Below are positions 1-64,000 of a DNA stretch of 64,000 bases, piece by piece. Positions within the stretch are counted from its first letter, which is position 1. Every line of letters begins with the position of its first letter. The DNA is taken from assembly GCA_022823945.1 (NCBI GenBank), contig JAJEBK010000009.1, positions 124,001-188,000 on the forward strand. The letters run 5' to 3'. This DNA is from Anaerolineae bacterium (lineage in GTDB: Bacteria > Chloroflexota > Anaerolineae > Aggregatilineales > Phototrophicaceae). The notes beneath the pieces were generated by a model. The model saw nothing but the letters and a program-made list of their open reading frames with translations, made no database searches and was not told the origin of the DNA. A program made the translations under genes and the position numbers.

Positions 1-3000
1 TTGTACCAGCCGCGCACGCGGAAATCGGCTTGATGAATGCCACTGGTATGAAAAACGGATATGCGCCGGTTCCAGGTGTTGGCGATATACAGTCGCCCGT
101 CGCTCGCTGTTGCCAAACCGGCCGGCTCGTCCAGTTCGCCGGTGGCGCTGCCACCGTTGCCGATGTCGAATTGGTGCACAGCCAAGCCAGCTTCCAACGT
201 ATAAACGCGAATGCGCTTGTTGCCTGTATCGGCGATGTAGATGCGTCCCGTGTTGTCGATGACCACATCGCGCGGACCCCAAAAGCCGTGGGTTGGATCG
301 GGCGGCGCGGCAAATCCATACTCGCCCGGCTCACCCCAGCTATAGATATGGTTGCCACCCCCATCAATATGCTGGATGCGGTAATTCCAGGTGTCGACCA
401 CCAGCATATCGCCATTTGACAACACGGCCACGCTGTTGGGGCGGTTGAAACGGATGCCGTCAGCGCCGCCGACCGTGCGCAGGGGCGAACCATCGACAGC
501 CGAGAATACCTGCACCTGGTGAGCAGTTTCGTCAGCGACATAGACTCTGCCGTCCACGACTGTCAGCGCCAGTGGGTGCTGCATGATCAATGCGCTGGTA
601 TTGAAATCGCCGAGCGGCAATCGTGGCTGCCAGTTGGCGGCGCATTGATTGACATCGGACGGCGCTTCGACTGGCACTTGGCCATCGCCGACGCCATATT
701 CCCAAATTTCGGCGGCGAAATCTTTGCGGATGAAAACATGCATGCGGTCGGAAACGGGCCAATTCGTCAACGAGAAATCCTTGCCGGTGGCCTCTGCATA
801 GCGGTCATAATCGCGCGCCCACCAGATATCAAAGATGCCTCGGCGCAGCGCTGACGCCTGCGTGTTGCCCGGCGAGAAATCCAACACATTCAGCAGCCGT
901 TCGGGCGTCAAGCCAAAATACTCTTGCATGGGCCACCACATGCGCATGTAGTCGCGTCGGATATAGCGGTCTTCCAGGATCGGTTCCACATCGCCACGAT
1001 GCCCGGCGCCGACCACCACAAAGGCAGCCTCTTCGGTATTTTGCAAGGTCGGATTGCCGCCCACGAAGACAGCCTTGGGGAAGTCGCGAAAGTACCAGCT
1101 ATAGGGCCACGACACTTCATCATCATAGGCGAAGCGCAAATCCTTGCCGTCGGTGGTGCGCAAGCTCATCTCGTTGATGTCATCCAGCACCCACTTCACG
1201 CCGGGAGCGGAATGGGCATATACCAGCAATTCGGTCGGCAGGTCATAATTGATGAAAGATGCCATCCAGGCCGCGCGAGCAGTCAAGGCGCACAGCAACG
1301 CAAAAATCGTGAGCGCGCACAAACGCCGCAAGTGCAGCCAGCCCAGATCGCGCGCCCAACGTGCCAGCAAAGCGCCACTGCCAACTGCCGCCAGCAGCGC
1401 AGCCAGCCATTGATAGGTGCGCTCCAGTTGATGCAGCGCCAAGCCCATGAAAGGCGGGTCGCCAACGATGTATGCTCCCACAACCTGGGCGCCAGCGATG
1501 ACGAACACCGGCATCGCCAGCAGCGCCAGCCAGCCGCTATTCCACAATTTGCGCTGGTTGATGCGTGATATCACGCCGCCGAAATACCAGGCGCTCATCA
1601 AGATCAGCGGCAGCGTCATGTGCGTGCCCAGCCAGGGCATCTTTTCGCCAGCTAGCGAATATCCGACCAGACTCAATATCGCCCACCAAGCCAGCAGCAG
1701 AACAAAAGACAAGCGCTTCAGCTTGCCGTCCTCTGTGGCGGCTTCACGAACAATCCGCGCTGTCGGTTCTTTCTCCGCGTCTTGTTCTGCCAATTCCGCT
1801 TCGAGCAGCTGCAACTTTTCCTGCTCGATGATTCGCTCGCGGCGCGCTTTCCAATAGCAGGTTACGCCCGCGAACATGGCGGTGACCGAGCCGATGATAG
1901 GCAGGAAAGCGTAAGTCGGCAGAATGATCATCAGGTAATAGTATTGTGGCTGGCTGCCGCGGCGCACCCCCTGCTGTTCCAGCCAATAACCCAGGCTATA
2001 GATCATGCCAGTGCCCAAGCCGGCGATATTCGTGAAGACGCTGGTGAAAAAGATGGCGAAAACCACATGGAATATCGTGGCGGATATCAGCCAGCGCTTC
2101 TTGTTCCAAGCCAAGCCGATGACCAGTGACAGAAGCGCCAGTGGCAGGAAGACTGACGCGCCAGCCAGGAATTGTCCGCTGCCGCCGCCAACGCCAGGCA
2201 CTGCCGACAACAGGCTGTTGACGCCCTCGGGCAGCGATGCGGCGAGAGCAGCAAAGGCCTCACCCGAACCGCCCATCATGCGCGTGAACAGGGCAGTGGT
2301 CCAAGGCAATATCAGGGTGATCATGAGCACGAGAAAATCGATTTCGGGGAATTGCTGCAAATAGCCCCAGAGGCCGCCAGGAGAATCGTCATCTTCTGGC
2401 TCGGCGATTCTGGTTCGCCGCCGGTCGCGCAGCAAGATCGCGCTGACGCCAAGCAAGATCGCCCAAAGCGCCAGTGGAGGCAGCCAGCTAATTGGCATAA
2501 CGGCTGTGTCTGTTGTATTTGTGTCTGCGGCGACGCTGGATTCCAACCCGTGCGAAAGCTCCTCGATGAATAGCAACCCGCCAGCAGTCAGCAGCGCCAT
2601 GAGGAAGATAAAGACCAGTTCGCGCCAGGGAATGCGCCTCATAGAATTGCGGAATGCGTAGAGTGCTGTTGTCGTCAAGACAAATCCGCCGCTGAATAAC
2701 GCAAGCGCCATCCAACCGGCAAAAGTTGACTGGTGCAAGTCGCTTAATGCGTCCCAGCTTGTGCCGCGACCCGGGATAATTTGCGCCGGGATAATGTCGG
2801 CGACGATATACATGCCCAAGGTCATCATCCCGCCCAGCAATATGCCCAGCATGATCTGTTGAAACAGGGGTTTGCCGCGCAAGTCCAAGCGAGCCTGCGC
2901 CAGCCGCACCAGGAAAAAGATCGTCAGGAAGCTGCCGAAAATGGCCAGGTAAATGAAGGCGGTTTCTTTTGACCCCAGATTCAAAATCATCGCCGCGGCG

Positions 3001-3548
3001 AAGAGATAGAGCCAATAAGCGCGCCGCCGAACGCGTTCCTCGCCATCCAGATATTGCAGGATGCAATAGGCCATGATCATCCCGAACAGGATGGATGGCG
3101 TATCATGGCGGATGTAGCGGTTGTAATAGAGCAGCAAAGGCGAGATCAAAATCATCAGCGAAGCCAGCAGCGCGCCCCACCTGCCCAGCCAGCGCCGCCA
3201 CAGCAATGGAAACATCACCAGCATGACGCCCAGCGCGGCAGTGTAGATGCGTCCGCTAAAGTCGCTGTCGCCGAAGAAGTAGAAGGACAGGGCAGTGGCA
3301 TGGAAGAGCACCGGACCGTGCATCAGCGGCGTATGCGTGAAATTGCCTTCGTTGTACAAGTTGTAGGAATAGCGCGTGTGCAGGCTCTCGTCGTGGCTCA
3401 TGACGCGCTCGCCCAGCATGTGAAAGCGGCTGAACACAGCCAGCAAGAAAATGAGGATCGCTGCGATGAGATACCAGTTTGCGGTCAGGCGCAGGCTCAA
3501 AAGGCGGCTGAGCGCGTTGTCTTCAATTTGATTGGGTGTCGTAATCAT
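1..3548 (-). CDS. Agl23/TIGR03663-like polytopic membrane protein with C-terminal NHL-like repeats (3' end beyond window)
   Basis: Manual translation from the ATG at 3548 (MITTPNQIEDNALSRLLSLRLTANWYLIAAILIFLLAVFSRFHMLGERVMSHDESLHTRYSYNLYNEGNFTHTPLMHGPVLFH...) is open through the left edge; the HDE...H.PLMHGP region is typical of the TIGR03663 family; C-terminal part reads as NHL-like (YIADTGNKRIRVY..., YIANTWNRRISVF). ORF track misses it because it runs off the window. Confidence 0.8.
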   Translation of the reverse strand, partial: MITTPNQIEDNALSRLLSLRLTANWYLIAAILIFLLAVFSRFHMLGERVMSHDESLHTRYSYNLYNEGNFTHTPLMHGPVLFHATALSFYFFGDSDFSGRIYTAALGVMLVMFPLLWRRWLGRWGALLASLMILISPLLLYYNRYIRHDTPSILFGMIMAYCILQYLDGEERVRRRAYWLYLFAAAMILNLGSKETAFIYLAIFGSFLTIFFLVRLAQARLDLRGKPLFQQIMLGILLGGMMTLGMYIVADIIPAQIIPGRGTSWDALSDLHQSTFAGWMALALFSGGFVLTTTALYAFRNSMRRIPWRELVFIFLMALLTAGGLLFIEELSHGLESSVAADTNTTDTAVMPISWLPPLALWAILLGVSAILLRDRRRTRIAEPEDDDSPGGLWGYLQQFPEIDFLVLMITLILPWTTALFTRMMGGSGEAFAALAASLPEGVNSLLSAVPGVGGGSGQFLAGASVFLPLALLSLVIGLAWNKKRWLISATIFHVVFAIFFTSVFTNIAGLGTGMIYSLGYWLEQQGVRRGSQPQYYYLMIILPTYAFLPIIGSVTAMFAGVTCYWKARRERIIEQEKLQLLEAELAEQDAEKEPTARIVREAATEDGKLKRLSFVLLLAWWAILSLVGYSLAGEKMPWLGTHMTLPLILMSAWYFGGVISRINQRKLWNSGWLALLAMPVFVIAGAQVVGAYIVGDPPFMGLALHQLERTYQWLAALLAAVGSGALLARWARDLGWLHLRRLCALTIFALLCALTARAAWMASFINYDLPTELLVYAHSAPGVKWVLDDINEMSLRTTDGKDLRFAYDDEVSWPYSWYFRDFPKAVFVGGNPTLQNTEEAAFVVVGAGHRGDVEPILEDRYIRRDYMRMWWPMQEYFGLTPERLLNVLDFSPGNTQASALRRGIFDIWWARDYDRYAEATGKDFSLTNWPVSDRMHVFIRKDFAAEIWEYGVGDGQVPVEAPSDVNQCAANWQPRLPLGDFNTSALIMQHPLALTVVDGRVYVADETAHQVQVFSAVDGSPLRTVGGADGIRFNRPNSVAVLSNGDMLVVDTWNYRIQHIDGGGNHIYSWGEPGEYGFAAPPDPTHGFWGPRDVVIDNTGRIYIADTGNKRIRVYTLEAGLAVHQFDIGNGGSATGELDEPAGLATASDGRLYIANTWNRRISVFHTSGIHQADFRVRGWY

Positions 3549-3603
3549 CTGGGCATAGACCTGCGGGACAGAAATGGGTTTGCCATAGCTGGCCGGGCGC
3601 GCA

Positions 3604-4134
3604 TCAACGCGGCTCGGGCGTATTTTGCAACTGCGGATAGCTGGCGTAGGCGCGTGGCGGGGTCGCGGCGCTCACTGCCGGGCGATTAAAATTGCCTGAA
3701 GTCGGTATGCGCGCGCGCGAGACCAACTGCGGCGCGGGACGCATCTCGGAAGTGGCAAGCGATGCGTGGTAGCCCAGCGCGATCGGCAGCAGCACCGCCA
3801 GGCAGATGGCCACGGCTGCCAGACCATAACTGAAGTGCAAGCTGCTGCGGCGGGCAAAGTCGCCCAGGGTGTTGATCGGCTTGGCTGGCGCGACCAGTTC
3901 GCCTTGCAGCGCCAGCCACATGCCATCCAGTTGTTGTCGGCTGGGGCGTCCCAGCGTCGGCAGTTGACAAGACAAATTGCGGTCGAAGGCGCGGTGGCGC
4001 ATATATTCGCGGTAACAGTCCGGGCACTCGTCAATGTAACGGGCGATTCGCCGCCGCGCAGCATCGGAAAGATCGCCGGCGACAAAACGCGCCATGTGTA
4101 CTTTGCAATACTGGTATTTGAAACGAATCAGCAT
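3604..4134 (-). CDS. putative anti-sigma factor with N-terminal zinc-finger-like motif and one TM helix
   Basis: Directly downstream of ECF sigma gene; H/CPDC motif (HMARFVAGDLSDAARRRIARYIDECPDC) and a hydrophobic helix (YGLAAVAICLAVLLPIALGY). Confidence 0.7.
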   Translation of the reverse strand: MLIRFKYQYCKVHMARFVAGDLSDAARRRIARYIDECPDCYREYMRHRAFDRNLSCQLPTLGRPSRQQLDGMWLALQGELVAPAKPINTLGDFARRSSLHFSYGLAAVAICLAVLLPIALGYHASLATSEMRPAPQLVSRARIPTSGNFNRPAVSAATPPRAYASYPQLQNTPEPR

Positions 4135-4147
4135 AGCTTCGGCTGCC

Positions 4148-4753
4148 TCAATGTACGCGCAGCATTTCTTCGAGCAAGCCCAGGCCGACCGTCTGCAGCG
4201 ACTGGCGCAAACGTTGATGCCCCAGGCGCACGCGGCTTTCGGCTGTTTTCTGCGGACAACCCATGACCTCGGCGATTTCGCGATAAGTCATGCCTTGTCC
4301 ATAGCGCAGCACGATCGCTTCGCGCAAGCGTGGCGACAAATCACCCAACGCGCGTGTAATCGAGTCGCTGGCGTCACGACGGATGACCGCAGCTTCGGGC
4401 GCTTCGGCTGGCGGCGCTTTTAACTCTGCGCCGAACCATTGCGATATGTCGACGGTCAGAAACCGTTTGCGCCGATAGGTATTGCGGCAGCGGCTGACGG
4501 CGATGGTATACAGCCAGGTCTTCAGCGCCGACTTGCGCGCATCGTAGCGATGCAGATTTTTGAACGCGTACAAGAACGACTCCTGCAAGATGTCTTCGGC
4601 GTCTTGTTCATTCATCAACAAGCTGTAGCACAGCCGATACAGACCCGCTGCGAACTGGTCGTAGAGCGCGGCATACGCATTTTGATCGCCATGCAGGGCA
4701 CGCGCGATTGTCGCGTCAATCTCGGCATTGGTTTGCCCGCGGCTAACGGTCAT
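4148..4753 (-). CDS. ECF-type RNA polymerase sigma factor (sigma-70 family)
   Basis: Region 2 (NEQDAEDILQESFLYAFKNLHRYD) and region 4 (LSPRLREAIVLRYGQGMTYREIAEVMGCPQKTAESRV) signatures. Confidence 0.93.
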   Translation of the reverse strand: MTVSRGQTNAEIDATIARALHGDQNAYAALYDQFAAGLYRLCYSLLMNEQDAEDILQESFLYAFKNLHRYDARKSALKTWLYTIAVSRCRNTYRRKRFLTVDISQWFGAELKAPPAEAPEAAVIRRDASDSITRALGDLSPRLREAIVLRYGQGMTYREIAEVMGCPQKTAESRVRLGHQRLRQSLQTVGLGLLEEMLRVH

Positions 4754-4819
4754 AGTCGACGCCTCTGGACGGCTGTTGGGCTGGCACTTCTATATCTACA
4801 CATCGCCACGGCATTTTCC

Positions 4820-6970
4820 TCAGTTTGTCCAGGAACTCGCTGCTTGAGGTGGCACGCCATCATATACATCCTGTCGCAGCCAGACGATGAGCGCGTCTTC
4901 GCTCAAGTTACTCGCGGGGCGGCGGCGTGTCTGCGTCCACCAAGCGGGTATATCCCAGACACTTTGCTGTGTCCACGACCAGTTGCGCTTGAGCAAGAAG
5001 CGCTGCCCGACATAAGCGCCACCCAACTGTGTCGGCTGTGCGTCATCGTCCATCAGCACGATGGGCTCGCCGGCAGCTTGCAAGGCGCTGGACACAAACT
5101 GCGCATTGACATAATCGCGAAGCAGCCAGGCGATCATGCCTTCGCTGCTGATGCCATGTTGATGATCTTCGACGATGGTCATATTGAGATGAGGGAAACC
5201 ACCAGTTTGCCGCGCAGACAGCTCGTGCAAGGTGCTTTGCAGCAGCTTGACATCTTGGCTGATCGCCCGCTGACGCCAAATTCCATCGGGCATAGTCGCG
5301 GCAGCCGCCGCAATCCCCCAGCCACCGCCCAGCCCGGACAGCAGCATCAAGCAGAGAAAGCCCAAGCCGATACCCTGCAAACAGGTCCCCGCGCCCCAGT
5401 AATTCGCCAGCAGCAGACAGACCGCTACCAGAACAATCGATGTCAGCAGCAGCATACCCAGCGAATGCAGCAACCGCAACAAACTGGCGTCCGCCAGCAA
5501 TCCCAGCGCCTCGACCAATCCTGCGTCAGCTGGCAGCTCCAGCATCAGCCGCGCCGTTTGCATGAATTGCACAGACATAATCAGCAGCAGAGTCAATACG
5601 ACTGCGCCGATCAGCCACTTTACCCACCAATAGGCGGTGCTGTACAGTTCAGAGCCGTCATTTTCGCCGGCGTCGCGCCCCTCGTCATCGCCAGCGTCCC
5701 ACAAGATGACCACGCGCCTGTCGACCATCAGTTGGGCGATGCCATAACTGGCCAGCAAAGTCAGCGGCAGCACGACCCACATGGCGTCGGCGGCTCCTGC
5801 GCCGGGATAAAGCAGCAATGCCAGCGCGCCAACCAGCGCCCAGGCCGCGGCGAAGCGGTCGATGTAGGTCACAGCGCCATGCCGCCACAGCAGCCAGGCA
5901 CCGCCCAGGGCAAAGACGATCAACAGCGGTTCGTAGGCGAGCAGCGCCGCAAGCCCCAGTCTTGTGTTGTCGAGCCCAGTGCCATGCGTGACGCCAGCCA
6001 GCGCATTGGCGATCAACTGGCTGACAGTGCGCAGTCCAGCGGGGTTCAACATGAAACTAGTGGCCACCAAACCAACCGCGGCCAGTGGCACAAAAGCGGT
6101 CTGCCCCAGCGGGAAGGCGCGCAGCCGGCGCATGGCCAGTTGCAGGATATCATCGCCGGGCAAGTCGAGTCGTTGGGGAGCGCTGATCGCCGTCCGCCAA
6201 ACCGCCAACCACCCTGCCACCAGCATGATAACCAGCAGGGGAATGCCTGACGGGCTGGACAACAGTGTCATCAGCGTAACCAACAGGAAAGCCCAGCGCG
6301 CGTCTGACAGTCGCTGCGAATACCAATAGCGGCGGACCATCCATACAGCCAGCAGCGCAAACAACAGCATAAAACTGGTGCCATCGGCTGTGCGCGCAGA
6401 GGCGATTGGAATGGCCAGCAATGACAGCAAGCCCGCCCAAACGAAAGTCCGCGTTCGCCCCAAATGGTCGCGGAAAAGCAGGGGCGTCAAGGTCAGGGCA
6501 AAGCCGGCCAGCATGGGCACGATGCGCGCGCTGAACTCGTTCGCGCCGAGCAGGCTGAATGTGAGAATCTGGCTGATATACGTTAGCGGGCTGCTGGCGG
6601 CGCTGGCATTGCCCGGCGCATCGTCTTCGATGCTGTGCCAGGCGTGAAGCGCATTGCCAACTTCGACATCGCCAAGCGGCAAAGTGTCCAGCTCGGCGAC
6701 GCGCAATAGCAGCCCCAACAGCGCCAGGCACAAATAAGCCAGCCACTCGGCAGATATGTCCCGGCGGGCTGCGCTGTCATCCGCCTGTGCAGATGCCGCG
6801 TTCAAGTCATTCAGTCCCGATGTCGCTGTCAAGCTGCCCAGCTCCCGCTCATGATGGCGCAAGCGCTGTTGCGTACACGCGCGATTGTCCGGATTCGCAG
6901 ACGACTGGCAGGCGCGCTTGCAGGATATCTTCACCCAGGCTGCCATATTGCGATTGTTCTGTTTGTCCAT
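4820..6970 (-). CDS. polytopic membrane protein, glycosyltransferase 39-like; true start probably ~6800-6865 (non-ATG), since the upstream gene ends at 6849
   Basis: Long ORF with multiple hydrophobic segments and an N-terminal GT39/Agl23-like region (LRVAELDTLPLGDVEVGNALHAWHSIED...SSPLTYI). Confidence 0.7.
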   Translation of the reverse strand: MDKQNNRNMAAWVKISCKRACQSSANPDNRACTQQRLRHHERELGSLTATSGLNDLNAASAQADDSAARRDISAEWLAYLCLALLGLLLRVAELDTLPLGDVEVGNALHAWHSIEDDAPGNASAASSPLTYISQILTFSLLGANEFSARIVPMLAGFALTLTPLLFRDHLGRTRTFVWAGLLSLLAIPIASARTADGTSFMLLFALLAVWMVRRYWYSQRLSDARWAFLLVTLMTLLSSPSGIPLLVIMLVAGWLAVWRTAISAPQRLDLPGDDILQLAMRRLRAFPLGQTAFVPLAAVGLVATSFMLNPAGLRTVSQLIANALAGVTHGTGLDNTRLGLAALLAYEPLLIVFALGGAWLLWRHGAVTYIDRFAAAWALVGALALLLYPGAGAADAMWVVLPLTLLASYGIAQLMVDRRVVILWDAGDDEGRDAGENDGSELYSTAYWWVKWLIGAVVLTLLLIMSVQFMQTARLMLELPADAGLVEALGLLADASLLRLLHSLGMLLLTSIVLVAVCLLLANYWGAGTCLQGIGLGFLCLMLLSGLGGGWGIAAAAATMPDGIWRQRAISQDVKLLQSTLHELSARQTGGFPHLNMTIVEDHQHGISSEGMIAWLLRDYVNAQFVSSALQAAGEPIVLMDDDAQPTQLGGAYVGQRFLLKRNWSWTQQSVWDIPAWWTQTRRRPASNLSEDALIVWLRQDVYDGVPPQAASSWTN

Positions 6971-9572
6971 ACAGTATATGCGTGATGCCCTGCCGCGCTA
7001 TGCTGCCTTCGACCGCAGCGAAGTCGGCCGCGGTGTAGAGTTGGCGCAGATCGTCACGCCGTGTGCCAGCGATGGCAGGATATGTATTGCCGCGCCACTG
7101 CTGTTCGTGATTTTCCCAGCCCAGCACATTGGGGATGCCCGCCAGAGTGCCGACGCGTCCGTAGCGAATGTCATAGGCTTTCTGCACCGCTTCAGCCACG
7201 ACCGCTTCATCGCGTCCGACCAACTCGCTCAAACAAGCGATGACAGCCTGGTCGTCTTGGTGCAATCCGCCCAGATCGCCCTGCAAAGAGAGCGGCTTTT
7301 GCACGATCACCGCATCTCCGTCCAGCAGCGCCAGGCCATCATGCAGCGATATGACGCTGTCTGCGCTGTCGTCCGATTGGTTGCCGCCCCGAGAAAAAAG
7401 CTGCGAACCGCTCGATACCATTTGGCCCGCCGCGACATGGCGAATGCTGTCGCTCCAGCCGGGTGGAGCAGTGTAGCGCGCTGAAACTTGTGCTTGCTGC
7501 CGACCCGTTTCGATCCAGGCGCGGTGATTGACGGCGGCAATCGTATAGGCTGTGCCGGCGATGACACTGGCAGTGGTGATGCCCACAATCCCCAGGCGAA
7601 GCAGCGCGTGCGGAGCGGGTTGCTGGCGCTCAAGTGTCATGCTGAACAGGGCATAGGCGCAAGCGATGCTCCACAGCGCCCAGGCCTGATAATAGAATTT
7701 GAAGACTGTGTTGATGCGAGCGCCAAAGTTGTCGCGCAGGTAGAAAAATTCAACGAAGAAGGCGAGCGCCAAACCCATGGCAATCAGCAGCAGGGAAAAA
7801 CCGGTCGCTGGCGGATAAGTTATCCAGCGGACCGCCACGAACTCATCGCGGCGCGGGTTATAGCGGGCGGGAAAGAGACGCGCCACAACAAGCGCCATGC
7901 CCAGCAGCAGCATGATCGCAACCAGGCTATGCGAAAGCCGTCGTTCCAGGACCATCCCCAGCCATTCAGAGCCGGTTTTCGCCGATGCCGAGCCGATGCC
8001 AGGGAAAAGCTGCTGCGGATAGGCGAGCGCTTGCGCCAGCGCAGCCACAGTCAGCAACCCCGCGCCGATGCCCAAGACCGCGCAGCCCACCCGCCAGCCA
8101 AGCCGCCAGTTGAAGCGGGGAGTCGCTCTGCCGCGCCAGCTTTCGACCAGCAAGTAGGCCGACAGGATGATGATGAAGGGACCAAACATGATGAAGAAAC
8201 GTGGAAAATAGCTTGGGTTGACCAGGTTGGGCAAGATGCCGCCAGCCTGCGAGCGAAATCCCACGAAATAGGGCAGGTATGCCAGGACAGCGACTGATGC
8301 CAGCTTCACAGCGAAGCCGGCCAGCCCCAGCCAATCGTATCCCTCCAGCCTGCCGCGTTCGCTGGTCATCAATCGGCGCAGCGCCTCGACACCAACCATG
8401 CCACACAGATAAATTGGACCATCCCAGGCATTCAGAAAAGCGAGACCGCCCAGCGCCACGCCATATAGAACGATCTCCCAGCCATTTGGATGTCTGCGCA
8501 GCAGCAGCAAGTTCAGCATCAAACCAATGGTTGCAACCACAAAAGGCAGCGCCAGCACATGGGGATGATTGTCCGCCAGCACGAAACTGAAAGCCGGGAA
8601 TTCGTCTATCGGCTGGTAACCAGTCAGAGCGCCGTCCAGAGTGTAGTCGCTCAGCACGCGGCTGGCATGAAACCACCACCAATGCGACCAAGCGCTGGTG
8701 TCCAGGTTCAGACGGGAATCCATTGTGGTGACCGGGTTGGCTGGCAAGTCGTCCCGTTGTTGGATGCCCCAAAACTCAAAGTATTCCGCAGGCGCCGCGC
8801 GTGATTGATAGGGCGCTTCAATCAGCCAGAACTGAAAGCTGCCCATCAGTGTCAACATCACCACAGCCAGGCCGCCAGCGATCAACGCGCTGCCAGGCAC
8901 AGCCGCCTGCCGCCCACGCGAGCGGACGAGATTGTAGGCCACGCCAAAAGCGCAACTACCGGTTAGCGCGACCAACATGGCATTTGTCAAAGTGAAGGCG
9001 ATTGTGCTGCTCAAGCCGCTGAGAAGTGACAGCCCTGCAGACATCACATAGCCCAGATAATAATAGCTGATTACGTACCCCGACATCCAGGGGTCGGCGG
9101 GAGGAAAGCTCGGGCTGCGCTGGCTGGCGCTGATGAATGCCAGCTCCATTGGTTTTTCGGTTGTGTACAGCTCTGGCTGAAAAGCGCGGAAGAGCGCCCA
9201 GGCGATGAATAAGGCAGCGAAGATCAATTCGCTTGTCACGACCAGCGCTATATTTTCGCGCCACCACTCGCGGATAGAGAATCCGCCAGGCAGCATCCAG
9301 CAACACAGGCTCGATCCCGCCAGGATCAACAGCCAGCAAAATACCAGGCTGCCCGCCGAGTTATCCAGGAATCCGTAACTGCCCAGCAGCCAATACAGCG
9401 ACGCCACCAGCAGCAGACCAATGGCGCGAGCCAGTGTATAGCCGCGGTCGGGCAATCCGCCCAGCAGCCGCCAGCACAAGGGCAGCACAGCCGCGCCGGC
9501 CAGCGCAATCCACAACCACCAGCCCAGCAAATAATGCCCTTCGCGCGACAGCCAATCGATAACCAATGTCAT
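6849..9572 (-). CDS. DUF2298 / Chlor_Arch_YYY domain membrane protein
   Basis: Motifs EKPMELAFISASQRSPSFPPADPWMSGYVISYYYLGYVM, NTVFKFYYQAW, GIPNVLGWENHEQQWRG; ATGA overlap with upstream gene. Confidence 0.87.
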   Translation of the reverse strand: MTLVIDWLSREGHYLLGWWLWIALAGAAVLPLCWRLLGGLPDRGYTLARAIGLLLVASLYWLLGSYGFLDNSAGSLVFCWLLILAGSSLCCWMLPGGFSIREWWRENIALVVTSELIFAALFIAWALFRAFQPELYTTEKPMELAFISASQRSPSFPPADPWMSGYVISYYYLGYVMSAGLSLLSGLSSTIAFTLTNAMLVALTGSCAFGVAYNLVRSRGRQAAVPGSALIAGGLAVVMLTLMGSFQFWLIEAPYQSRAAPAEYFEFWGIQQRDDLPANPVTTMDSRLNLDTSAWSHWWWFHASRVLSDYTLDGALTGYQPIDEFPAFSFVLADNHPHVLALPFVVATIGLMLNLLLLRRHPNGWEIVLYGVALGGLAFLNAWDGPIYLCGMVGVEALRRLMTSERGRLEGYDWLGLAGFAVKLASVAVLAYLPYFVGFRSQAGGILPNLVNPSYFPRFFIMFGPFIIILSAYLLVESWRGRATPRFNWRLGWRVGCAVLGIGAGLLTVAALAQALAYPQQLFPGIGSASAKTGSEWLGMVLERRLSHSLVAIMLLLGMALVVARLFPARYNPRRDEFVAVRWITYPPATGFSLLLIAMGLALAFFVEFFYLRDNFGARINTVFKFYYQAWALWSIACAYALFSMTLERQQPAPHALLRLGIVGITTASVIAGTAYTIAAVNHRAWIETGRQQAQVSARYTAPPGWSDSIRHVAAGQMVSSGSQLFSRGGNQSDDSADSVISLHDGLALLDGDAVIVQKPLSLQGDLGGLHQDDQAVIACLSELVGRDEAVVAEAVQKAYDIRYGRVGTLAGIPNVLGWENHEQQWRGNTYPAIAGTRRDDLRQLYTAADFAAVEGSIARQGITHILYGQTEQSQYGSLGEDILQARLPVVCESGQSRVYATALAPS

Positions 9573-12500
9573 CGGTAACGGTCCACCAGATAATCGAGCA
9601 GGGCGTTCTCCTGCACTTTGTAAATTGTGCCACCATCTACGGCAAAGGCAACCGTCAGCAAACTGCGGTCTACCATGCGCTGGAACTTCTCCAAGCCTTC
9701 GGGCGTGGCAAGCGCCGCCTCGTAATCACTGACGATAATATACTTGACGGCGTAGAGATGCAGCAGATCGACAGCGATATCGATGCTGCCGGTGTTATAA
9801 AACTGGCGGACATTCGCATCGCGCTGGTTGATCATCTGGTGCATGGGGAAGAGGGTGCGCTGCTGCCGCTGATGGAAGTTCCAGCCCAGCACAGACGGCA
9901 ATCCCGTCGCGATGGATATGCGCCCGTTGTACTGGTATTCACTGGGAAAGTGCCGGCCTTCCATGATGACTGGCGAGCCATCGACATGCTCTTGCAGCCA
10001 GCGTATCAGCGCGAGGTCGGTGCGCAACGGTATCGCAGTGGGCGGGCCTCCCGTTTCAGCGAATTGGAAATGCTCCGCCAGCCGCATGTAATCGAGGCCA
10101 TTGAGCGTCAAGGGAGTTTCGGCTGCCATCCTGTCAAAGGAACGACCCCGCGTCGCCATAACCGGAAACAGCCCGGCAACGACAAAGAGCCCAAGGCAGG
10201 GCACGGTCCACAGCCAGCGCAATCCGGGGCTGAATGCTGCGCGGGACCACCACAGACACGCGAATGCCACGCCGCCGACAATGCTCAGCAGCAGCCAGGC
10301 TTGGATGTAGAACTTGAACACAGTATTTTGTCGGCCGATATCGCCGCCGATTACGATGATTTCCACGCCCAGCGTCAGCACCAGCGTCAAACCAGCCAAT
10401 ACCAGGGCAAAGCGCAGCGCCAGCGACTGCCCGGAACGGAAGAACAGCCAGGTGATCCAGCACACCAGTGGCAGCACAATCAGCGCGACTTGCACATGCG
10501 CCAATGTCATCGTCACAGCCATCAGCAAAATCGCCGCGCTGCCAGCCAATGCCCAGCGCAGTCGCCACCAGTTGGCTTGCAGGCTTTGCACGCGCGTCGT
10601 TCGCAGCCAGTGCGCCGTATCCCAAACCAGCAGCGAAACCAGCAGAAACAAGAAAAAGCCGTGAATATCCAGATAAGCCCAAAGCGGCGTCTTTCCCCCT
10701 TGCCAAAGCTCGATGCTGCCGTAGCTCGCTGCGTACCACGAGGTATAGGGCAGGGCAAATGCCCAGCACAGCAGCGCAAAGCCACCCAGCGTCGCCACCA
10801 GGTCCAGCGCCGATGCCCGCGTCAGCCAGTGGCGCAGGGCGAACCAGCCAATCGCCAGTCCCATGCACAGCAACAGTGCTGTCCGCACAGCCTTGGCGAC
10901 TTCGGAAAATAAGAGCGACGAACCGAACAAGTAGTCAAAATTGTTGGCGGCAATGGCCGAAAGCAAAGCGACAATCAGCGCCGCGACGCCGAGGAACGCT
11001 GCAAAGAAGCGCGCATCGGGCACGGGCCGGAATGCGGACCGCCAGCGCAAATGCCAGGCATAAGCCAAGCCCACCAGCGCAAAGAGCAGCATGGACGGAA
11101 AATCCCAGGTGTTGGTCGCCTGCATAATGCCGACTGTCAGCGCCAGAAGCGCCAGCGCCAGCCACCGCTCCAGCAAGCCTCGCCGCTCGCGCCCGATCTG
11201 CACCAGCTCGCTGAACAGGCAGAGCGCCGTCAGCAATATAAAAGGCATATTGATCATGTGCGCGTGCAGATCGCCATACACAAATGTGAAGAAGGGCATC
11301 TCGGTGATCGCGCCACCCCGAACGCCAGGGGTCTCGGCCAAAATGCGCGAAGGACCCCAATACCAGCGGTCACTGCCGATCGGCAACTGTTCGCCGGCCA
11401 GCGCCCGACCCAGTCCGCGGACGATGCTGCCTGCCAACTGCGCAGAATTGTCAAGTTCGTAGCGCAGCGAATCGACCAACGATCCCGCAGCCGCGCGTTC
11501 TGCCAATTCCTGGCGCGCTTCGACAGAGATGGCGAAATCGTTCGCCGCCAGGTATTCGTCAACCAGGAAAGGCTCCAAGCCCTCGGGGATGCTGTAGCCG
11601 CCCAGCCGAGCAAAGCCATGCCCCAACACGCGCACGGTATCGAGGTTGCCCAGCACGACGCACAGCAGCAGCGCCATCCCGCCAGCCAGCCAGGCGCTGC
11701 CACAGGCGCGGCTGCGTTTTGCGCTGCCTCCGCCATCATGTCTGCACAGGCGGTCGGTGATATTGAACGCGGCAGAAAATGCGCCCATCCCTGTCAGGCT
11801 GAAGATCGTGGGGATCATCAAATTATAGGCGAAGGCGGGCATGATCCCCAACAGCAGCGCCGGCGCGCCCAGCAGCACATAACCGAAATAATAATAGTTG
11901 ATGAAACCGCCCGCGAACCACGGATCAATGGGCGGGAAGGTCGTACTGCGCAGCACGCCATTCAAAAAGGCGAAGTCCATGGGTTTCTCGCCGCCTTTGT
12001 AGGGGTGCCACAAATCCGGGTTGGTCAGTCGAACGCCGATCATCAGCAAAAAAGCCGCGATCGAAAGCAGCTCCATCCAAGCCAGCCGCCGCCAATGCTC
12101 GCGCAGAAAATCCGACAGCCGCCGGCGATTGCGAAAACCGACCAGGGCGCTGAGCAAAGCAACCAACAGCAGCGACAAGACCAGGCCAGCCTGCGACCAT
12201 AGCGGAATCTTCAAGCTGGAAACCGCCCAGGCCAGCCAGGCAATTAGAAGCATGCCCACCAGCTTGCTGACGCCATAGCCGCCATCAGCCAAATTGGGAA
12301 AGATGCTGTGCACCAGCGGAAAAACCAGCACGCCGATGAGGAAGATCGCCGCGTACCAGACGATTACGCCTGCGACCTGATTGGTGTTGGCGATGCTCTC
12401 GCTAAAGAAGCGCTCCGACCAGGTCCCGCCCGCCGTTTGTGTCACGAGTTCTTCTGGCGGGAACATCAGCGCGGTCGGAGCCTGCTCGGCATCTTCCAGA

Positions 12501-15472
12501 TTCCAGTAGAACACGCCCAGGTCTTGCGCCACCTCGGCGTCCGTTCGCAATTCCTGATGCTGGAGCAGCGATACCTGGCTGAAAATGGCTTCGACCCGCT
12601 CCTGCGAATACTCGTCGGTCTTGCGAAAGATGAAAACGGCTGGATGATCATAAACATGATAGGCTTCGTCGGCTTCCAGCTCGTCCAGCCACACGGGCGA
12701 ATCATAGGTCGGCAGATGTTGGTCGGAAACGCGCCAGGGACCCCATTCAAAAGGCTCGTCTATGGTGAGTTCGAGTTCATAACCCAATTCGCCGGCAAAC
12801 AGCTTCTCATAATAGAGCGTCGACAGCGGCCAGCGTTTCAAGTTGCGCCGCAGGTGATCGTAGAAACGGTTGCTGGCGATGGTGAGGTAGTCGCCCAGCT
12901 CGAGGCTGCGCAGGATGTCATCCCGCTTGATCTGGTTATCGACCGGATATGACATAATCTGGTCGATTGAGTTGACCAGACCGTACCAGGCTTGCGTGCC
13001 GCGACAGTCGCGGGGGCGGAAGCTGCCGGCTGGCAAATCGTCCGCCAGGCTCATCCCGCTGGGCAAATCGCAGGTATGGATGCCGGTGACACGGTTGTCC
13101 CAAGTGCCTTCTACCAGCACCACCGAGCCCGAGCCAACGACATCGCCGCTGCCCGACAAAGTCTCTACTTCAAATGTATAGGTATCGCCAGCGCTGACTT
13201 CGGCCGGATTCGCAAACGGGATATCATAGGCCGCGCCAAGGGCATGCTTGTCGCGCGGCAAATTCTCGTACAGGGTCGCTTCTGCCAGGACCGTTGTGCC
13301 GTCTGCCTCGTACACGCGGATGACGAGGTGTTCTGGCTCTGCATCGTCGTGCGGGTCGAAGAGGTGTGGCGCATGCACCGACGATATCACGCCGCTGGCT
13401 GGCGCAACGAAAGCCTGGCGTCTTGCTTCGGTCTCTTGATAGAGGTTCGTGCCCAGATAAGGCGCGTTTTCAAAGCCGGGCAGGGGCACGCCGCTGTTGT
13501 GAAAGGCGATATTTATCAAGGGGGCGCGGCTGTCTGCGCCATCTATGCGTATGGCAAAGTCGCCTGGCACCTGCTCAAAAAGATAGCGCGAACCCTGCAC
13601 GAGCGTCGTCTGGTGCTGGTATCTGCCCGCGCTCATCAACCCCCAAATCAAGGCGAATCCCAGCGTGAAGCCGCCCAGCACAATGACGCGCCCACGGCGG
13701 AATCCGGGCGCGATGCCAGCAAACAGCAAGATCAGCCCCAAACCAATCGCCGTGATGGCGGTGGCGTCGGCAGCGACTCCCAGCGCATGCGCGGCACCGA
13801 CGGCGGCGAAGAACGCGCCAAAAAACAACAGCAGACCGGCCGCGATAGGCGAACTTCGCTCGGCGGACTGCGCTCGTCGCCACAATTCGACCAGGCACCA
13901 GCCGGCCAACACAGCCAGCGCGCCATAGAGCGGCAGATAATAGCGGATCGTCATGGCGAAGAGCCGCGCCATCCAGATCGTGTAGCCGCCGACCCAAACC
14001 AGCAGCAGCAGTTGACGAGTTGAGTCCGCGCCCAACCTCAGCACTCGCAGCGCCGACCAGCCCCAGCCAAACCAGCCCAGGACGCCGAAAGTGATGCCCA
14101 TGCCCCAAAACAGCATGTCCTTGGCTGGATGCACGATCGAAGACTTCGCCAACCACTGCCAGTTGGGAGGGAATTCTTGCGGACTGGAAACAGTGACGCT
14201 GACGCGCTCCATATTCTCCAGCCAGCGGTCATTTGGCAAGATGTTGAGGAAGCCTGGTCCTGCAAAGGCGTATGGGTTCAGGATGCGGAAAGCCAGGAAT
14301 GCGCCGAATCCCGCCAGCAACAAACCGGCGACAGTGTGCAAGACGAGTTGCCGGCGCAGTTTGTTGCCCGGCTGGAAGGCGAGCGCGGGCAGCAGTTGTA
14401 CAGCAGCCGCCAGCACGATGATGCCCGCCAGGGGCGCCAGGTTGATGCGGCTGGCCACCGCCGCGCCACAAGCGATGCCAAACCACCAGTACGCGCCGTG
14501 CCTGCCATGTTGTTGGACCCCCACCGCGAAATAGAGCGCCAGACAAACCCAAAAACAGGCGATGGCATTGACTGTGCCGAAGTGCGCCAACTGGATCGCC
14601 AGAGGAGATGACGCATAGAAGAGAGCCGCCAGCAAGCCCACCCGATGATCATGAACGCGCCGACCCAACAGAAAAACGACCAGAATCGACAAACTGTCGA
14701 AGACCATGCTGATGCCGCGCCAAACCAGATGCGGTGCCAAAAAGTCGAAGAATGGCCAACCGGCTTCTGTGCCCGCGCGCAATATCTCGCTGCCAAAGTG
14801 CGCCAAAAATATAGGCAAAGTCCCATATACAAAGAAAGACTGCGTGGCATTGTGCGGGTTCAATGGCGAACAGCGCGTATCAAAATAGCCGCCGACCCCA
14901 GCGCTGGCTGGGTTATGGTATCGGCAATACAGCTCTTGCAGGTTGGTCGACTCGATGGCATCCCGCTGCACGAGTTCAGCGTGCATCAGGGGCGTTGCGG
15001 CGCGTGCCAGCAAGACATCCACCTGCCGCGAACGCAGCGCATTTTGAGCGGCTGTCATGTCCCGGTAGCTGGCGACCGATCTGTCATTTGTCAGCCAGTG
15101 CGCCGCCTCAGCCGAGAATGTGCCCGCTACCACGCCCAGCCGCAAGGAAGCTGCGTTGAGAATGTCATATTGTGTTTGGACAGCGGGTCCCTGGGCATGG
15201 GCGATGATCTGCTGTCGAGGGAAATTGACTTCGTCCGGCGTAAAATTGTTGGCACCGCCGAAGTGTGGCAGCGACAACAAGGTCAGGAACATCTCGTCGG
15301 GATGCGTGTGCGAATAGTCATCCCAATTTTGTCCGACCAGGCGCAGGCCAACGCCATATATCAACACCAGCGCCAGCAGCAGGCTGATGATGATGCCTCG
15401 CCTCGAAAGCGCGTGTCGCAACGGCATAAGCCGCGCTGCCCGGATTTCGTTATGCGCTGGCGCTTGCGTCAT
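9569..15472 (-). CDS. giant fusion protein: N-terminal GT39/PMT-like glycosyltransferase + C-terminal DUF2298
   Basis: 1967 aa; N-half THPDEMFL...ASSPLAIQLAHFGTVNAIACFWVCLALYFA; C-half GEKPMDFAFLNGVLRSTTFPPIDPWFAGGFINYYYFGYVL, NTVFKFYIQAW, GLPSVLGWNFHQRQQR. Confidence 0.88.
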   Translation of the reverse strand: MTQAPAHNEIRAARLMPLRHALSRRGIIISLLLALVLIYGVGLRLVGQNWDDYSHTHPDEMFLTLLSLPHFGGANNFTPDEVNFPRQQIIAHAQGPAVQTQYDILNAASLRLGVVAGTFSAEAAHWLTNDRSVASYRDMTAAQNALRSRQVDVLLARAATPLMHAELVQRDAIESTNLQELYCRYHNPASAGVGGYFDTRCSPLNPHNATQSFFVYGTLPIFLAHFGSEILRAGTEAGWPFFDFLAPHLVWRGISMVFDSLSILVVFLLGRRVHDHRVGLLAALFYASSPLAIQLAHFGTVNAIACFWVCLALYFAVGVQQHGRHGAYWWFGIACGAAVASRINLAPLAGIIVLAAAVQLLPALAFQPGNKLRRQLVLHTVAGLLLAGFGAFLAFRILNPYAFAGPGFLNILPNDRWLENMERVSVTVSSPQEFPPNWQWLAKSSIVHPAKDMLFWGMGITFGVLGWFGWGWSALRVLRLGADSTRQLLLLVWVGGYTIWMARLFAMTIRYYLPLYGALAVLAGWCLVELWRRAQSAERSSPIAAGLLLFFGAFFAAVGAAHALGVAADATAITAIGLGLILLFAGIAPGFRRGRVIVLGGFTLGFALIWGLMSAGRYQHQTTLVQGSRYLFEQVPGDFAIRIDGADSRAPLINIAFHNSGVPLPGFENAPYLGTNLYQETEARRQAFVAPASGVISSVHAPHLFDPHDDAEPEHLVIRVYEADGTTVLAEATLYENLPRDKHALGAAYDIPFANPAEVSAGDTYTFEVETLSGSGDVVGSGSVVLVEGTWDNRVTGIHTCDLPSGMSLADDLPAGSFRPRDCRGTQAWYGLVNSIDQIMSYPVDNQIKRDDILRSLELGDYLTIASNRFYDHLRRNLKRWPLSTLYYEKLFAGELGYELELTIDEPFEWGPWRVSDQHLPTYDSPVWLDELEADEAYHVYDHPAVFIFRKTDEYSQERVEAIFSQVSLLQHQELRTDAEVAQDLGVFYWNLEDAEQAPTALMFPPEELVTQTAGGTWSERFFSESIANTNQVAGVIVWYAAIFLIGVLVFPLVHSIFPNLADGGYGVSKLVGMLLIAWLAWAVSSLKIPLWSQAGLVLSLLLVALLSALVGFRNRRRLSDFLREHWRRLAWMELLSIAAFLLMIGVRLTNPDLWHPYKGGEKPMDFAFLNGVLRSTTFPPIDPWFAGGFINYYYFGYVLLGAPALLLGIMPAFAYNLMIPTIFSLTGMGAFSAAFNITDRLCRHDGGGSAKRSRACGSAWLAGGMALLLCVVLGNLDTVRVLGHGFARLGGYSIPEGLEPFLVDEYLAANDFAISVEARQELAERAAAGSLVDSLRYELDNSAQLAGSIVRGLGRALAGEQLPIGSDRWYWGPSRILAETPGVRGGAITEMPFFTFVYGDLHAHMINMPFILLTALCLFSELVQIGRERRGLLERWLALALLALTVGIMQATNTWDFPSMLLFALVGLAYAWHLRWRSAFRPVPDARFFAAFLGVAALIVALLSAIAANNFDYLFGSSLLFSEVAKAVRTALLLCMGLAIGWFALRHWLTRASALDLVATLGGFALLCWAFALPYTSWYAASYGSIELWQGGKTPLWAYLDIHGFFLFLLVSLLVWDTAHWLRTTRVQSLQANWWRLRWALAGSAAILLMAVTMTLAHVQVALIVLPLVCWITWLFFRSGQSLALRFALVLAGLTLVLTLGVEIIVIGGDIGRQNTVFKFYIQAWLLLSIVGGVAFACLWWSRAAFSPGLRWLWTVPCLGLFVVAGLFPVMATRGRSFDRMAAETPLTLNGLDYMRLAEHFQFAETGGPPTAIPLRTDLALIRWLQEHVDGSPVIMEGRHFPSEYQYNGRISIATGLPSVLGWNFHQRQQRTLFPMHQMINQRDANVRQFYNTGSIDIAVDLLHLYAVKYIIVSDYEAALATPEGLEKFQRMVDRSLLTVAFAVDGGTIYKVQENALLDYLVDRYR

Positions 15473-18285
15473 GATGCGTATTGATCAATGAAGTCTTGCA
15501 AGCCCTGTTGCCCCAAAGCCGGCACGCGATAGACATAGAAGCCGCGGTTGGGGTGCTGCGCTTCTATGAACAAGCCTCTGCCTTGCGGAAACCACTGCGC
15601 CAGCATGATCGGCGTTTCCGGGTCGCTGTTGGCATAGAAGAAGAGCAAATCGCGCTGAGGATCCAGCGGCCACCGGGTTGGGCTGTGGGCGTTGCGGCGT
15701 ATTAGCGAGGGTATGTCGTCAATGAAACCCCCATTGTCGAAGTACATGACGCCCGCCTCGATGCCAACCGCCCGATGATCCAGCCAATGGGGAATCGCCA
15801 CGACAAAAGCATTGCCAAAGCTGCCATCACTATCCACAAATCCGCGCAGTAATGTGCCAGCCTCGACATAAGGATGCGACGAGGCGTTGAAGTTGTCGGT
15901 GAAATAGCCGAAGTAATAGTCGGCATTGAATTCGTTTGAAGCCAAAATCACCAGCGCCCCGAAGCCGATGCCAGCCAGCAACCCGAGCAGCTTCGGCAGG
16001 CAGCGAAAGATCTGGCGGCAGACCAAAGCCAGGGGCAGCGCGGCGATGAGATAACTCGGCGTGATGGCTGCGCTGGCGCGGGAAAAGCTCGGCACTTCGA
16101 TCGGGAAAGACAGAGCCAGCGCCGATGACAGATGCGCAAAAATCAGAAAAGCCGGCGCATACCAAACAAATGAGTCGCGCTTCTTTATCATCAGCACGAT
16201 CCAGGCGGCCACGCCCAATAACATAAAGGCGGCTGAGATGGGATCCATAGCTGGTTTGTCGGGCGCGCTGGTGATGAAAGTTTGCTCGCCATTGTAGTGA
16301 TACATCAGGAATTGGTCGTGCCAGTTTTTCAAAAAACGGGCGCCGCTTTCCAGCAAGAACTCTGTGCGTTCTTCTTCAGAAACGGGCATATCGCCAAACA
16401 TGCGCGTGCTGGTGCGCCGCATATAAGCTTCCGGATATTCTGTCCAATAGCGCATAATCGGCATAAAGACAGTGAAAGCGATGCCGGCCAGCACCGCCAG
16501 ATTCAGCAGATAGCTGGCGCGCGTGCGCCATGAATATCGGCGTATAAACAAGGCGATGCACACGCCGGCCACGAGGGAGGCGGGGAGCATGCGCATGGCT
16601 TGATAGCTGATCAAGCCATATCCGAGCAGCAATCCAGCCACAATATAATAGGAACGGCGGTTGCTGCGCAGCGCTCGCACAAAAAATATCATGATGGCGG
16701 GCACCCAAAACGAAGTTGTATTGATGCGCATGCCCTGCCTGCCCAGCACCACATGCCAAAAGCTGCCTGCCACCAAGCCCAGCATGGCCAAGCCAACGAT
16801 CAGCGCCCATTTTCGATCGCGCTGCAAGCCGTAGAAGATTTCCACTGTCATCCAAAACATCAGCGGCATCGCCAAAAGCGTCCACAACGCCGACATGTGT
16901 TTCAGCGCGAAGTGGTCGAAGTTCATGCCTTCCTGGCTGGCCATGATAGACAGCAGGTAAAAGTGCAGCGGCTCGCGGCCACCGATATTTTGCATAAAGA
17001 TGCGATAATCATCATGGTAATAGATCTTGTGGGCATCCTGGATTTTCTCGACCAGGTCGCCATACATATAGCGCGGATATTGGCCCAGCATGTCATAGCG
17101 GAAGCTGAAACCGAGGATTATTAACAAGACGAAGCCGATAATCACGCCTCGATATTTGCGCCAGCGGATGCGCCGCCAATGGTCGATGGCATCCGTCACC
17201 CAATCAAAGACATTCCAGCGCAGCGGCGCAAAGATGAAGCACCACAGCAACGAAGCGCCAAACCACACTTTGATCGTGTCCAGCGGTATGAAGTTGCCGG
17301 TCGAGTTCTCCCACACATGCAGGCTACCAATGCAGGCGATCACGATCATCACGACCCGCAATGGACTGATTTCGCGCCAAATGGGGGGTCGCAATGGCTG
17401 CCGCTTGCTGGTCAGGGCAGGTGCTTCTGTTGCCGACGCGCTTGCATTTGGCGGTTGATGCATGCGCTGGCGAATCCACCGAAAGCCCAGATTGATGCCC
17501 AGCCAGACAATTCCGCCGATGGCAAAGCGCAGAAGACCGTCAGCCGCCAGTCCTACAGATTGGTCAAATGGCGCGCTCAGAGAAGTCGCCAGCACAAAGA
17601 CGGCGCTGAGGCAAATTAGCGCAGGGATAATGCGCGCCAGCCAGCGCCAGCGATCGATTTCGTCGAGCCTTCGCCAGCCAGCGCGCAATTGCTGCCAATG
17701 GCCAACAAATTCCGCCAGCAGCCACAGCAGGAAGCCCGCCCACAAATAGGGTGCTGCAACTTGCATCGAATAGTAATTTGTACGCGGGATCTCTGGCGTG
17801 CCGCGCCCATAGACACTGCCGATATAGGCAAATAAAACGGCAGCCAAATACAGAACCAGCTGCAAATGCTTGCCCTGCAACAGCCGCCCGGTCGCCAGTT
17901 GCCATCCGCCTGCTCCCCCCGCTTCATGCGCCGACCGCGGCACAGGCGTTGCCGGCTCATTTTGCTGGGGTATTGGCGTGGCTGTGCGTTGGATGCGCTG
18001 CCTGGTTGCCAGTGGTTTTCTGATCAACAAGCCGAGAAGCTGCGCAACCGTCAACTCTTGCAAGGATGTTTCCAGGTTGGCATCCGCTGTGGATTCAGGA
18101 TTTTCTGGTCGAGCCGGGTCGTCAGTCGCTTGTCTATCTTGTTCGCTGTTCAACTGGTCATCCTCTGCGAGAGCCTGTTCTGTCGCATTGAGCGTGCTGC
18201 CCTGGCTTGCCGCGTCGCGACTATCGTTTGGCGCTTCGCTATTTTCACCTGGGCTTGTATGATTTTCGTCCATTGTAGCGACCAA
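15469..18285 (-). CDS. glycosyltransferase family 39-like membrane protein
   Basis: 938 aa, many TM segments, RYMYGDLVEKIQDAHKIYYHDDYRIFMQNIGGREPLHFYLL; ATGA overlap with next gene. Confidence 0.78.
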   Translation of the reverse strand: MVATMDENHTSPGENSEAPNDSRDAASQGSTLNATEQALAEDDQLNSEQDRQATDDPARPENPESTADANLETSLQELTVAQLLGLLIRKPLATRQRIQRTATPIPQQNEPATPVPRSAHEAGGAGGWQLATGRLLQGKHLQLVLYLAAVLFAYIGSVYGRGTPEIPRTNYYSMQVAAPYLWAGFLLWLLAEFVGHWQQLRAGWRRLDEIDRWRWLARIIPALICLSAVFVLATSLSAPFDQSVGLAADGLLRFAIGGIVWLGINLGFRWIRQRMHQPPNASASATEAPALTSKRQPLRPPIWREISPLRVVMIVIACIGSLHVWENSTGNFIPLDTIKVWFGASLLWCFIFAPLRWNVFDWVTDAIDHWRRIRWRKYRGVIIGFVLLIILGFSFRYDMLGQYPRYMYGDLVEKIQDAHKIYYHDDYRIFMQNIGGREPLHFYLLSIMASQEGMNFDHFALKHMSALWTLLAMPLMFWMTVEIFYGLQRDRKWALIVGLAMLGLVAGSFWHVVLGRQGMRINTTSFWVPAIMIFFVRALRSNRRSYYIVAGLLLGYGLISYQAMRMLPASLVAGVCIALFIRRYSWRTRASYLLNLAVLAGIAFTVFMPIMRYWTEYPEAYMRRTSTRMFGDMPVSEEERTEFLLESGARFLKNWHDQFLMYHYNGEQTFITSAPDKPAMDPISAAFMLLGVAAWIVLMIKKRDSFVWYAPAFLIFAHLSSALALSFPIEVPSFSRASAAITPSYLIAALPLALVCRQIFRCLPKLLGLLAGIGFGALVILASNEFNADYYFGYFTDNFNASSHPYVEAGTLLRGFVDSDGSFGNAFVVAIPHWLDHRAVGIEAGVMYFDNGGFIDDIPSLIRRNAHSPTRWPLDPQRDLLFFYANSDPETPIMLAQWFPQGRGLFIEAQHPNRGFYVYRVPALGQQGLQDFIDQYAS

Positions 18286-18301
18286 TTCTTGCTATTCCCT
18301 A

Positions 18302-19549
18302 TCATTTGCGCGCATGCTGCAGGAACAATTCCTCATAGCTTTGCACGGTTCTGTCAAATGAAAAAATCCGCGCGATCTCTTCCCGCGGTTTTGTATAGCT
18401 GGCACGATCTTCAAGCACAGCCAGCACAGCCTCGCCAATCGAGATGGCATCGCCCGCCTTCGCCAATACCCCCATGCCTGTCACCTGCACTGGCACGCGC
18501 CCGCCGGCAATGTCTGTCATAACCACCGCTGTGCCGCACAGCATGGCTTCGACCTGCACCAAGGCAAAACAGTCGCTGTCGCTGGGCAGCACCAACACAT
18601 CGCAGGCAGCATAAAAGTTTGCCAGTTCTTGTGGGTCGCGCAAGAGGCCCAAAAAGATAAGCTGCGATTGGTATTTTTTGACCAGGGCTTCGTGCCGCTG
18701 CCAGGTGCCTTCGTAGGGAATGTCGTATTCGCCGGCGAAGATGATACGCGCGTGCGGATGGCGCTTGTTGATGACATCCAGCGCGCGGATCAGCAGGTCG
18801 GGCCGTTTTTCCTGCACGAATCGGCCCGAAAAGCCGATGACTGGTCCGCCTTTGTGCTGCCAGGCGGCGCGCCACTCGCTTGCCTTTGCCTGGTTGGGCA
18901 ATGGGATCTGCACCGGCGGATAAATGATGCGCACCTTGTCACGAAATGGCCGCAGGTAATACGAGTTGTCCGCATAATCATCGCTGTAACCGACCAGACA
19001 GGCGACTCGCCGCGCCATCTGCTTGTACAAGGCGAACATGACACTTGTGATGAGGCGATTGAAGCGCCCCGCTGGCAAGATCAAGTCGCCGTGATGTGTG
19101 GCGATGAGCTTGACGCCAGCCAAGCCCGACAGAAAAGCAACCAGCGCCGTCTCCAGCAGCGGGATATGTATGTTGACGATGTCGTGCTGGCGGATGAGGC
19201 GGTAAATCTGCCAGGGATAGGTGGGCATGATAAAGCCACGGCTGATGCGCACCGGCGCCCACAAACGCACAACGCGCACGCCATTGAGCATGGCCTCTCC
19301 ACGCGGCAGCGCCTTCGTATGCTGCGAAGCCACGACGGTGACCTCGTGCCCGCGCTGCACCAGCGCCTCTGCCAGCATTCGCACATAATTCGTCAAGCCG
19401 GTGGAATGCGGGTAATAATAGAGGAGCAGCATCAAGATCTTGAGCTTGCGCTGGACGGCCGGTTTTCCGGCAGAAGACATCGTGTATGCCAATCGTTGCT
19501 GAACGCAGCGGCGCATTCTATCACAATCGCTTTTTGCGCATAGTCCCAA
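18302..19549 (-). CDS. glycosyltransferase family 4 (GT-B)
   Basis: YYPHSTGLTNYVRMLAEALVQRGHEVTVV, VIGFSGRFVQEKRPDLLIRAL, ACDVLVLPSDSDCFALVQVEAMLCGTAVV; initiator possibly the internal Met of MSSAGKP. Confidence 0.9.
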   Translation of the reverse strand: MGLCAKSDCDRMRRCVQQRLAYTMSSAGKPAVQRKLKILMLLLYYYPHSTGLTNYVRMLAEALVQRGHEVTVVASQHTKALPRGEAMLNGVRVVRLWAPVRISRGFIMPTYPWQIYRLIRQHDIVNIHIPLLETALVAFLSGLAGVKLIATHHGDLILPAGRFNRLITSVMFALYKQMARRVACLVGYSDDYADNSYYLRPFRDKVRIIYPPVQIPLPNQAKASEWRAAWQHKGGPVIGFSGRFVQEKRPDLLIRALDVINKRHPHARIIFAGEYDIPYEGTWQRHEALVKKYQSQLIFLGLLRDPQELANFYAACDVLVLPSDSDCFALVQVEAMLCGTAVVMTDIAGGRVPVQVTGMGVLAKAGDAISIGEAVLAVLEDRASYTKPREEIARIFSFDRTVQSYEELFLQHARK

Positions 19550-19583
19550 GGGGCGTCAATAACAAGGCAATCACATCAAATTA

Positions 19584-19809
19584 TTTTGCCACCGAGTATA
19601 CCGAGATGAAGAGGTATGCCGAGAGTTTGTTGTACGCACATAATGAAAGTGGTTGCGCTTTGTGCCAATGTGGCGCGGGTGGTTCGCCGCTAGACGCCGT
19701 TTAGATTGCAAAATGTTTCCTTTTCTCGCGTAAGTCGCGTCGACACGGTGCAAAACCTTTGCTTTCCTCTCGGTGCACTCAAATGTACTCTGTGAACTCG
19801 GTGGCAAAG
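19584..19809. repeat. MITE-like intergenic element with 13-bp perfect terminal inverted repeats
   Basis: TTTGCCACCGAGT (19585-19597) vs ACTCGGTGGCAAA (19796-19808), exact reverse complements ~200 bp apart. Confidence 0.6.
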
Positions 19810-19879
19810 CGTTAGAGAGGATTCCCTAGCATTGAGTTTCATTTTAATACGATCGCCCTGCGCAATATACCACAGCGGC

Positions 19880-19908
19880 TTGACAAAGGCAGAGGCGAAC
19901 CCTAGACT
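19880..19908 (+). promoter_or_regulatory. sigma-70-type promoter for tRNA-Gly
   Basis: TTGACA (19880-19885) - 17 bp - TAGACT (19903-19908), 12 bp before the tRNA. Confidence 0.65.
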
Positions 19909-19919
19909 ACAGACGATGC

Positions 19920-19992
19920 GCGGGTATAGCTCAGTCGGTAGAGTGACTGCTTCCCAAGCAGTAGGTCACGGGTTCGAGTCCCGTTACCCGCT
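19920..19992 (+). tRNA. tRNA-Gly (anticodon CCC)
   Basis: Acceptor GCGGGTA/TACCCGC, D-arm AGCTCAGTCGGTAGAG, anticodon arm ACTGC-TTCCCAA-GCAGT, T-arm with GGTTCGAGTCC. Confidence 0.96.
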
Positions 19993-20134
19993 TTTAAGGG
20001 TTGTCCCGATATTTGTGTGCCAGCGCGTCTCGCCTATTGACTTGCGCGCAACTGGGCAATAGTATGGGCGCGAACCATTTTCTGTAACAGCAGCATGCGC
20101 GCCACCCGCTGCGCGCGCACAGGAGCGCAAACCC

Positions 20135-20776
20135 ATGTCCGACTTCCAACTTGCCGCCCAAAAGCGCCGGGCGCGAGGCAAGAAAAATCGTCAGCTGCGG
20201 CGCGACGGCTTTGTGCCTGGCATCCTCTATGGTCCCTCAACCGACCCGCTCAGCGTGCAATTTCCTTATCGCTCGGTCGAAGTGATGCTGATGGAAGCCG
20301 GCGGCACCAACCTGATCGACATAGAAGTCGAAGGGGCGGTTTATCCTTCGCTGGCTCGCGAAGTGCAACGCGATGTCGTGCGCGGCGATATTCTGCATGT
20401 CGACTTCCTGGCTGTCGACCAGACACAGCGCATCTCGGTGGAAGTGCCGATTGTCATGGAGGGCCGCAGTCCGGTGGTTGTGGCGCGCGAAGGCATCCTC
20501 ATCACCGGTCGCAGTTCGCTGACTCTGGAGGTCTACCCCAGCGATATCCGCGATCGCATCATCATTGACCTGACGGGGCTGACCGAATTGGGCTCAGAGG
20601 TGTTGGTGCGCGATCTCTCTTTTGGCGAGAATGTCACCGTGCACAATGACCCCAACGAAATGCTGGCGAAGATCGTACAGCCTGCCGCCGCGCGCGCCGA
20701 AGAAGACCTGGAAGGCGAAGAAGGCGAAATTGAGGGCGAAGAAGTAGAAGGCGCAGACGAAGCGTCCGACGAGTAA
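20135..20776 (+). CDS. rplY: 50S ribosomal protein L25/general stress protein Ctc
   Basis: L25/TL5/CTC pattern (RRARGKKNRQLRRDGFVPGILYG..., DILHVDFLAVDQTQRISVEVPI) and acidic C-terminal tail. Confidence 0.93.
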   Translation: MSDFQLAAQKRRARGKKNRQLRRDGFVPGILYGPSTDPLSVQFPYRSVEVMLMEAGGTNLIDIEVEGAVYPSLAREVQRDVVRGDILHVDFLAVDQTQRISVEVPIVMEGRSPVVVAREGILITGRSSLTLEVYPSDIRDRIIIDLTGLTELGSEVLVRDLSFGENVTVHNDPNEMLAKIVQPAAARAEEDLEGEEGEIEGEEVEGADEASDE

Positions 20777-20794
20777 TCTGCCTCCATCCCCTGG

Positions 20795-20821
20795 CCCCTT
20801 CCCCCACAAGGAGGGAAGGGG
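20795..20821. repeat. G/C-rich hairpin
   Basis: CCCCTTCCC (20795-20803) / GGGAAGGGG (20813-20821), 9-bp perfect stem just after rplY. Confidence 0.6.
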
Positions 20822-20852
20822 AGCTAAGCAATCTGAGGATTAAGCAATAGAG

Positions 20853-20877
20853 CCCCTCCCTCACTTTGGGGGAGGGG
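20853..20877. repeat. second G/C-rich hairpin
   Basis: CCCCTCCC (20853-20860) / GGGAGGGG (20870-20877). Confidence 0.55.
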
Positions 20878-21041
20878 GGTTTGGTGCCGCGCAGCTCTTC
20901 AAACCTTCTCTTTTGCAGAATTGCGGACAAGCCTTTATAGAGACAAGCGCTCTCTTGCTTGATTTATCATTGGGGCGATGTCACCCACAGCGCCAGCCTT
21001 GCGCCCCGGGGCGACTCACGGAGTAGTCCAAGCGGCAGACT

Positions 21042-23585
21042 TTATAATAGCTGACCGTTGCTCGCTGGCTGTTCTGCGTCCGCCTCGAGTTCGGGAGTGG
21101 TTTGTTCTTCTTCGCCGCGCATGATGGCGATGCCAGCCACCTCGTCATCTTCATCAATATTCATCAGGATGACGCCTTGGGTGTTGCGCCCGATCACGCT
21201 GATTTCGGCGATCTGGGTGCGCAGGACCTTGCCTTTTTCGGTGATCAGCATAAGCATCAATTTGTCGCCATGCCGCACGCTGCGCACAGCCACGACCGGT
21301 CCCGTGCGCTGGCTGATCTTCTGTGTGCGCAAACCCAGCCCGCCACGCGCTTGCACACGATAGTCGTCCAGCGGCGTTACTTTGCCCAGCCCCTTTTGCG
21401 TCGTCACGAGCACATGCGTGTCGTCTGTGCCCACGACATCCATGCTGACCACATGATCGCCTTCGCGCAGGTCGATGCCGCGGACGCCGGCTGCTTGTCG
21501 CCCCATCGCGCGCACATCGCTCTCGTGAAACAGGATACACTGCCCATCAGCTGTGGCCATCAGGATTTGCTGGTCGCCTTCCGTACGCTTGACCCAGCGC
21601 AGCGAATCGCCGGGCAGCAAGCTCATGGCGATCAAACCGCTGGGGCGGATGTCAATGAATTCTCGTTGTTCGACGCGCTTGATTTTGCCGCGAGCTGTCG
21701 CCAGCGCAAAGTAGCCGGTTTCATCGCCGGCTTGGTCATCGGGCAAAGCGAAAATGGCGCTGATCTTCTCATCACCTTCCAACGGCAGCAGCGCCTGGAT
21801 GAGCGTGCCGCGTTTTTCGCGCGTTGTTTCGGCTATCTCGTAGGCGATGCATGAATAGACGCGCCCACGATCGCTGAAGAACAGAATGGTATCGTGACTA
21901 TAGGCGAAAAAGACATCCAACAAGGCATCGTCGTCTTTCAGCGTGAAGCCGCGCATACCCTTGCCGCCGCGCCGCTGTTGTCGATAATGCCGCGCCGCCA
22001 CCCGTTTGATATAGCCATTTTCGGTCAAACTGATGACGACATTTTCGCGCCGATACAAGTCGCCTTCGTTAAAGTCGATATTGCCAAAGACCACATCGGT
22101 ATTGCGCTCGTCGCCATAGTTCTCGGCGATCTCTTGAATATCGTCGCGAATGAGTTGCAAGACTTTATAGGGTGAAGCCAGCAAGTCTTCCAGATAAGCG
22201 ATGCGCGCTTGCACTGTCTCATATTCGTCTTGCAGCTTTTGGCGTTCCAGCGCCGCCAGCCGCCGCAACTGCATATCGAGGATGGCGTTGGCTTGCGTTT
22301 CGTCCAGCGCGAAGTTCGCCATCAGTCGGGCGCGGGCTGCTTCTACATCGGGCGAGCTGCGGATGGTTTGGATGACCGCGTCAATGTTGGCAACCGCCTT
22401 CAGCAAGCCGCTCAAGACATGAGCGCGGGCAAGTTGCCGCCGCAGGTCGTACTGCGAGCGCCGCACGATGACATCGCGCCGATGCTCAATATACACGCGC
22501 AGGCTTCGTTTCAGGCTGAGCGTGCGCGGCTCGCCATCGACCAGCGCCAGCATCTGGATGCTGAAGACGCCTTGCAGCTGGGTATAGCGATACAGCTGAT
22601 TCAGCACGCGCTGTGGCTGGGCGTGTCGCTTCAGCTCGACCACCAGGCGTAGTCCCTGCCGGTCGGATTCGTCCCGCAGGTCGCGGATAGCTTCGATGCG
22701 GCCGTCACGCACCAGGCTGACGATGCGCTCGATGATGGTCGATTTGCTCAGCTGATACGGGATTGAAGTAAAGACGATGTTGAAGCCATCGCCAGCAGCT
22801 TCTTCAAAATGAGCGCTGGAGCGGACGACGACCCGCCCCTTGCCCGTGGCATAGGCTTCCTTGAGTTCGTCACCGACCACGATGGTAGCGCCGGTCGGGA
22901 AGTCTGGACCCTTTACGAATTGCATCAGATCGTCGACGGTCACTGTCTCGATGTTGTCGTAGTTGTCGATGAGATGGATGATGGCCGCCGCCAGCTCACG
23001 CAAATTGTGCGGCGGGATATTGGTAGCCATGCCCACGGCGATACCGCTGGCGCCATTCAGCAGCAGGTTGGGCAACCGCGCTGGCAGCACGCTGGGTTCG
23101 TCTTGGGTCGTGTCATAATTCTCGACGAAATCGACCGTATCCATATTGATATCGGTCAGCATTTCGCCAGCGATATTGGCCATTCGCGCTTCGGTGTAGC
23201 GCATGGCGGCGGGTTTGTCGCCATCCTGGCTGCCGAAGTTGCCTTGCCCGTCCACCAATGGATAACGCAGCGAAAAATCTTGCGCCAAACGGGCCATGGC
23301 ATCGTAGATCGCCTGGTCGCCATGCGGGTGATACTTGCCCATCACCTCGCCGACCAGCCGAGCGCTTTTTTTGTACGAGGTGCCGGGTCGCAAGCCCATA
23401 TCGTGCATGGCATACAAGATGCGGCGGTGCACAGGTTTCAAACCATCGCGAGCATCGGGCAGGGCGCGCGCAACGATTACGCTCATGGCATAGCTGAGGT
23501 AGCTGCCGCGCATTTCTTCGTTGATGGCGACGCTGCGGATGCTGCCGGTGAAATCGTCGCTTGCGCTGGTCGTTGTTTCGTCCAT
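21042..23585 (-). CDS. gyrA: DNA gyrase subunit A
   Basis: [58 protein letters not shown], GyrA-box QRRGGKG. Confidence 0.97.
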
Positions 23586-23799
23586 ATTGTGCGGCTTTCC
23601 GCCCTCGATTCTTCTTGCGATACCGTCCCCCGATTATCCTATAGAATTGTATCACATAGGCGGGAAACATGCTATGCCAGACGCGCGCTTGAAAGGGCGT
23701 ATGCCTGTGCCTAGCTGTATGTGGGCGCGGAAGATTTGGAAGCGCCGCAGACCAGCAATCTCAACAGTCTGCGTGAAAAAAGAAGCCATATCGAAAAAA

Positions 23800-23829
23800 T
23801 TGTTGCAGAATCCAATTTTGGGTTATACT
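23800..23829 (+). promoter_or_regulatory. candidate sigma-70 promoter
   Basis: TTGTTG (23800-23805) - 18 bp - TATACT (23824-23829), upstream of CDS 23935 which has AGGAGG RBS at 23922-23927. Confidence 0.4.
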
Positions 23830-23934
23830 AATACATAAGTTGTCTGGCGGCGTTGTCAGCCGAGAAAGGAGACCAGCGCGCAAATTCCCATTCCAACGGA
23901 AAGTAGTAATGCAGTGCTTAGAGGAGGAATCTAA

Positions 23935-24351
23935 ATGGACAGCGACAAATTGATGAAGGGTATCATCCCGGGCATTATGTCTGGGTATGTGTTCATGGCG
24001 TTTATGGGTCCGGGCATGGCGGACATGGTCGGCGGGATGATTTCGGCTGATGCCCTGATTGGCTTCATCCTGCATATCATCATCAGCGCAGTGATCGGCG
24101 CGCTTTACACGGGTCTCTTCACGGAATATGTCAAGATGAACAACCCGCTGGTGGACATTGCGGTTGGCGGCCTCATCTATGGCGTGATCTGGTGGATTGT
24201 CGGCGGCCTCATCATTATGCCCGCTATCGCCGGTGGGGAATTGCTGCAGATTTCGCTGACAGATCCCAGCCTCTTTGGGCATATCATTTTCGGCCATGTA
24301 CTGGCATTCCTGGTCGTCCTGCGCAATGCCGCAATGGGCATGGACGGCTAA
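23935..24351 (+). CDS. small polytopic membrane protein of unknown function
   Basis: 138 aa, strong RBS, about four hydrophobic segments, Gly/Met-rich. Confidence 0.8.
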   Translation: MDSDKLMKGIIPGIMSGYVFMAFMGPGMADMVGGMISADALIGFILHIIISAVIGALYTGLFTEYVKMNNPLVDIAVGGLIYGVIWWIVGGLIIMPAIAGGELLQISLTDPSLFGHIIFGHVLAFLVVLRNAAMGMDG

Positions 24352-24421
24352 TCAGCCCTTGCCCTCCAAGTCAGATCACTTCGCCCGGGTTGGTATTGCC
24401 CAGCCCGGGACTTCCTTCGCA

Positions 24422-25255
24422 CTATAAGCCGAAATCCCAATTGTCGTTGATCAGTTTGTAGAGCGACGCGGCCTGTTCGCTGTCAAATGGCTTGTCGGCG
24501 CGGACGCGGTCCAGATATGGCGAGCGAAGCATCAACTGGCCTGCGCCTGCATCCATCCAGAGTAGCGGTTCTTCCAAATCGGGGACGATATCAATTTGCA
24601 GCTTCCCGCCATCGTCACAGGCAGTGGCAGCGCACTGAGCATTGAACCAGTTTGCCAAATCAGCACCCAACTGCCTGGCGAAAGTCGCATCGGCATCTCG
24701 GTAATTGACGACTACGCGCCCCGCTTCGCTTCGTTGTCGCTCGCCCCAAAATGTGAAATCAAGCGCGGTATGCCGCCAGATTCTATCTGCCCGAACATAG
24801 AAAGACAGCCGCGCATAGGGCAAGCCATTTACATCTTCCCGCACCAGGGCGCGCGCTCGTTCACCTTCGATTGTCACCGACAAAATGTCGCCAGACAGCT
24901 CGATTGCATTCGCGGCTTTCAATGTCTGATAGCGCTCGAAAAGTGTCGATTGCGCCGCCAGCCAGCTTTCATCGCCGCTTTGTATCTGTAAAAAAGTGCT
25001 GCGATCGCCGATGCGCAGGGCTGCCACCTCCACTTTGATGGTGTCAGTAAGCTGTTGCGCAATCTCGTTCTGCACTTGCACAAGCCGCAGGTGCAAGGCC
25101 AACCCGCCCAACAGGATTGCAGCAACCAGCAGCGCGGTCAATAGCAGCAATCGACGCAGGTTGCGGCGGCGATTTCGCTTGAGTTGCGGATCTTCGCCAT
25201 CGGGCTGGTCGATTGTGTCCGCCTCGACCTCCCACTCAAATCGGATGCGGCTCAC
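24422..25255 (-). CDS. hypothetical protein with one N-terminal TM helix
   Basis: LLLLTALLVAAILLGGLAL segment; ATGA overlap with birA-like gene. Confidence 0.75.
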   Translation of the reverse strand: MSRIRFEWEVEADTIDQPDGEDPQLKRNRRRNLRRLLLLTALLVAAILLGGLALHLRLVQVQNEIAQQLTDTIKVEVAALRIGDRSTFLQIQSGDESWLAAQSTLFERYQTLKAANAIELSGDILSVTIEGERARALVREDVNGLPYARLSFYVRADRIWRHTALDFTFWGERQRSEAGRVVVNYRDADATFARQLGADLANWFNAQCAATACDDGGKLQIDIVPDLEEPLLWMDAGAGQLMLRSPYLDRVRADKPFDSEQAASLYKLINDNWDFGL

Positions 25256-26010
25256 TGGATCTTGCCCGCCCGTGCCAATGGCGCAAGCTCGCCGACATGG
25301 CTGGTATGCTGCTCGCCGAATTCATCAATGACGAGCAATGCGCCATCCGCCGTTACATCCAGCGCCTTTCCAGCTACACCGCCCGCATTCACCAACTGGC
25401 CGAGCACATTCAGTCGACTTCGCCAATTGTCAAACAGCGCGTCAGTTTCGATGCGCCGCTGCCAATGCAGAATCCGATTCGTCAAGTCTCCCGCCAGTTG
25501 CGCTCGATCGAGCCGCGCGCCGACTGCCGATTCCAGGCTGGTTGCAGTTGCCGCCAGCTCGCTGCCCTGGAAGTCTGTGCGCACATTGATGCCGATGCCC
25601 AATACCGCGCCGCAGAGCCGTTCTCCCGACCAGGTCGCCTCGCACAAAATGCCGCTGACCTTCTTGCCAGCGATCTGTACATCATTGGGCCACTTGATGC
25701 TGACATCTTCGCAGCCTAGACTCTCTGCCAGTTCACAAACAGCCAGCCCGCCCAACATCGTGACTCGTGACAGCCAGCGCGCGCCCGGGCACAGTATCAC
25801 CGACAAAGCCAGCGCTGTGCCAGGCGGTGTCTGCCAGCTTTTGCCCCGGCGACCGCGGCCCGCAAACTGCTCGTCGGCGATGACAAGAGCGCCAACCGGC
25901 GCGTCATGCTCCAGCCAGTCGAGGGCGGCATCGTTGGTGCTACCAATGCACTCATAATAGCGAAATGGCACCGACAGAGTCTTCGTCAGGCGATCATGCG
26001 ATAAAGTCAT
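25252..26010 (-). CDS. birA: biotin--[acetyl-CoA-carboxylase] ligase
   Basis: GSTNDAALDWL, ADEQFAGRGRRGKSWQTPPGTALALSVIL, IKWPNDVQIAGKKVSGILCE motifs. Confidence 0.95.
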   Translation of the reverse strand: MTLSHDRLTKTLSVPFRYYECIGSTNDAALDWLEHDAPVGALVIADEQFAGRGRRGKSWQTPPGTALALSVILCPGARWLSRVTMLGGLAVCELAESLGCEDVSIKWPNDVQIAGKKVSGILCEATWSGERLCGAVLGIGINVRTDFQGSELAATATSLESAVGARLDRAQLAGDLTNRILHWQRRIETDALFDNWRSRLNVLGQLVNAGGVAGKALDVTADGALLVIDEFGEQHTSHVGELAPLARAGKIQ

Positions 26011-26101
26011 AGTGCTCTCGCGGCGGCTAGCATCCTGCGCATTGTATCAGACGCGGCTGTCGCTAGAATATGCTGGCCGACCAACCCGTAGCGAGCCAAA
26101 C

Positions 26102-26608
26102 TTGGACCAGCTCTACACTCCCTGGCGCATGCCCTACATCAAACGCAAACGCGGGAGTGGGGCAGTTGGCTGCCTATTCTGTGATATTCCCTCCCGCGAT
26201 GAAGCGGCTCCCGACAACCTGATCGTCGCCCGAGGCGCAGACTGCTATGCCGTGCTGAACCGCTATCCCTATACATTTGGACATACCCTGGTCGTCCCCT
26301 ACGCGCATAGCCCTTCGCCCGAATCGCTGCCGGCGGGGGTTTTGGCAGAAGTGATGTCCATGTCAAACTGCGCCATGCGCGTATTGCGCGAGATCGCCAA
26401 TCCCGATGGTTTCAATATCGGCGCGAACATCGGCGCGGCGGCTGGAGCGGGCATCGCGGCGCACTTTCATTTCCATATTGTGCCGCGCTGGTCGGGCGAC
26501 GCCAATTTCATGGTCAGTATCGGTGAGACGCAAACGATTGCGGCTGAATTGTCGGTCATCCGCCAGCAGATGCGGGAAACCTGGCGAAAACTCTATGGCG
26601 CTGCCTGA
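26102..26608 (+). CDS. HIT family hydrolase/Ap4A phosphorylase-like; likely TTG start
   Basis: LDQLYTPWRMPYI N-terminus typical of this family begins at TTG 26102; C-terminal GANIGAAAGAGIAAHFHFHIVPRW contains the HxHxH-type motif. Confidence 0.88.
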   Translation: MDQLYTPWRMPYIKRKRGSGAVGCLFCDIPSRDEAAPDNLIVARGADCYAVLNRYPYTFGHTLVVPYAHSPSPESLPAGVLAEVMSMSNCAMRVLREIANPDGFNIGANIGAAAGAGIAAHFHFHIVPRWSGDANFMVSIGETQTIAAELSVIRQQMRETWRKLYGAA

Positions 26609-29178
26609 CTTTCGTCCGCGCTGTCTTCACTACCAGGCGTGGGCGCAGGCGTCGGGGTAAGCGCGAGGACTTCTGCCGCCGCATCCCAAATGATGGTGTA
26701 GGCATCCAGGCTCTGTTCGGTTTCGGCTGCTAAATCCTCGTCCATCTGGTCATCGGTTGTCGCTTCGGTTTCCACGCTCAAGTCTGTATCAAGTTCTGGC
26801 GGCTGAGCGTCTGCTTGCGGCTGCAGGACGAATTCGGCTTTGGGATAGCCTTGTACATCGCGCAGATACAAGCCGACCACGACCTGGTGGTCCAGCATAG
26901 GTGGCTCGGTGGGGAATTGATGATAAGTGGTGAAAGCCTCGCCCCAGCGCCAGTAGCTGGTGGGCAGGCGCGGCGCGGCATCGGCTTGAGACAGGATATC
27001 GCCCGATTCGTCCAGCAGGTGCGCGAAGATGGTGTAATTCTCTTCTGGCGCAGAGTCCGCTTTCCAGTGCAGGCTGATCTCGTTGCGGCTGATATCCAGC
27101 TTGAAGCCTTCGAGGCGGATGACCTCGTCAAAGACGGGCTGGTCATCAGCAAGAATTTCATTGAATTCGATGGCGGCAGTTTGCTGGCGCGGCGTTACGA
27201 CTGCGCCAATATCCAGCAGGACAGGCTCAATCTGCCGCCCGACGACGTCGGTGGCGAGAATGCTCCCCTCGCCGTTTTGCCATTCCACGCGCAAATCGAA
27301 TGGATAGCTCCCATAAGCCGCCGAACTGATCGGGATGATGTATTCGTCCGGGTAAATCGCATCTGCGCGCCACCTGGATGTACGCAGGCTGCCAGCGCCA
27401 GGATAAGTCGTATAACTGCCGATTGTCTGTTGGTTATCGTCCACCAGGCGCAAGTACAGGCTGTTGTCGACTGTGGATGGCGCGCGCACCTGCCAATACA
27501 ATGTCAGGCGGATCTGGTCGCCGGCCGAATAGCGCCGGTCGCTGTGTTCATAGGCGACTAGCGCGACATCTCCAAACTCGGCATACACCGGTCTGGCGCT
27601 TGGCGGCGGCGCATCGACTGGGCTGGGCGCGCCATATTGACCGGCGATGACTGTCAGTGGCGCCAAAAATGCGGCTATGCCCAGCGCGCGCAGCTGCCAC
27701 AGCATGCACCTTTGCAGCAACTCCTTGGGCACCGCATCGCCAGCGCGCACAAAGTCCAGGTTGGGCGGGCGCAGCCAAAAGACCAGCCACCACACTGTTT
27801 CTACCAACCCCACCGCCAGCAGCGGGCCAAGCGCGCCAATCAAAGGAAAGAGCACCCGCCCCTGCGTAACCGGCGTCAGTGAGCTGAGGTAGATGATGCC
27901 CAGCCACAATAATCCCAGCCCGCTTGCCAGCGTCAGCAGATGCGCCAGTTCATACCGAGCGTAGGCAAAGTCGCGTATCGCAAGCAGTTGCAAAATCAAG
28001 AACAGGCAACCAGCCAAGCCGAGGAAAGTGCCCAGGTCGAACAAGACATAAAAGATGCTTGCCAGTTGGATGTTGGATGCGCCAAACAGCCCCCAAAATG
28101 ACATGCGAAACTGATGGAATTCGGCGAATAAATCAGCCAGATCAAAATACATCCCGCGCGAACCAGCCAGGGTCGCCTGGGTGATGATGCCAAGTGGCTC
28201 GCCATACAGTTGCAGATTGCGAATATGCCACCAGCCCGCGATCAGCAGCCAGCACAGCAGCAGCAGGTAGAGCATGGCCAGCAGGCCGCGGCGGTCGTCT
28301 GTCTTGCGCCGCACAAAATATGCCGCGCCAACCAAAACTGGCAGCAAGACCAGCGAAGTCGTTTTGGTCAGGCAAGCCAGGCCAAAGAGCGCAGCCATCG
28401 CCAGGCTGACGCGAGTAGAGAAGCCGTCGCGCAGCGTGCGCAGCAGCAGCAGGATCAGCGCGCTGTTCAGGCACATGGCCAGGCTGTCGTTGGTGACCGA
28501 GGCGCTGATAAAAATGAACATGGGGTTCAAACCGGTCAGGGCGGCAGCCACAAACGCGACAGTTGGGCGCTGCGGCGAGATCAGCCGGCCAATGCGGTGG
28601 ACAAAAAATATCGTGCCAGCGCCCAGCAGCAAACCAAATGCGCGCGCCACCAACACAGCCAGGCCGGTGCCCCGCGTAGCTCCCCAGCCTTCATCATGCG
28701 TAACCCGGTTTTTATTGCCGAATGCCCCAGGCTGGTCGGCCAACACATGTGGATTCAGTTGGCGGTAGGGCTCGGCATCATCCAGGCTTATCGGCGCGGT
28801 TAAGAGCGCAACTGCCACATAGTAGAGCGGGGGCTGGCTGCCGTGCTGTCCATAAAGCGTGTCGCGCGCCGCCAAATCTTGCACGGGCAGGCTGCTGGTC
28901 TCGCGCAGGTGCTGCACATAACCGAAGTGCCACAATTCCTCATTCGCTTCAAATATCGGTGTGGCGAACAGATATAGCAGGCCGAAGACCGCATAGAAAC
29001 CAAGCAGCCATTGCAGCGGACTCAGCGGAATATCCAGCGAGTCGAACCAGCGCCAGACCGCCACAATCAACGTCAAAACGCGCAAGCTGAGCCATCGCGC
29101 CGTTGCTCGCAAAGAAGCCAAACCGCGCCCCAGCCAGGCCAGGGCAGCGCGTGTGACCCTGCCCGCAGCTGTTTTCAT
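26593..29178 (-). CDS. glycosyltransferase 39-like polytopic membrane protein
   Basis: 861 aa; FEANEELWHFGYVQHLRE...HGSQPPLYYVAVALL, many TM segments, C-terminal soluble beta-rich domain. Confidence 0.75.
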   Translation of the reverse strand: MKTAAGRVTRAALAWLGRGLASLRATARWLSLRVLTLIVAVWRWFDSLDIPLSPLQWLLGFYAVFGLLYLFATPIFEANEELWHFGYVQHLRETSSLPVQDLAARDTLYGQHGSQPPLYYVAVALLTAPISLDDAEPYRQLNPHVLADQPGAFGNKNRVTHDEGWGATRGTGLAVLVARAFGLLLGAGTIFFVHRIGRLISPQRPTVAFVAAALTGLNPMFIFISASVTNDSLAMCLNSALILLLLRTLRDGFSTRVSLAMAALFGLACLTKTTSLVLLPVLVGAAYFVRRKTDDRRGLLAMLYLLLLCWLLIAGWWHIRNLQLYGEPLGIITQATLAGSRGMYFDLADLFAEFHQFRMSFWGLFGASNIQLASIFYVLFDLGTFLGLAGCLFLILQLLAIRDFAYARYELAHLLTLASGLGLLWLGIIYLSSLTPVTQGRVLFPLIGALGPLLAVGLVETVWWLVFWLRPPNLDFVRAGDAVPKELLQRCMLWQLRALGIAAFLAPLTVIAGQYGAPSPVDAPPPSARPVYAEFGDVALVAYEHSDRRYSAGDQIRLTLYWQVRAPSTVDNSLYLRLVDDNQQTIGSYTTYPGAGSLRTSRWRADAIYPDEYIIPISSAAYGSYPFDLRVEWQNGEGSILATDVVGRQIEPVLLDIGAVVTPRQQTAAIEFNEILADDQPVFDEVIRLEGFKLDISRNEISLHWKADSAPEENYTIFAHLLDESGDILSQADAAPRLPTSYWRWGEAFTTYHQFPTEPPMLDHQVVVGLYLRDVQGYPKAEFVLQPQADAQPPELDTDLSVETEATTDDQMDEDLAAETEQSLDAYTIIWDAAAEVLALTPTPAPTPGSEDSADESQAAP

Positions 29179-29205
29179 CTGTCCCCGTCCCTGCCCGCAG
29201 CCATA

Positions 29206-31026
29206 TTACGAGCCCGCCGCCGCGAACATCTCTTTCGCGCTTTCGACATATTGCAGTGATTGATGCCGAAAATAAGTGTTGTAGAGCTCGGCATAGTGCC
29301 CAGCAGCGAGCAAAAGCTGTTCGTGATTGCCTTCTTCTATGATCTCGCCAGCGCGCAGCACAATGATGCGGTCGGCGCTGCGCACTGTGCTCAGGCGATG
29401 CGCGATCAAGATGGCGGTCGAGCGCGCCAGGATCAATTCAATGGCGTCTTGGATCTGCGATTCGGTAAATGGATCGATGCTGGCGGTGGCTTCGTCCAGG
29501 ATGAATATGGAAGGCTTTTGCACCAGCACGCGCAGCAAGCTGACCAGTTGCCGCTGCCCGACGCTGAGCATGGCACCGCGTTCGCCCACATCGCTATTCA
29601 GCCCATCTGGCAGGCTGTCCAGCCATTCGCCATTGCCAATGCTCTGCGAGACTTGGTTGATTTCGTCCAATGTCGCCAGTGGATTGCCATAGCGGATGTT
29701 GTCCAGCACGGTGCCGCTGAACAGGAAAGGCTGCTGTGGCACGATGCCCAGGCGCGCGCGATAACTGGGCATATCCAATGTGCGAATGTCGGCACCGTCA
29801 ATCAAGATGCGCCCTCGCTGGAACTCGTAATAGCGCGTGATCAGCTTGGTGATTGTGCTTTTGCCCGCACCGGTGTGCCCCACAAAAGCTACATTTTCAC
29901 CGGGTTTGATATCCAGGCAGAAGTCTCGCAAGACCGGTTCGCCGCGGTCGTATTGGAAGGTCACGCCAGCAAACTCGATGTGCCCGGGCAGCTGGGTAAC
30001 TTTGTTGCTGGCGGATTGCAAAACAGAGTTTTCGGCATCAATCAAGGCGAAGATGCGCTCGGCGGCGCTCAGCCCCTGCTGGAATTGGCTCCAAAATGAA
30101 GCCAGATTCATGAAAGGAAACCAGAAGCGATCCACGCCCTGGATGAAGAGATACCATGCGCCTGCGCTGATCATGCCGGCCAGCACCGATTCTGCGCCAG
30201 CCCAAACCAGCACCGACATCGCCACAGCCGACAACACGCCCATCGTGGGGAAAACCAGCGACATAACCATGCCGCGCCGCAGGTTGATCGTATAGCTCAA
30301 ATTGTTGACCGTCGAAAACTCGCGGTAGATCATCGCTTCCTGGCGGAAATTCTTGGCGACGCTGATGCCGGTCACACTCTCCTGGATATTGTCATTGACC
30401 ACAGCCATTGCGCGCGCGCCCTGCCGGGTCACGATTCGCGCCAAGAAGCGAAACACCAGCGCAGCCAGGACTACCATAGGCATCGTCAGCAGCAAAATGA
30501 CTGTTAAATCGACTGAGTAGCTCAGCAGCGCGGCGAAGAGGATCACCACGCTGAGGAATTGCGAGACGACATCGCTGCCCAGCAGCATGACATCGCCAAA
30601 TTCCTGCGTGTCGCTGGTGATGCGGCTGATCACCGCGCCGGACTTTTGCCGGTCATAGAAAGCCAGGTCGCGCTCGATGGCTGCCTCGAAAGCGTCTTTG
30701 CGAAGCTGTGCCACCACGCGGCCGATGACAACCACAGTGAAGCGCCGCCTGCCATAATTGAACAGGTATTCCGAGGCGGCGATGACAGCCAGCGCCATGA
30801 AAATCAAGGTCATTGCATCGCCAGCTGTCACCATGTCATCGATAGCCGCGCTGATGAAGACGGGGCGCACAGCCCGCGCGATGCCCACCACCAAAAAGCC
30901 CAGCAAGCCCAGCCAGACGATCCGCTTGTGCTCGCCCAGATATTCGCCAATCCGCCGAAAAAGATAAGCATCTGTATAGTGCCGATCGTACTTGTCACTT
31001 TGCAATCCGCCAAATATCGCCGCCAT
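29206..31026 (-). CDS. ABC exporter half-transporter (TMD-NBD), canonical Walker B Glu
   Basis: Walker A GHTGAGKST, signature LSVGQ, Walker B IFILDEATASID. Confidence 0.93.
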   Translation of the reverse strand: MAAIFGGLQSDKYDRHYTDAYLFRRIGEYLGEHKRIVWLGLLGFLVVGIARAVRPVFISAAIDDMVTAGDAMTLIFMALAVIAASEYLFNYGRRRFTVVVIGRVVAQLRKDAFEAAIERDLAFYDRQKSGAVISRITSDTQEFGDVMLLGSDVVSQFLSVVILFAALLSYSVDLTVILLLTMPMVVLAALVFRFLARIVTRQGARAMAVVNDNIQESVTGISVAKNFRQEAMIYREFSTVNNLSYTINLRRGMVMSLVFPTMGVLSAVAMSVLVWAGAESVLAGMISAGAWYLFIQGVDRFWFPFMNLASFWSQFQQGLSAAERIFALIDAENSVLQSASNKVTQLPGHIEFAGVTFQYDRGEPVLRDFCLDIKPGENVAFVGHTGAGKSTITKLITRYYEFQRGRILIDGADIRTLDMPSYRARLGIVPQQPFLFSGTVLDNIRYGNPLATLDEINQVSQSIGNGEWLDSLPDGLNSDVGERGAMLSVGQRQLVSLLRVLVQKPSIFILDEATASIDPFTESQIQDAIELILARSTAILIAHRLSTVRSADRIIVLRAGEIIEEGNHEQLLLAAGHYAELYNTYFRHQSLQYVESAKEMFAAAGS

Positions 31027-31029
31027 GAA

Positions 31030-32853
31030 CTAGCCTCCCCGCGCCACTTGCGATTGATTGTCGGCTGAGGAATAACGGTCGAAGATATGCCGATACGATT
31101 GTGACCGACGCAGCAAGTCCTGGTGCGTGCCCTGCGCCACCACCCGACCCTTGCGGAGCACAACGATATGGTCTGCCCAGCGAATCTGTGACAGGCGATG
31201 GGTGATCAGCAGCGTCGTGCGTCCGCGAGCTGCCGACCAAATGGCACGCTGAATCTTGTCTTCCGTGGCGCTGTCGATGGCGCTGGTGCTGTCATCGAGG
31301 ATGAGCACGGGTGGATCGGTCTGGAAGGCGCGCGCCAATGCCAGCCGCTGCCGCTGGCCGCCACTGAGTGTCATGCCGCGCTGGCCGATGATGGTGTTAT
31401 AACCGTCCGGGAAGCTGGAAATGAAATCGTGCGCCTGCGCAGCTTTCGCCGAGTCGACGATGCCGTCCATATCGAGATGCTCTGTGCCGAAGGCGATATT
31501 TTCTGCCACGCTGCGGCTGAACAAGAAAATGTCCTGCTCAATGATGCTGATCTGTGAGCGCAGCGCTTGCAGATTCCAGTCGCGCACATCAACGCCGTCC
31601 ACCAGCACGCGCCCACTATCAACATCATACATACGGTTTATCAGCTTGCTTAACGTGCTCTTGCCCGAGCCAGTCTGCCCGACGATGGCGACCGTCTGCC
31701 CGGGCTGCACACGAAACGATACATCACAGAGTACTTCATCTTCTGGCGAATAGCCGAAGCTGACTTTGTCAAATACGATTTCGCCCTGGAGATCTTCGCT
31801 GTAGCCGCGTTCGTTTTGATCCAGCAATGTGCGCGTCGTCATCACTTCCAGGATGCGGGCGGCGCTGGCATACCCCGATGCGATGCGCGATGACGAAAAG
31901 AGTGATATGAACACGGGGAACTGAAAGAGGTTGATCAAACCCAGAAATGCGATCACATCGCCTTCTGCGATCGCTCGCGCCTCGTAGAGACTGGCCGCAT
32001 GCGCCAAAGCCGCCACCACCGTCAAGCCAAACAGAAAGACCGAGAGATAGCGCGCCTCGAATTCGCCCTGGTCGATGAACTTGTCGCGCACCAGGTCGGC
32101 CAGGCTGTTGAATGCGCCCATTTCGCTTTGTTCCTGCGCCGCGCCTTTGACCACTTCCAAGCCATCCAGGGCTTCAGCCAAACGCGCGTTCATGCGCCCG
32201 AAACTGCCGCGAACTTGCTGAGCGATCGGATGCAGGCGCAAAACAAAAAACACTTGCACACAGATATGCGCGACGATGAAAAGCAGCGGCACCAGGATCA
32301 ACTGCGGGTGTATGCTCGGCGCATACAAAGCGGGCATGATCAAAAACATATTCGCGCCCGTAACCAGATTGATGCCCGGATTCATCATCAGATTCATCTC
32401 GCGCACATCGTTGGTCACGCGCGCCATCGTCTCGCCGACCGGCTGTCTGTCGTGATAACTCATGCTCTTGCCCAGCAGGCTGGAATACAGCTCATCGCGG
32501 ATATCGCGCTCAAAACGTTGGGCGAAAACCTCTGCCGAGAAATTGCGCACAAATTGCAGCAGCGAGCGCAAGGACTGCGAGCCGATGATGAGCAGCACGC
32601 TGTTCACGATCAAGCCCATCGTCTGCTCGTTCCCCAGCAGGATGGCATCAAAAGCGCTGCCCAGCGCTCCTGGCACGACGCCAGCCAAAAAGGCGTTGCA
32701 AAATGCGCCCGCCACCAGCAGCAGCGCGGCTATCGGATGCCGCAGGATGTGCGAAAGGATGAAGCGGAAAGGGCTGCTGTGGTTGGTAGCTATTGGCGAA
32801 TTGACGACAAATTCAGCGGACATATCTCGTCTCTTATGAAGGGAGAGGCGCAC
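31030..32853 (-). CDS. ABC exporter half-transporter (TMD-NBD), Asp instead of catalytic Glu
   Basis: Walker A GQTGSGKST, signature LSGGQ, Walker B VLILDDSTSAID; adjacent to 29206..31026. Confidence 0.93.
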   Translation of the reverse strand: MRLSLHKRRDMSAEFVVNSPIATNHSSPFRFILSHILRHPIAALLLVAGAFCNAFLAGVVPGALGSAFDAILLGNEQTMGLIVNSVLLIIGSQSLRSLLQFVRNFSAEVFAQRFERDIRDELYSSLLGKSMSYHDRQPVGETMARVTNDVREMNLMMNPGINLVTGANMFLIMPALYAPSIHPQLILVPLLFIVAHICVQVFFVLRLHPIAQQVRGSFGRMNARLAEALDGLEVVKGAAQEQSEMGAFNSLADLVRDKFIDQGEFEARYLSVFLFGLTVVAALAHAASLYEARAIAEGDVIAFLGLINLFQFPVFISLFSSSRIASGYASAARILEVMTTRTLLDQNERGYSEDLQGEIVFDKVSFGYSPEDEVLCDVSFRVQPGQTVAIVGQTGSGKSTLSKLINRMYDVDSGRVLVDGVDVRDWNLQALRSQISIIEQDIFLFSRSVAENIAFGTEHLDMDGIVDSAKAAQAHDFISSFPDGYNTIIGQRGMTLSGGQRQRLALARAFQTDPPVLILDDSTSAIDSATEDKIQRAIWSAARGRTTLLITHRLSQIRWADHIVVLRKGRVVAQGTHQDLLRRSQSYRHIFDRYSSADNQSQVARGG

Positions 32854-32905
32854 AGCCGCAGTCTAACCGAGTCTGGCAAAAAGCAGAATAAGAGATTCTA
32901 TTTCA

Positions 32906-32984
32906 ACCCCCCTCAGTCCCCCCGACGAGTCAGGGGGAAGCGCAATCACCCCCCTCAGTCCCCCTACGAGTCAGGGGGAAGCGC
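32906..32984. repeat. two direct copies of a ~37-38-bp C-rich/G-rich element
   Basis: ACCCCCCTCAGTCCCCCCGACGAGTCAGGGGGAAGCGC (32906-32943) and ACCCCCCTCAGTCCCCCTACGAGTCAGGGGGAAGCGC (32948-32984). Confidence 0.85.
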
Positions 32985-32997
32985 GATTCGTTCGTAT

Positions 32998-33027
32998 CAG
33001 TGGGCGAGGCGGCGACTCGCCCCTACA
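32998..33027. repeat. REP-like hairpin CAGTGGGCGAG-N7-CTCGCCCCTACA
   Basis: GGGCGAG (33002-33008), 7-nt loop, CTCGCCC (33016-33022). Confidence 0.75.
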
Positions 33028-33061
33028 TCACATCTCTGTGACCTATGTGTTCTCTGTGTAA

Positions 33062-35464
33062 TCATTTTTCATTGCTAACGCTGATTTCGACCGGCAAAAC
33101 GCCAATCTCGCCCTGGTGCACAGACTTCCCGCTGGTCACCGGCAAACGTCTGATATCGCCGATTTCACTATCCCATCGATACATTGCCAGCCACAACTGC
33201 AGATCTCCGCTTGGCGCGTCATCGGGCAGGCGCAGCGCTCGGTTGTCCCATACGCCACCTGTCCAACTGGATGTCGGCGCGAAACCAGCTTGCGGCGCAG
33301 AGTCGTGCCCCTGCGCGATCACCTGCTGCGCGACCGCGTCGGCGGCGAAGAGGGCCACCGTGTACTCTTCAGCGAGGGGCGCATCCGTCTGCCAATGCAG
33401 CGAGATTTCGATTGTCGCGCCCGGCTGATAAAGCAAACCATTGGGCAGCGTGATGCTGGCCAGACGAATGTTCTCGCCAAAGCGCAGGTCGGTTGGCATA
33501 TCGCCGGCGAAGGGCGACAGCGGGTTGGGCGCGGCCGAGCGTGTGCTGTATTCCAGCAGGCGCACAGTCGGGTCGTTATGCTCCAGCGCGACCTCCCGCA
33601 GCGGGTAGAAATGCAGCGCCAGATACCGCTCCAGCGGGCGGAAGCTCCAGTCCATGAAAGGGCTGGTTTCCGCCAGCAGCCACAGCCGTTCTTGTCGATG
33701 AGCCAGATGCTGAATCGTGCGGATGCTTTGCAGGTCCAGCCAGTCGTTGGGATTGGCCGATATGACCAGCGCTGGTTGTCTTTCGCTGGCTGCCTGTGCG
33801 AGCGGACGCGGTAAAGCGATCGGGCGCGGCTGGTCGCCATCCAGATGATTCATGACGAAACCGGCATAATCGCCGCTGCCCAGCAACAACACATCATCGG
33901 CACGGCTATGCGCCACCAGATAATCCAATGCCTCGTGCAGCGCCCCGCTTTTCGAGCGGGTTCGCGGATCCTGGTCATAGGCTGCGCTGAGGTTAAGCAG
34001 CGTCAAGGGCAAGCACAAGAAGGCCAGGGGCAGGGCGGCATGTCTCCAGCGGCTGCCTGGGTCTTGCAGGCTTCGCCACAGGCAAATGGCAAGGAGGGCG
34101 AACAGAACGGCGAAACTGATGCCCCAGACAGGTAGATTGGCGCGAGTCCAGAGAAAGTCAAAGCCGAGATCAGCCCAGCGCCGCGGCAAAACGAACCAGC
34201 GAAAGTACTGCGGCTGCATCATCGATGGCAGCCACTCTGCCAACCCTTCCGACTCCGCGGGCAGGGATGCGCTATAATGCTCCCAACTGAGCGATACTGC
34301 ACTGAACTGAATCCATACGCCATAAAGCAGCAGCGCGACCCACAAGGCGGCCAGTTTGCGCCTGCGCCCTTGCAAAATTCGTTGGATCACTGGCGCGCTC
34401 CCCAGCATCAACACCGGCAAGACGGGCGTCAGGAAACGCGGCGGGAAGCTCAGTCCGCCAAACCAGTGCCTGTCCACTAAAAGCGCATGCCCCAGCGCAT
34501 ATCCCCCTGCCAGCAGGACAATGGTCGTTGGCAATCGCCAGCGCCGCCGCTGAATCAGCAGCAGGCAGCCACCGACAGCCAACAGCGCGACTGGCGAAGT
34601 GCCCCAGATGCCCGCGCCCGGGCTCAAGAGATAGCTGCGCAAGGCGATGCCCACATAGCCGCCATCCAGCCCTACGCGAGCTAGCCGGTCGAGCAGCGCG
34701 TCAGGCAGCGGATCCAGCAGCAGCAGGACTGCCAGCGCCACCAGCGGCACAGCCAATAGCGCTTTGTAGAGCTTTGCCAGCCAACGGGACGACTCTTCTG
34801 GCTCGGGCAGAGCAAAGACCAATGCAGCCGGCAATGCCAGCGCTGCCGAGAATTTGACTTGCGTGGCCAGCAGCAGCGTCCCGGCCGCGCATAGCCAGCC
34901 GAGCAGCCGCAGCCACCAGCTGTGCCGCCTGCCGATTTGCAGACACAACAACGTCAAAAGAATGAAGAATGCCGCCAGTGGCTCACGGAACAGCGCCTGG
35001 CTGTATGCCCACAGATTCGTCGCCAGCCCGCTGCTGATGGCGACGAGCAGTGATGTGGCATCGCTATAACCCAGCGCACGCGCGAGCAGAAAAATCAGCG
35101 CGATAGTCAGCGCGGTAACGACGACATTGAAAAGCCAGACGGCGTGAATGTTGCCGAGGCGGGGAAGGCTTTGCGCCACCCTCAGCCAGGGCAGGGCGAG
35201 CTTTGCCTGCAGCCGCTCTTCGACATCATACTCGCGCAGGGGCAACACATCGGACTGGTGGATGCGCAGCGGCAGTTCTGTCCAGGCCGATTCGTCCAGC
35301 AGCCAATCGCCATAGCGCGCGTAACTGGTTATGGCATCAAAGGCGCGTAATGTATCGCCCGACTGGATCACCGCGCGGAAGCTCAGCAGATAGACGCCAG
35401 CCATCAGCGCAACCAGCAGCAGGCACAGTCGGGCGCTGTGGAATAGCTTGCGTCTGCCTGTCAT
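33062..35464 (-). CDS. polytopic membrane protein, glycosyltransferase-like; start chosen at MTGRRKLFHSARL
   Basis: ORF listed to 35611 but its first 49 codons overlap the upstream gene 35475..36215; ATG at 35464 lies 11 bp past that gene's stop. Many TM segments. Confidence 0.75.
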   Translation of the reverse strand: MTGRRKLFHSARLCLLLVALMAGVYLLSFRAVIQSGDTLRAFDAITSYARYGDWLLDESAWTELPLRIHQSDVLPLREYDVEERLQAKLALPWLRVAQSLPRLGNIHAVWLFNVVVTALTIALIFLLARALGYSDATSLLVAISSGLATNLWAYSQALFREPLAAFFILLTLLCLQIGRRHSWWLRLLGWLCAAGTLLLATQVKFSAALALPAALVFALPEPEESSRWLAKLYKALLAVPLVALAVLLLLDPLPDALLDRLARVGLDGGYVGIALRSYLLSPGAGIWGTSPVALLAVGGCLLLIQRRRWRLPTTIVLLAGGYALGHALLVDRHWFGGLSFPPRFLTPVLPVLMLGSAPVIQRILQGRRRKLAALWVALLLYGVWIQFSAVSLSWEHYSASLPAESEGLAEWLPSMMQPQYFRWFVLPRRWADLGFDFLWTRANLPVWGISFAVLFALLAICLWRSLQDPGSRWRHAALPLAFLCLPLTLLNLSAAYDQDPRTRSKSGALHEALDYLVAHSRADDVLLLGSGDYAGFVMNHLDGDQPRPIALPRPLAQAASERQPALVISANPNDWLDLQSIRTIQHLAHRQERLWLLAETSPFMDWSFRPLERYLALHFYPLREVALEHNDPTVRLLEYSTRSAAPNPLSPFAGDMPTDLRFGENIRLASITLPNGLLYQPGATIEISLHWQTDAPLAEEYTVALFAADAVAQQVIAQGHDSAPQAGFAPTSSWTGGVWDNRALRLPDDAPSGDLQLWLAMYRWDSEIGDIRRLPVTSGKSVHQGEIGVLPVEISVSNEK

Positions 35465-35474
35465 CGCGCCGACA

Positions 35475-36215
35475 TCAAGACGCGGCATTGGACTCGGCGA
35501 AGTCGCGTTCAGCGCGCGCGTTGATGATGGCCAAGAGCGCATCGGCGATGCGGTGCAAGTCGTCTGCCCTGATGTGCCGAAAAGCCATCGCCAGCCGAAT
35601 AAAGGCGGCATTTTGGCGGTCGGTGGCGAAGTCAGTCAATGCCGTTGCGCCGTCGTCGACTGGTTGCGCGGCGCTGGGCATTACGAAAGGTCTTTCTGTT
35701 ATGCCGGCTTCCAGGAATGCGCTCAAATCCAAGCCCAAGACCTGAGCCAGCGCGCAGAGATCTGCCATCGGGGCGCTGTGTTCGCCCAGTTCATAGGCGC
35801 TGAGTCTGTCGGGAGGTATTGTTGCCTGGGCAAGGTCTGCATCTGAATTCAGACGCGCCTTTTGAATCAGAACGCCGATGATGCGTTGGCGCAGCAGCAG
35901 GTAGTCGCTTTGTCGACGCGGAGTCGGCGCGCCTTGCAAAAAGCTGGCGAGCAACTCAAGCTCAGGCAGACTCGGCGCTTCTTCGCCAGTTTCCCAAGCC
36001 TCGAATTGCTCTGGCGTCACTTGCAAGAAGGCGGCGCATTCCTCAGGCGCGCAGTCGGCCGCCAGCCGAACCTTGCGCAGCAGCACGCCAATGATCCTGG
36101 CGCGCAAACACTTCGCCAGAGGCAGATTCTGGAGCGCTGGCTGTTTATCGGCTGCGGGCTGCAGCGCGTCTATGGCGGCGCTCGCCAAGTCGGTTTCGAT
36201 CATCAGATCGCTCAT
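35475..36215 (-). CDS. DNA-binding protein with two XRE-like HTH repeats
   Basis: Internal repeat: LRARIIGVLLRKVRLAADCAPEECAAFLQVTPEQFEAWETGEEAPSLPELELLASFL and LRQRIIGVLIQKARLNSDADLAQATIPPDRLSAYELGEHSAPMADLCALAQVLG. Confidence 0.75.
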   Translation of the reverse strand: MSDLMIETDLASAAIDALQPAADKQPALQNLPLAKCLRARIIGVLLRKVRLAADCAPEECAAFLQVTPEQFEAWETGEEAPSLPELELLASFLQGAPTPRRQSDYLLLRQRIIGVLIQKARLNSDADLAQATIPPDRLSAYELGEHSAPMADLCALAQVLGLDLSAFLEAGITERPFVMPSAAQPVDDGATALTDFATDRQNAAFIRLAMAFRHIRADDLHRIADALLAIINARAERDFAESNAAS

Positions 36216-36331
36216 AATCGTCTAGCGAGCATTATAGTCCGCGCGAGTCGCAGCGGCAAGTTGCTTGCAGGTGGACGATCATGCGACTAGAATGCTCGCT
36301 GCCCATCCAAAAGCGAAAATCAGGCTCCGCC

Positions 36332-37186
36332 ATGCCCAACCGAACGCATCACGAGATCAACCGCTTGTCCTGGAATGCAGGCACAAAGGCGCACAACAGC
36401 CACAAGGGCGACCAGGCGGCATTCTTCCGGGCCGGTGGCAATACGCTATTCTCCGAAGAAATGGCGCTGCTCGGCGATGTCTCTGGCAAACGTTTGTTGC
36501 ATCTGCAATGCAATTGCGGGCAAGATACATTGAGCCTGGCCGGGCATCTGGGCGCGCGCTGCACTGGCGTGGATATCAGCGACGAAGCGATTCGCTTTGC
36601 GCGGCAGCTTTCATGCGACACGGGCATCGCTGCCGACTTCCTGCGCGCCGATATCTACGACTATTTTGACCAAAACAAGCTGCAATATGATGCCGTTTTT
36701 TCATCCTATGGCGTGCTGTGCTGGCTGTCTGATCTGGCTGCCTGGGGACGCGGCATCGCCAACTGCTTGAGGCCGGGCGGAAGCTTTGTGCTGGTGGACT
36801 TTCATCCGGCCTTTGCCATATTTGACGAGCAATGGCGGCTGCGCCACGACTTCATGGGCGGTGTGGTACATGAATTCGATTCCGGCGTCGGCGATTATGT
36901 GGCCTTGACTGGCAGCGCCGCAGAAACCAACCAGCTTCAGCCTGGCGTGGTCGACTTTGTGAATCCATATCCCGGGGTCGAATACCAGTGGGGCACCGCC
37001 GAGGTCGTTATGGCGCTTGTAGACGCGGGCTTGACGCTGGCACACCTGCGCGAATATGACTATTGCAACGGATTCAAGCCCATGCCCGACATGCGCGAGC
37101 TGGGCGGGCGTCGCTATGCTATGCCTGCCCACCTGCCCCAGCGCATCCCGCTGATGCTGAGCGTTGTCGCAGAAAAGATCGTGTAA
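36332..37186 (+). CDS. class I SAM-dependent methyltransferase
   Basis: Motif I-like LLHLQCNCGQDTLSLAGHLGARCTGVDISDEAI; start at MPNRTHHEINRLSWN. Confidence 0.87.
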   Translation: MPNRTHHEINRLSWNAGTKAHNSHKGDQAAFFRAGGNTLFSEEMALLGDVSGKRLLHLQCNCGQDTLSLAGHLGARCTGVDISDEAIRFARQLSCDTGIAADFLRADIYDYFDQNKLQYDAVFSSYGVLCWLSDLAAWGRGIANCLRPGGSFVLVDFHPAFAIFDEQWRLRHDFMGGVVHEFDSGVGDYVALTGSAAETNQLQPGVVDFVNPYPGVEYQWGTAEVVMALVDAGLTLAHLREYDYCNGFKPMPDMRELGGRRYAMPAHLPQRIPLMLSVVAEKIV

Positions 37187-37215
37187 CTCGCAGGCGCTGC
37201 CGACCATCTCGCAAT

Positions 37216-39693
37216 TCAGGCGCGCGTATCTGTGTCGATCTCCGCCATGAGTTGCAGCGCTTCGTCTTTCATTTGTGGGGTCAGCAGAAATTCACGACTG
37301 AAATAGGCTGATTCTGGAAAGCGGTAATTCCAGGCGCGGTAGAAATCGGCGCGTTGCTCATCGCGGCTGAGGTTGCAATCGAAGCGCACCAGGTAACTAT
37401 CCGCTAGCGGTCCCGCATCGTCGTGATGGATGTGCGACAAGCCCCAGGTGATGCCGCGTCCGTCCTGGTTGTCGGTGAAGGCATCGGGCACATAGGGTCC
37501 CGCGGCAACTGGCGGCACAGACACTTTGCCGGCCACTTGAAAGTTCAAGCCGTCGCTCGCGTATTGGACTGTGTTCTTCTCGGGACCTTCGTGGCTGGTG
37601 ATGGCGACAATGCCTTCGCGAAAAGGATAGAGGAAGGTCTCGTGGCCGCTGTTGGTGAGCGGATTCAAAGGCGACTTGACGAAAGGACCCTGCGGGTCAT
37701 CGGCTCTGGCGACCCCCCAGCCGATGCCCAGATCGTGTCGATAAGTCCGCCCATATTGCACCCCTTTGTAATAGAGCCAAATCTGCCCGCGGTAGAGCAG
37801 TACAAAGGGGTCATGCAATTTGTGCGAGTCCCATTCGCCGAAGCTGCCGATAGCGTCGGCATCATCTTCAGCGCCAGAAAACTCGCCAGCTCGACCAGGC
37901 TGCAGGACAGGCTGGTCCAGCTTCGTCCAGGGACCCTGAGGCGCATCTGCCCATGCCATGCCGATACGGTGCCGCGTCCGCTGCGCCCATACGCCTTGTA
38001 TCACCTGATAGTAGAGATAGAATTTGCCGCCGTGCATCAGGATATCGGGGGTGAATACCGAGCGGTCGTCAAAGCTGCCGGGCGCGCCACGCATCACAGC
38101 TGGCCCACGTTCCCGCCAATGGAAGCCATCTATCGATTCGGCGTACCAGATATCCGCCATGTCCCAAGCCCAGGCTGGGCGCGTTTCGCTGGCTTGCTGG
38201 ATTCCGCGCCAGGTCTCTGCAGTTTTGCGGCGCGTATACCAGACATAATACTTGTCGCCAACTCGAATGACTTTGGACGGATCGCGCCGCGTGACGCCGG
38301 CTTCCTTGCCTAGTCCGCTGAGTGGCGAATACTTGAATGCCGAGAAGAATTCGCTGCCTCGGTCTTTGAATACGCCATAGGTCTTGTACACCCGTTGAGA
38401 AGCCCGGCTCAGTGGAGTTGGCGGCGGCTCCTCTGGAGGTTTCTGCGGCTCGCTGGCAAAGCGCAGTGGCTGTTTGTTCCGCTCGTTCAGCGCCATATCC
38501 GGCGAGAAATAAACGGCTTCGGGGAAGCGGATATTTGTGCCGCGAAAGCCAGGTCGCTCGAGCCCGCGGCGCAAGTTGCAATCAAAGCGGATGATATATG
38601 AGTTGCCGCTCTTCATCTCTTCGGTGGCAATATGCGCGAGTCCCCAGGCGATGCCGCTGCCATCACGCGTATGCTCATACGAATCTGGCGCAAAGGGACC
38701 CCCGGCTGGCGGCGGCAGCGTAACATAAGCGACCACTTCAAAGTTCAGCCCGTCAGCCGCGTATTGGATGGTGTCTTTCTCGGGACCATCGTGCCCGCAA
38801 ATAGCCAGCACGCCTTCGCCATAAGGAAACAGACAGGTTTCGTGCCCGCTGTTGGTGACAGGATTCAGCGGTGATTTGACAAAAGGACCTTCCGGCTTGT
38901 CGGCGATGGCGACTCCCCAGCCTATACCGCGCGAATAGCGGGTCGTCCAGCCCATGGGCTGCCCCTTGTAATAGAGCCAATAGCTGCCATCCCGCGCCAA
39001 AATGAAGGGATCGTGCACCTTGTGGCTGTCCCAGTCGCCATAGCGGATTACTTCGTCCGTGTCGTCCTCGCCCAGCCATTCTCCAGCGGCACCCGGTCGC
39101 AGCACAGGCGTTTCGGCGCGCTGCCAGGGACCATGCGGCGAGCTGGCAAAAGACAGGCCGATGCTGTTGCGCGTTCGCGTACAATAAGGGTAATCGACAG
39201 CCTGGTAATAGAGATAAAAGCCGTCCGCCGTCATCAGGACATCGGGCGTGAAAACCGAGCGCCCATCGTAGGCATCTTTCGGTCCGCGCCTGATGGCCAC
39301 ACCGCGCTCTTGCCATCTGAATCCGTCTGTAGATGTGGCGTACCAGATCTCCGCCAGATCCCAATCAAAGACCGGCGTATCCCAAGTCTGCTGCTGGTGA
39401 GGCGGCTTGTTGCGGTGGTCGCGATCATTTGCGGTTTGACGGCGCGTGTACCAGACGAAATAGGTGCCGTTGATGCGCAGCACCGAGGTCGGGTCGCGCC
39501 GTGTGATGCCGGCTTCCTTGCCGATCCCCGCAAGGCGGCTGTATTTGAAGGTCGTGTAGAATTCGCTGGTGGAATCTTGATAGCGCCCCCACTTGTCATA
39601 CAGACGTTGCGTTGCGGCGCTAAGCTGGCGGTCGTTCGGCTTGACAGCGCTTGGCTCGCCGGGCAGGCGTGGCTTGCGCTCTGGCGTGGTCAT
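37216..39693 (-). CDS. tandem two-domain GH117-like glycoside hydrolase
   Basis: Domain A ~39693-38450 and domain B ~38430-37216 share RRDP..V...YYVWYTRR, D-IWYA-S-DGF-W-ERG, RSVFTPD-L, HDPF, WLYYKG, KSPLNP.TNSGHET, GPEK.T.QYA.DGLNF. Confidence 0.78.
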   Translation of the reverse strand: MTTPERKPRLPGEPSAVKPNDRQLSAATQRLYDKWGRYQDSTSEFYTTFKYSRLAGIGKEAGITRRDPTSVLRINGTYFVWYTRRQTANDRDHRNKPPHQQQTWDTPVFDWDLAEIWYATSTDGFRWQERGVAIRRGPKDAYDGRSVFTPDVLMTADGFYLYYQAVDYPYCTRTRNSIGLSFASSPHGPWQRAETPVLRPGAAGEWLGEDDTDEVIRYGDWDSHKVHDPFILARDGSYWLYYKGQPMGWTTRYSRGIGWGVAIADKPEGPFVKSPLNPVTNSGHETCLFPYGEGVLAICGHDGPEKDTIQYAADGLNFEVVAYVTLPPPAGGPFAPDSYEHTRDGSGIAWGLAHIATEEMKSGNSYIIRFDCNLRRGLERPGFRGTNIRFPEAVYFSPDMALNERNKQPLRFASEPQKPPEEPPPTPLSRASQRVYKTYGVFKDRGSEFFSAFKYSPLSGLGKEAGVTRRDPSKVIRVGDKYYVWYTRRKTAETWRGIQQASETRPAWAWDMADIWYAESIDGFHWRERGPAVMRGAPGSFDDRSVFTPDILMHGGKFYLYYQVIQGVWAQRTRHRIGMAWADAPQGPWTKLDQPVLQPGRAGEFSGAEDDADAIGSFGEWDSHKLHDPFVLLYRGQIWLYYKGVQYGRTYRHDLGIGWGVARADDPQGPFVKSPLNPLTNSGHETFLYPFREGIVAITSHEGPEKNTVQYASDGLNFQVAGKVSVPPVAAGPYVPDAFTDNQDGRGITWGLSHIHHDDAGPLADSYLVRFDCNLSRDEQRADFYRAWNYRFPESAYFSREFLLTPQMKDEALQLMAEIDTDTRA

Positions 39694-41273
39694 CGTCTGT
39701 TGTCCTCGCGGATCATGTGCGCCGCTTTTTCGCCGATCATGATGCAGGGCGCATTGGTGTTGGCGTTGATGATGCGCGGCATAATCGAAGCGTCAGCCAC
39801 GCGCAGCCCTTCCAACCCATGCACGCGCAGCCGTTCGTCCACCACCGCCAACCGATCATCGCCCATCTTGCAGGTGCAGGCTGGATGATAAATCGTGGTG
39901 GCGAATTCGCGGATGAAATGAATGAGTTCCGCGTCCGCTGTGACCTGCGCGCCGGGCAAAAATTCATCGCCGCGAACCGCATCAAATGCGCTTGCCTGGG
40001 CGATCTGTCGCGCAAGTTTGACCCCCGTCAGCAGAATGCGAACATCGTCATCGTGGCTCAGGCAGGCGAAGTCGATCAATGGTGCCGCGCAGGGATCTGC
40101 CGATGCCAACTCGAGCTTGCCGGCGCTCTTTGTGCCGACCAAGCCAGCCAGAATCGTGAAGCCATGCCCGTCAGGTGTCGCGAAGCCGTGGCGTATGAAC
40201 CAGTCGGGACCAAAGTGATATTGCAACTCGGGCGCGGGCGAACGCGGGTCGAGCCGCACGAATCCGCCCGCCTCGCCCAGGTTTGATGTCAGCAAGCCCA
40301 TGCGCTCTTGTTCATAAAGCCGTTGCTGCTCCGGCGCGTTCTTCCCGACCAGGCTGATTGACGCATGGCAATGATAGGCGACCGGCACCTGCATATGATC
40401 TGTCAAGCCCTGCCCAACGCCCGGCAGGTCCGCTACCACGGGGATGCCGTGTCTTGCCAACTGCGCAGCCGCCCCAATGCCCGAAATCAACAGCAGTTGT
40501 GGCGAGTTGATCGCGCCGCCACAGACGATAACTTCCTTTCTCGCCTGTGCTGTCTTGCGCTCACCCTCGTGCCAAAGCTCGACTCCCTGGCAGCGTCTGC
40601 CCTCAAAACACAAGCGCGTGACGCGGGCATAGGGCAAAGCGGTGAAATTCGGTCGCTGCAAGGCTGTTTGCAGGTAACCGACGGCACTGCTGTGTCGCTG
40701 TCCGCGCTTCTGCGTAACCTGGTAGAGCCCAAAGCCCTCTTGTTCGCCAGCATTAAAATCCTCGCGCGGCGCATATCCCAGTTCCAGCGCGCCAGCCACA
40801 AATGCGCGGCTCAACGGATTTGGATCTCGCAGGTCCGCTACATTGATCGGCCCGCCGATGCCGTGATGCCGCGATGCGCCGCGTTCCTGATGCTGCATTT
40901 TTTTGAACCAGGGCAGCACATCCCGGTATGCCCAGCCACTGTTGCCCGCCTCCGCCCAGCCATCATAATCGGATGGATGTCCGCGCTGATAGACCATGGC
41001 ATTCATGGAACTGGTGCCGCCATATACTTTGCCGCGCGGCACATATTCTCGCCGTCCGTTCAGCCCCGGTTGGGGCACAGTTTCATAATCCCAATCGAAC
41101 TCGCTGTGAAAGAGGTCGGAAAAACGCGCCGGCACATGGATAGCCGGATCGCTGTCGGGTCCGCCCGCTTCCAGCAGCAGCACAGCCGCATGCGGGTCTT
41201 CGCTCAAGCGCGCCGCGACAGCTGCCCCGGCCGAGCCCGCGCCGATGATGATGTAGTCTGCCTCGTGCATCAC
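39690..41273 (-). CDS. GMC family oxidoreductase (FAD-dependent, choline dehydrogenase-like)
   Basis: ADYIIIGAGSAGAAVAARLSED, PRGKVYGGTSSMNAMVYQRGHPSDYDGW, IYHPACTCKMG, RVADASIMPRIINANTNAPCIMIGEKAA. Confidence 0.94.
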   Translation of the reverse strand: MMHEADYIIIGAGSAGAAVAARLSEDPHAAVLLLEAGGPDSDPAIHVPARFSDLFHSEFDWDYETVPQPGLNGRREYVPRGKVYGGTSSMNAMVYQRGHPSDYDGWAEAGNSGWAYRDVLPWFKKMQHQERGASRHHGIGGPINVADLRDPNPLSRAFVAGALELGYAPREDFNAGEQEGFGLYQVTQKRGQRHSSAVGYLQTALQRPNFTALPYARVTRLCFEGRRCQGVELWHEGERKTAQARKEVIVCGGAINSPQLLLISGIGAAAQLARHGIPVVADLPGVGQGLTDHMQVPVAYHCHASISLVGKNAPEQQRLYEQERMGLLTSNLGEAGGFVRLDPRSPAPELQYHFGPDWFIRHGFATPDGHGFTILAGLVGTKSAGKLELASADPCAAPLIDFACLSHDDDVRILLTGVKLARQIAQASAFDAVRGDEFLPGAQVTADAELIHFIREFATTIYHPACTCKMGDDRLAVVDERLRVHGLEGLRVADASIMPRIINANTNAPCIMIGEKAAHMIREDNRR

Positions 41274-41314
41274 CTTGTTCTCTTCCTACTTTGAGCGATT
41301 AGTTGACCTGGACT

Positions 41315-41336
41315 TGTCAATTGTCTACAATTGACA
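41315..41336. promoter_or_regulatory. 22-bp perfect palindrome, predicted GntR/FCD operator (site 1)
   Basis: TGTCAATTGT-CT-ACAATTGACA between divergent GMC oxidoreductase and GH117-like genes. Confidence 0.75.
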
Positions 41337-41410
41337 GCATAGGTGTCAAGGTATGCAAATCTCATATGCGGCTATTTTCGCTTGTCGAATGCAGGGAAAA
41401 GGGAGACACA

Positions 41411-42646
41411 ATGAACGAAGACAGCAAAAAACCTCGCGCTTTCCCTGGCATGCTGCCACAGACCAAACCCACCGACCGCCCTTTGAGCGCGGCTACCCAG
41501 CGCGTTTATGACATGTGGACGCCCAAGCAAGACCCTGGCAACCCCTTCTATACCAACTTCATGTATTCGCGCGTCACGGGCATCGGCAAAGACGAATCGG
41601 AAATGTCGGTTTCGCGGCGCGACCCGTCCAAGGTGCTCAAGATCGGCGATACCTATTATGTTTGGTACACGCGGCGCATCACCGAGCATGTGCCAGTGGG
41701 CATGCGCCACCACGACCAGGCGAATGAAGAGATCCCCGCTGTCGACTGGGACCTGGCCGATATCTGCTATGCCACCTCGAAAGATGGTTTCGACTGGGTG
41801 GAGCAGGGCATCGCCGTGCCGCGCGCGCCCAAAGGCACTTATGGCGATCGCTCGCTTTCCACGCCGGATATCCTGGTCTGGAAAGGGCGATATTATCTGT
41901 ATTACCAGTGCTTCACGACCAAGTGGCGGGCGCATGACTGCGTTGGCGTCAGCATGGCGCATGCCGATTCGCCGGATGGTCCCTGGGCGCGCATGGATGT
42001 GCCGATTGTCCCGCAAGGCGCGCCCGGCGAATGGGACAGCTGCGCCATCCACGACCCGTATCCGCTGGTCTACAAGGGACAGGTTTGGCTCTATTACAAA
42101 GGCTCGCCATTTGAGAAAGTCTCAGGCGGTTTGCTGCGCGCGCAGGGTGTCGCCATCGCCGACCAGCCAGAGGGTCCCTTCATCAAGTCCGAACTGAACC
42201 CGGTCACCAATTCCGGGCATGAAACCATGTATTGGAATTACAAAGGCGGCATTGCTACATTGCTGATCCTGGATGGGCCGGAAAAAGACACCATTCAATT
42301 TGCGCCAGACGGACTGAACTTCCAGCCCATGGCGCATGTGCAGTTGTCGCCGGTGGCGCCTGGTCCCTTCTGCCCCGATGCCTTCGCGGATAACGGCGAT
42401 GGGCGCGGCATCACCTGGGGACTCAGCCACATCACGCCGCCTGGCGATGGTTCGCGCAGGGGCTGTCATATCATCCGCTTCGATTGTGACTTGTCGCGCG
42501 ACTGTCATCGCCCAGAATTCAAGCGCAGCAACCTGCACTTCGGCGAAGAGACTTTCTTTCAGCGGGTGGCGCGTCTGCCCGCAGACTGGCGCGAGCGCAT
42601 CCTGGCGGAACAAGCCGCCTTCGATAAGCCGACCATCGGCGTCTAA
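41411..42646 (+). CDS. GH117-like glycoside hydrolase
   Basis: SRRDPSKVLKIGDTYYVWYTRR, DRSLSTPDILVWKGRYYLYYQ, KSELNPVTNSGHET, GPEKDTIQFAPDGLNF; start MNEDSKKP at 41411. Confidence 0.78.
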   Translation: MNEDSKKPRAFPGMLPQTKPTDRPLSAATQRVYDMWTPKQDPGNPFYTNFMYSRVTGIGKDESEMSVSRRDPSKVLKIGDTYYVWYTRRITEHVPVGMRHHDQANEEIPAVDWDLADICYATSKDGFDWVEQGIAVPRAPKGTYGDRSLSTPDILVWKGRYYLYYQCFTTKWRAHDCVGVSMAHADSPDGPWARMDVPIVPQGAPGEWDSCAIHDPYPLVYKGQVWLYYKGSPFEKVSGGLLRAQGVAIADQPEGPFIKSELNPVTNSGHETMYWNYKGGIATLLILDGPEKDTIQFAPDGLNFQPMAHVQLSPVAPGPFCPDAFADNGDGRGITWGLSHITPPGDGSRRGCHIIRFDCDLSRDCHRPEFKRSNLHFGEETFFQRVARLPADWRERILAEQAAFDKPTIGV

Positions 42647-42652
42647 ATTCGC

Positions 42653-43426
42653 TCAGCGCCCCATCCAGCCGCCGTCGACAACCAGAATCTCGCCATTGAC
42701 GAAATCGGAGGCGGCCGATGCCAGGAAGACGACGGGTCCCTTAAAATCGTCTATCGTGCCCCAGCGCCCGGCCGGGATGCGCTCTGTGATGGCGCGGTAC
42801 CGTTCGGGATCATTTTGCAGCGCTTCGGTTACATCGGTGCGCACATAACCGGGCGCTATGGCATTCACCTGTACGCCGCCGCTCGCCCATTCGTTCGCCA
42901 GCGCCTTCGTCAATTGCCCGATGCCGCCCTTGCTGGCTGCATAGCCCGGCACCGTGATGCCGCCTTGAAAAGTCAGCAACGAGGCCGTGAAGATGATCTT
43001 GCCGCTGCCTCGCTCCAGCATGCGCGCGCCGAGCTCGCGACTGAGCACGAACTGGGCGCTCAGGTTGATTTCGATGATGCGATCCCAATAGTCATCGCTG
43101 TGCGATGCGGCCGGCTCGCGCAGGACAGCCCCCGCGTTGTTGACCAAAATGTCGATGACGGGGTGTTCACTCGTCACCTGCCCGATAAATTCGTGCAGTT
43201 TGTCGCGTTTTGAGAAGTCGCAGCGATAGCCAGCGAAGCGCCGCCCCTGCGCCAGGACAGCCCGCTCAATATCGCTGCCGCTGGCTTCCAGGCTGGCGCT
43301 GACCGCGATGATATCCGCGCCAGATTCTGCCAGTGCGCTGGCCATGGCGAATCCAATGCCGCGGCGCGCGCCGGTCACCAGCGCTGTCTTGCCATCCAGC
43401 CGAAATGTATCGAGTACGTTCATCAC
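42653..43426 (-). CDS. SDR family oxidoreductase (gluconate/KduD-like)
   Basis: LVTGARRGIGFAMASALAESGADI, VNNAGAVLREPA, GYAASKGGIGQLTKALANEWA, NAIAPGYVRTD. Confidence 0.92.
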   Translation of the reverse strand: MMNVLDTFRLDGKTALVTGARRGIGFAMASALAESGADIIAVSASLEASGSDIERAVLAQGRRFAGYRCDFSKRDKLHEFIGQVTSEHPVIDILVNNAGAVLREPAASHSDDYWDRIIEINLSAQFVLSRELGARMLERGSGKIIFTASLLTFQGGITVPGYAASKGGIGQLTKALANEWASGGVQVNAIAPGYVRTDVTEALQNDPERYRAITERIPAGRWGTIDDFKGPVVFLASAASDFVNGEILVVDGGWMGR

Positions 43427-44457
43427 ACCTCCAACAGAATCTTCATGACGCGTCCGCCTTTTTCCATGTCCTGAAAGACGGACTGCAGCGCATTCAAGGG
43501 GCGGATATCGGTAATCAGCTCGTCCAGCGGCAGCGCGCCAGAAGCAGCCAGGTCGATGGCTGTGGCGAAGTCTTGACTTTCATAAACGCGCACCCCTTGC
43601 AGACGCAGCTCGCGCCAAAAGAAGCGAAACAGGTCCAGCTTTGGCGGCTGGGCGAAGATCGCGACCACCACTGCCAATCCGCGCGTGCGCAGCAACTCGG
43701 TCATCACATCTGCGCCAGCCTGCGAGCCCGATACTTCAAAGACGATATCGGCGCCAGCGCCACCGGTGCGCCGCAGCACCGCCGCCAGCAGATCAGCCTC
43801 GCGTGGATTTATCGCCTCGAACCCAAGCTGCCTCGCCAGGTCGACGCGGTAGGGATTGATTTCGGAGACGATCACATCTGCGCCAGCCTGCTGCGCCACC
43901 AGCGCCACCAGCATGCCGATGGGACCGCCGCCCAGCACGACCACCTGATCGCCCGCCTGCACATTTGCCAGCCGCACATCATGACAGGCGACTGCCAGCG
44001 GCTCGATCAGTGCGCCATGTTGCAGCGAAAGCGAGGCAGGTACGCGGTGCAATGTATTGGCTGGTACCGTCCAGTAGCTCTGGAATGCGCCTGGCGTGTC
44101 GATGCCCAGGAAGTCCAGATTGTGGCAGATGTGGCTGTGACCGGCTGCGCAAGCGGGGCAGTTGTAGCAGGCTGCCAGCGGCATGACGACCACCCGGTCG
44201 CCTGGCGCGAACTCGTCGACGCCTGCGCCCAGCGTGTGCACTGTGCCCGACATTTCGTGCCCCATCACCAGCGGCATCTGCACGCGCGCATCCATCGCGC
44301 CGTGAAAAATGTGCAGGTCTGTGCCGCAAATGCCACAGTGTGAAACGCGCAACTGCACCTCGTCTGCGGCAGGCGGACGCGGCTCGCATTCGCCCTGCCG
44401 GATGCGGCGCTCACCTTCATAAAAAGCTGCGATTGCCATGTCTCGTCCTGTTTCCAT
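43423..44457 (-). CDS. zinc-dependent medium-chain alcohol/sugar dehydrogenase
   Basis: HCGICGTDLHIFHG, MGHEMSGTVHTLGAGVDEFAPGDRVVV, VVVLGGGPIGMLVALVAQQAGA. Confidence 0.92.
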   Translation of the reverse strand: METGRDMAIAAFYEGERRIRQGECEPRPPAADEVQLRVSHCGICGTDLHIFHGAMDARVQMPLVMGHEMSGTVHTLGAGVDEFAPGDRVVVMPLAACYNCPACAAGHSHICHNLDFLGIDTPGAFQSYWTVPANTLHRVPASLSLQHGALIEPLAVACHDVRLANVQAGDQVVVLGGGPIGMLVALVAQQAGADVIVSEINPYRVDLARQLGFEAINPREADLLAAVLRRTGGAGADIVFEVSGSQAGADVMTELLRTRGLAVVVAIFAQPPKLDLFRFFWRELRLQGVRVYESQDFATAIDLAASGALPLDELITDIRPLNALQSVFQDMEKGGRVMKILLEV

Positions 44458-44497
44458 TCGGGCGAGTCATCGCCACGCCCCTGGATATAGATAGCTG

Positions 44498-45106
44498 TTA
44501 CTGGATATTGGCGTAAAGCGCGTTGATTGCGCCTGGCTTGTCGCCGCTGCGGATAGCATCCAGGATGCGCTTGTGCTCGCGGTAGCTTTCCATGATATCG
44601 CCATGACGCGTATATTGCATCATCATGCGCATGGCGATCGGCTGCCACAGCGTGAAGATGTCTTTGTCATCGTGGCTCTGGATAATCGCCTGGTGGAAGC
44701 GCAGGTCGCAGTCGGTCAGCGCATCGACATCGTTGTTTTGACACGCTGCGTGGATATCCGCCAGGATATCTTCCCAACGCCCGATATCGATCTCGGTGAT
44801 GCGATCGAAGATGCTGTCCAGCACAAAAGTCTCGATAGTTCGGCGCAACTGCACGACTAGCGGCCGCACCTCCACGCTGGGATTTTGGGCGACACGCGCG
44901 CCTTTGTTGGGCTCGAGCACCAGCAAACCCTGTTGGGTAAGCTGGCGGAATGCCTCGCGCACGGGTCCGCGGCTGACCCCGAATCGCTGCGAAAGGTCAG
45001 CCTCGCGCAGGGGATCGCCGGGTTTCAGTTTGTTGGAAAGCACTTCACGGCGCAGGCGCGCGGCGATCTGCTCGGGCAGCGTACGATAGATTTCGATTGT
45101 CGTCAT
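44498..45106 (-). CDS. GntR family transcriptional regulator, FCD subfamily
   Basis: N-terminal wHTH (LRREVLSNKLKPGDPLREADLSQRFGVSRGPVREAFRQLTQQGLLVLEPNKGARVA), FCD-like C-terminus (DLRFHQAIIQSHDD). Confidence 0.93.
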   Translation of the reverse strand: MTTIEIYRTLPEQIAARLRREVLSNKLKPGDPLREADLSQRFGVSRGPVREAFRQLTQQGLLVLEPNKGARVAQNPSVEVRPLVVQLRRTIETFVLDSIFDRITEIDIGRWEDILADIHAACQNNDVDALTDCDLRFHQAIIQSHDDKDIFTLWQPIAMRMMMQYTRHGDIMESYREHKRILDAIRSGDKPGAINALYANIQ

Positions 45107-45179
45107 CGACTCATTTCTACTTCCGCTAGTTGTGCATCAATACAATCAGAAGTGAAAGCAATAAAGTGTTGCGCATTTT

Positions 45180-45263
45180 TCGACACAGAGAACACAGAGG
45201 CCCAAGAGAGCACAGAGGTATTTATCACTCGGTGTACTCTGTCAACTCGGTGAACTCGGTGGT
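45180..45263. repeat. intergenic CACAGAG / ACTCGGTG repeat element
   Basis: CACAGAGAACACAGAGG...CACAGAGG...ACTCGGTGTACTCTGTCAACTCGGTGAACTCGGTGG between GntR gene and ABC permease. Confidence 0.6.
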
Positions 45264-45313
45264 TCATTTTTTCTTTCATTACCTTATCGGTCTTACTGAG
45301 TGTAGCAGCAGAA

Positions 45314-46459
45314 TCATTGTTTGTAGGGGTCGGCGGCATCTCGCAAGCCATCGCCCAGGAAGTTGAATGCCAGCACGGTCACGATGACAAAGAGTCCCGG
45401 GATCAAGAGCCAGGGACTTTGGCTGAGGCTGCGGATATTTTGCGCGTCTTGCAGCAGCACACCCCAGCTGACGGCGGGTGGGCGAATGCCGATCTGCAAG
45501 AAACTCAGCGATGTCTCGGCAAGGATCATGCCCGGCACCGCCAGGCTGAGCACAACGATCAAGAAGCTGGCGAACGATGGCAGCAGGTGCTTCAAGATGA
45601 TATCCAGGTCGCCCATGTTGGATATGCGCGCCGCCATGACGAAATCAGCCTCGCGCAGTTCCAGCAATTTGCCGCGCACCGCTCTTGCCAGCGTCGTCCA
45701 GCCGACGGTGGCCAGCACCAACGTGATGCCAAAATACACTTGGGTCGAACTCCACTCGGCGGGCAGAGCAGCCGCCAGTGCAATAATCAGCGGGATTGAC
45801 GGGATCGATATCAAAAATTCGATCAGGCGCTGTATCACCAGATCGACCACGCCGCCGAAGTAGCCAGAGATGCCGCCGAACAGACAGCCAAGCACAAAAC
45901 TGATGATGACGCCCAGGAAACCGATCGACAGCGAGATTCGCGCCGCGTGCATGGTGCGGGAGTATAAATCGCGCCCCAGGTCATCTGTGCCAAATGGGAA
46001 GAAGACGCCCGGCGCTTCCACGCCCATCAGATGGATGTTGCTTTCTAGCAAGCCGAGAATCTTGTAGGGCTCGCCCTGCACGAAGAAGTGGATCGGATAC
46101 TTTTTGTCGCGCACTTCGGAATAATTGCGCTGCAAAGTGTCCATATCCAGGGTTTGCTTCATCTGATAAATGAAGGGTTGCAGGCTGAAAATGCCCGCGT
46201 CATCGACAAAGTAAATGGTATGCGGCGGAGACTTCGCAAACTGGACATGGCGCTTTTGGTAGTCGTTGATGGCATAAAATTCGGAGAAGAGCGCCATCGA
46301 ATAGAGAACGATGATGACAGCCAGCGACCCGATCGCCAGGCGATGCCGCCGAAATTTGCGCCAGATCAGCTGCCACTGCGATGCGAGATAATAGCTCTCG
46401 TCATAAGCGGTGGCTTCCGCTTCGGCTGTTTTGCGCCTGATGCCGATTCGCCGCAACAT
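45314..46459 (-). CDS. Opp/Dpp-type ABC transporter permease (OppC-like)
   Basis: FGTDDLGRDLYSRTMHAARISLSIGF, RGKLLELREADFVMAARISNMGDLDIILKHLLPS, GDGLRDAADPYKQ. Confidence 0.93.
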   Translation of the reverse strand: MLRRIGIRRKTAEAEATAYDESYYLASQWQLIWRKFRRHRLAIGSLAVIIVLYSMALFSEFYAINDYQKRHVQFAKSPPHTIYFVDDAGIFSLQPFIYQMKQTLDMDTLQRNYSEVRDKKYPIHFFVQGEPYKILGLLESNIHLMGVEAPGVFFPFGTDDLGRDLYSRTMHAARISLSIGFLGVIISFVLGCLFGGISGYFGGVVDLVIQRLIEFLISIPSIPLIIALAAALPAEWSSTQVYFGITLVLATVGWTTLARAVRGKLLELREADFVMAARISNMGDLDIILKHLLPSFASFLIVVLSLAVPGMILAETSLSFLQIGIRPPAVSWGVLLQDAQNIRSLSQSPWLLIPGLFVIVTVLAFNFLGDGLRDAADPYKQ

Positions 46460-46471
46460 CGTAAGCTCCGC

Positions 46472-47467
46472 CTAATCTGCCGCGCGTTCCATGCGGATGC
46501 GCGGGTCGACAACGACCAGCAGAATATCGGATACCGTCGTGCCGATGACGGTAAGAATCGTGACGAACATCAGCAAGCTCGCTGTCAAGAAAGTGTCTTG
46601 TGTCAGCAGGGAGCGCAGCAGCATCGGTCCCGCCGTGGGCAAGCCCAGCACATAGGCGGTGATGGTGCCGCCCGATATCAAGCTGGGGAAGAGCCAGGCG
46701 AGGCTGCTGACGATTGGGTTGAGCGCCACACGCACTGGATATTTGAAGAGCAATCTAACTTCGCCCACGCCTTTGCTGCGCGCGGTGATGACATACTGCT
46801 TGTTCAGCTCGTCCAGCAGCGTGCCGCGCATGACGCGAATCAAGCCGGCCGTGCCGCTCGTGCCGACCACGATGATGGGAATGGGTAGGTGTTTGGCCAG
46901 GTCGACCAGCTTCGCCAAATCCCAGGGCGCGCCTTGAAACTCCTGAGAAAACAAACCGGTCAAATTCAGACCAAATTGCGACCACGCCACATAAAGCATG
47001 ATCAGCGCCAGCATAAAGTTGGGAATCGACAAGCCGATGAAGCCGATGAAAGAAACGATGTAATCGCTGATGGAGTATTGCCGCGCTGCGGAATAAATGC
47101 CGATGGGGATGGCCACCGCATAAGTGAAGATGGCGGTCAGAATCGCAATCGTGAAAGTCAAAGCAAGCCGCTCGCCGATGATATCGCGCACCGGCTGCTG
47201 CCAATCAAACGAGAATCCGAACTCACCCTGCAGCACTTGCCGAAACCAGCTGAAGTAGCGGGCATAAATGGGCAGGTCCAACCCATACTGGCGGCGCAGG
47301 TTCGTCACCTGCTCGTCCGAAAGCTGCTCTCCCGCCTGTTCCAGACGGCTGATGTAGCTGGAAAGATAGTCGCCCGGCGGCAGCTGAATCACGATGAAAG
47401 TTACGATGGTGACCAGCCACAGCAGGAAGACCATATAGACCAGGCGCTGCAGCACATAATTTCTCAT
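46472..47467 (-). CDS. Opp/Dpp-type ABC transporter permease (OppB-like)
   Basis: MRNYVLQRLVYMVFLLWLVTIVTFIVIQLPPGD, RVMRGTLLDELNKQYVITARSKGV, VDPRIRME. Confidence 0.93.
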   Translation of the reverse strand: MRNYVLQRLVYMVFLLWLVTIVTFIVIQLPPGDYLSSYISRLEQAGEQLSDEQVTNLRRQYGLDLPIYARYFSWFRQVLQGEFGFSFDWQQPVRDIIGERLALTFTIAILTAIFTYAVAIPIGIYSAARQYSISDYIVSFIGFIGLSIPNFMLALIMLYVAWSQFGLNLTGLFSQEFQGAPWDLAKLVDLAKHLPIPIIVVGTSGTAGLIRVMRGTLLDELNKQYVITARSKGVGEVRLLFKYPVRVALNPIVSSLAWLFPSLISGGTITAYVLGLPTAGPMLLRSLLTQDTFLTASLLMFVTILTVIGTTVSDILLVVVDPRIRMERAAD

Positions 47468-47544
47468 GCGCTTGCGCCCGCCGCCGCTGCCGACATCAAA
47501 TAACCTAAGCTGGTCATAGGCGCATTGTAGTCGCTGAATTGCAG

Positions 47545-47570
47545 ATTGTCAACAATGTACACTTGACAAT
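47545..47570. promoter_or_regulatory. predicted GntR/FCD operator (site 2)
   Basis: ATTGTCAA-N10-TTGACAAT; same TGTCAA-N10-TTGACA spacing as site 1; between divergent oppB-like and enolase-superfamily genes. Confidence 0.65.
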
Positions 47571-47656
47571 TTGCCGAGAGTCGGTTATTTCTAGGTTATG
47601 TTGCCTCACATGACCTCTTCTGCAGGCAGTACACCGACAGCCAGGCTGCTTGTTGC

Positions 47657-48778
47657 ATGTCGGGAGCGCCCTCAATGAACGAGCCCTTGCGCATCGCCTG
47701 CGTCGAAACCCGACATTTCTTGCTGCCGCTCAGCCATCCCATGACCGATGCCACGCATGGCGTGCACACCGAGTTTGAGGTGGTGGCTGTGCGCCTGGAA
47801 AGCGATTGTGGCACCAGCGGCATCGGCTATACCTACACAATTGGGCGTGGCGGCGCGGCGATCCGCTCTTTGATCCAGCGCGATGTACAAGCGCTGCTGC
47901 TGGGCGCTGACGCCTGGCGCATAGAGCAGATCTGGGAGCGCATGTGGCGCTGCCTGCATTATGTGGGGCGGGGCGGGCTGGCAGCCTTCGCCATGTCGGC
48001 GGTCGATATCGCCTTGTGGGATCTGCTGGCGCGCAGCCAGAGGCAGCCGCTTTGGAAGCTGCTGGGCGGATATTCTGGCGAGGCGCGCGCCTATGCCGGC
48101 GGCATTGATTTGCAGTTGGGACCAGACGAACTGGTCGAGCAGACGCGCTGCAACCTTGCTGACGGCTTCCGCGCCATCAAAATCAAGGTGGGCCGCGACA
48201 AACTGTCCGAAGATATCGCCAGGCTGCGGGCGGTGCGCGATTGTCTGGGACCCGATATTCCGCTGATGGTCGATGCCAACATGCGCTGGACAACCGAACA
48301 GGCGATCCGCGCGGCGCGCAGTTTCCACGACTATGATGTCTTCTGGCTGGAAGAGCCGACTATCCCCGACGATTACGCCGGCTTGAGCCGAATCGCGCGG
48401 GAAGGCGGTTTGCCCATCGCCGCGGGCGAAAACCTGCGCACGATCTATGAATTCCGCCACACACTCGAGGCTGGCATCGCTTTTGCCGAACCCGATGTAT
48501 CCAACATAGGCGGCATCACCAACTGGATGCGCGTGGCGCGGCTGGCCTATGCGCACAACTTGCCAGTTACTTCGCATGGCGTGCACGAGCTGCACTTGCA
48601 CTTGTTGGCGGCTATCCCCAATGCTTCATACTTGGAAGTGCACAGCTTCGGCTTGGAGCGCTTCATTTTGAATCCGCCCAAACTGCATGATGGCGTGATG
48701 CGCGCCGGCGCAGAGCCAGGCCACGGCGTGCAATTTGAGTGGGACAAACTGCGTGAATACGAAGTGAAAGGAGACTGA
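47657..48778 (+). CDS. mandelate racemase/muconate lactonizing (enolase superfamily) enzyme
   Basis: FRAIKIKVGRDKLSEDIARLRAVRDCLGPDIPLMVDANMRWT, FWLEEPTIPDDYAGLSRIARE, PIAAGENL, DVSNIGGITNWMRVARLA. Start at 47657 or MNEPLRIA at 47675. Confidence 0.93.
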   Translation: MSGAPSMNEPLRIACVETRHFLLPLSHPMTDATHGVHTEFEVVAVRLESDCGTSGIGYTYTIGRGGAAIRSLIQRDVQALLLGADAWRIEQIWERMWRCLHYVGRGGLAAFAMSAVDIALWDLLARSQRQPLWKLLGGYSGEARAYAGGIDLQLGPDELVEQTRCNLADGFRAIKIKVGRDKLSEDIARLRAVRDCLGPDIPLMVDANMRWTTEQAIRAARSFHDYDVFWLEEPTIPDDYAGLSRIAREGGLPIAAGENLRTIYEFRHTLEAGIAFAEPDVSNIGGITNWMRVARLAYAHNLPVTSHGVHELHLHLLAAIPNASYLEVHSFGLERFILNPPKLHDGVMRAGAEPGHGVQFEWDKLREYEVKGD

Positions 48779-48839
48779 ATGAAGCTTGCTGACCTGCATA
48801 TTACCTGATGTCGTTCACAGCTTTGAGAGGAGCTTACGC

Positions 48840-50849
48840 ATGAAACGAAGTCAATTTGTACTCATGACTGTCTTGGCATTGGTCTTGCTGCCGACTGTCG
48901 TTTTCGGGCAAGCCATGCACGAGGGCGAACTGGTCTATCCATTCCAATATGCCGACCTCGCTGCCTACTCCGCCGCAACTGGCAACAGCATCGAAAGCTG
49001 GGGCGAGGCGCCTATGCTGGCGGAGAAAGTCGCCGCTGGCGAGCTGCCACCGGTAGAAGAGCGCCTGCCCGCGCAACCTGTCGTCGTCCAGCCGCTGGAG
49101 CAAATCGGCGAATATGGCGGCGAGCTGAAGGGTCCGTCGGCGCTGCCCACTTGCTGTGGCTGGGATGTGCTGGAGATGCGTTTGCAGAAGCTGCTGACCA
49201 TCGATACCGACTTGATCAGCATCATCCCCAATGTCGCGCAATCCTTTGATGTTTCTGACGACCAGACGACCTTCACTTTCACACTTCGCGAGGGGCACAG
49301 ATGGTCGGACGGCGAAGCATTCACCACCGATGACTTCCGCTTCTGGTTCGAGGATGTGCTTGGCAACCCCGAGCTGACTCCCGCGCCGGGCGGTCCCTGG
49401 GTGCTGGATGGCGAACTGCCAGCGATGGAGATCATTGACGAGCGGACGATCCGTTTCTCGTATCCAGAAGCCCGTCCCACGCTCCTCATCGCCATCGGCA
49501 GCGAGATCAATCATCGCGGCTATCGGCCCGCTCACTACTTTGAGCAGTATCACATCGACTACAACCCTGACGCGAGCGCGCTGGCGGACGAACTGGGCTT
49601 TGAAAGCTGGGTGCAGATGTTCAACGCCAAGATGAACACCTACAACAACACCTGGAATCTGGGCTCGGAGACCGATCCCTATTCGCCAACCCTGAACACC
49701 TTTGTGTTTGTGAGCGAAGACGCCTTTGGCAACAAGCTCTACGAACGCAACCCCTACTTCTTCAAGGTCGACACGGCTGGCAATCAGCTGCCATATACCG
49801 ATACCTTGCGCCGCCTGCTGGTAGAAGATGTGCAGGTGCAGGATTTGAAAGGCATCGCTGGCGAATACACGCACTTTGGCTGGGGCTCGCTGGGCAGCTA
49901 TCCGACCTATCGCGAGAATGAAGAAGCGGGCGGCTATCGCACAGCGCTGGCGGAATACAGCCGCGCCAACGAGTATTCGCTGATGTTCAACTTCACGACC
50001 GAAAACCTCCCCCTGCGCGAGATCTTCTGGGATGTGCGCTTCCGCCAAGCCATGTCTGTCGCCATCAACCGCGACGAGATCAATGAGTTGGTCTACTTCG
50101 GCTTGGCCAATCCCTCACAGAGTGCGCCGGTGCCCTCCTCGGCTTTCTATGAGCCTTGGATGACCACCAACTACGCGCAGTACGATCCCGACTTGGCCAA
50201 TCAGTTGCTGGACGAGATGGGGCTGGACCAGCGCGATGCCGATGGCTTCCGCATGCGCCCGGATGGCGAGACGCTCTTCATCAACTTCCAGGTCTATGTG
50301 CCAGAAGATTCCTGGCGTCAGATCGGCGAGTTGATCACCTCCTATTGGAACGAAGTCGGCGTCAAGACTCAGTACAAGATCATTGGCGATGGGCTCTTCC
50401 GCGAGCTGCGCAACAGCAATTCGCTGGATATCTCGGCTTGGGCTGCCGACATCCTGGATATCGGCGCGATGGCCAGCGGCCTGAGCAATATGCGCGTAAG
50501 CTGGGGCAACCGCGCTTCGGGCATCCCCTGGCGGGATTGGATCCTCAACGACGGCGAAATCGGCGAAGAGCCACCGCAGGAGATCATCGACCTGTATGAA
50601 ATGGGCGAGACTTATCTGTCCCAACGCTATGGTTCCGATGAGTGGCTGGAGGCTGGCAAAGCCTTCTACAACACTTCCTTCGGCGGTCTCTATCAGATCG
50701 GCACCATCCAGCGTCCGCCGCAGCCGCTGCTCTTCAAGACGAACTTGAAGAACACGCCGCCCAATGACACGGTCGGTCAGTGGGCGTGGAGCTACCGGCA
50801 GTGGGTCATGTTCATGCCCGAACAATGGTACTTCGAAGGCGGCAGCTAG
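48840..50849 (+). CDS. family 5 ABC transporter substrate-binding protein
   Basis: Signal peptide MKRSQFVLMTVLALVLLPTVVFGQA; FTFTLREGHRWSDGEAFTTDDFRFWFED; MSVAINRDEINELVYFGLA. Confidence 0.92.
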   Translation: MKRSQFVLMTVLALVLLPTVVFGQAMHEGELVYPFQYADLAAYSAATGNSIESWGEAPMLAEKVAAGELPPVEERLPAQPVVVQPLEQIGEYGGELKGPSALPTCCGWDVLEMRLQKLLTIDTDLISIIPNVAQSFDVSDDQTTFTFTLREGHRWSDGEAFTTDDFRFWFEDVLGNPELTPAPGGPWVLDGELPAMEIIDERTIRFSYPEARPTLLIAIGSEINHRGYRPAHYFEQYHIDYNPDASALADELGFESWVQMFNAKMNTYNNTWNLGSETDPYSPTLNTFVFVSEDAFGNKLYERNPYFFKVDTAGNQLPYTDTLRRLLVEDVQVQDLKGIAGEYTHFGWGSLGSYPTYRENEEAGGYRTALAEYSRANEYSLMFNFTTENLPLREIFWDVRFRQAMSVAINRDEINELVYFGLANPSQSAPVPSSAFYEPWMTTNYAQYDPDLANQLLDEMGLDQRDADGFRMRPDGETLFINFQVYVPEDSWRQIGELITSYWNEVGVKTQYKIIGDGLFRELRNSNSLDISAWAADILDIGAMASGLSNMRVSWGNRASGIPWRDWILNDGEIGEEPPQEIIDLYEMGETYLSQRYGSDEWLEAGKAFYNTSFGGLYQIGTIQRPPQPLLFKTNLKNTPPNDTVGQWAWSYRQWVMFMPEQWYFEGGS

Positions 50850-50921
50850 CTCGCTCGACCTTCGCAGCTACAAGGGGACTGGTCTACGCGATCGGTTCCC
50901 TTTTCACTTGGAGGCACGCCC

Positions 50922-52007
50922 ATGACTATCAGCGCCGCCATGCGCCGGTTTCAGCGACCGGACAGAGTAAATCCCTGGTTTGCCAAGTTCAAATATAGCC
51001 CGGTGACTGGGCTGGGCTACGAGAAAGGCATCGTGCGCCGCGACCCCAGCGCCATCTTGCGCATTGATGGCGAATACTTCATCTGGTATACCCGCGCCGC
51101 TCACCCATGCCCGCCAGTCGGCTTCGACCGCATGACGGATACGTTGCCGGCGACGCCCTGGGACTTGGCAGATGTCTGGTATGCCACCTCGGCCGATGGG
51201 CATCATTGGAACGAAATCGGTCCCGCTGTCGAGCGCGGCGGTCCTGGCGCATACGACGAGCGTGGCGTCTTCACGGCCGATGTCGTGCAAATCGACGGGC
51301 GCTATTACATGGTCTACCAGGTGGCACCCAATCCCAACTATCGCAGCACGCCGGAATCTATCGCCATCGCCTGGGCAGATTCGCCGCATGGTCCCTGGAC
51401 GAAGAGCGCAGCGCCCATCCTCGAGCCGCATCCATCGGGCCAGGTCGATGAGCGCAAAGATCGCGAGGATTGCATTGAGCCGGGCGAGTGGGATAGCCTG
51501 CAAGTGCATGATCCTGCCTTGATGCTTCGCGAAGGCAAATACTGGCTCTACTACAAAGGCGAGGGCATCGGCATCCACCACATGGAGAGCAAGTGGGGCG
51601 TCGCTATCGCCGACGATCCTCTGGGTCCATACACCCGCTCGCCATTCAATCCCGTCACGAATAGCGGGCACGAGGTGGTCGTCTGGCAATACGCTGGCGG
51701 CGTGGCCGGCTTGGTCAATCGCTGCGGTCCGGAGAAAAATACAATTCAGTTCGCAGCCGACGGCATCAACTTCGAGATCATGTCGCAGCTGGTTGTGCCG
51801 CCGCAAGCCGCTGGACCTTTTCGCGTCGATGAGGCGGAGAATACCGAGCCGCTCTCGCGATTCCGCTGGGGCTTGAGCCATGTCATCCCGCGCAGCTCCC
51901 ACCTTGTCATGCAGGGACGGGATCCCTTGGGCTTGGCGGCTGTCGAAGAGCCTTGGGATTTCCTCGTTCGCTGGGACCTTGATTTCGAGCGCCGCGAGTA
52001 TATCTGA
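50922..52007 (+). CDS. GH117-like glycoside hydrolase
   Basis: GLGYEKGIVRRDPSAILRIDGEYFIWYTR, VHDPALMLREGKYWLYYKGEG, SPFNPVTNSGHEVV, GPEKNTIQFAADGINF. Confidence 0.78.
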   Translation: MTISAAMRRFQRPDRVNPWFAKFKYSPVTGLGYEKGIVRRDPSAILRIDGEYFIWYTRAAHPCPPVGFDRMTDTLPATPWDLADVWYATSADGHHWNEIGPAVERGGPGAYDERGVFTADVVQIDGRYYMVYQVAPNPNYRSTPESIAIAWADSPHGPWTKSAAPILEPHPSGQVDERKDREDCIEPGEWDSLQVHDPALMLREGKYWLYYKGEGIGIHHMESKWGVAIADDPLGPYTRSPFNPVTNSGHEVVVWQYAGGVAGLVNRCGPEKNTIQFAADGINFEIMSQLVVPPQAAGPFRVDEAENTEPLSRFRWGLSHVIPRSSHLVMQGRDPLGLAAVEEPWDFLVRWDLDFERREYI

Positions 52008-52029
52008 CCGCCGCGAGAGGAGAAACCGC

Positions 52030-53121
52030 ATGCACAGCGCTGCCATGGCACGCTACCAGCCCGACCGCCACAATCCCTGGTTCACGCGCTTTCGCTACCA
52101 ACTGGTCGAAGGGCTGGGTTATGAGCGCGGCATCGTTCGGCGCGACCCCAGCTGCATCATCCAGGTCGATGGCACATACTTCGTTTGGTATACGCGCGGC
52201 GCGCATCCCTGCGTCCCGGTTGGGCACGATCATGCGACCGAGACAGCGCCCGCTGTCGCCTGGGATTTGTGCGATGTCTGGTATGCCACTTCCCGCGATG
52301 GACACAGCTGGCAAGAACAGGGCCCAGCCGTAAAGCGCGGTCCCGCTGGCAGTTATGACGAACGCAGCGTCTTCACGCCCGATGTGCTGGCGCATGACGG
52401 ACGGTATTACCTCGTTTATCAGGTTACGAGGGCACCTTCTTATCGCAGCACACCCGAGTCGATCGCCATCGCCCACGCCGATTCGCCGCATGGTCCCTGG
52501 ACCAAGTCTCCCGCGCCGGTTGTCGAGCCAGATCCATCGGGAGAAGTCGATGAACGCGCGCATCCCGAACAGGCGACTGTGCCGGGCAGCTTCGACAGCC
52601 TGCGCGTGCACGACCCGGCGTTGCTCTTCCGCGATGGGCGCTATTGGCTCTATTTCAAGGGCGAAGGCATCGGTCACAGCAATATGGAAAGCAAGTGGGG
52701 CGTGGCCATCGCCGATGATGCGCTGGGTCCATATACCAAATCGCCATTGAACCCCATCACCAACAGCGGTCACGAGGTCATGGTATGGGAATACGCTGGC
52801 GGCGTCGGCGCGCTGTTGACTCGCTGCGGTCCCGAGAAAAATACCATCCAGTTCGCCGCGGACGGCCTCAACTTCCAGCCCATGTCCACCATCATCGCGC
52901 CTCCCCAAGCCACCGGCGCACTGCGCGTGCCAGCCAGCGACAACAACGAGCCTTTGTCCGGCTTGAGCTGGGGGCTCAGCCATGTGACGACTTACAGCGC
53001 CCACCTGTCATGGCAGGGACGCGATCCACTGGGCCTGAGCGAAATCGACGAGCCTTGGGATTTCATCATCCGCTGGGAACGCGAAGGGCTGCCAAAGGGC
53101 GCAGACGGGCACGATGCCTAG
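52030..53121 (+). CDS. GH117-like glycoside hydrolase (tandem paralog of the preceding gene)
   Basis: GLGYERGIVRRDPSCIIQVDGTYFVWYTR, RSVFTPDVLAHDGRYYLVYQ, SPLNPITNSGHEVM, GPEKNTIQFAADGLNF; ATG at 52030 (ORF track extends into the previous gene). Confidence 0.78.
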   Translation: MHSAAMARYQPDRHNPWFTRFRYQLVEGLGYERGIVRRDPSCIIQVDGTYFVWYTRGAHPCVPVGHDHATETAPAVAWDLCDVWYATSRDGHSWQEQGPAVKRGPAGSYDERSVFTPDVLAHDGRYYLVYQVTRAPSYRSTPESIAIAHADSPHGPWTKSPAPVVEPDPSGEVDERAHPEQATVPGSFDSLRVHDPALLFRDGRYWLYFKGEGIGHSNMESKWGVAIADDALGPYTKSPLNPITNSGHEVMVWEYAGGVGALLTRCGPEKNTIQFAADGLNFQPMSTIIAPPQATGALRVPASDNNEPLSGLSWGLSHVTTYSAHLSWQGRDPLGLSEIDEPWDFIIRWEREGLPKGADGHDA

Positions 53122-54757
53122 ACCGCCCAATGTCGTCTTCGTCATCACCGACGACCAGGGCTACGGCGATATCGGCTGCCACGGTAATCCCCATCTGAAA
53201 ACGCCCCACCTCGACCGGCTGGCTGACGAAAGCGCCCAGTTGGACGATCATCACCACGACCCGCTGTGCTCGCCTTCTCGCGCAGCGCTGCTGACGGGCC
53301 AATATGCGGCGCGCAACGGCGTGTGGCATGTCATCCAGGGGCGGCATCTGTTGGACCCAGGCGCAGTCTGCATGACGGAGATCTTCGCCCAAAACGGATA
53401 TCACACGGGCATGTTTGGCAAGTGGCATCTGGGCGACAATTATCCGTTTGCTCCACAATATCGTGGCTTTGACGAAACGCTTTGCCATCGTGGCGGCGGC
53501 GTTGGCGAACTGCCAGATTATTGGGGAAACAGCTATATTGACGATGTCTATTTTCGGGATGGGTCGCCTTTGCAGTGCGCTGGCTATTGCACAGATGTCT
53601 TCTTTGATGCCGCGCTGGATTTTATACAACGCCACAGCAACCAGCCCTTCTTTGTCTACCTGGCCACCAATGCTATGCACGCGCCTTTCATCGTGCCAGA
53701 GCGATATGCCGCGCCATACCGGACGATGGATATGCCGGCGGATCGCGCCAATTTCTATGGCATGATCGCCAATTTCGACGAAAACATGGGCAGGCTGCTG
53801 GATCATCTGCGCGCGCTGGGGCTGGACAGCAATACAATCGTCCTCTTCACCGCCGATCATGGCACAGCCGCTGGCTGGGACGAAGCAGCGAATTGCGGCT
53901 TCAACGCGGCCATGCGCGGGGCGAAAGGCTCGGTCTATGAAGGCGGGCATCGCGTCAACTGCTTCTTGCGCTGGAAAGGGACGATTCCCGCAGGTCGGAA
54001 AATGTCCGGGCTGACGGCGCATGTTGATGTGCTGCCGACTCTGCTCGACCTGTGCGATTTGGAAAGCGACGCACCTTTCGATGGCATCAGCCTGGCAAAG
54101 CAGCTGCTCGGCGCGGAAAGCGATTTGCCGCAGCGGTCCCTGGTCGTCCAACTGCAGCCGGATACGCCGCGGAAGTGGCATCATTGCGTTGTGCTGAATG
54201 GCAAGTGGCGGCTTGTCGGTGGCAGCGAATTGTATAACATCGAAAGCGATCCTGCGCAGCAGCGCGATGTGGCGGCGGCGAATCCACAGGTTCTCGCGGC
54301 GCTGCGAAATGATTACGAAAGCTGGTGGCAAGACCATAGAGACGCATTTGCTCGCACGGTAGCGATACCGGTCGGGACAAAGTATGAAAATACTGTGCTG
54401 CTGTCGGCGCGCGATTGGCATCCGACCGTGGGCCAAGTCCCCTGGCTGCAAGCCTGGATCGACGACCCCGCTTATGACTCCAATGGCTGGTGGCTGGTCG
54501 ATATTGCGCAGATAGGGCAGTATCGCATTGAACTGCGCACACATCCACGCGAGGCGAACCGTGCCATGAACTCCTCAACAGCGCGACTGCAAGTGGGTGA
54601 AACAACGGTGGAAAGGGCGGTGTTGGCTGGCGACATCGCGGCGGTCTTCAGGCTGGATTTGCCCAGGGGCGAAGTCAAATTGCAGACCTGGCTGGACGAC
54701 GAATCCGGCTCCCGGCGGCGCGGCGCGTATTATGTTTATGTGACGAAAGTCGTGTAG
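53114..54757 (+). CDS. sulfatase (formylglycine-dependent, Cys-type)
   Basis: NVVFVITDDQGYGDIGCHGNPHLKTPHLDRLA, CSPSRAALLTGQYAARNGVW, GMFGKWHLGDNYPFAPQYRGFDE, TADHG. Confidence 0.95.
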   Translation: MPRPPNVVFVITDDQGYGDIGCHGNPHLKTPHLDRLADESAQLDDHHHDPLCSPSRAALLTGQYAARNGVWHVIQGRHLLDPGAVCMTEIFAQNGYHTGMFGKWHLGDNYPFAPQYRGFDETLCHRGGGVGELPDYWGNSYIDDVYFRDGSPLQCAGYCTDVFFDAALDFIQRHSNQPFFVYLATNAMHAPFIVPERYAAPYRTMDMPADRANFYGMIANFDENMGRLLDHLRALGLDSNTIVLFTADHGTAAGWDEAANCGFNAAMRGAKGSVYEGGHRVNCFLRWKGTIPAGRKMSGLTAHVDVLPTLLDLCDLESDAPFDGISLAKQLLGAESDLPQRSLVVQLQPDTPRKWHHCVVLNGKWRLVGGSELYNIESDPAQQRDVAAANPQVLAALRNDYESWWQDHRDAFARTVAIPVGTKYENTVLLSARDWHPTVGQVPWLQAWIDDPAYDSNGWWLVDIAQIGQYRIELRTHPREANRAMNSSTARLQVGETTVERAVLAGDIAAVFRLDLPRGEVKLQTWLDDESGSRRRGAYYVYVTKVV

Positions 54758-54773
54758 TGGCGGAGCGAAAACA

Positions 54774-56564
54774 ATGGCTTTGAAACGGTCGGATGTCTTG
54801 ATCACGCGGCCTTGTGGCATGGAAGTCTATCGGCGTTATCGCGCGACCGGGCTGGGCTGGGGCTTTTTGCCAGAACCGGACCGGCGTGGGCTGCCACCAG
54901 ACGAAGAGATGATGCGCGATGTCGACGAAGCGCATCGCTGTGGCGTCAAGTTTCAAGGGCGTGTCGAACTGGACGCCGACTGGATGGGCATGATCGACTT
55001 CGATTCCAACTTCATGGAGTCGACCGTGCGCGACCTGAACAACCGTCCCGCCATCACCTGGTGGACGCACACATATAAAGGGCATCCCGCCTATCATTAT
55101 TGCACCAACGCGCCTGGATATCGGCATTATCTCTTTTATCAGTTGCATCGCGTGCTGTCGGCTGGCGCAGACTGGCTGATGATCGACTCGGCCATCCCGA
55201 CCATCGGGGCGCTGAATGCGCGGTATGGCGGCTGCTTTTGCCAACATTGTATGGCGGGCTTCCGCGAATTCCTGCGCGAGACAATGGCACCCGAGCAACT
55301 GCAATCCGCAGGTATAGAGGACATCGACCGCTTCGATTATGGCGAGTTTCTGCGCGCGCGTGGCATCACCGACCAACGTTATCGCGCCGAGATTCTGGCA
55401 TTCCCGCCGACATTGCCGCTGGCAAAAGCCTATTTCGATTTTCAGTGGCGCGAGGTCAACGCACTATTCCGGGCATTCAAACGCGCCGGACGAGCATACG
55501 GCGTGAATGTGCCCATGAGCTCCAATTCGCCTTTTTACTGGGCGGAGTTCATCTATGCGGTTGATGCGCATGACTTCTACACCAACGAAATGGAATACCA
55601 GCCGCCGGATGTCGAGATCTTGCCGAGCGAGCCGATCTACACATTCAAATTGGCAGACGCCCTGGACAAGCTGATCGCGATAACCGGCGTGCCACGCGCC
55701 TTCGAACCCTATCGTTTGCAGCCGCGCCCGAGCCACATTGGCTTCTGGATCGCGCAAGCCTACGCGCATGGGCATGTCTTCATGGTCCCCGACAAGATGT
55801 GGACCTTGCGCAGCCCGGGCAAAGCCGACCGCTGGTATTATGCCGACCCCGATGATTACACGGCGCTCTATCATTTTGTGCGCGACTTTCCCCAGCTATT
55901 CAATGACTACGAGGCCGTCGCTTCAATTGCGCTCATTTTCAGCAACAAGGCCGTTCGTCAATATCTGGGCGAGCGCTTGAGTCAGGGGCATCTCGGCGGG
56001 CAAAATCGCAGCGCCCCGCGCACACCATTGTATGAAGCCTGCCAGTCGCTGAGCCGCGCCAACATCCCTTTCTGTTTGCTGGTGGCGGGTGATGACTGGG
56101 TCGCCGATCGCTTGCTGGATGCGGATCTGTCGGCTTATGGCACCGTGGTGCGCTTCGAGCCATCACACTTGAACGAAGGGCAGGAAAGCATCCTGCGCGA
56201 ATGTGGCGAGAAACTGCTGACATACCGCGGCGCAGATGACTTGCTCTCACAGCTAGACGCGGACATCAACATCGCCGGCGCGGACAATATCTCCGTGCTG
56301 CTGCGCCACAAACCCGACGACGAAGGCGCGCCTCTGGTTTGCCACTTGCTGAATGCCAATTATGACGCTGATGCGGACGGATACGAAACAGCCCGCGACC
56401 TTGAATTGCGCATCGACCACCGCCTGCTGGGCAGAACTTTCACTCGCGCCTGGCTCTTCGCGCCGGGCCGGGAACCGCGGGAAATCGCTTGCCGGGCTGA
56501 TGCGCAGATGACGACCATCACAGTGCCCGAACTGGACATGTGGGCGATTGTTCGGTTGTCCTAA
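54774..56564 (+). CDS. hypothetical protein, possible glycoside-hydrolase-like TIM barrel
   Basis: GADWLMIDSAIPTIGALNARYGGCFCQHCMAGFREFL resembles the CxxC...FREFL pattern of GH42/GHL-like barrels; lies in the sulfatase/GH117 gene string. Confidence 0.6.
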   Translation: MALKRSDVLITRPCGMEVYRRYRATGLGWGFLPEPDRRGLPPDEEMMRDVDEAHRCGVKFQGRVELDADWMGMIDFDSNFMESTVRDLNNRPAITWWTHTYKGHPAYHYCTNAPGYRHYLFYQLHRVLSAGADWLMIDSAIPTIGALNARYGGCFCQHCMAGFREFLRETMAPEQLQSAGIEDIDRFDYGEFLRARGITDQRYRAEILAFPPTLPLAKAYFDFQWREVNALFRAFKRAGRAYGVNVPMSSNSPFYWAEFIYAVDAHDFYTNEMEYQPPDVEILPSEPIYTFKLADALDKLIAITGVPRAFEPYRLQPRPSHIGFWIAQAYAHGHVFMVPDKMWTLRSPGKADRWYYADPDDYTALYHFVRDFPQLFNDYEAVASIALIFSNKAVRQYLGERLSQGHLGGQNRSAPRTPLYEACQSLSRANIPFCLLVAGDDWVADRLLDADLSAYGTVVRFEPSHLNEGQESILRECGEKLLTYRGADDLLSQLDADINIAGADNISVLLRHKPDDEGAPLVCHLLNANYDADADGYETARDLELRIDHRLLGRTFTRAWLFAPGREPREIACRADAQMTTITVPELDMWAIVRLS

Positions 56565-56567
56565 CGG

Positions 56568-56882
56568 TCAATCGTCGAAACGACTCGACCAGTCCTGTCG
56601 CACCTGCTCAAGCTCGGCCAGCAGGCTCTCGCGCGTCGACTCCTCGTCGTAGAAGGGGCTATCTTCATAGAACCGGATCATTTCTTCCAGTCGCTTGCGA
56701 GGACCCTTGCGTTTTCCAAGCCAGTGCGGCGGCGGCTCGCCGGTGTCCAGGATGTGGTCGGCGTCCTGGAAGTGCCGCGTGATGGCATGACCTGCCGCGC
56801 GATTGCTCGTCCAATAGATGACGAAGGCCACGCAGCCCGCGCCGACGAGAGACGCCAGAATGAACAACGTGAGAAAACCCAT
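56568..56882 (-). CDS. small membrane protein, translationally coupled to the ABC ATPase
   Basis: [27 protein letters not shown]... single TM then acidic/basic tail; ATG overlaps the TAA of the upstream gene (TAATGGG). Confidence 0.65.
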   Translation of the reverse strand: MGFLTLFILASLVGAGCVAFVIYWTSNRAAGHAITRHFQDADHILDTGEPPPHWLGKRKGPRKRLEEMIRFYEDSPFYDEESTRESLLAELEQVRQDWSSRFDD

Positions 56883-57934
56883 TATCGACCCTCCTCGACG
56901 CCGCGCAGCTCCAGCTCGTCCGCGAAGTGACAAGCAGCGAAATGTTGCGGCGCGACTTCGCTCCATTGCGGCTCGTCGGTCATGCAGATGTCTTGCGCAT
57001 AGCGGCAGCGTGGATGGAAGTAGCAACCGCTGGGCGGATTGGCTGGATTGGCGACCTCGCCGGGCAAAATGATGCGATCCATTTTGATTTCGGGATCGGT
57101 GGTGGGCACAGCTGACAGCAACGCTTCGGTATAAGGATGTTTGGGCTGGGCGAAAAGCGACTCGGTATCCGCCATTTCCACCAGTTTGCCGACATACATC
57201 ACGCCGACGCGGTCGGATATATGTTCAACCACAGACAAATCGTGCGCGATGAACAAGAAGGTCAGGTCAAATTCTTCTTGCAAATCCTCCAACAAGTTGA
57301 GGATCTGCGCTTGAATCGACACATCCAGCGCCGAGACTGCCTCATCGCAGACGATCAGCCGCGGGTTGGGCGCAAGCGAGCGCGCGATGCCGATACGTTG
57401 ACGTTGCCCGCCCGAAAAAGCGTGCGGATAACGGTTGAGGTGCTGAATGTCCAAGCCAACCACTTCCATCAGTTCGCGCACACGATTTTGGATATCGCGC
57501 GAATCGGCGAGCAGCTGGTTGTTGCGGATCGGCTCGGCGATGATCTCGAGCACCGACATGCGCGGATCCAGCGACGAATAGGGGTCCTGGAAGATCATGT
57601 GAAAATGTTTGCGAATATCGCGCAATTCCTGCTTGTCCAGCTCGGCGACATCGACAGTTTCGCCTTCTGGCAGACGAAAGAAGACCTGTCCATCTGTTGG
57701 CTCGATAGCGCGCACAACACAACGGCCCAGCGTCGTCTTGCCACTGCCCGATTCGCCGACCAGGCCGAAGGTCTCGCCCTCGCGGATGATAAAGCTGACG
57801 CCGTCAACTGCCTTGACATGCCCTTTAACAGTGCGAAAGAAGCCTTTTTCGATCGGGAAGTGCTTCTTCAGGTCGCGCACTTCCAACAAAACATCGCCAG
57901 GTTGTCGCGCGGGTGGGGCAGGAGTCTCAGGCAT
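56882..57934 (-). CDS. Opp/Dpp-type ABC transporter ATP-binding protein (OppF-like)
   Basis: [51 protein letters not shown]; start [11 protein letters not shown] at 57934. Confidence 0.94.
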
Positions 57935-58949
57935 GGACAGGCTCACTTTCCTGGCTGTGCAAATAGCAGCGCACATGGTGATGGCTGCCCATGTCGACAA
58001 GCGCTGGCACAGCCGCATCACAAACGCCCGCCATGAATTCGTCGCAGCGCGAGCAGAAACCACATTGCGCGGGTGGATTGAGAGGCACCGGCACATTGCC
58101 GCGGATGGCTTCGAGCCGGCGTCCGCGTCCGCCCAGACGAGGGATGGACTTCAGCAGGCGCTGGGTATACGGATGCAGGGGATTCTTGAAAAGTTCACGG
58201 GTCGAAGCGCGCTCTACCACCCGCCCCAGGTACATCACATTGACCTCGTCGGCGATCTCGGCAATGACGCCCAGGTCGTGCGTGATATACATAATCGCCA
58301 TGCCAAACTCGTCTTGCAGCTCTTTCATCAGCTCCAAAATCTGCGCCTGAACAGTGACATCCAGCGCGGTTGTGGGTTCGTCGGCGATCAATAGCGAAGG
58401 ACTGCAGGAAAGCGCCATGGCGATCATCGCCCGCTGCCGCATGCCGCCCGATAGTTGGTGTGGGTATTCGTCAAAGCGCTGGCGGGGGTTGGATATGCCG
58501 ACGCGGTTGATCATGTCCAGCGCCAAGCCTTTCGCCTTGTTTTTGTCGCGGGTGATGTGCAGGCGGATCGCCTCGACAATCTGCGCGCCGATCGTGTGCA
58601 CCGGCGACAGACTGGTCATTGGCTCCTGGAAAACCATGGAGATTTCTGCGCCGCGTATCTCGCGGATTTTGCGGCTGCGCGGGTCCAACTGGCACAGGTC
58701 GGTCGTGCTGCCGTCCGGGCGAGAAAGCAAGATCTGCCCTGACCGGATATAGCCGGGCGTGGGCACGATCTGCAAGATTGACTGCGCTGTCACGCTCTTG
58801 CCAGAGCCCGACTCGCCGATGATGCCAACAGTCTGGCGCGGCGCAATCGCAAAGTCCACGCCATCGACCGCCTTGAGCGTGCCCTCTGTCAGTTTGAAAT
58901 AGGTGCGCAGGTCGTGGACTTCCAGGATGCTTTTGGCGGCGAAGCTCAT
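57927..58949 (-). CDS. Opp/Dpp-type ABC transporter ATP-binding protein (OppD-like)
   Basis: [52 protein letters not shown]. Confidence 0.95.
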
Positions 58950-58974
58950 CTCGGCAGGCGCTCTTCTACTGATA

Positions 58975-58998
58975 TTGTCATATTGTAGACAATTTACA
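58975..58998. promoter_or_regulatory. predicted GntR/FCD operator (site 3)
   Basis: TTGTCATATTGTAGACAATTTACA; its 12-bp core ATTGTAGACAAT (58982-58993) is the exact reverse complement of site 1 core ATTGTCTACAAT (41320-41331); just upstream of the oppD-like start. Confidence 0.65.
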
Positions 58999-59064
58999 AA
59001 GTTGCGTCAAGCAAAGAAAATTTAGTCTTTAGTAAAGGGACCGTAGAACACAAAGAGCCTTATT

Positions 59065-59094
59065 CAGTGGGCGAGTCACCGCCTCGCCCCTACA
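59065..59094. repeat. REP-like hairpin, second copy of CAGTGGGCGAG-N7-CTCGCCCCTACA
   Basis: GGGCGAG (59069-59075), 7-nt loop, CTCGCCC (59083-59089). Confidence 0.75.
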
Positions 59095-59257
59095 CCAGCC
59101 TACAGCTCTGTGTCTCAGTGCCTTTATGGCAAAGAATCGTCGTGGACTTTGTGTCTTTGTGATTGGTTTGTTGCAAGACTTGCTTCTGAGGCGAATCTGC
59201 GAGAACGATTGCCAAACAAAAAGCGCCGGCATCAGCCAGCGCCTGCGAAATGCGAGG

Positions 59258-59330
59258 TGGGCGATGTAAGACTCGAACTTACAACCTTCCAGGTGTAAAC
59301 CGGATACTCTGCCAATTGAGCTAATCGCCC
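59258..59330 (-). tRNA. tRNA-Val (anticodon TAC)
   Basis: Minus strand GGGCGATTAGCTCAATTGGCAGAGTATCCGGTTTACACCTGGAAGGTTGTAAGTTCGAGTCTTACATCGCCCA; acceptor GGGCGAT/ATCGCCC, anticodon loop TTTACAC. Confidence 0.93.
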
Positions 59331-59384
59331 ACTGCGCATCCAAGTGTAGCGTATGGCAGTCGCGCGCGTCAAGACGAAGATCGT

Positions 59385-59939
59385 CTACATGCGCGGCGGC
59401 GTCACGCCAGTTTGTCCCTGATACTTGCCTTTCTTGTCGGCATAGGATTGTTCGCAGACTTCGTCGGCTTCGAAGAAGAGCACCTGCGCCAAACCTTCGT
59501 TGGCATATACCTTGGCCGGCAGGGGCGTGGTATTGCTGATTTCCAGCGTGACAAATCCTTCCCATTCCGGCTCAAAGGGCGTCACATTGACGATCAAGCC
59601 GCAGCGGGCATAAGTCGATTTGCCCAGGCAGATCGTCAAAACCTTGCGCGGGATGCGGAAGTATTCCACCGAGCGCGCCAGCACGAAAGAATTTGGGGGG
59701 ATGATGCAGACATCGCCACGGAAGTCTACAAAAGAAGCTGTGTCGAAGTGCTTGGGATCGACCACCGCCGAACGCACATTGGTGAAGATCTTGAATTCGT
59801 CCGAGACGCGCATGTCATACCCATACGAAGAAACGCCATAGCTTATCGCGCCGTCGCGCACCTGGGCATCGACAAAGGGCTCGATCATGCGGTGGCGGCG
59901 CACCATGTCTTTGATCCAGTGGTCAGGTTTTAATCCCAC
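59385..59939 (-). CDS. dcd: dCTP deaminase
   Basis: [96 protein letters not shown]. Confidence 0.97.
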
Positions 59940-59948
59940 AGCACAACC

Positions 59949-61673
59949 TCACATTCGTTCTGGCGCGCTCATGCCCATAAGTTCCAATAAATAACGGAAG
60001 ATGCTTTTGCAGGCACGGTAGAAGCGCAAACGGGCTTTGGCAGTCTCGGCGGGCACTTCGCTGTGCAGCACGCGCACCTCATCATAAATCGGGTGAAAGA
60101 CGCCAGCCAGTTCGTGCGCAAAGAAGGCGATCTTTTGCGGCTCGTACTGCGTTACCGCCTGCTCAATGACATTGCCAAGTTCCAGCGCCTTGCGGACAAA
60201 ACGCAGTTCGCTTTCGGTCAACAAGGTCAAGTCGGCGTCATCGTCATCAAAGCCGCGGCCGGCCGCCTCGCGAAAGATTCCTGCACAGCGCACATAGGCG
60301 TTTTGAATGTAGTAAACCGGATTTTCATTGCTCTGTTTGACAACCTGGTCGACATCAAAGTCCAACTGCGAATTGGGGCTGCGCGCCAGCATATGATAAC
60401 GCACGGCATCGGCGCTGGTCATGGCGACCAGGTCATCCAGCGTGTCGAAGTCGCCGGCGCGTTTGGATTGCTTGACCGCTTCAAAGTCGCCCAGCCTCTT
60501 GTTCCAGCGGACGGCGCGCACCATCTGCAGGAAGATGACATCTATAGGCGCGGGGTCCATTCCCAGCGCGCGGATGCCATGCCGGACGACTTGCGCCTGC
60601 GAGAAGTGATCTGTGCCCAGCACATTGACGGCGATATCAAAGCCGCGCTCCAGCTTGTCGCGGTGGTAAGCGATATCGGGCAGGGTATAGGTAGGCACGC
60701 CATCGCTCTTGACCATGACGCGGTCTTTTTCGTCGCCGAATTTGCTGCTGCGGAACCAGGTGGCTGGCTCATAACCTTTTGCGGTGACATCGGCGATCTC
60801 GTCTGCGTCCGCGCCTTCCCAATGCGTCGCCTGGTAGATATGTCCGTTCTCACGCATGGCTTCCAGCACAGACCAGATTTGCCCGGATTCGAAGAGCGAG
60901 GTTTCGTTGAAGAAGGCATCGTGCTGGATGTTGATAGCGGCCAGCGAGCGCTTGATCCAGGCAAACATGACGCGCTCGGCTTCGTCGCGGAAGCGCTGCC
61001 AGCCAGCGTTGCGCAGGGACTCGCCGTGTTTCTCCGCCAGGTCGCGCGCGACATCGACCAGGTATTCGCCCTGATAATGATCGTCGGGCAGGGGCACGTC
61101 TTCGCCCAGTTGCTGCAGGTAACGCAGCTGCAAGCTCTTGCCGAGGATGATCATCTGGTTGCCGGCGTTGTTGTAATAATATTCGCGCTGCACGGCATAG
61201 CCGGCCGCTTCCAGCAGGCGCGCCAAGGCATCGCCGACGACGGCATTGCGCGTGTGTCCGATCGTGATGGGACCGCTGGGGTTGGCGCTGACGAACTCGA
61301 CTTGCGCGCGCTTGCCCACGCCGATATCCAGTTGAAAGAAATCTTGACAACCGGTCAGCATGGCATCAATCTGTTTGCGCAAGTAGTCATCGGCGATTGT
61401 GCAATTGATGAAGCCGGGCGGCGCAATTTCAATCTTGCCAGCGAAATCCAACGTTGGCAGGCGGTCGACGATGAGCCGGGCGATATCCAGCGGACTCTTG
61501 CGAGCCAGCCGCGCCAAGCCCATGGCCGGATATGCCCAGTCGCCTTGGCCGGCGCGTTTGGGCGGGCTGACAGGGATGCGCGGAATCTCGAATTGCGGCA
61601 GATCGCCAGCCTTCTGCGCGGACAGCAACGCGCTTTCGATGGCGGCTTCCAGCCTTCTGTTCAGTTGTTCCAA
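59949..61673 (-). CDS. argS: arginyl-tRNA synthetase; likely TTG start at 61673
   Basis: VEFVSANPSGPITIGHTRNAVVGDALARLLEAAGYAVQREYYYNNAGNQM, DIAYHRDKLERGFDIAVNVLGTDHFSQ; upstream part of the ORF to 61808 looks non-coding and contains repeats. Confidence 0.94.
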   Translation of the reverse strand: MEQLNRRLEAAIESALLSAQKAGDLPQFEIPRIPVSPPKRAGQGDWAYPAMGLARLARKSPLDIARLIVDRLPTLDFAGKIEIAPPGFINCTIADDYLRKQIDAMLTGCQDFFQLDIGVGKRAQVEFVSANPSGPITIGHTRNAVVGDALARLLEAAGYAVQREYYYNNAGNQMIILGKSLQLRYLQQLGEDVPLPDDHYQGEYLVDVARDLAEKHGESLRNAGWQRFRDEAERVMFAWIKRSLAAINIQHDAFFNETSLFESGQIWSVLEAMRENGHIYQATHWEGADADEIADVTAKGYEPATWFRSSKFGDEKDRVMVKSDGVPTYTLPDIAYHRDKLERGFDIAVNVLGTDHFSQAQVVRHGIRALGMDPAPIDVIFLQMVRAVRWNKRLGDFEAVKQSKRAGDFDTLDDLVAMTSADAVRYHMLARSPNSQLDFDVDQVVKQSNENPVYYIQNAYVRCAGIFREAAGRGFDDDDADLTLLTESELRFVRKALELGNVIEQAVTQYEPQKIAFFAHELAGVFHPIYDEVRVLHSEVPAETAKARLRFYRACKSIFRYLLELMGMSAPERM

Positions 61674-61810
61674 TGTGGAATTCTCTTTTGCAGACGGGCA
61701 ATGCGCACAGTCTAGCAAAGGCGCTCGGATGCTTGTAGGGGCTACTTGCCAGTGCCATTGCGACAACATGAAGCCTCGCGTTGCAATCGCGAGAACCCGC
61801 ACGCACATTC

Positions 61811-61845
61811 CTTCCCCCTGACCTGTCGGGGGGATTGAGGGGGGT
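61811..61845 (-). repeat. third copy of the C-rich/G-rich element (inverted)
   Basis: Reverse complement ACCCCCCTCAATCCCCCCGACAGGTCAGGGGGAAG matches 32/35 positions of the copy at 32906. Confidence 0.8.
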
Positions 61846-61849
61846 GTTC

Positions 61850-62530
61850 TTACATCGGCTTGCGCGCCCAGACCTGGCTGTAGTCTTCCTGCCAGATGGC
61901 GAAGTGGATATCGCGCAGGCCCAGCGCTGTCAAGACTTCGCGCATTTTCGATTCCTTCCAGGTGCGATCGGGCATCCAGCGCGTGTCGATGCGAATGGTG
62001 GTCAGCAGGATGCCGCCCCTTTTCAAAACGCGCGCCATCTCTGCCAGCGCGACAGCCTGGTCGGGCATGAATTCCAACGCTTCCAGGCAGGTTACGACAT
62101 CAAAATGCTCAGCGGGGAAAGGCAACTGCGACGCGTCACCCCGCAGCAGGGTGATAAAGCTGTCGAATCCCTGTGCTATCCGTTTTGCTCGCGCCACAGA
62201 CAACATGCGCCTGCTGGCATCCATGCCCACGACATGCCCGTGGAAGCCGGCGCTGCTCGCCATCAGCAGGGGAACGCGGCCTGTGCCGGTCGCGACATCG
62301 AGGATGAGTGGATCGGTCTTAGGCGCGATGGCAGCCGTCAAAGCCTGCGAAACCAGCACATGATCGGCGTATTCGTCGAATTGCTTGATGCGGTCGTAGC
62401 GATGCGCCACCAGATCGTATAGCGCAATCACAACCCGCCGACCCAAATAGACGCCCTCGGTTTCGATCAGCAGCCACCAGATCAAGAAGCAAACGATTCC
62501 CAGCCCGAGCGCCAATGCGAGCAAAGTCAT
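61850..62530 (-). CDS. class I SAM-dependent methyltransferase (UbiE-like)
   Basis: ILDVATGTGRVPLLMASSAGFHGHVVGMDASRRML, FDVVTCLEALEFM, ALAEMARVLKRGGILLTT. Confidence 0.9.
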   Translation of the reverse strand: MTLLALALGLGIVCFLIWWLLIETEGVYLGRRVVIALYDLVAHRYDRIKQFDEYADHVLVSQALTAAIAPKTDPLILDVATGTGRVPLLMASSAGFHGHVVGMDASRRMLSVARAKRIAQGFDSFITLLRGDASQLPFPAEHFDVVTCLEALEFMPDQAVALAEMARVLKRGGILLTTIRIDTRWMPDRTWKESKMREVLTALGLRDIHFAIWQEDYSQVWARKPM

Positions 62531-64000
62531 GTTGTGGCGAGCAGGTCGGACTCGCGAAATTGCATCGCATAGAGCCGGGCGTACAATCCCCGCGCCGCCA
62601 TCAGATCATCATGCGTGCCCAGCTCGATGATGCGCCCCTCGTCCAGCACGGCGATGCGATTTGCCACGCGCACGGTGCTGAGGCGATGGGCGATGATCAG
62701 GGTGGTGCGGTTGCGCATCAGCCGCCCCAGCGCCTCTTGCACCAGTTGCTCGCTTTCGCTATCCAGGCTGGAGGTCGCTTCGTCCAGCAGCAGGATGGCC
62801 GGGTCTTTTAGCAAGGCGCGCGCAATGGCGACTCGCTGACGTTGCCCGCCACTCAGCTTGATGCCGCGCTCGCCGACCACGGTGTCATAGCCCTTGGGCA
62901 ATTGACTGATGAAGTCGTGGGCGTTGGCTGATCGGGCTGCGGCGATCAGCTCTGTTTCGCTGGCCTCCAGCTTGCCATAGAGGATGTTTTCGCGGATGCT
63001 GCCGCCGAAGAGCAGCGTCTCTTGCGGGACAATGCCGATTTGTTCGCGCAGGCTGGCTTGGGTCACATCACGGATGTCGCTGCCGTCCACAAAGATCGCG
63101 CCAGAATCGGGATCATAAAAGCGCGGAATCAGGTTGAACAATGTGCTTTTGCCCGCGCCGCTGGGTCCAACCAGGGCGATGACCTCCCCGGCGGCGATCT
63201 CCAGATTGATATCGCACAGCACAATTTGTTCTGCTTCATAAGCAAAGCTGAGGCTGCGCAGCGCAATCGTGCCTTGCACCGGCTTCAGCTTCCGCGCATT
63301 GGGCGCATCTTGTACATCCGGCTGCGTATCCAGGATCTCAAAGACGCGCTTGGTCGCCCCCAACGCTTCTTGCAATTGCGAATAAACGCCGATGACACCC
63401 GCAAAGCTGCCCGCCACCGTCAAGCCATAAATCAAAAAGGCGATCAGCTCGCCCGCCGTCAGCCGCCCGTCCAGGACCTCGCGACCGCCAAACCACAAAA
63501 TCAGCGCCAAGCCCGAGAAAGCGATAAAGGCGATGATGGGACCAAAGACCGAGCGCACAGTCAACAGCTTGACCGCCGCTCGAAAAGCTACTTCTATCGC
63601 GCTGTTAAAGCGGTTGATTTCGTATTGTTCGCGCACGAAGCTCTTGACTTCGCGGATATTTTGGAAGACTTCTTCCGCCACGACAGTCGCGCCGGCGAGC
63701 TCGTCCTGGACGCGCGTGCTGGTGCGCTGGATGGCTCTGCCCAGCACCGTGCCCACCACGACCACCAGCGGCATCAATACGATGATGAACAGTGTGAGCC
63801 GCCAATTCAGCCAAAACATGACTGCCACCGCGCCGACGAGCGTGAGCGCCTGTTGCAGCACGGTGGCGATGTTGCCGGTGAGCACCGTGCGCACCACAGT
63901 CACATCGGACGACAAGCGGCTGATCAGCTCGCCCACGCGCCGGTCGGCATAATAGCGCAGCGACAGAGTCTGCAAATGCGCATATAGCTGGCAGCGCAAA
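62527..64000 (-). CDS. ABC exporter half-transporter (N-terminus beyond right edge)
   Basis: GPSGAGKSTLFNLIPRFYDPDSGAI, LSGGQRQRVAIARALLKDPAILLLDEATSSLDSESE; no plausible N-terminus inside the window. Confidence 0.92.
   Translation of the reverse strand, partial: LRCQLYAHLQTLSLRYYADRRVGELISRLSSDVTVVRTVLTGNIATVLQQALTLVGAVAVMFWLNWRLTLFIIVLMPLVVVVGTVLGRAIQRTSTRVQDELAGATVVAEEVFQNIREVKSFVREQYEINRFNSAIEVAFRAAVKLLTVRSVFGPIIAFIAFSGLALILWFGGREVLDGRLTAGELIAFLIYGLTVAGSFAGVIGVYSQLQEALGATKRVFEILDTQPDVQDAPNARKLKPVQGTIALRSLSFAYEAEQIVLCDINLEIAAGEVIALVGPSGAGKSTLFNLIPRFYDPDSGAIFVDGSDIRDVTQASLREQIGIVPQETLLFGGSIRENILYGKLEASETELIAAARSANAHDFISQLPKGYDTVVGERGIKLSGGQRQRVAIARALLKDPAILLLDEATSSLDSESEQLVQEALGRLMRNRTTLIIAHRLSTVRVANRIAVLDEGRIIELGTHDDLMAARGLYARLYAMQFRESDLLATT

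Follow-up and report, generated by a model that had tools for sequence, protein, structure and literature searches.

Within the GntR family, FadR-type (FCD) regulators recognize sites that carry TKGT/ACMA boxes, and individual residues bear on the choice of base: an Arg at HTH position 28 favours G at the K position, a Pro at position 40 avoids G there, and an Asn at position 59 tends to A/T (Suvorova et al., PMC4494728). A second described case is the FCD-type GntR protein NanR of Escherichia coli, several dimers of which bind side by side on a (GGTATA)3 operator (PMC8012715). With respect to gene content, catabolic genes of the anhydrogalactose type (cycloisomerase, sulfatases) in the carrageenan regulon of Zobellia (Bacteroidota) answer to a local regulator of their own, the AraC-family cgrA (PMC5698469). 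Our literature search yielded no description of a GntR operator at GH117 or anhydrogalactose loci. The paper on the LacI-type DagR of the Streptomyces agar genes has been retracted and was excluded as a comparison.

We analyzed a stretch of 64,000 nucleotides from a Chloroflexota genome (hereafter the window), in which a palindrome lies between two divergent genes of a GH117-based sugar cluster. Very probably, this palindrome serves as an operator (operator a) in a local regulon governed by the FCD-type GntR protein encoded at 44498-45106, which would act as an inducer-released repressor and control its own gene through a second site, operator b. Like the operators of the FadR subfamily with a 2-nt centre, it is an A/T-rich palindrome with TKGT/ACMA boxes and 2 nt between GT and AC, it sits in the middle of a divergon, and the transcription factor gene lies within a regulated operon. 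Unlike them, it has a longer conserved context and extra half-sites in 7-bp phase, and orthologs of the regulator above 70% identity were found only in this Chloroflexota genus. The locus shares with NanR an FCD-type GntR protein and several short operator repeats in regular phase; the repeats of NanR are direct and 6 bp long, whereas here an inverted core is accompanied by 7-bp-phased copies, and the 32-residue N-terminal extension of NanR is absent, the GntR domain starting at residue 12 of 202 (PMC8012715). By this analogy, NanR offers an earlier example of an FCD operator with phased repeats, and we do not assign the present operator or regulator to the NanR type. Compared with Zobellia, the type of catabolic genes and the presence of a dedicated local regulator are alike, the regulator here being an FCD GntR in Chloroflexota rather than an AraC-family protein (PMC5698469). 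The mechanism would be of a well-known type, an ordinary kind of bacterial switch, with the 7-bp array as a possible variant.

The cluster spans positions 37216-58949. Its first gene (37216..39693, minus strand) encodes a GH117-like protein whose single 825-residue chain contains the catalytic domain twice; given a 4-bp overlap, this gene probably shares an operon with the gene of a choline-dehydrogenase-like GMC oxidoreductase (39690..41273, minus strand). A GH117-like hydrolase of 411 aa is encoded on the opposite side of the palindrome (41411..42646, plus strand); its best PDB match was 4u6d (3.9e-116), and it matched the anhydro-alpha-L-galactosidases 4ak5-4ak7 at about 1e-72, with 4ak5-4ak7, 3r4y and 3p2n together spanning 1e-63 to 1e-72. 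More generally, the GH117-like proteins of the cluster had 4u6d/4u6b as best matches, followed by 4ak5-4ak7, a similarity to characterised anhydro-galactosidases known here from sequence. The minus strand then carries genes for a KduD-like short-chain dehydrogenase (SDR, 42653..43426), a zinc-type alcohol dehydrogenase (ADH, 43423..44457), the 202-aa regulator (44498..45106) and OppC- and OppB-type ABC permeases (45314..47467). On the plus strand follow an enolase-superfamily member with close similarity to 3,6-anhydro-alpha-L-galactonate cycloisomerase (47657..48778; PDB 5xd7, 4.1e-112, and 2ovl, 2.4e-119), a family 5 solute-binding protein (SBP, 48786..50849), two more GH117-like genes (50922..53121), and a segment at 53114..56564 comprising a sulfatase (53114-54757) and a 596-aa protein (54774-56564) that has no Pfam or NCBIfam match and is kept in the clusters of sister species at about 69-89% identity. 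With the OppD/OppF-type ABC ATPases (56882..58949, minus strand), a complete oligopeptide-type ABC importer is encoded in the cluster. The interval 37216-58949 yielded no further regulator gene.

The preliminary description had reported a 22-bp perfect palindrome at the divergent GMC/GH117 promoter. The palindrome is genuine, although its start had been given one base early: it occupies 41315..41336, has no strand of its own, and reads TGTCAATTGTCTACAATTGACA, with 10/10 arm bases paired around a CT centre and outer arms TGTCA and TGACA. Its 12-bp core, ATTGTCTACAAT, lies at 41320-41331. As described, the genes on either side are transcribed away from each other, the GMC gene on the minus strand (39690-41273) and the GH117-like gene on the plus strand (ATG at 41411, preceded by GGGAGA), leaving a gap of 137 bp. 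Symmetry by itself is weak evidence, since first-order Markov shuffles gave ~1.3 inverted repeats per 64 kb with arms of at least 10 and spacers of 0-10; we consequently dropped any significance drawn from symmetry alone. The window holds a second inverted repeat with 10-bp arms, ATGGCTTGATAGCTGATCAAGCCAT at 16595-16619, about the number expected by chance.

The palindrome owes its significance to recurrence, not symmetry. The exact 22-mer occurs only once in the genome, even when 3 mismatches are tolerated, and the core pattern ATTGTNNACAAT has exactly four exact matches in the 3.51-Mb genome, three of which fall in promoter gaps of the same 22-kb cluster, at 41320 (gap a), 47545 (gap b) and 58982 (gap c). 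Operator b, ATTGTCAACAATGTACACTTGACAAT (47545..47570), lies between OppB and the enolase-superfamily gene and consists of a core at 47545-47556 and more half-sites in 7-bp phase; operator c, ATTGTAGACAATTTACAAA (58982..59000), lies upstream of the OppD-OppF ATPase genes. The fourth match (C19:1033, on another contig) was set aside because it is inside a long tagatose-bisphosphate-aldolase-like ORF. About 0.96 cores would be expected per 3.51 Mb and 0.00011 in the three promoter gaps, where three were observed; the Poisson probability was ~2e-13 for the three gaps (408 bp, picked after seeing the sites) and 2e-8 for an 18-kb stretch. A longer pattern, ATTGTNNACAATNNACA, was confined in the window genome to operators a, b and c. 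The possibility raised in the preliminary description, that the motif might be scattered over unrelated genes, is thus not borne out by the exact matches in this genome; cores with one mismatch, at 59 places, are too numerous to inform.

Conservation was followed in 31 sister species with GntR orthologs at 73-97% identity, giving 32 genomes with that of the window. At gap a, the core was exact in 31/32 sequences (window included) and the left TGT was present in all 32, while the full 22-bp symmetry (10/10 pairs) was kept in just 3/32. The core of gap b was exact in 29 of 30 sequences, the remaining one showing 1 mismatch, and that of gap c was exact in the window and in 13 sister species with that end on the contig, with 1 mismatch in L061. 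A fourth operator (d) with an exact core was found in 16 sister species in the MR-SBP gap, which separates the genes of the enolase-family enzyme and the binding protein. This ATTGTCAACAATGGACAATTTACAAT-like site (L054-L078), upstream of the solute-binding-protein gene, is lacking in the window genome and in its nearest relatives. Core columns carried 1.8-2.0 bits and flanking bases mostly ~0.1-0.3 bits. The pattern ATTGTNNACAATNNACA was found in all 32 genomes with a GntR ortholog and was missing from 26 of 29 genomes lacking one, an association between motif and regulator that appears strong, yet is not phylogenetically independent because all sister species belong to one genus. In L052 (G014), the GMC and double GH117 genes are missing beside the GH117-like gene and the regulator is retained; the core there has decayed to ATTGCCTAGAAT (2 mismatches), and operator b is intact. 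Outside the cluster, genomes G015 and G016 contain 26 exact cores, mostly within ORFs, only one of which has a 7-bp-phased neighbour at no more than 1 mismatch.

The operators also coincide with promoter boxes. Across the 18.3 kb from 41000 to 59300, the four best promoter-like hits fell exactly on the three operators, with the core contributing the -10 box in operators a and c and the -35 box in operator b. The predicted promoter of the GH117-like gene (41303..41331, plus strand) combines a -35 TTGACC, a 17-bp spacer and a -10 TACAAT within the core of operator a, a geometry conserved in 29/31 sequences. The best hit of all (11/12) was the predicted promoter of the OppB-OppC-GntR-ADH-SDR operon (47524..47552, minus strand), with its -35 TTGACA within the core of operator b, a 17-bp spacer and a -10 TACAAT; this arrangement recurred in 29 of 30 sequences. 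For OppD-OppF, the predicted promoter (58982..59010, minus strand) has a -35 TTGACG, 17 bp and a -10 TACAAT within the core of operator c, as in 8/8 sequences tested. A possible promoter of the GMC unit (41320..41349, minus strand; -35 TTGACA at 41349-41344, 18 bp, -10 GACAAT within the core) was seen in about 3/31 sequences and is not conserved in relatives. As no clearly conserved promoter was found among the sister sequences at gap a on the minus strand or at gap b on the plus strand, it is less certain that the two units concerned are controlled in this way. The central dinucleotide of the core appears to be fixed by the promoter, as CT for the -10 TACAAT and CA for the -35 TTGACA. The preliminary description had also read TTGAC (41303-41307) and TGTCAA (41344-41349) as flanking half-sites. 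Both are present, but they are out of the 7-bp register with the core, and we rejected them as extra operator half-sites; given the conserved TTGACC-17-TACAAT geometry, TTGACC is better taken as the plus-strand -35 box, and TGTCAA could act as a minus-strand -35 in the window genome only.

Since the core overlaps either a -10 box (a, c) or a -35 box (b) of sigma-70-like promoters, an autoregulated repressor is the best explanation. We infer that the regulator, as a dimeric winged-helix protein, binds the core at the three promoter gaps and excludes RNA polymerase from strong sigma-70-like promoters, which would block five transcription units: from gap a, GMC plus the double GH117 gene leftward and the GH117-like gene rightward; from gap b, OppB-OppC-GntR-ADH-SDR leftward and the genes of the enolase-family enzyme, SBP, GH117s and sulfatase rightward; and from gap c, OppD-OppF. 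Its own operon would be repressed through operator b. A pathway intermediate of the sugar-acid type would then occupy the FCD domain and free the protein from DNA, so that a glycan of the anhydrogalactose type, or a sulfated one, could be imported and broken down. Some FadR-type regulators both activate and repress, and the same protein could activate or exert dual control from the same sites, in keeping with the promoter boxes at gap a (minus) and gap b (plus) that could not be confidently placed; we consider this unlikely, as at a(+), b(-) and c(-) the -10 or -35 box itself lies under the core, where repressors typically sit.

Beside each core, further half-sites follow a 7-bp phase, regularly repeated as in NanR-type operators. 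ACAAT (at most 1 mismatch) was found at +7 in 29/30 sequences of operator b, 8/8 of c and 16/16 of d, and an ACAAT-like half-site at +14 was present in all 30 sequences of operator b; half-sites 14 bp from the core also occur at d. In operator a, an ATTGT-like half-site lies at -7 in 19 of 31 sequences, and TGT occupies the same spot in 32/32. In view of this phase, the 22-bp symmetry of the window genome is the core plus one outer half-site on each side. Such an arrangement would probably leave room for a second dimer next to the first. Whether these features amount to a distinct FCD-operator architecture is more doubtful: we put forward only tentatively that an inverted core and direct half-sites in strict 7-bp phase may stack at least two dimers along the promoter, with a free central dinucleotide tuned to the -10 or -35 box covered.

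Both domains of the regulator, PF00392 (GntR winged HTH, 2.7e-18) and PF07729 (FCD, 4.8e-16), exceeded the Pfam cut-offs. In 16 aligned orthologs, position 28 is A, V or I and not Arg, position 40 is Pro and position 59 is Asn, these positions being assigned with what we take to be the FadR numbering sequence. The specificity residues are consistent with recognition of TTGT, and none would favour TGGT. On the DNA side, TTGT-CT-ACAA is invariant in nearly all orthologous sites, and GT and AC are separated by 2 nt in all exact sites, a spacing of 2 or 3 nt being that of this type. The earlier prediction of an FCD/FadR-type operator for the local GntR protein is therefore well supported by the domains and residues of the protein, by the core shared with the other main promoters of the cluster, including that of the regulator's operon, and by the retention of sites and regulator together in sister species. 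By sequence, the closest solved full-length relative is TM0439 of Thermotoga maritima (PDB 3fms, 3sxy), which has other target genes. Its C-terminal His aligns with N200 (44498-44500), an invariant Asn in 16/16 aligned orthologs; metal binding may differ in the present regulator if this His is, as we presume, the usual FCD metal ligand.

Alternatively, the operators might be real and yet serve a different regulator from another locus, such as a second FCD paralog, with the linked GntR controlling another target. FCD paralogs do share the core: in at least 10 sister genomes, a ATTGTCTACAATCTACA site precedes the gene of a paralog 31-34% identical to the regulator by ~110-170 bp (L185:1959-1970 in G016:C42; elsewhere, e.g., G029:C64:3596, G012:C16:193094 and G021:C62:33602), so possession of the core does not by itself point to a single protein, and cross-talk between the FCD paralogs is possible. 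We nevertheless judge this alternative distinctly improbable, as the paralogs in the window genome are just three, all weak (27.9 to 43 bits and 21.9 bits), none of them adjoins an extended site, and the linked GntR, encoded behind operator b, accompanies cluster and sites in 32 genomes. No ATTGTCTACAATCTACA site of the paralog type was found in the window genome. In L185, the paralog adjoins epimerase-like and Gfo/Idh-like genes.

A chance palindrome, RNA hairpin or terminator with no regulatory role can be practically dismissed: one inverted repeat with 10-bp arms is indeed expected per window, but this one recurs at three promoters and is conserved across species, it lacks a G+C-rich stem or T-run, and it was not among the terminator-like hits.

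The local repressor reading would give a GH117-based sugar cluster of uncultivated marine Chloroflexota (MAG records) a concrete regulon of three operators and five transcription units, and would link an orphan FCD regulator to a proposed operator. If it is correct, the inducer would reveal the glycan used by these bacteria, and the operator/regulator pair could be put to use for sensing sugar acids. Among named genomes, the nearest ones that contain orthologs are Chloroflexi/Anaerolineae MAGs, and several bin names suggest sponge samples as the source of the relatives.
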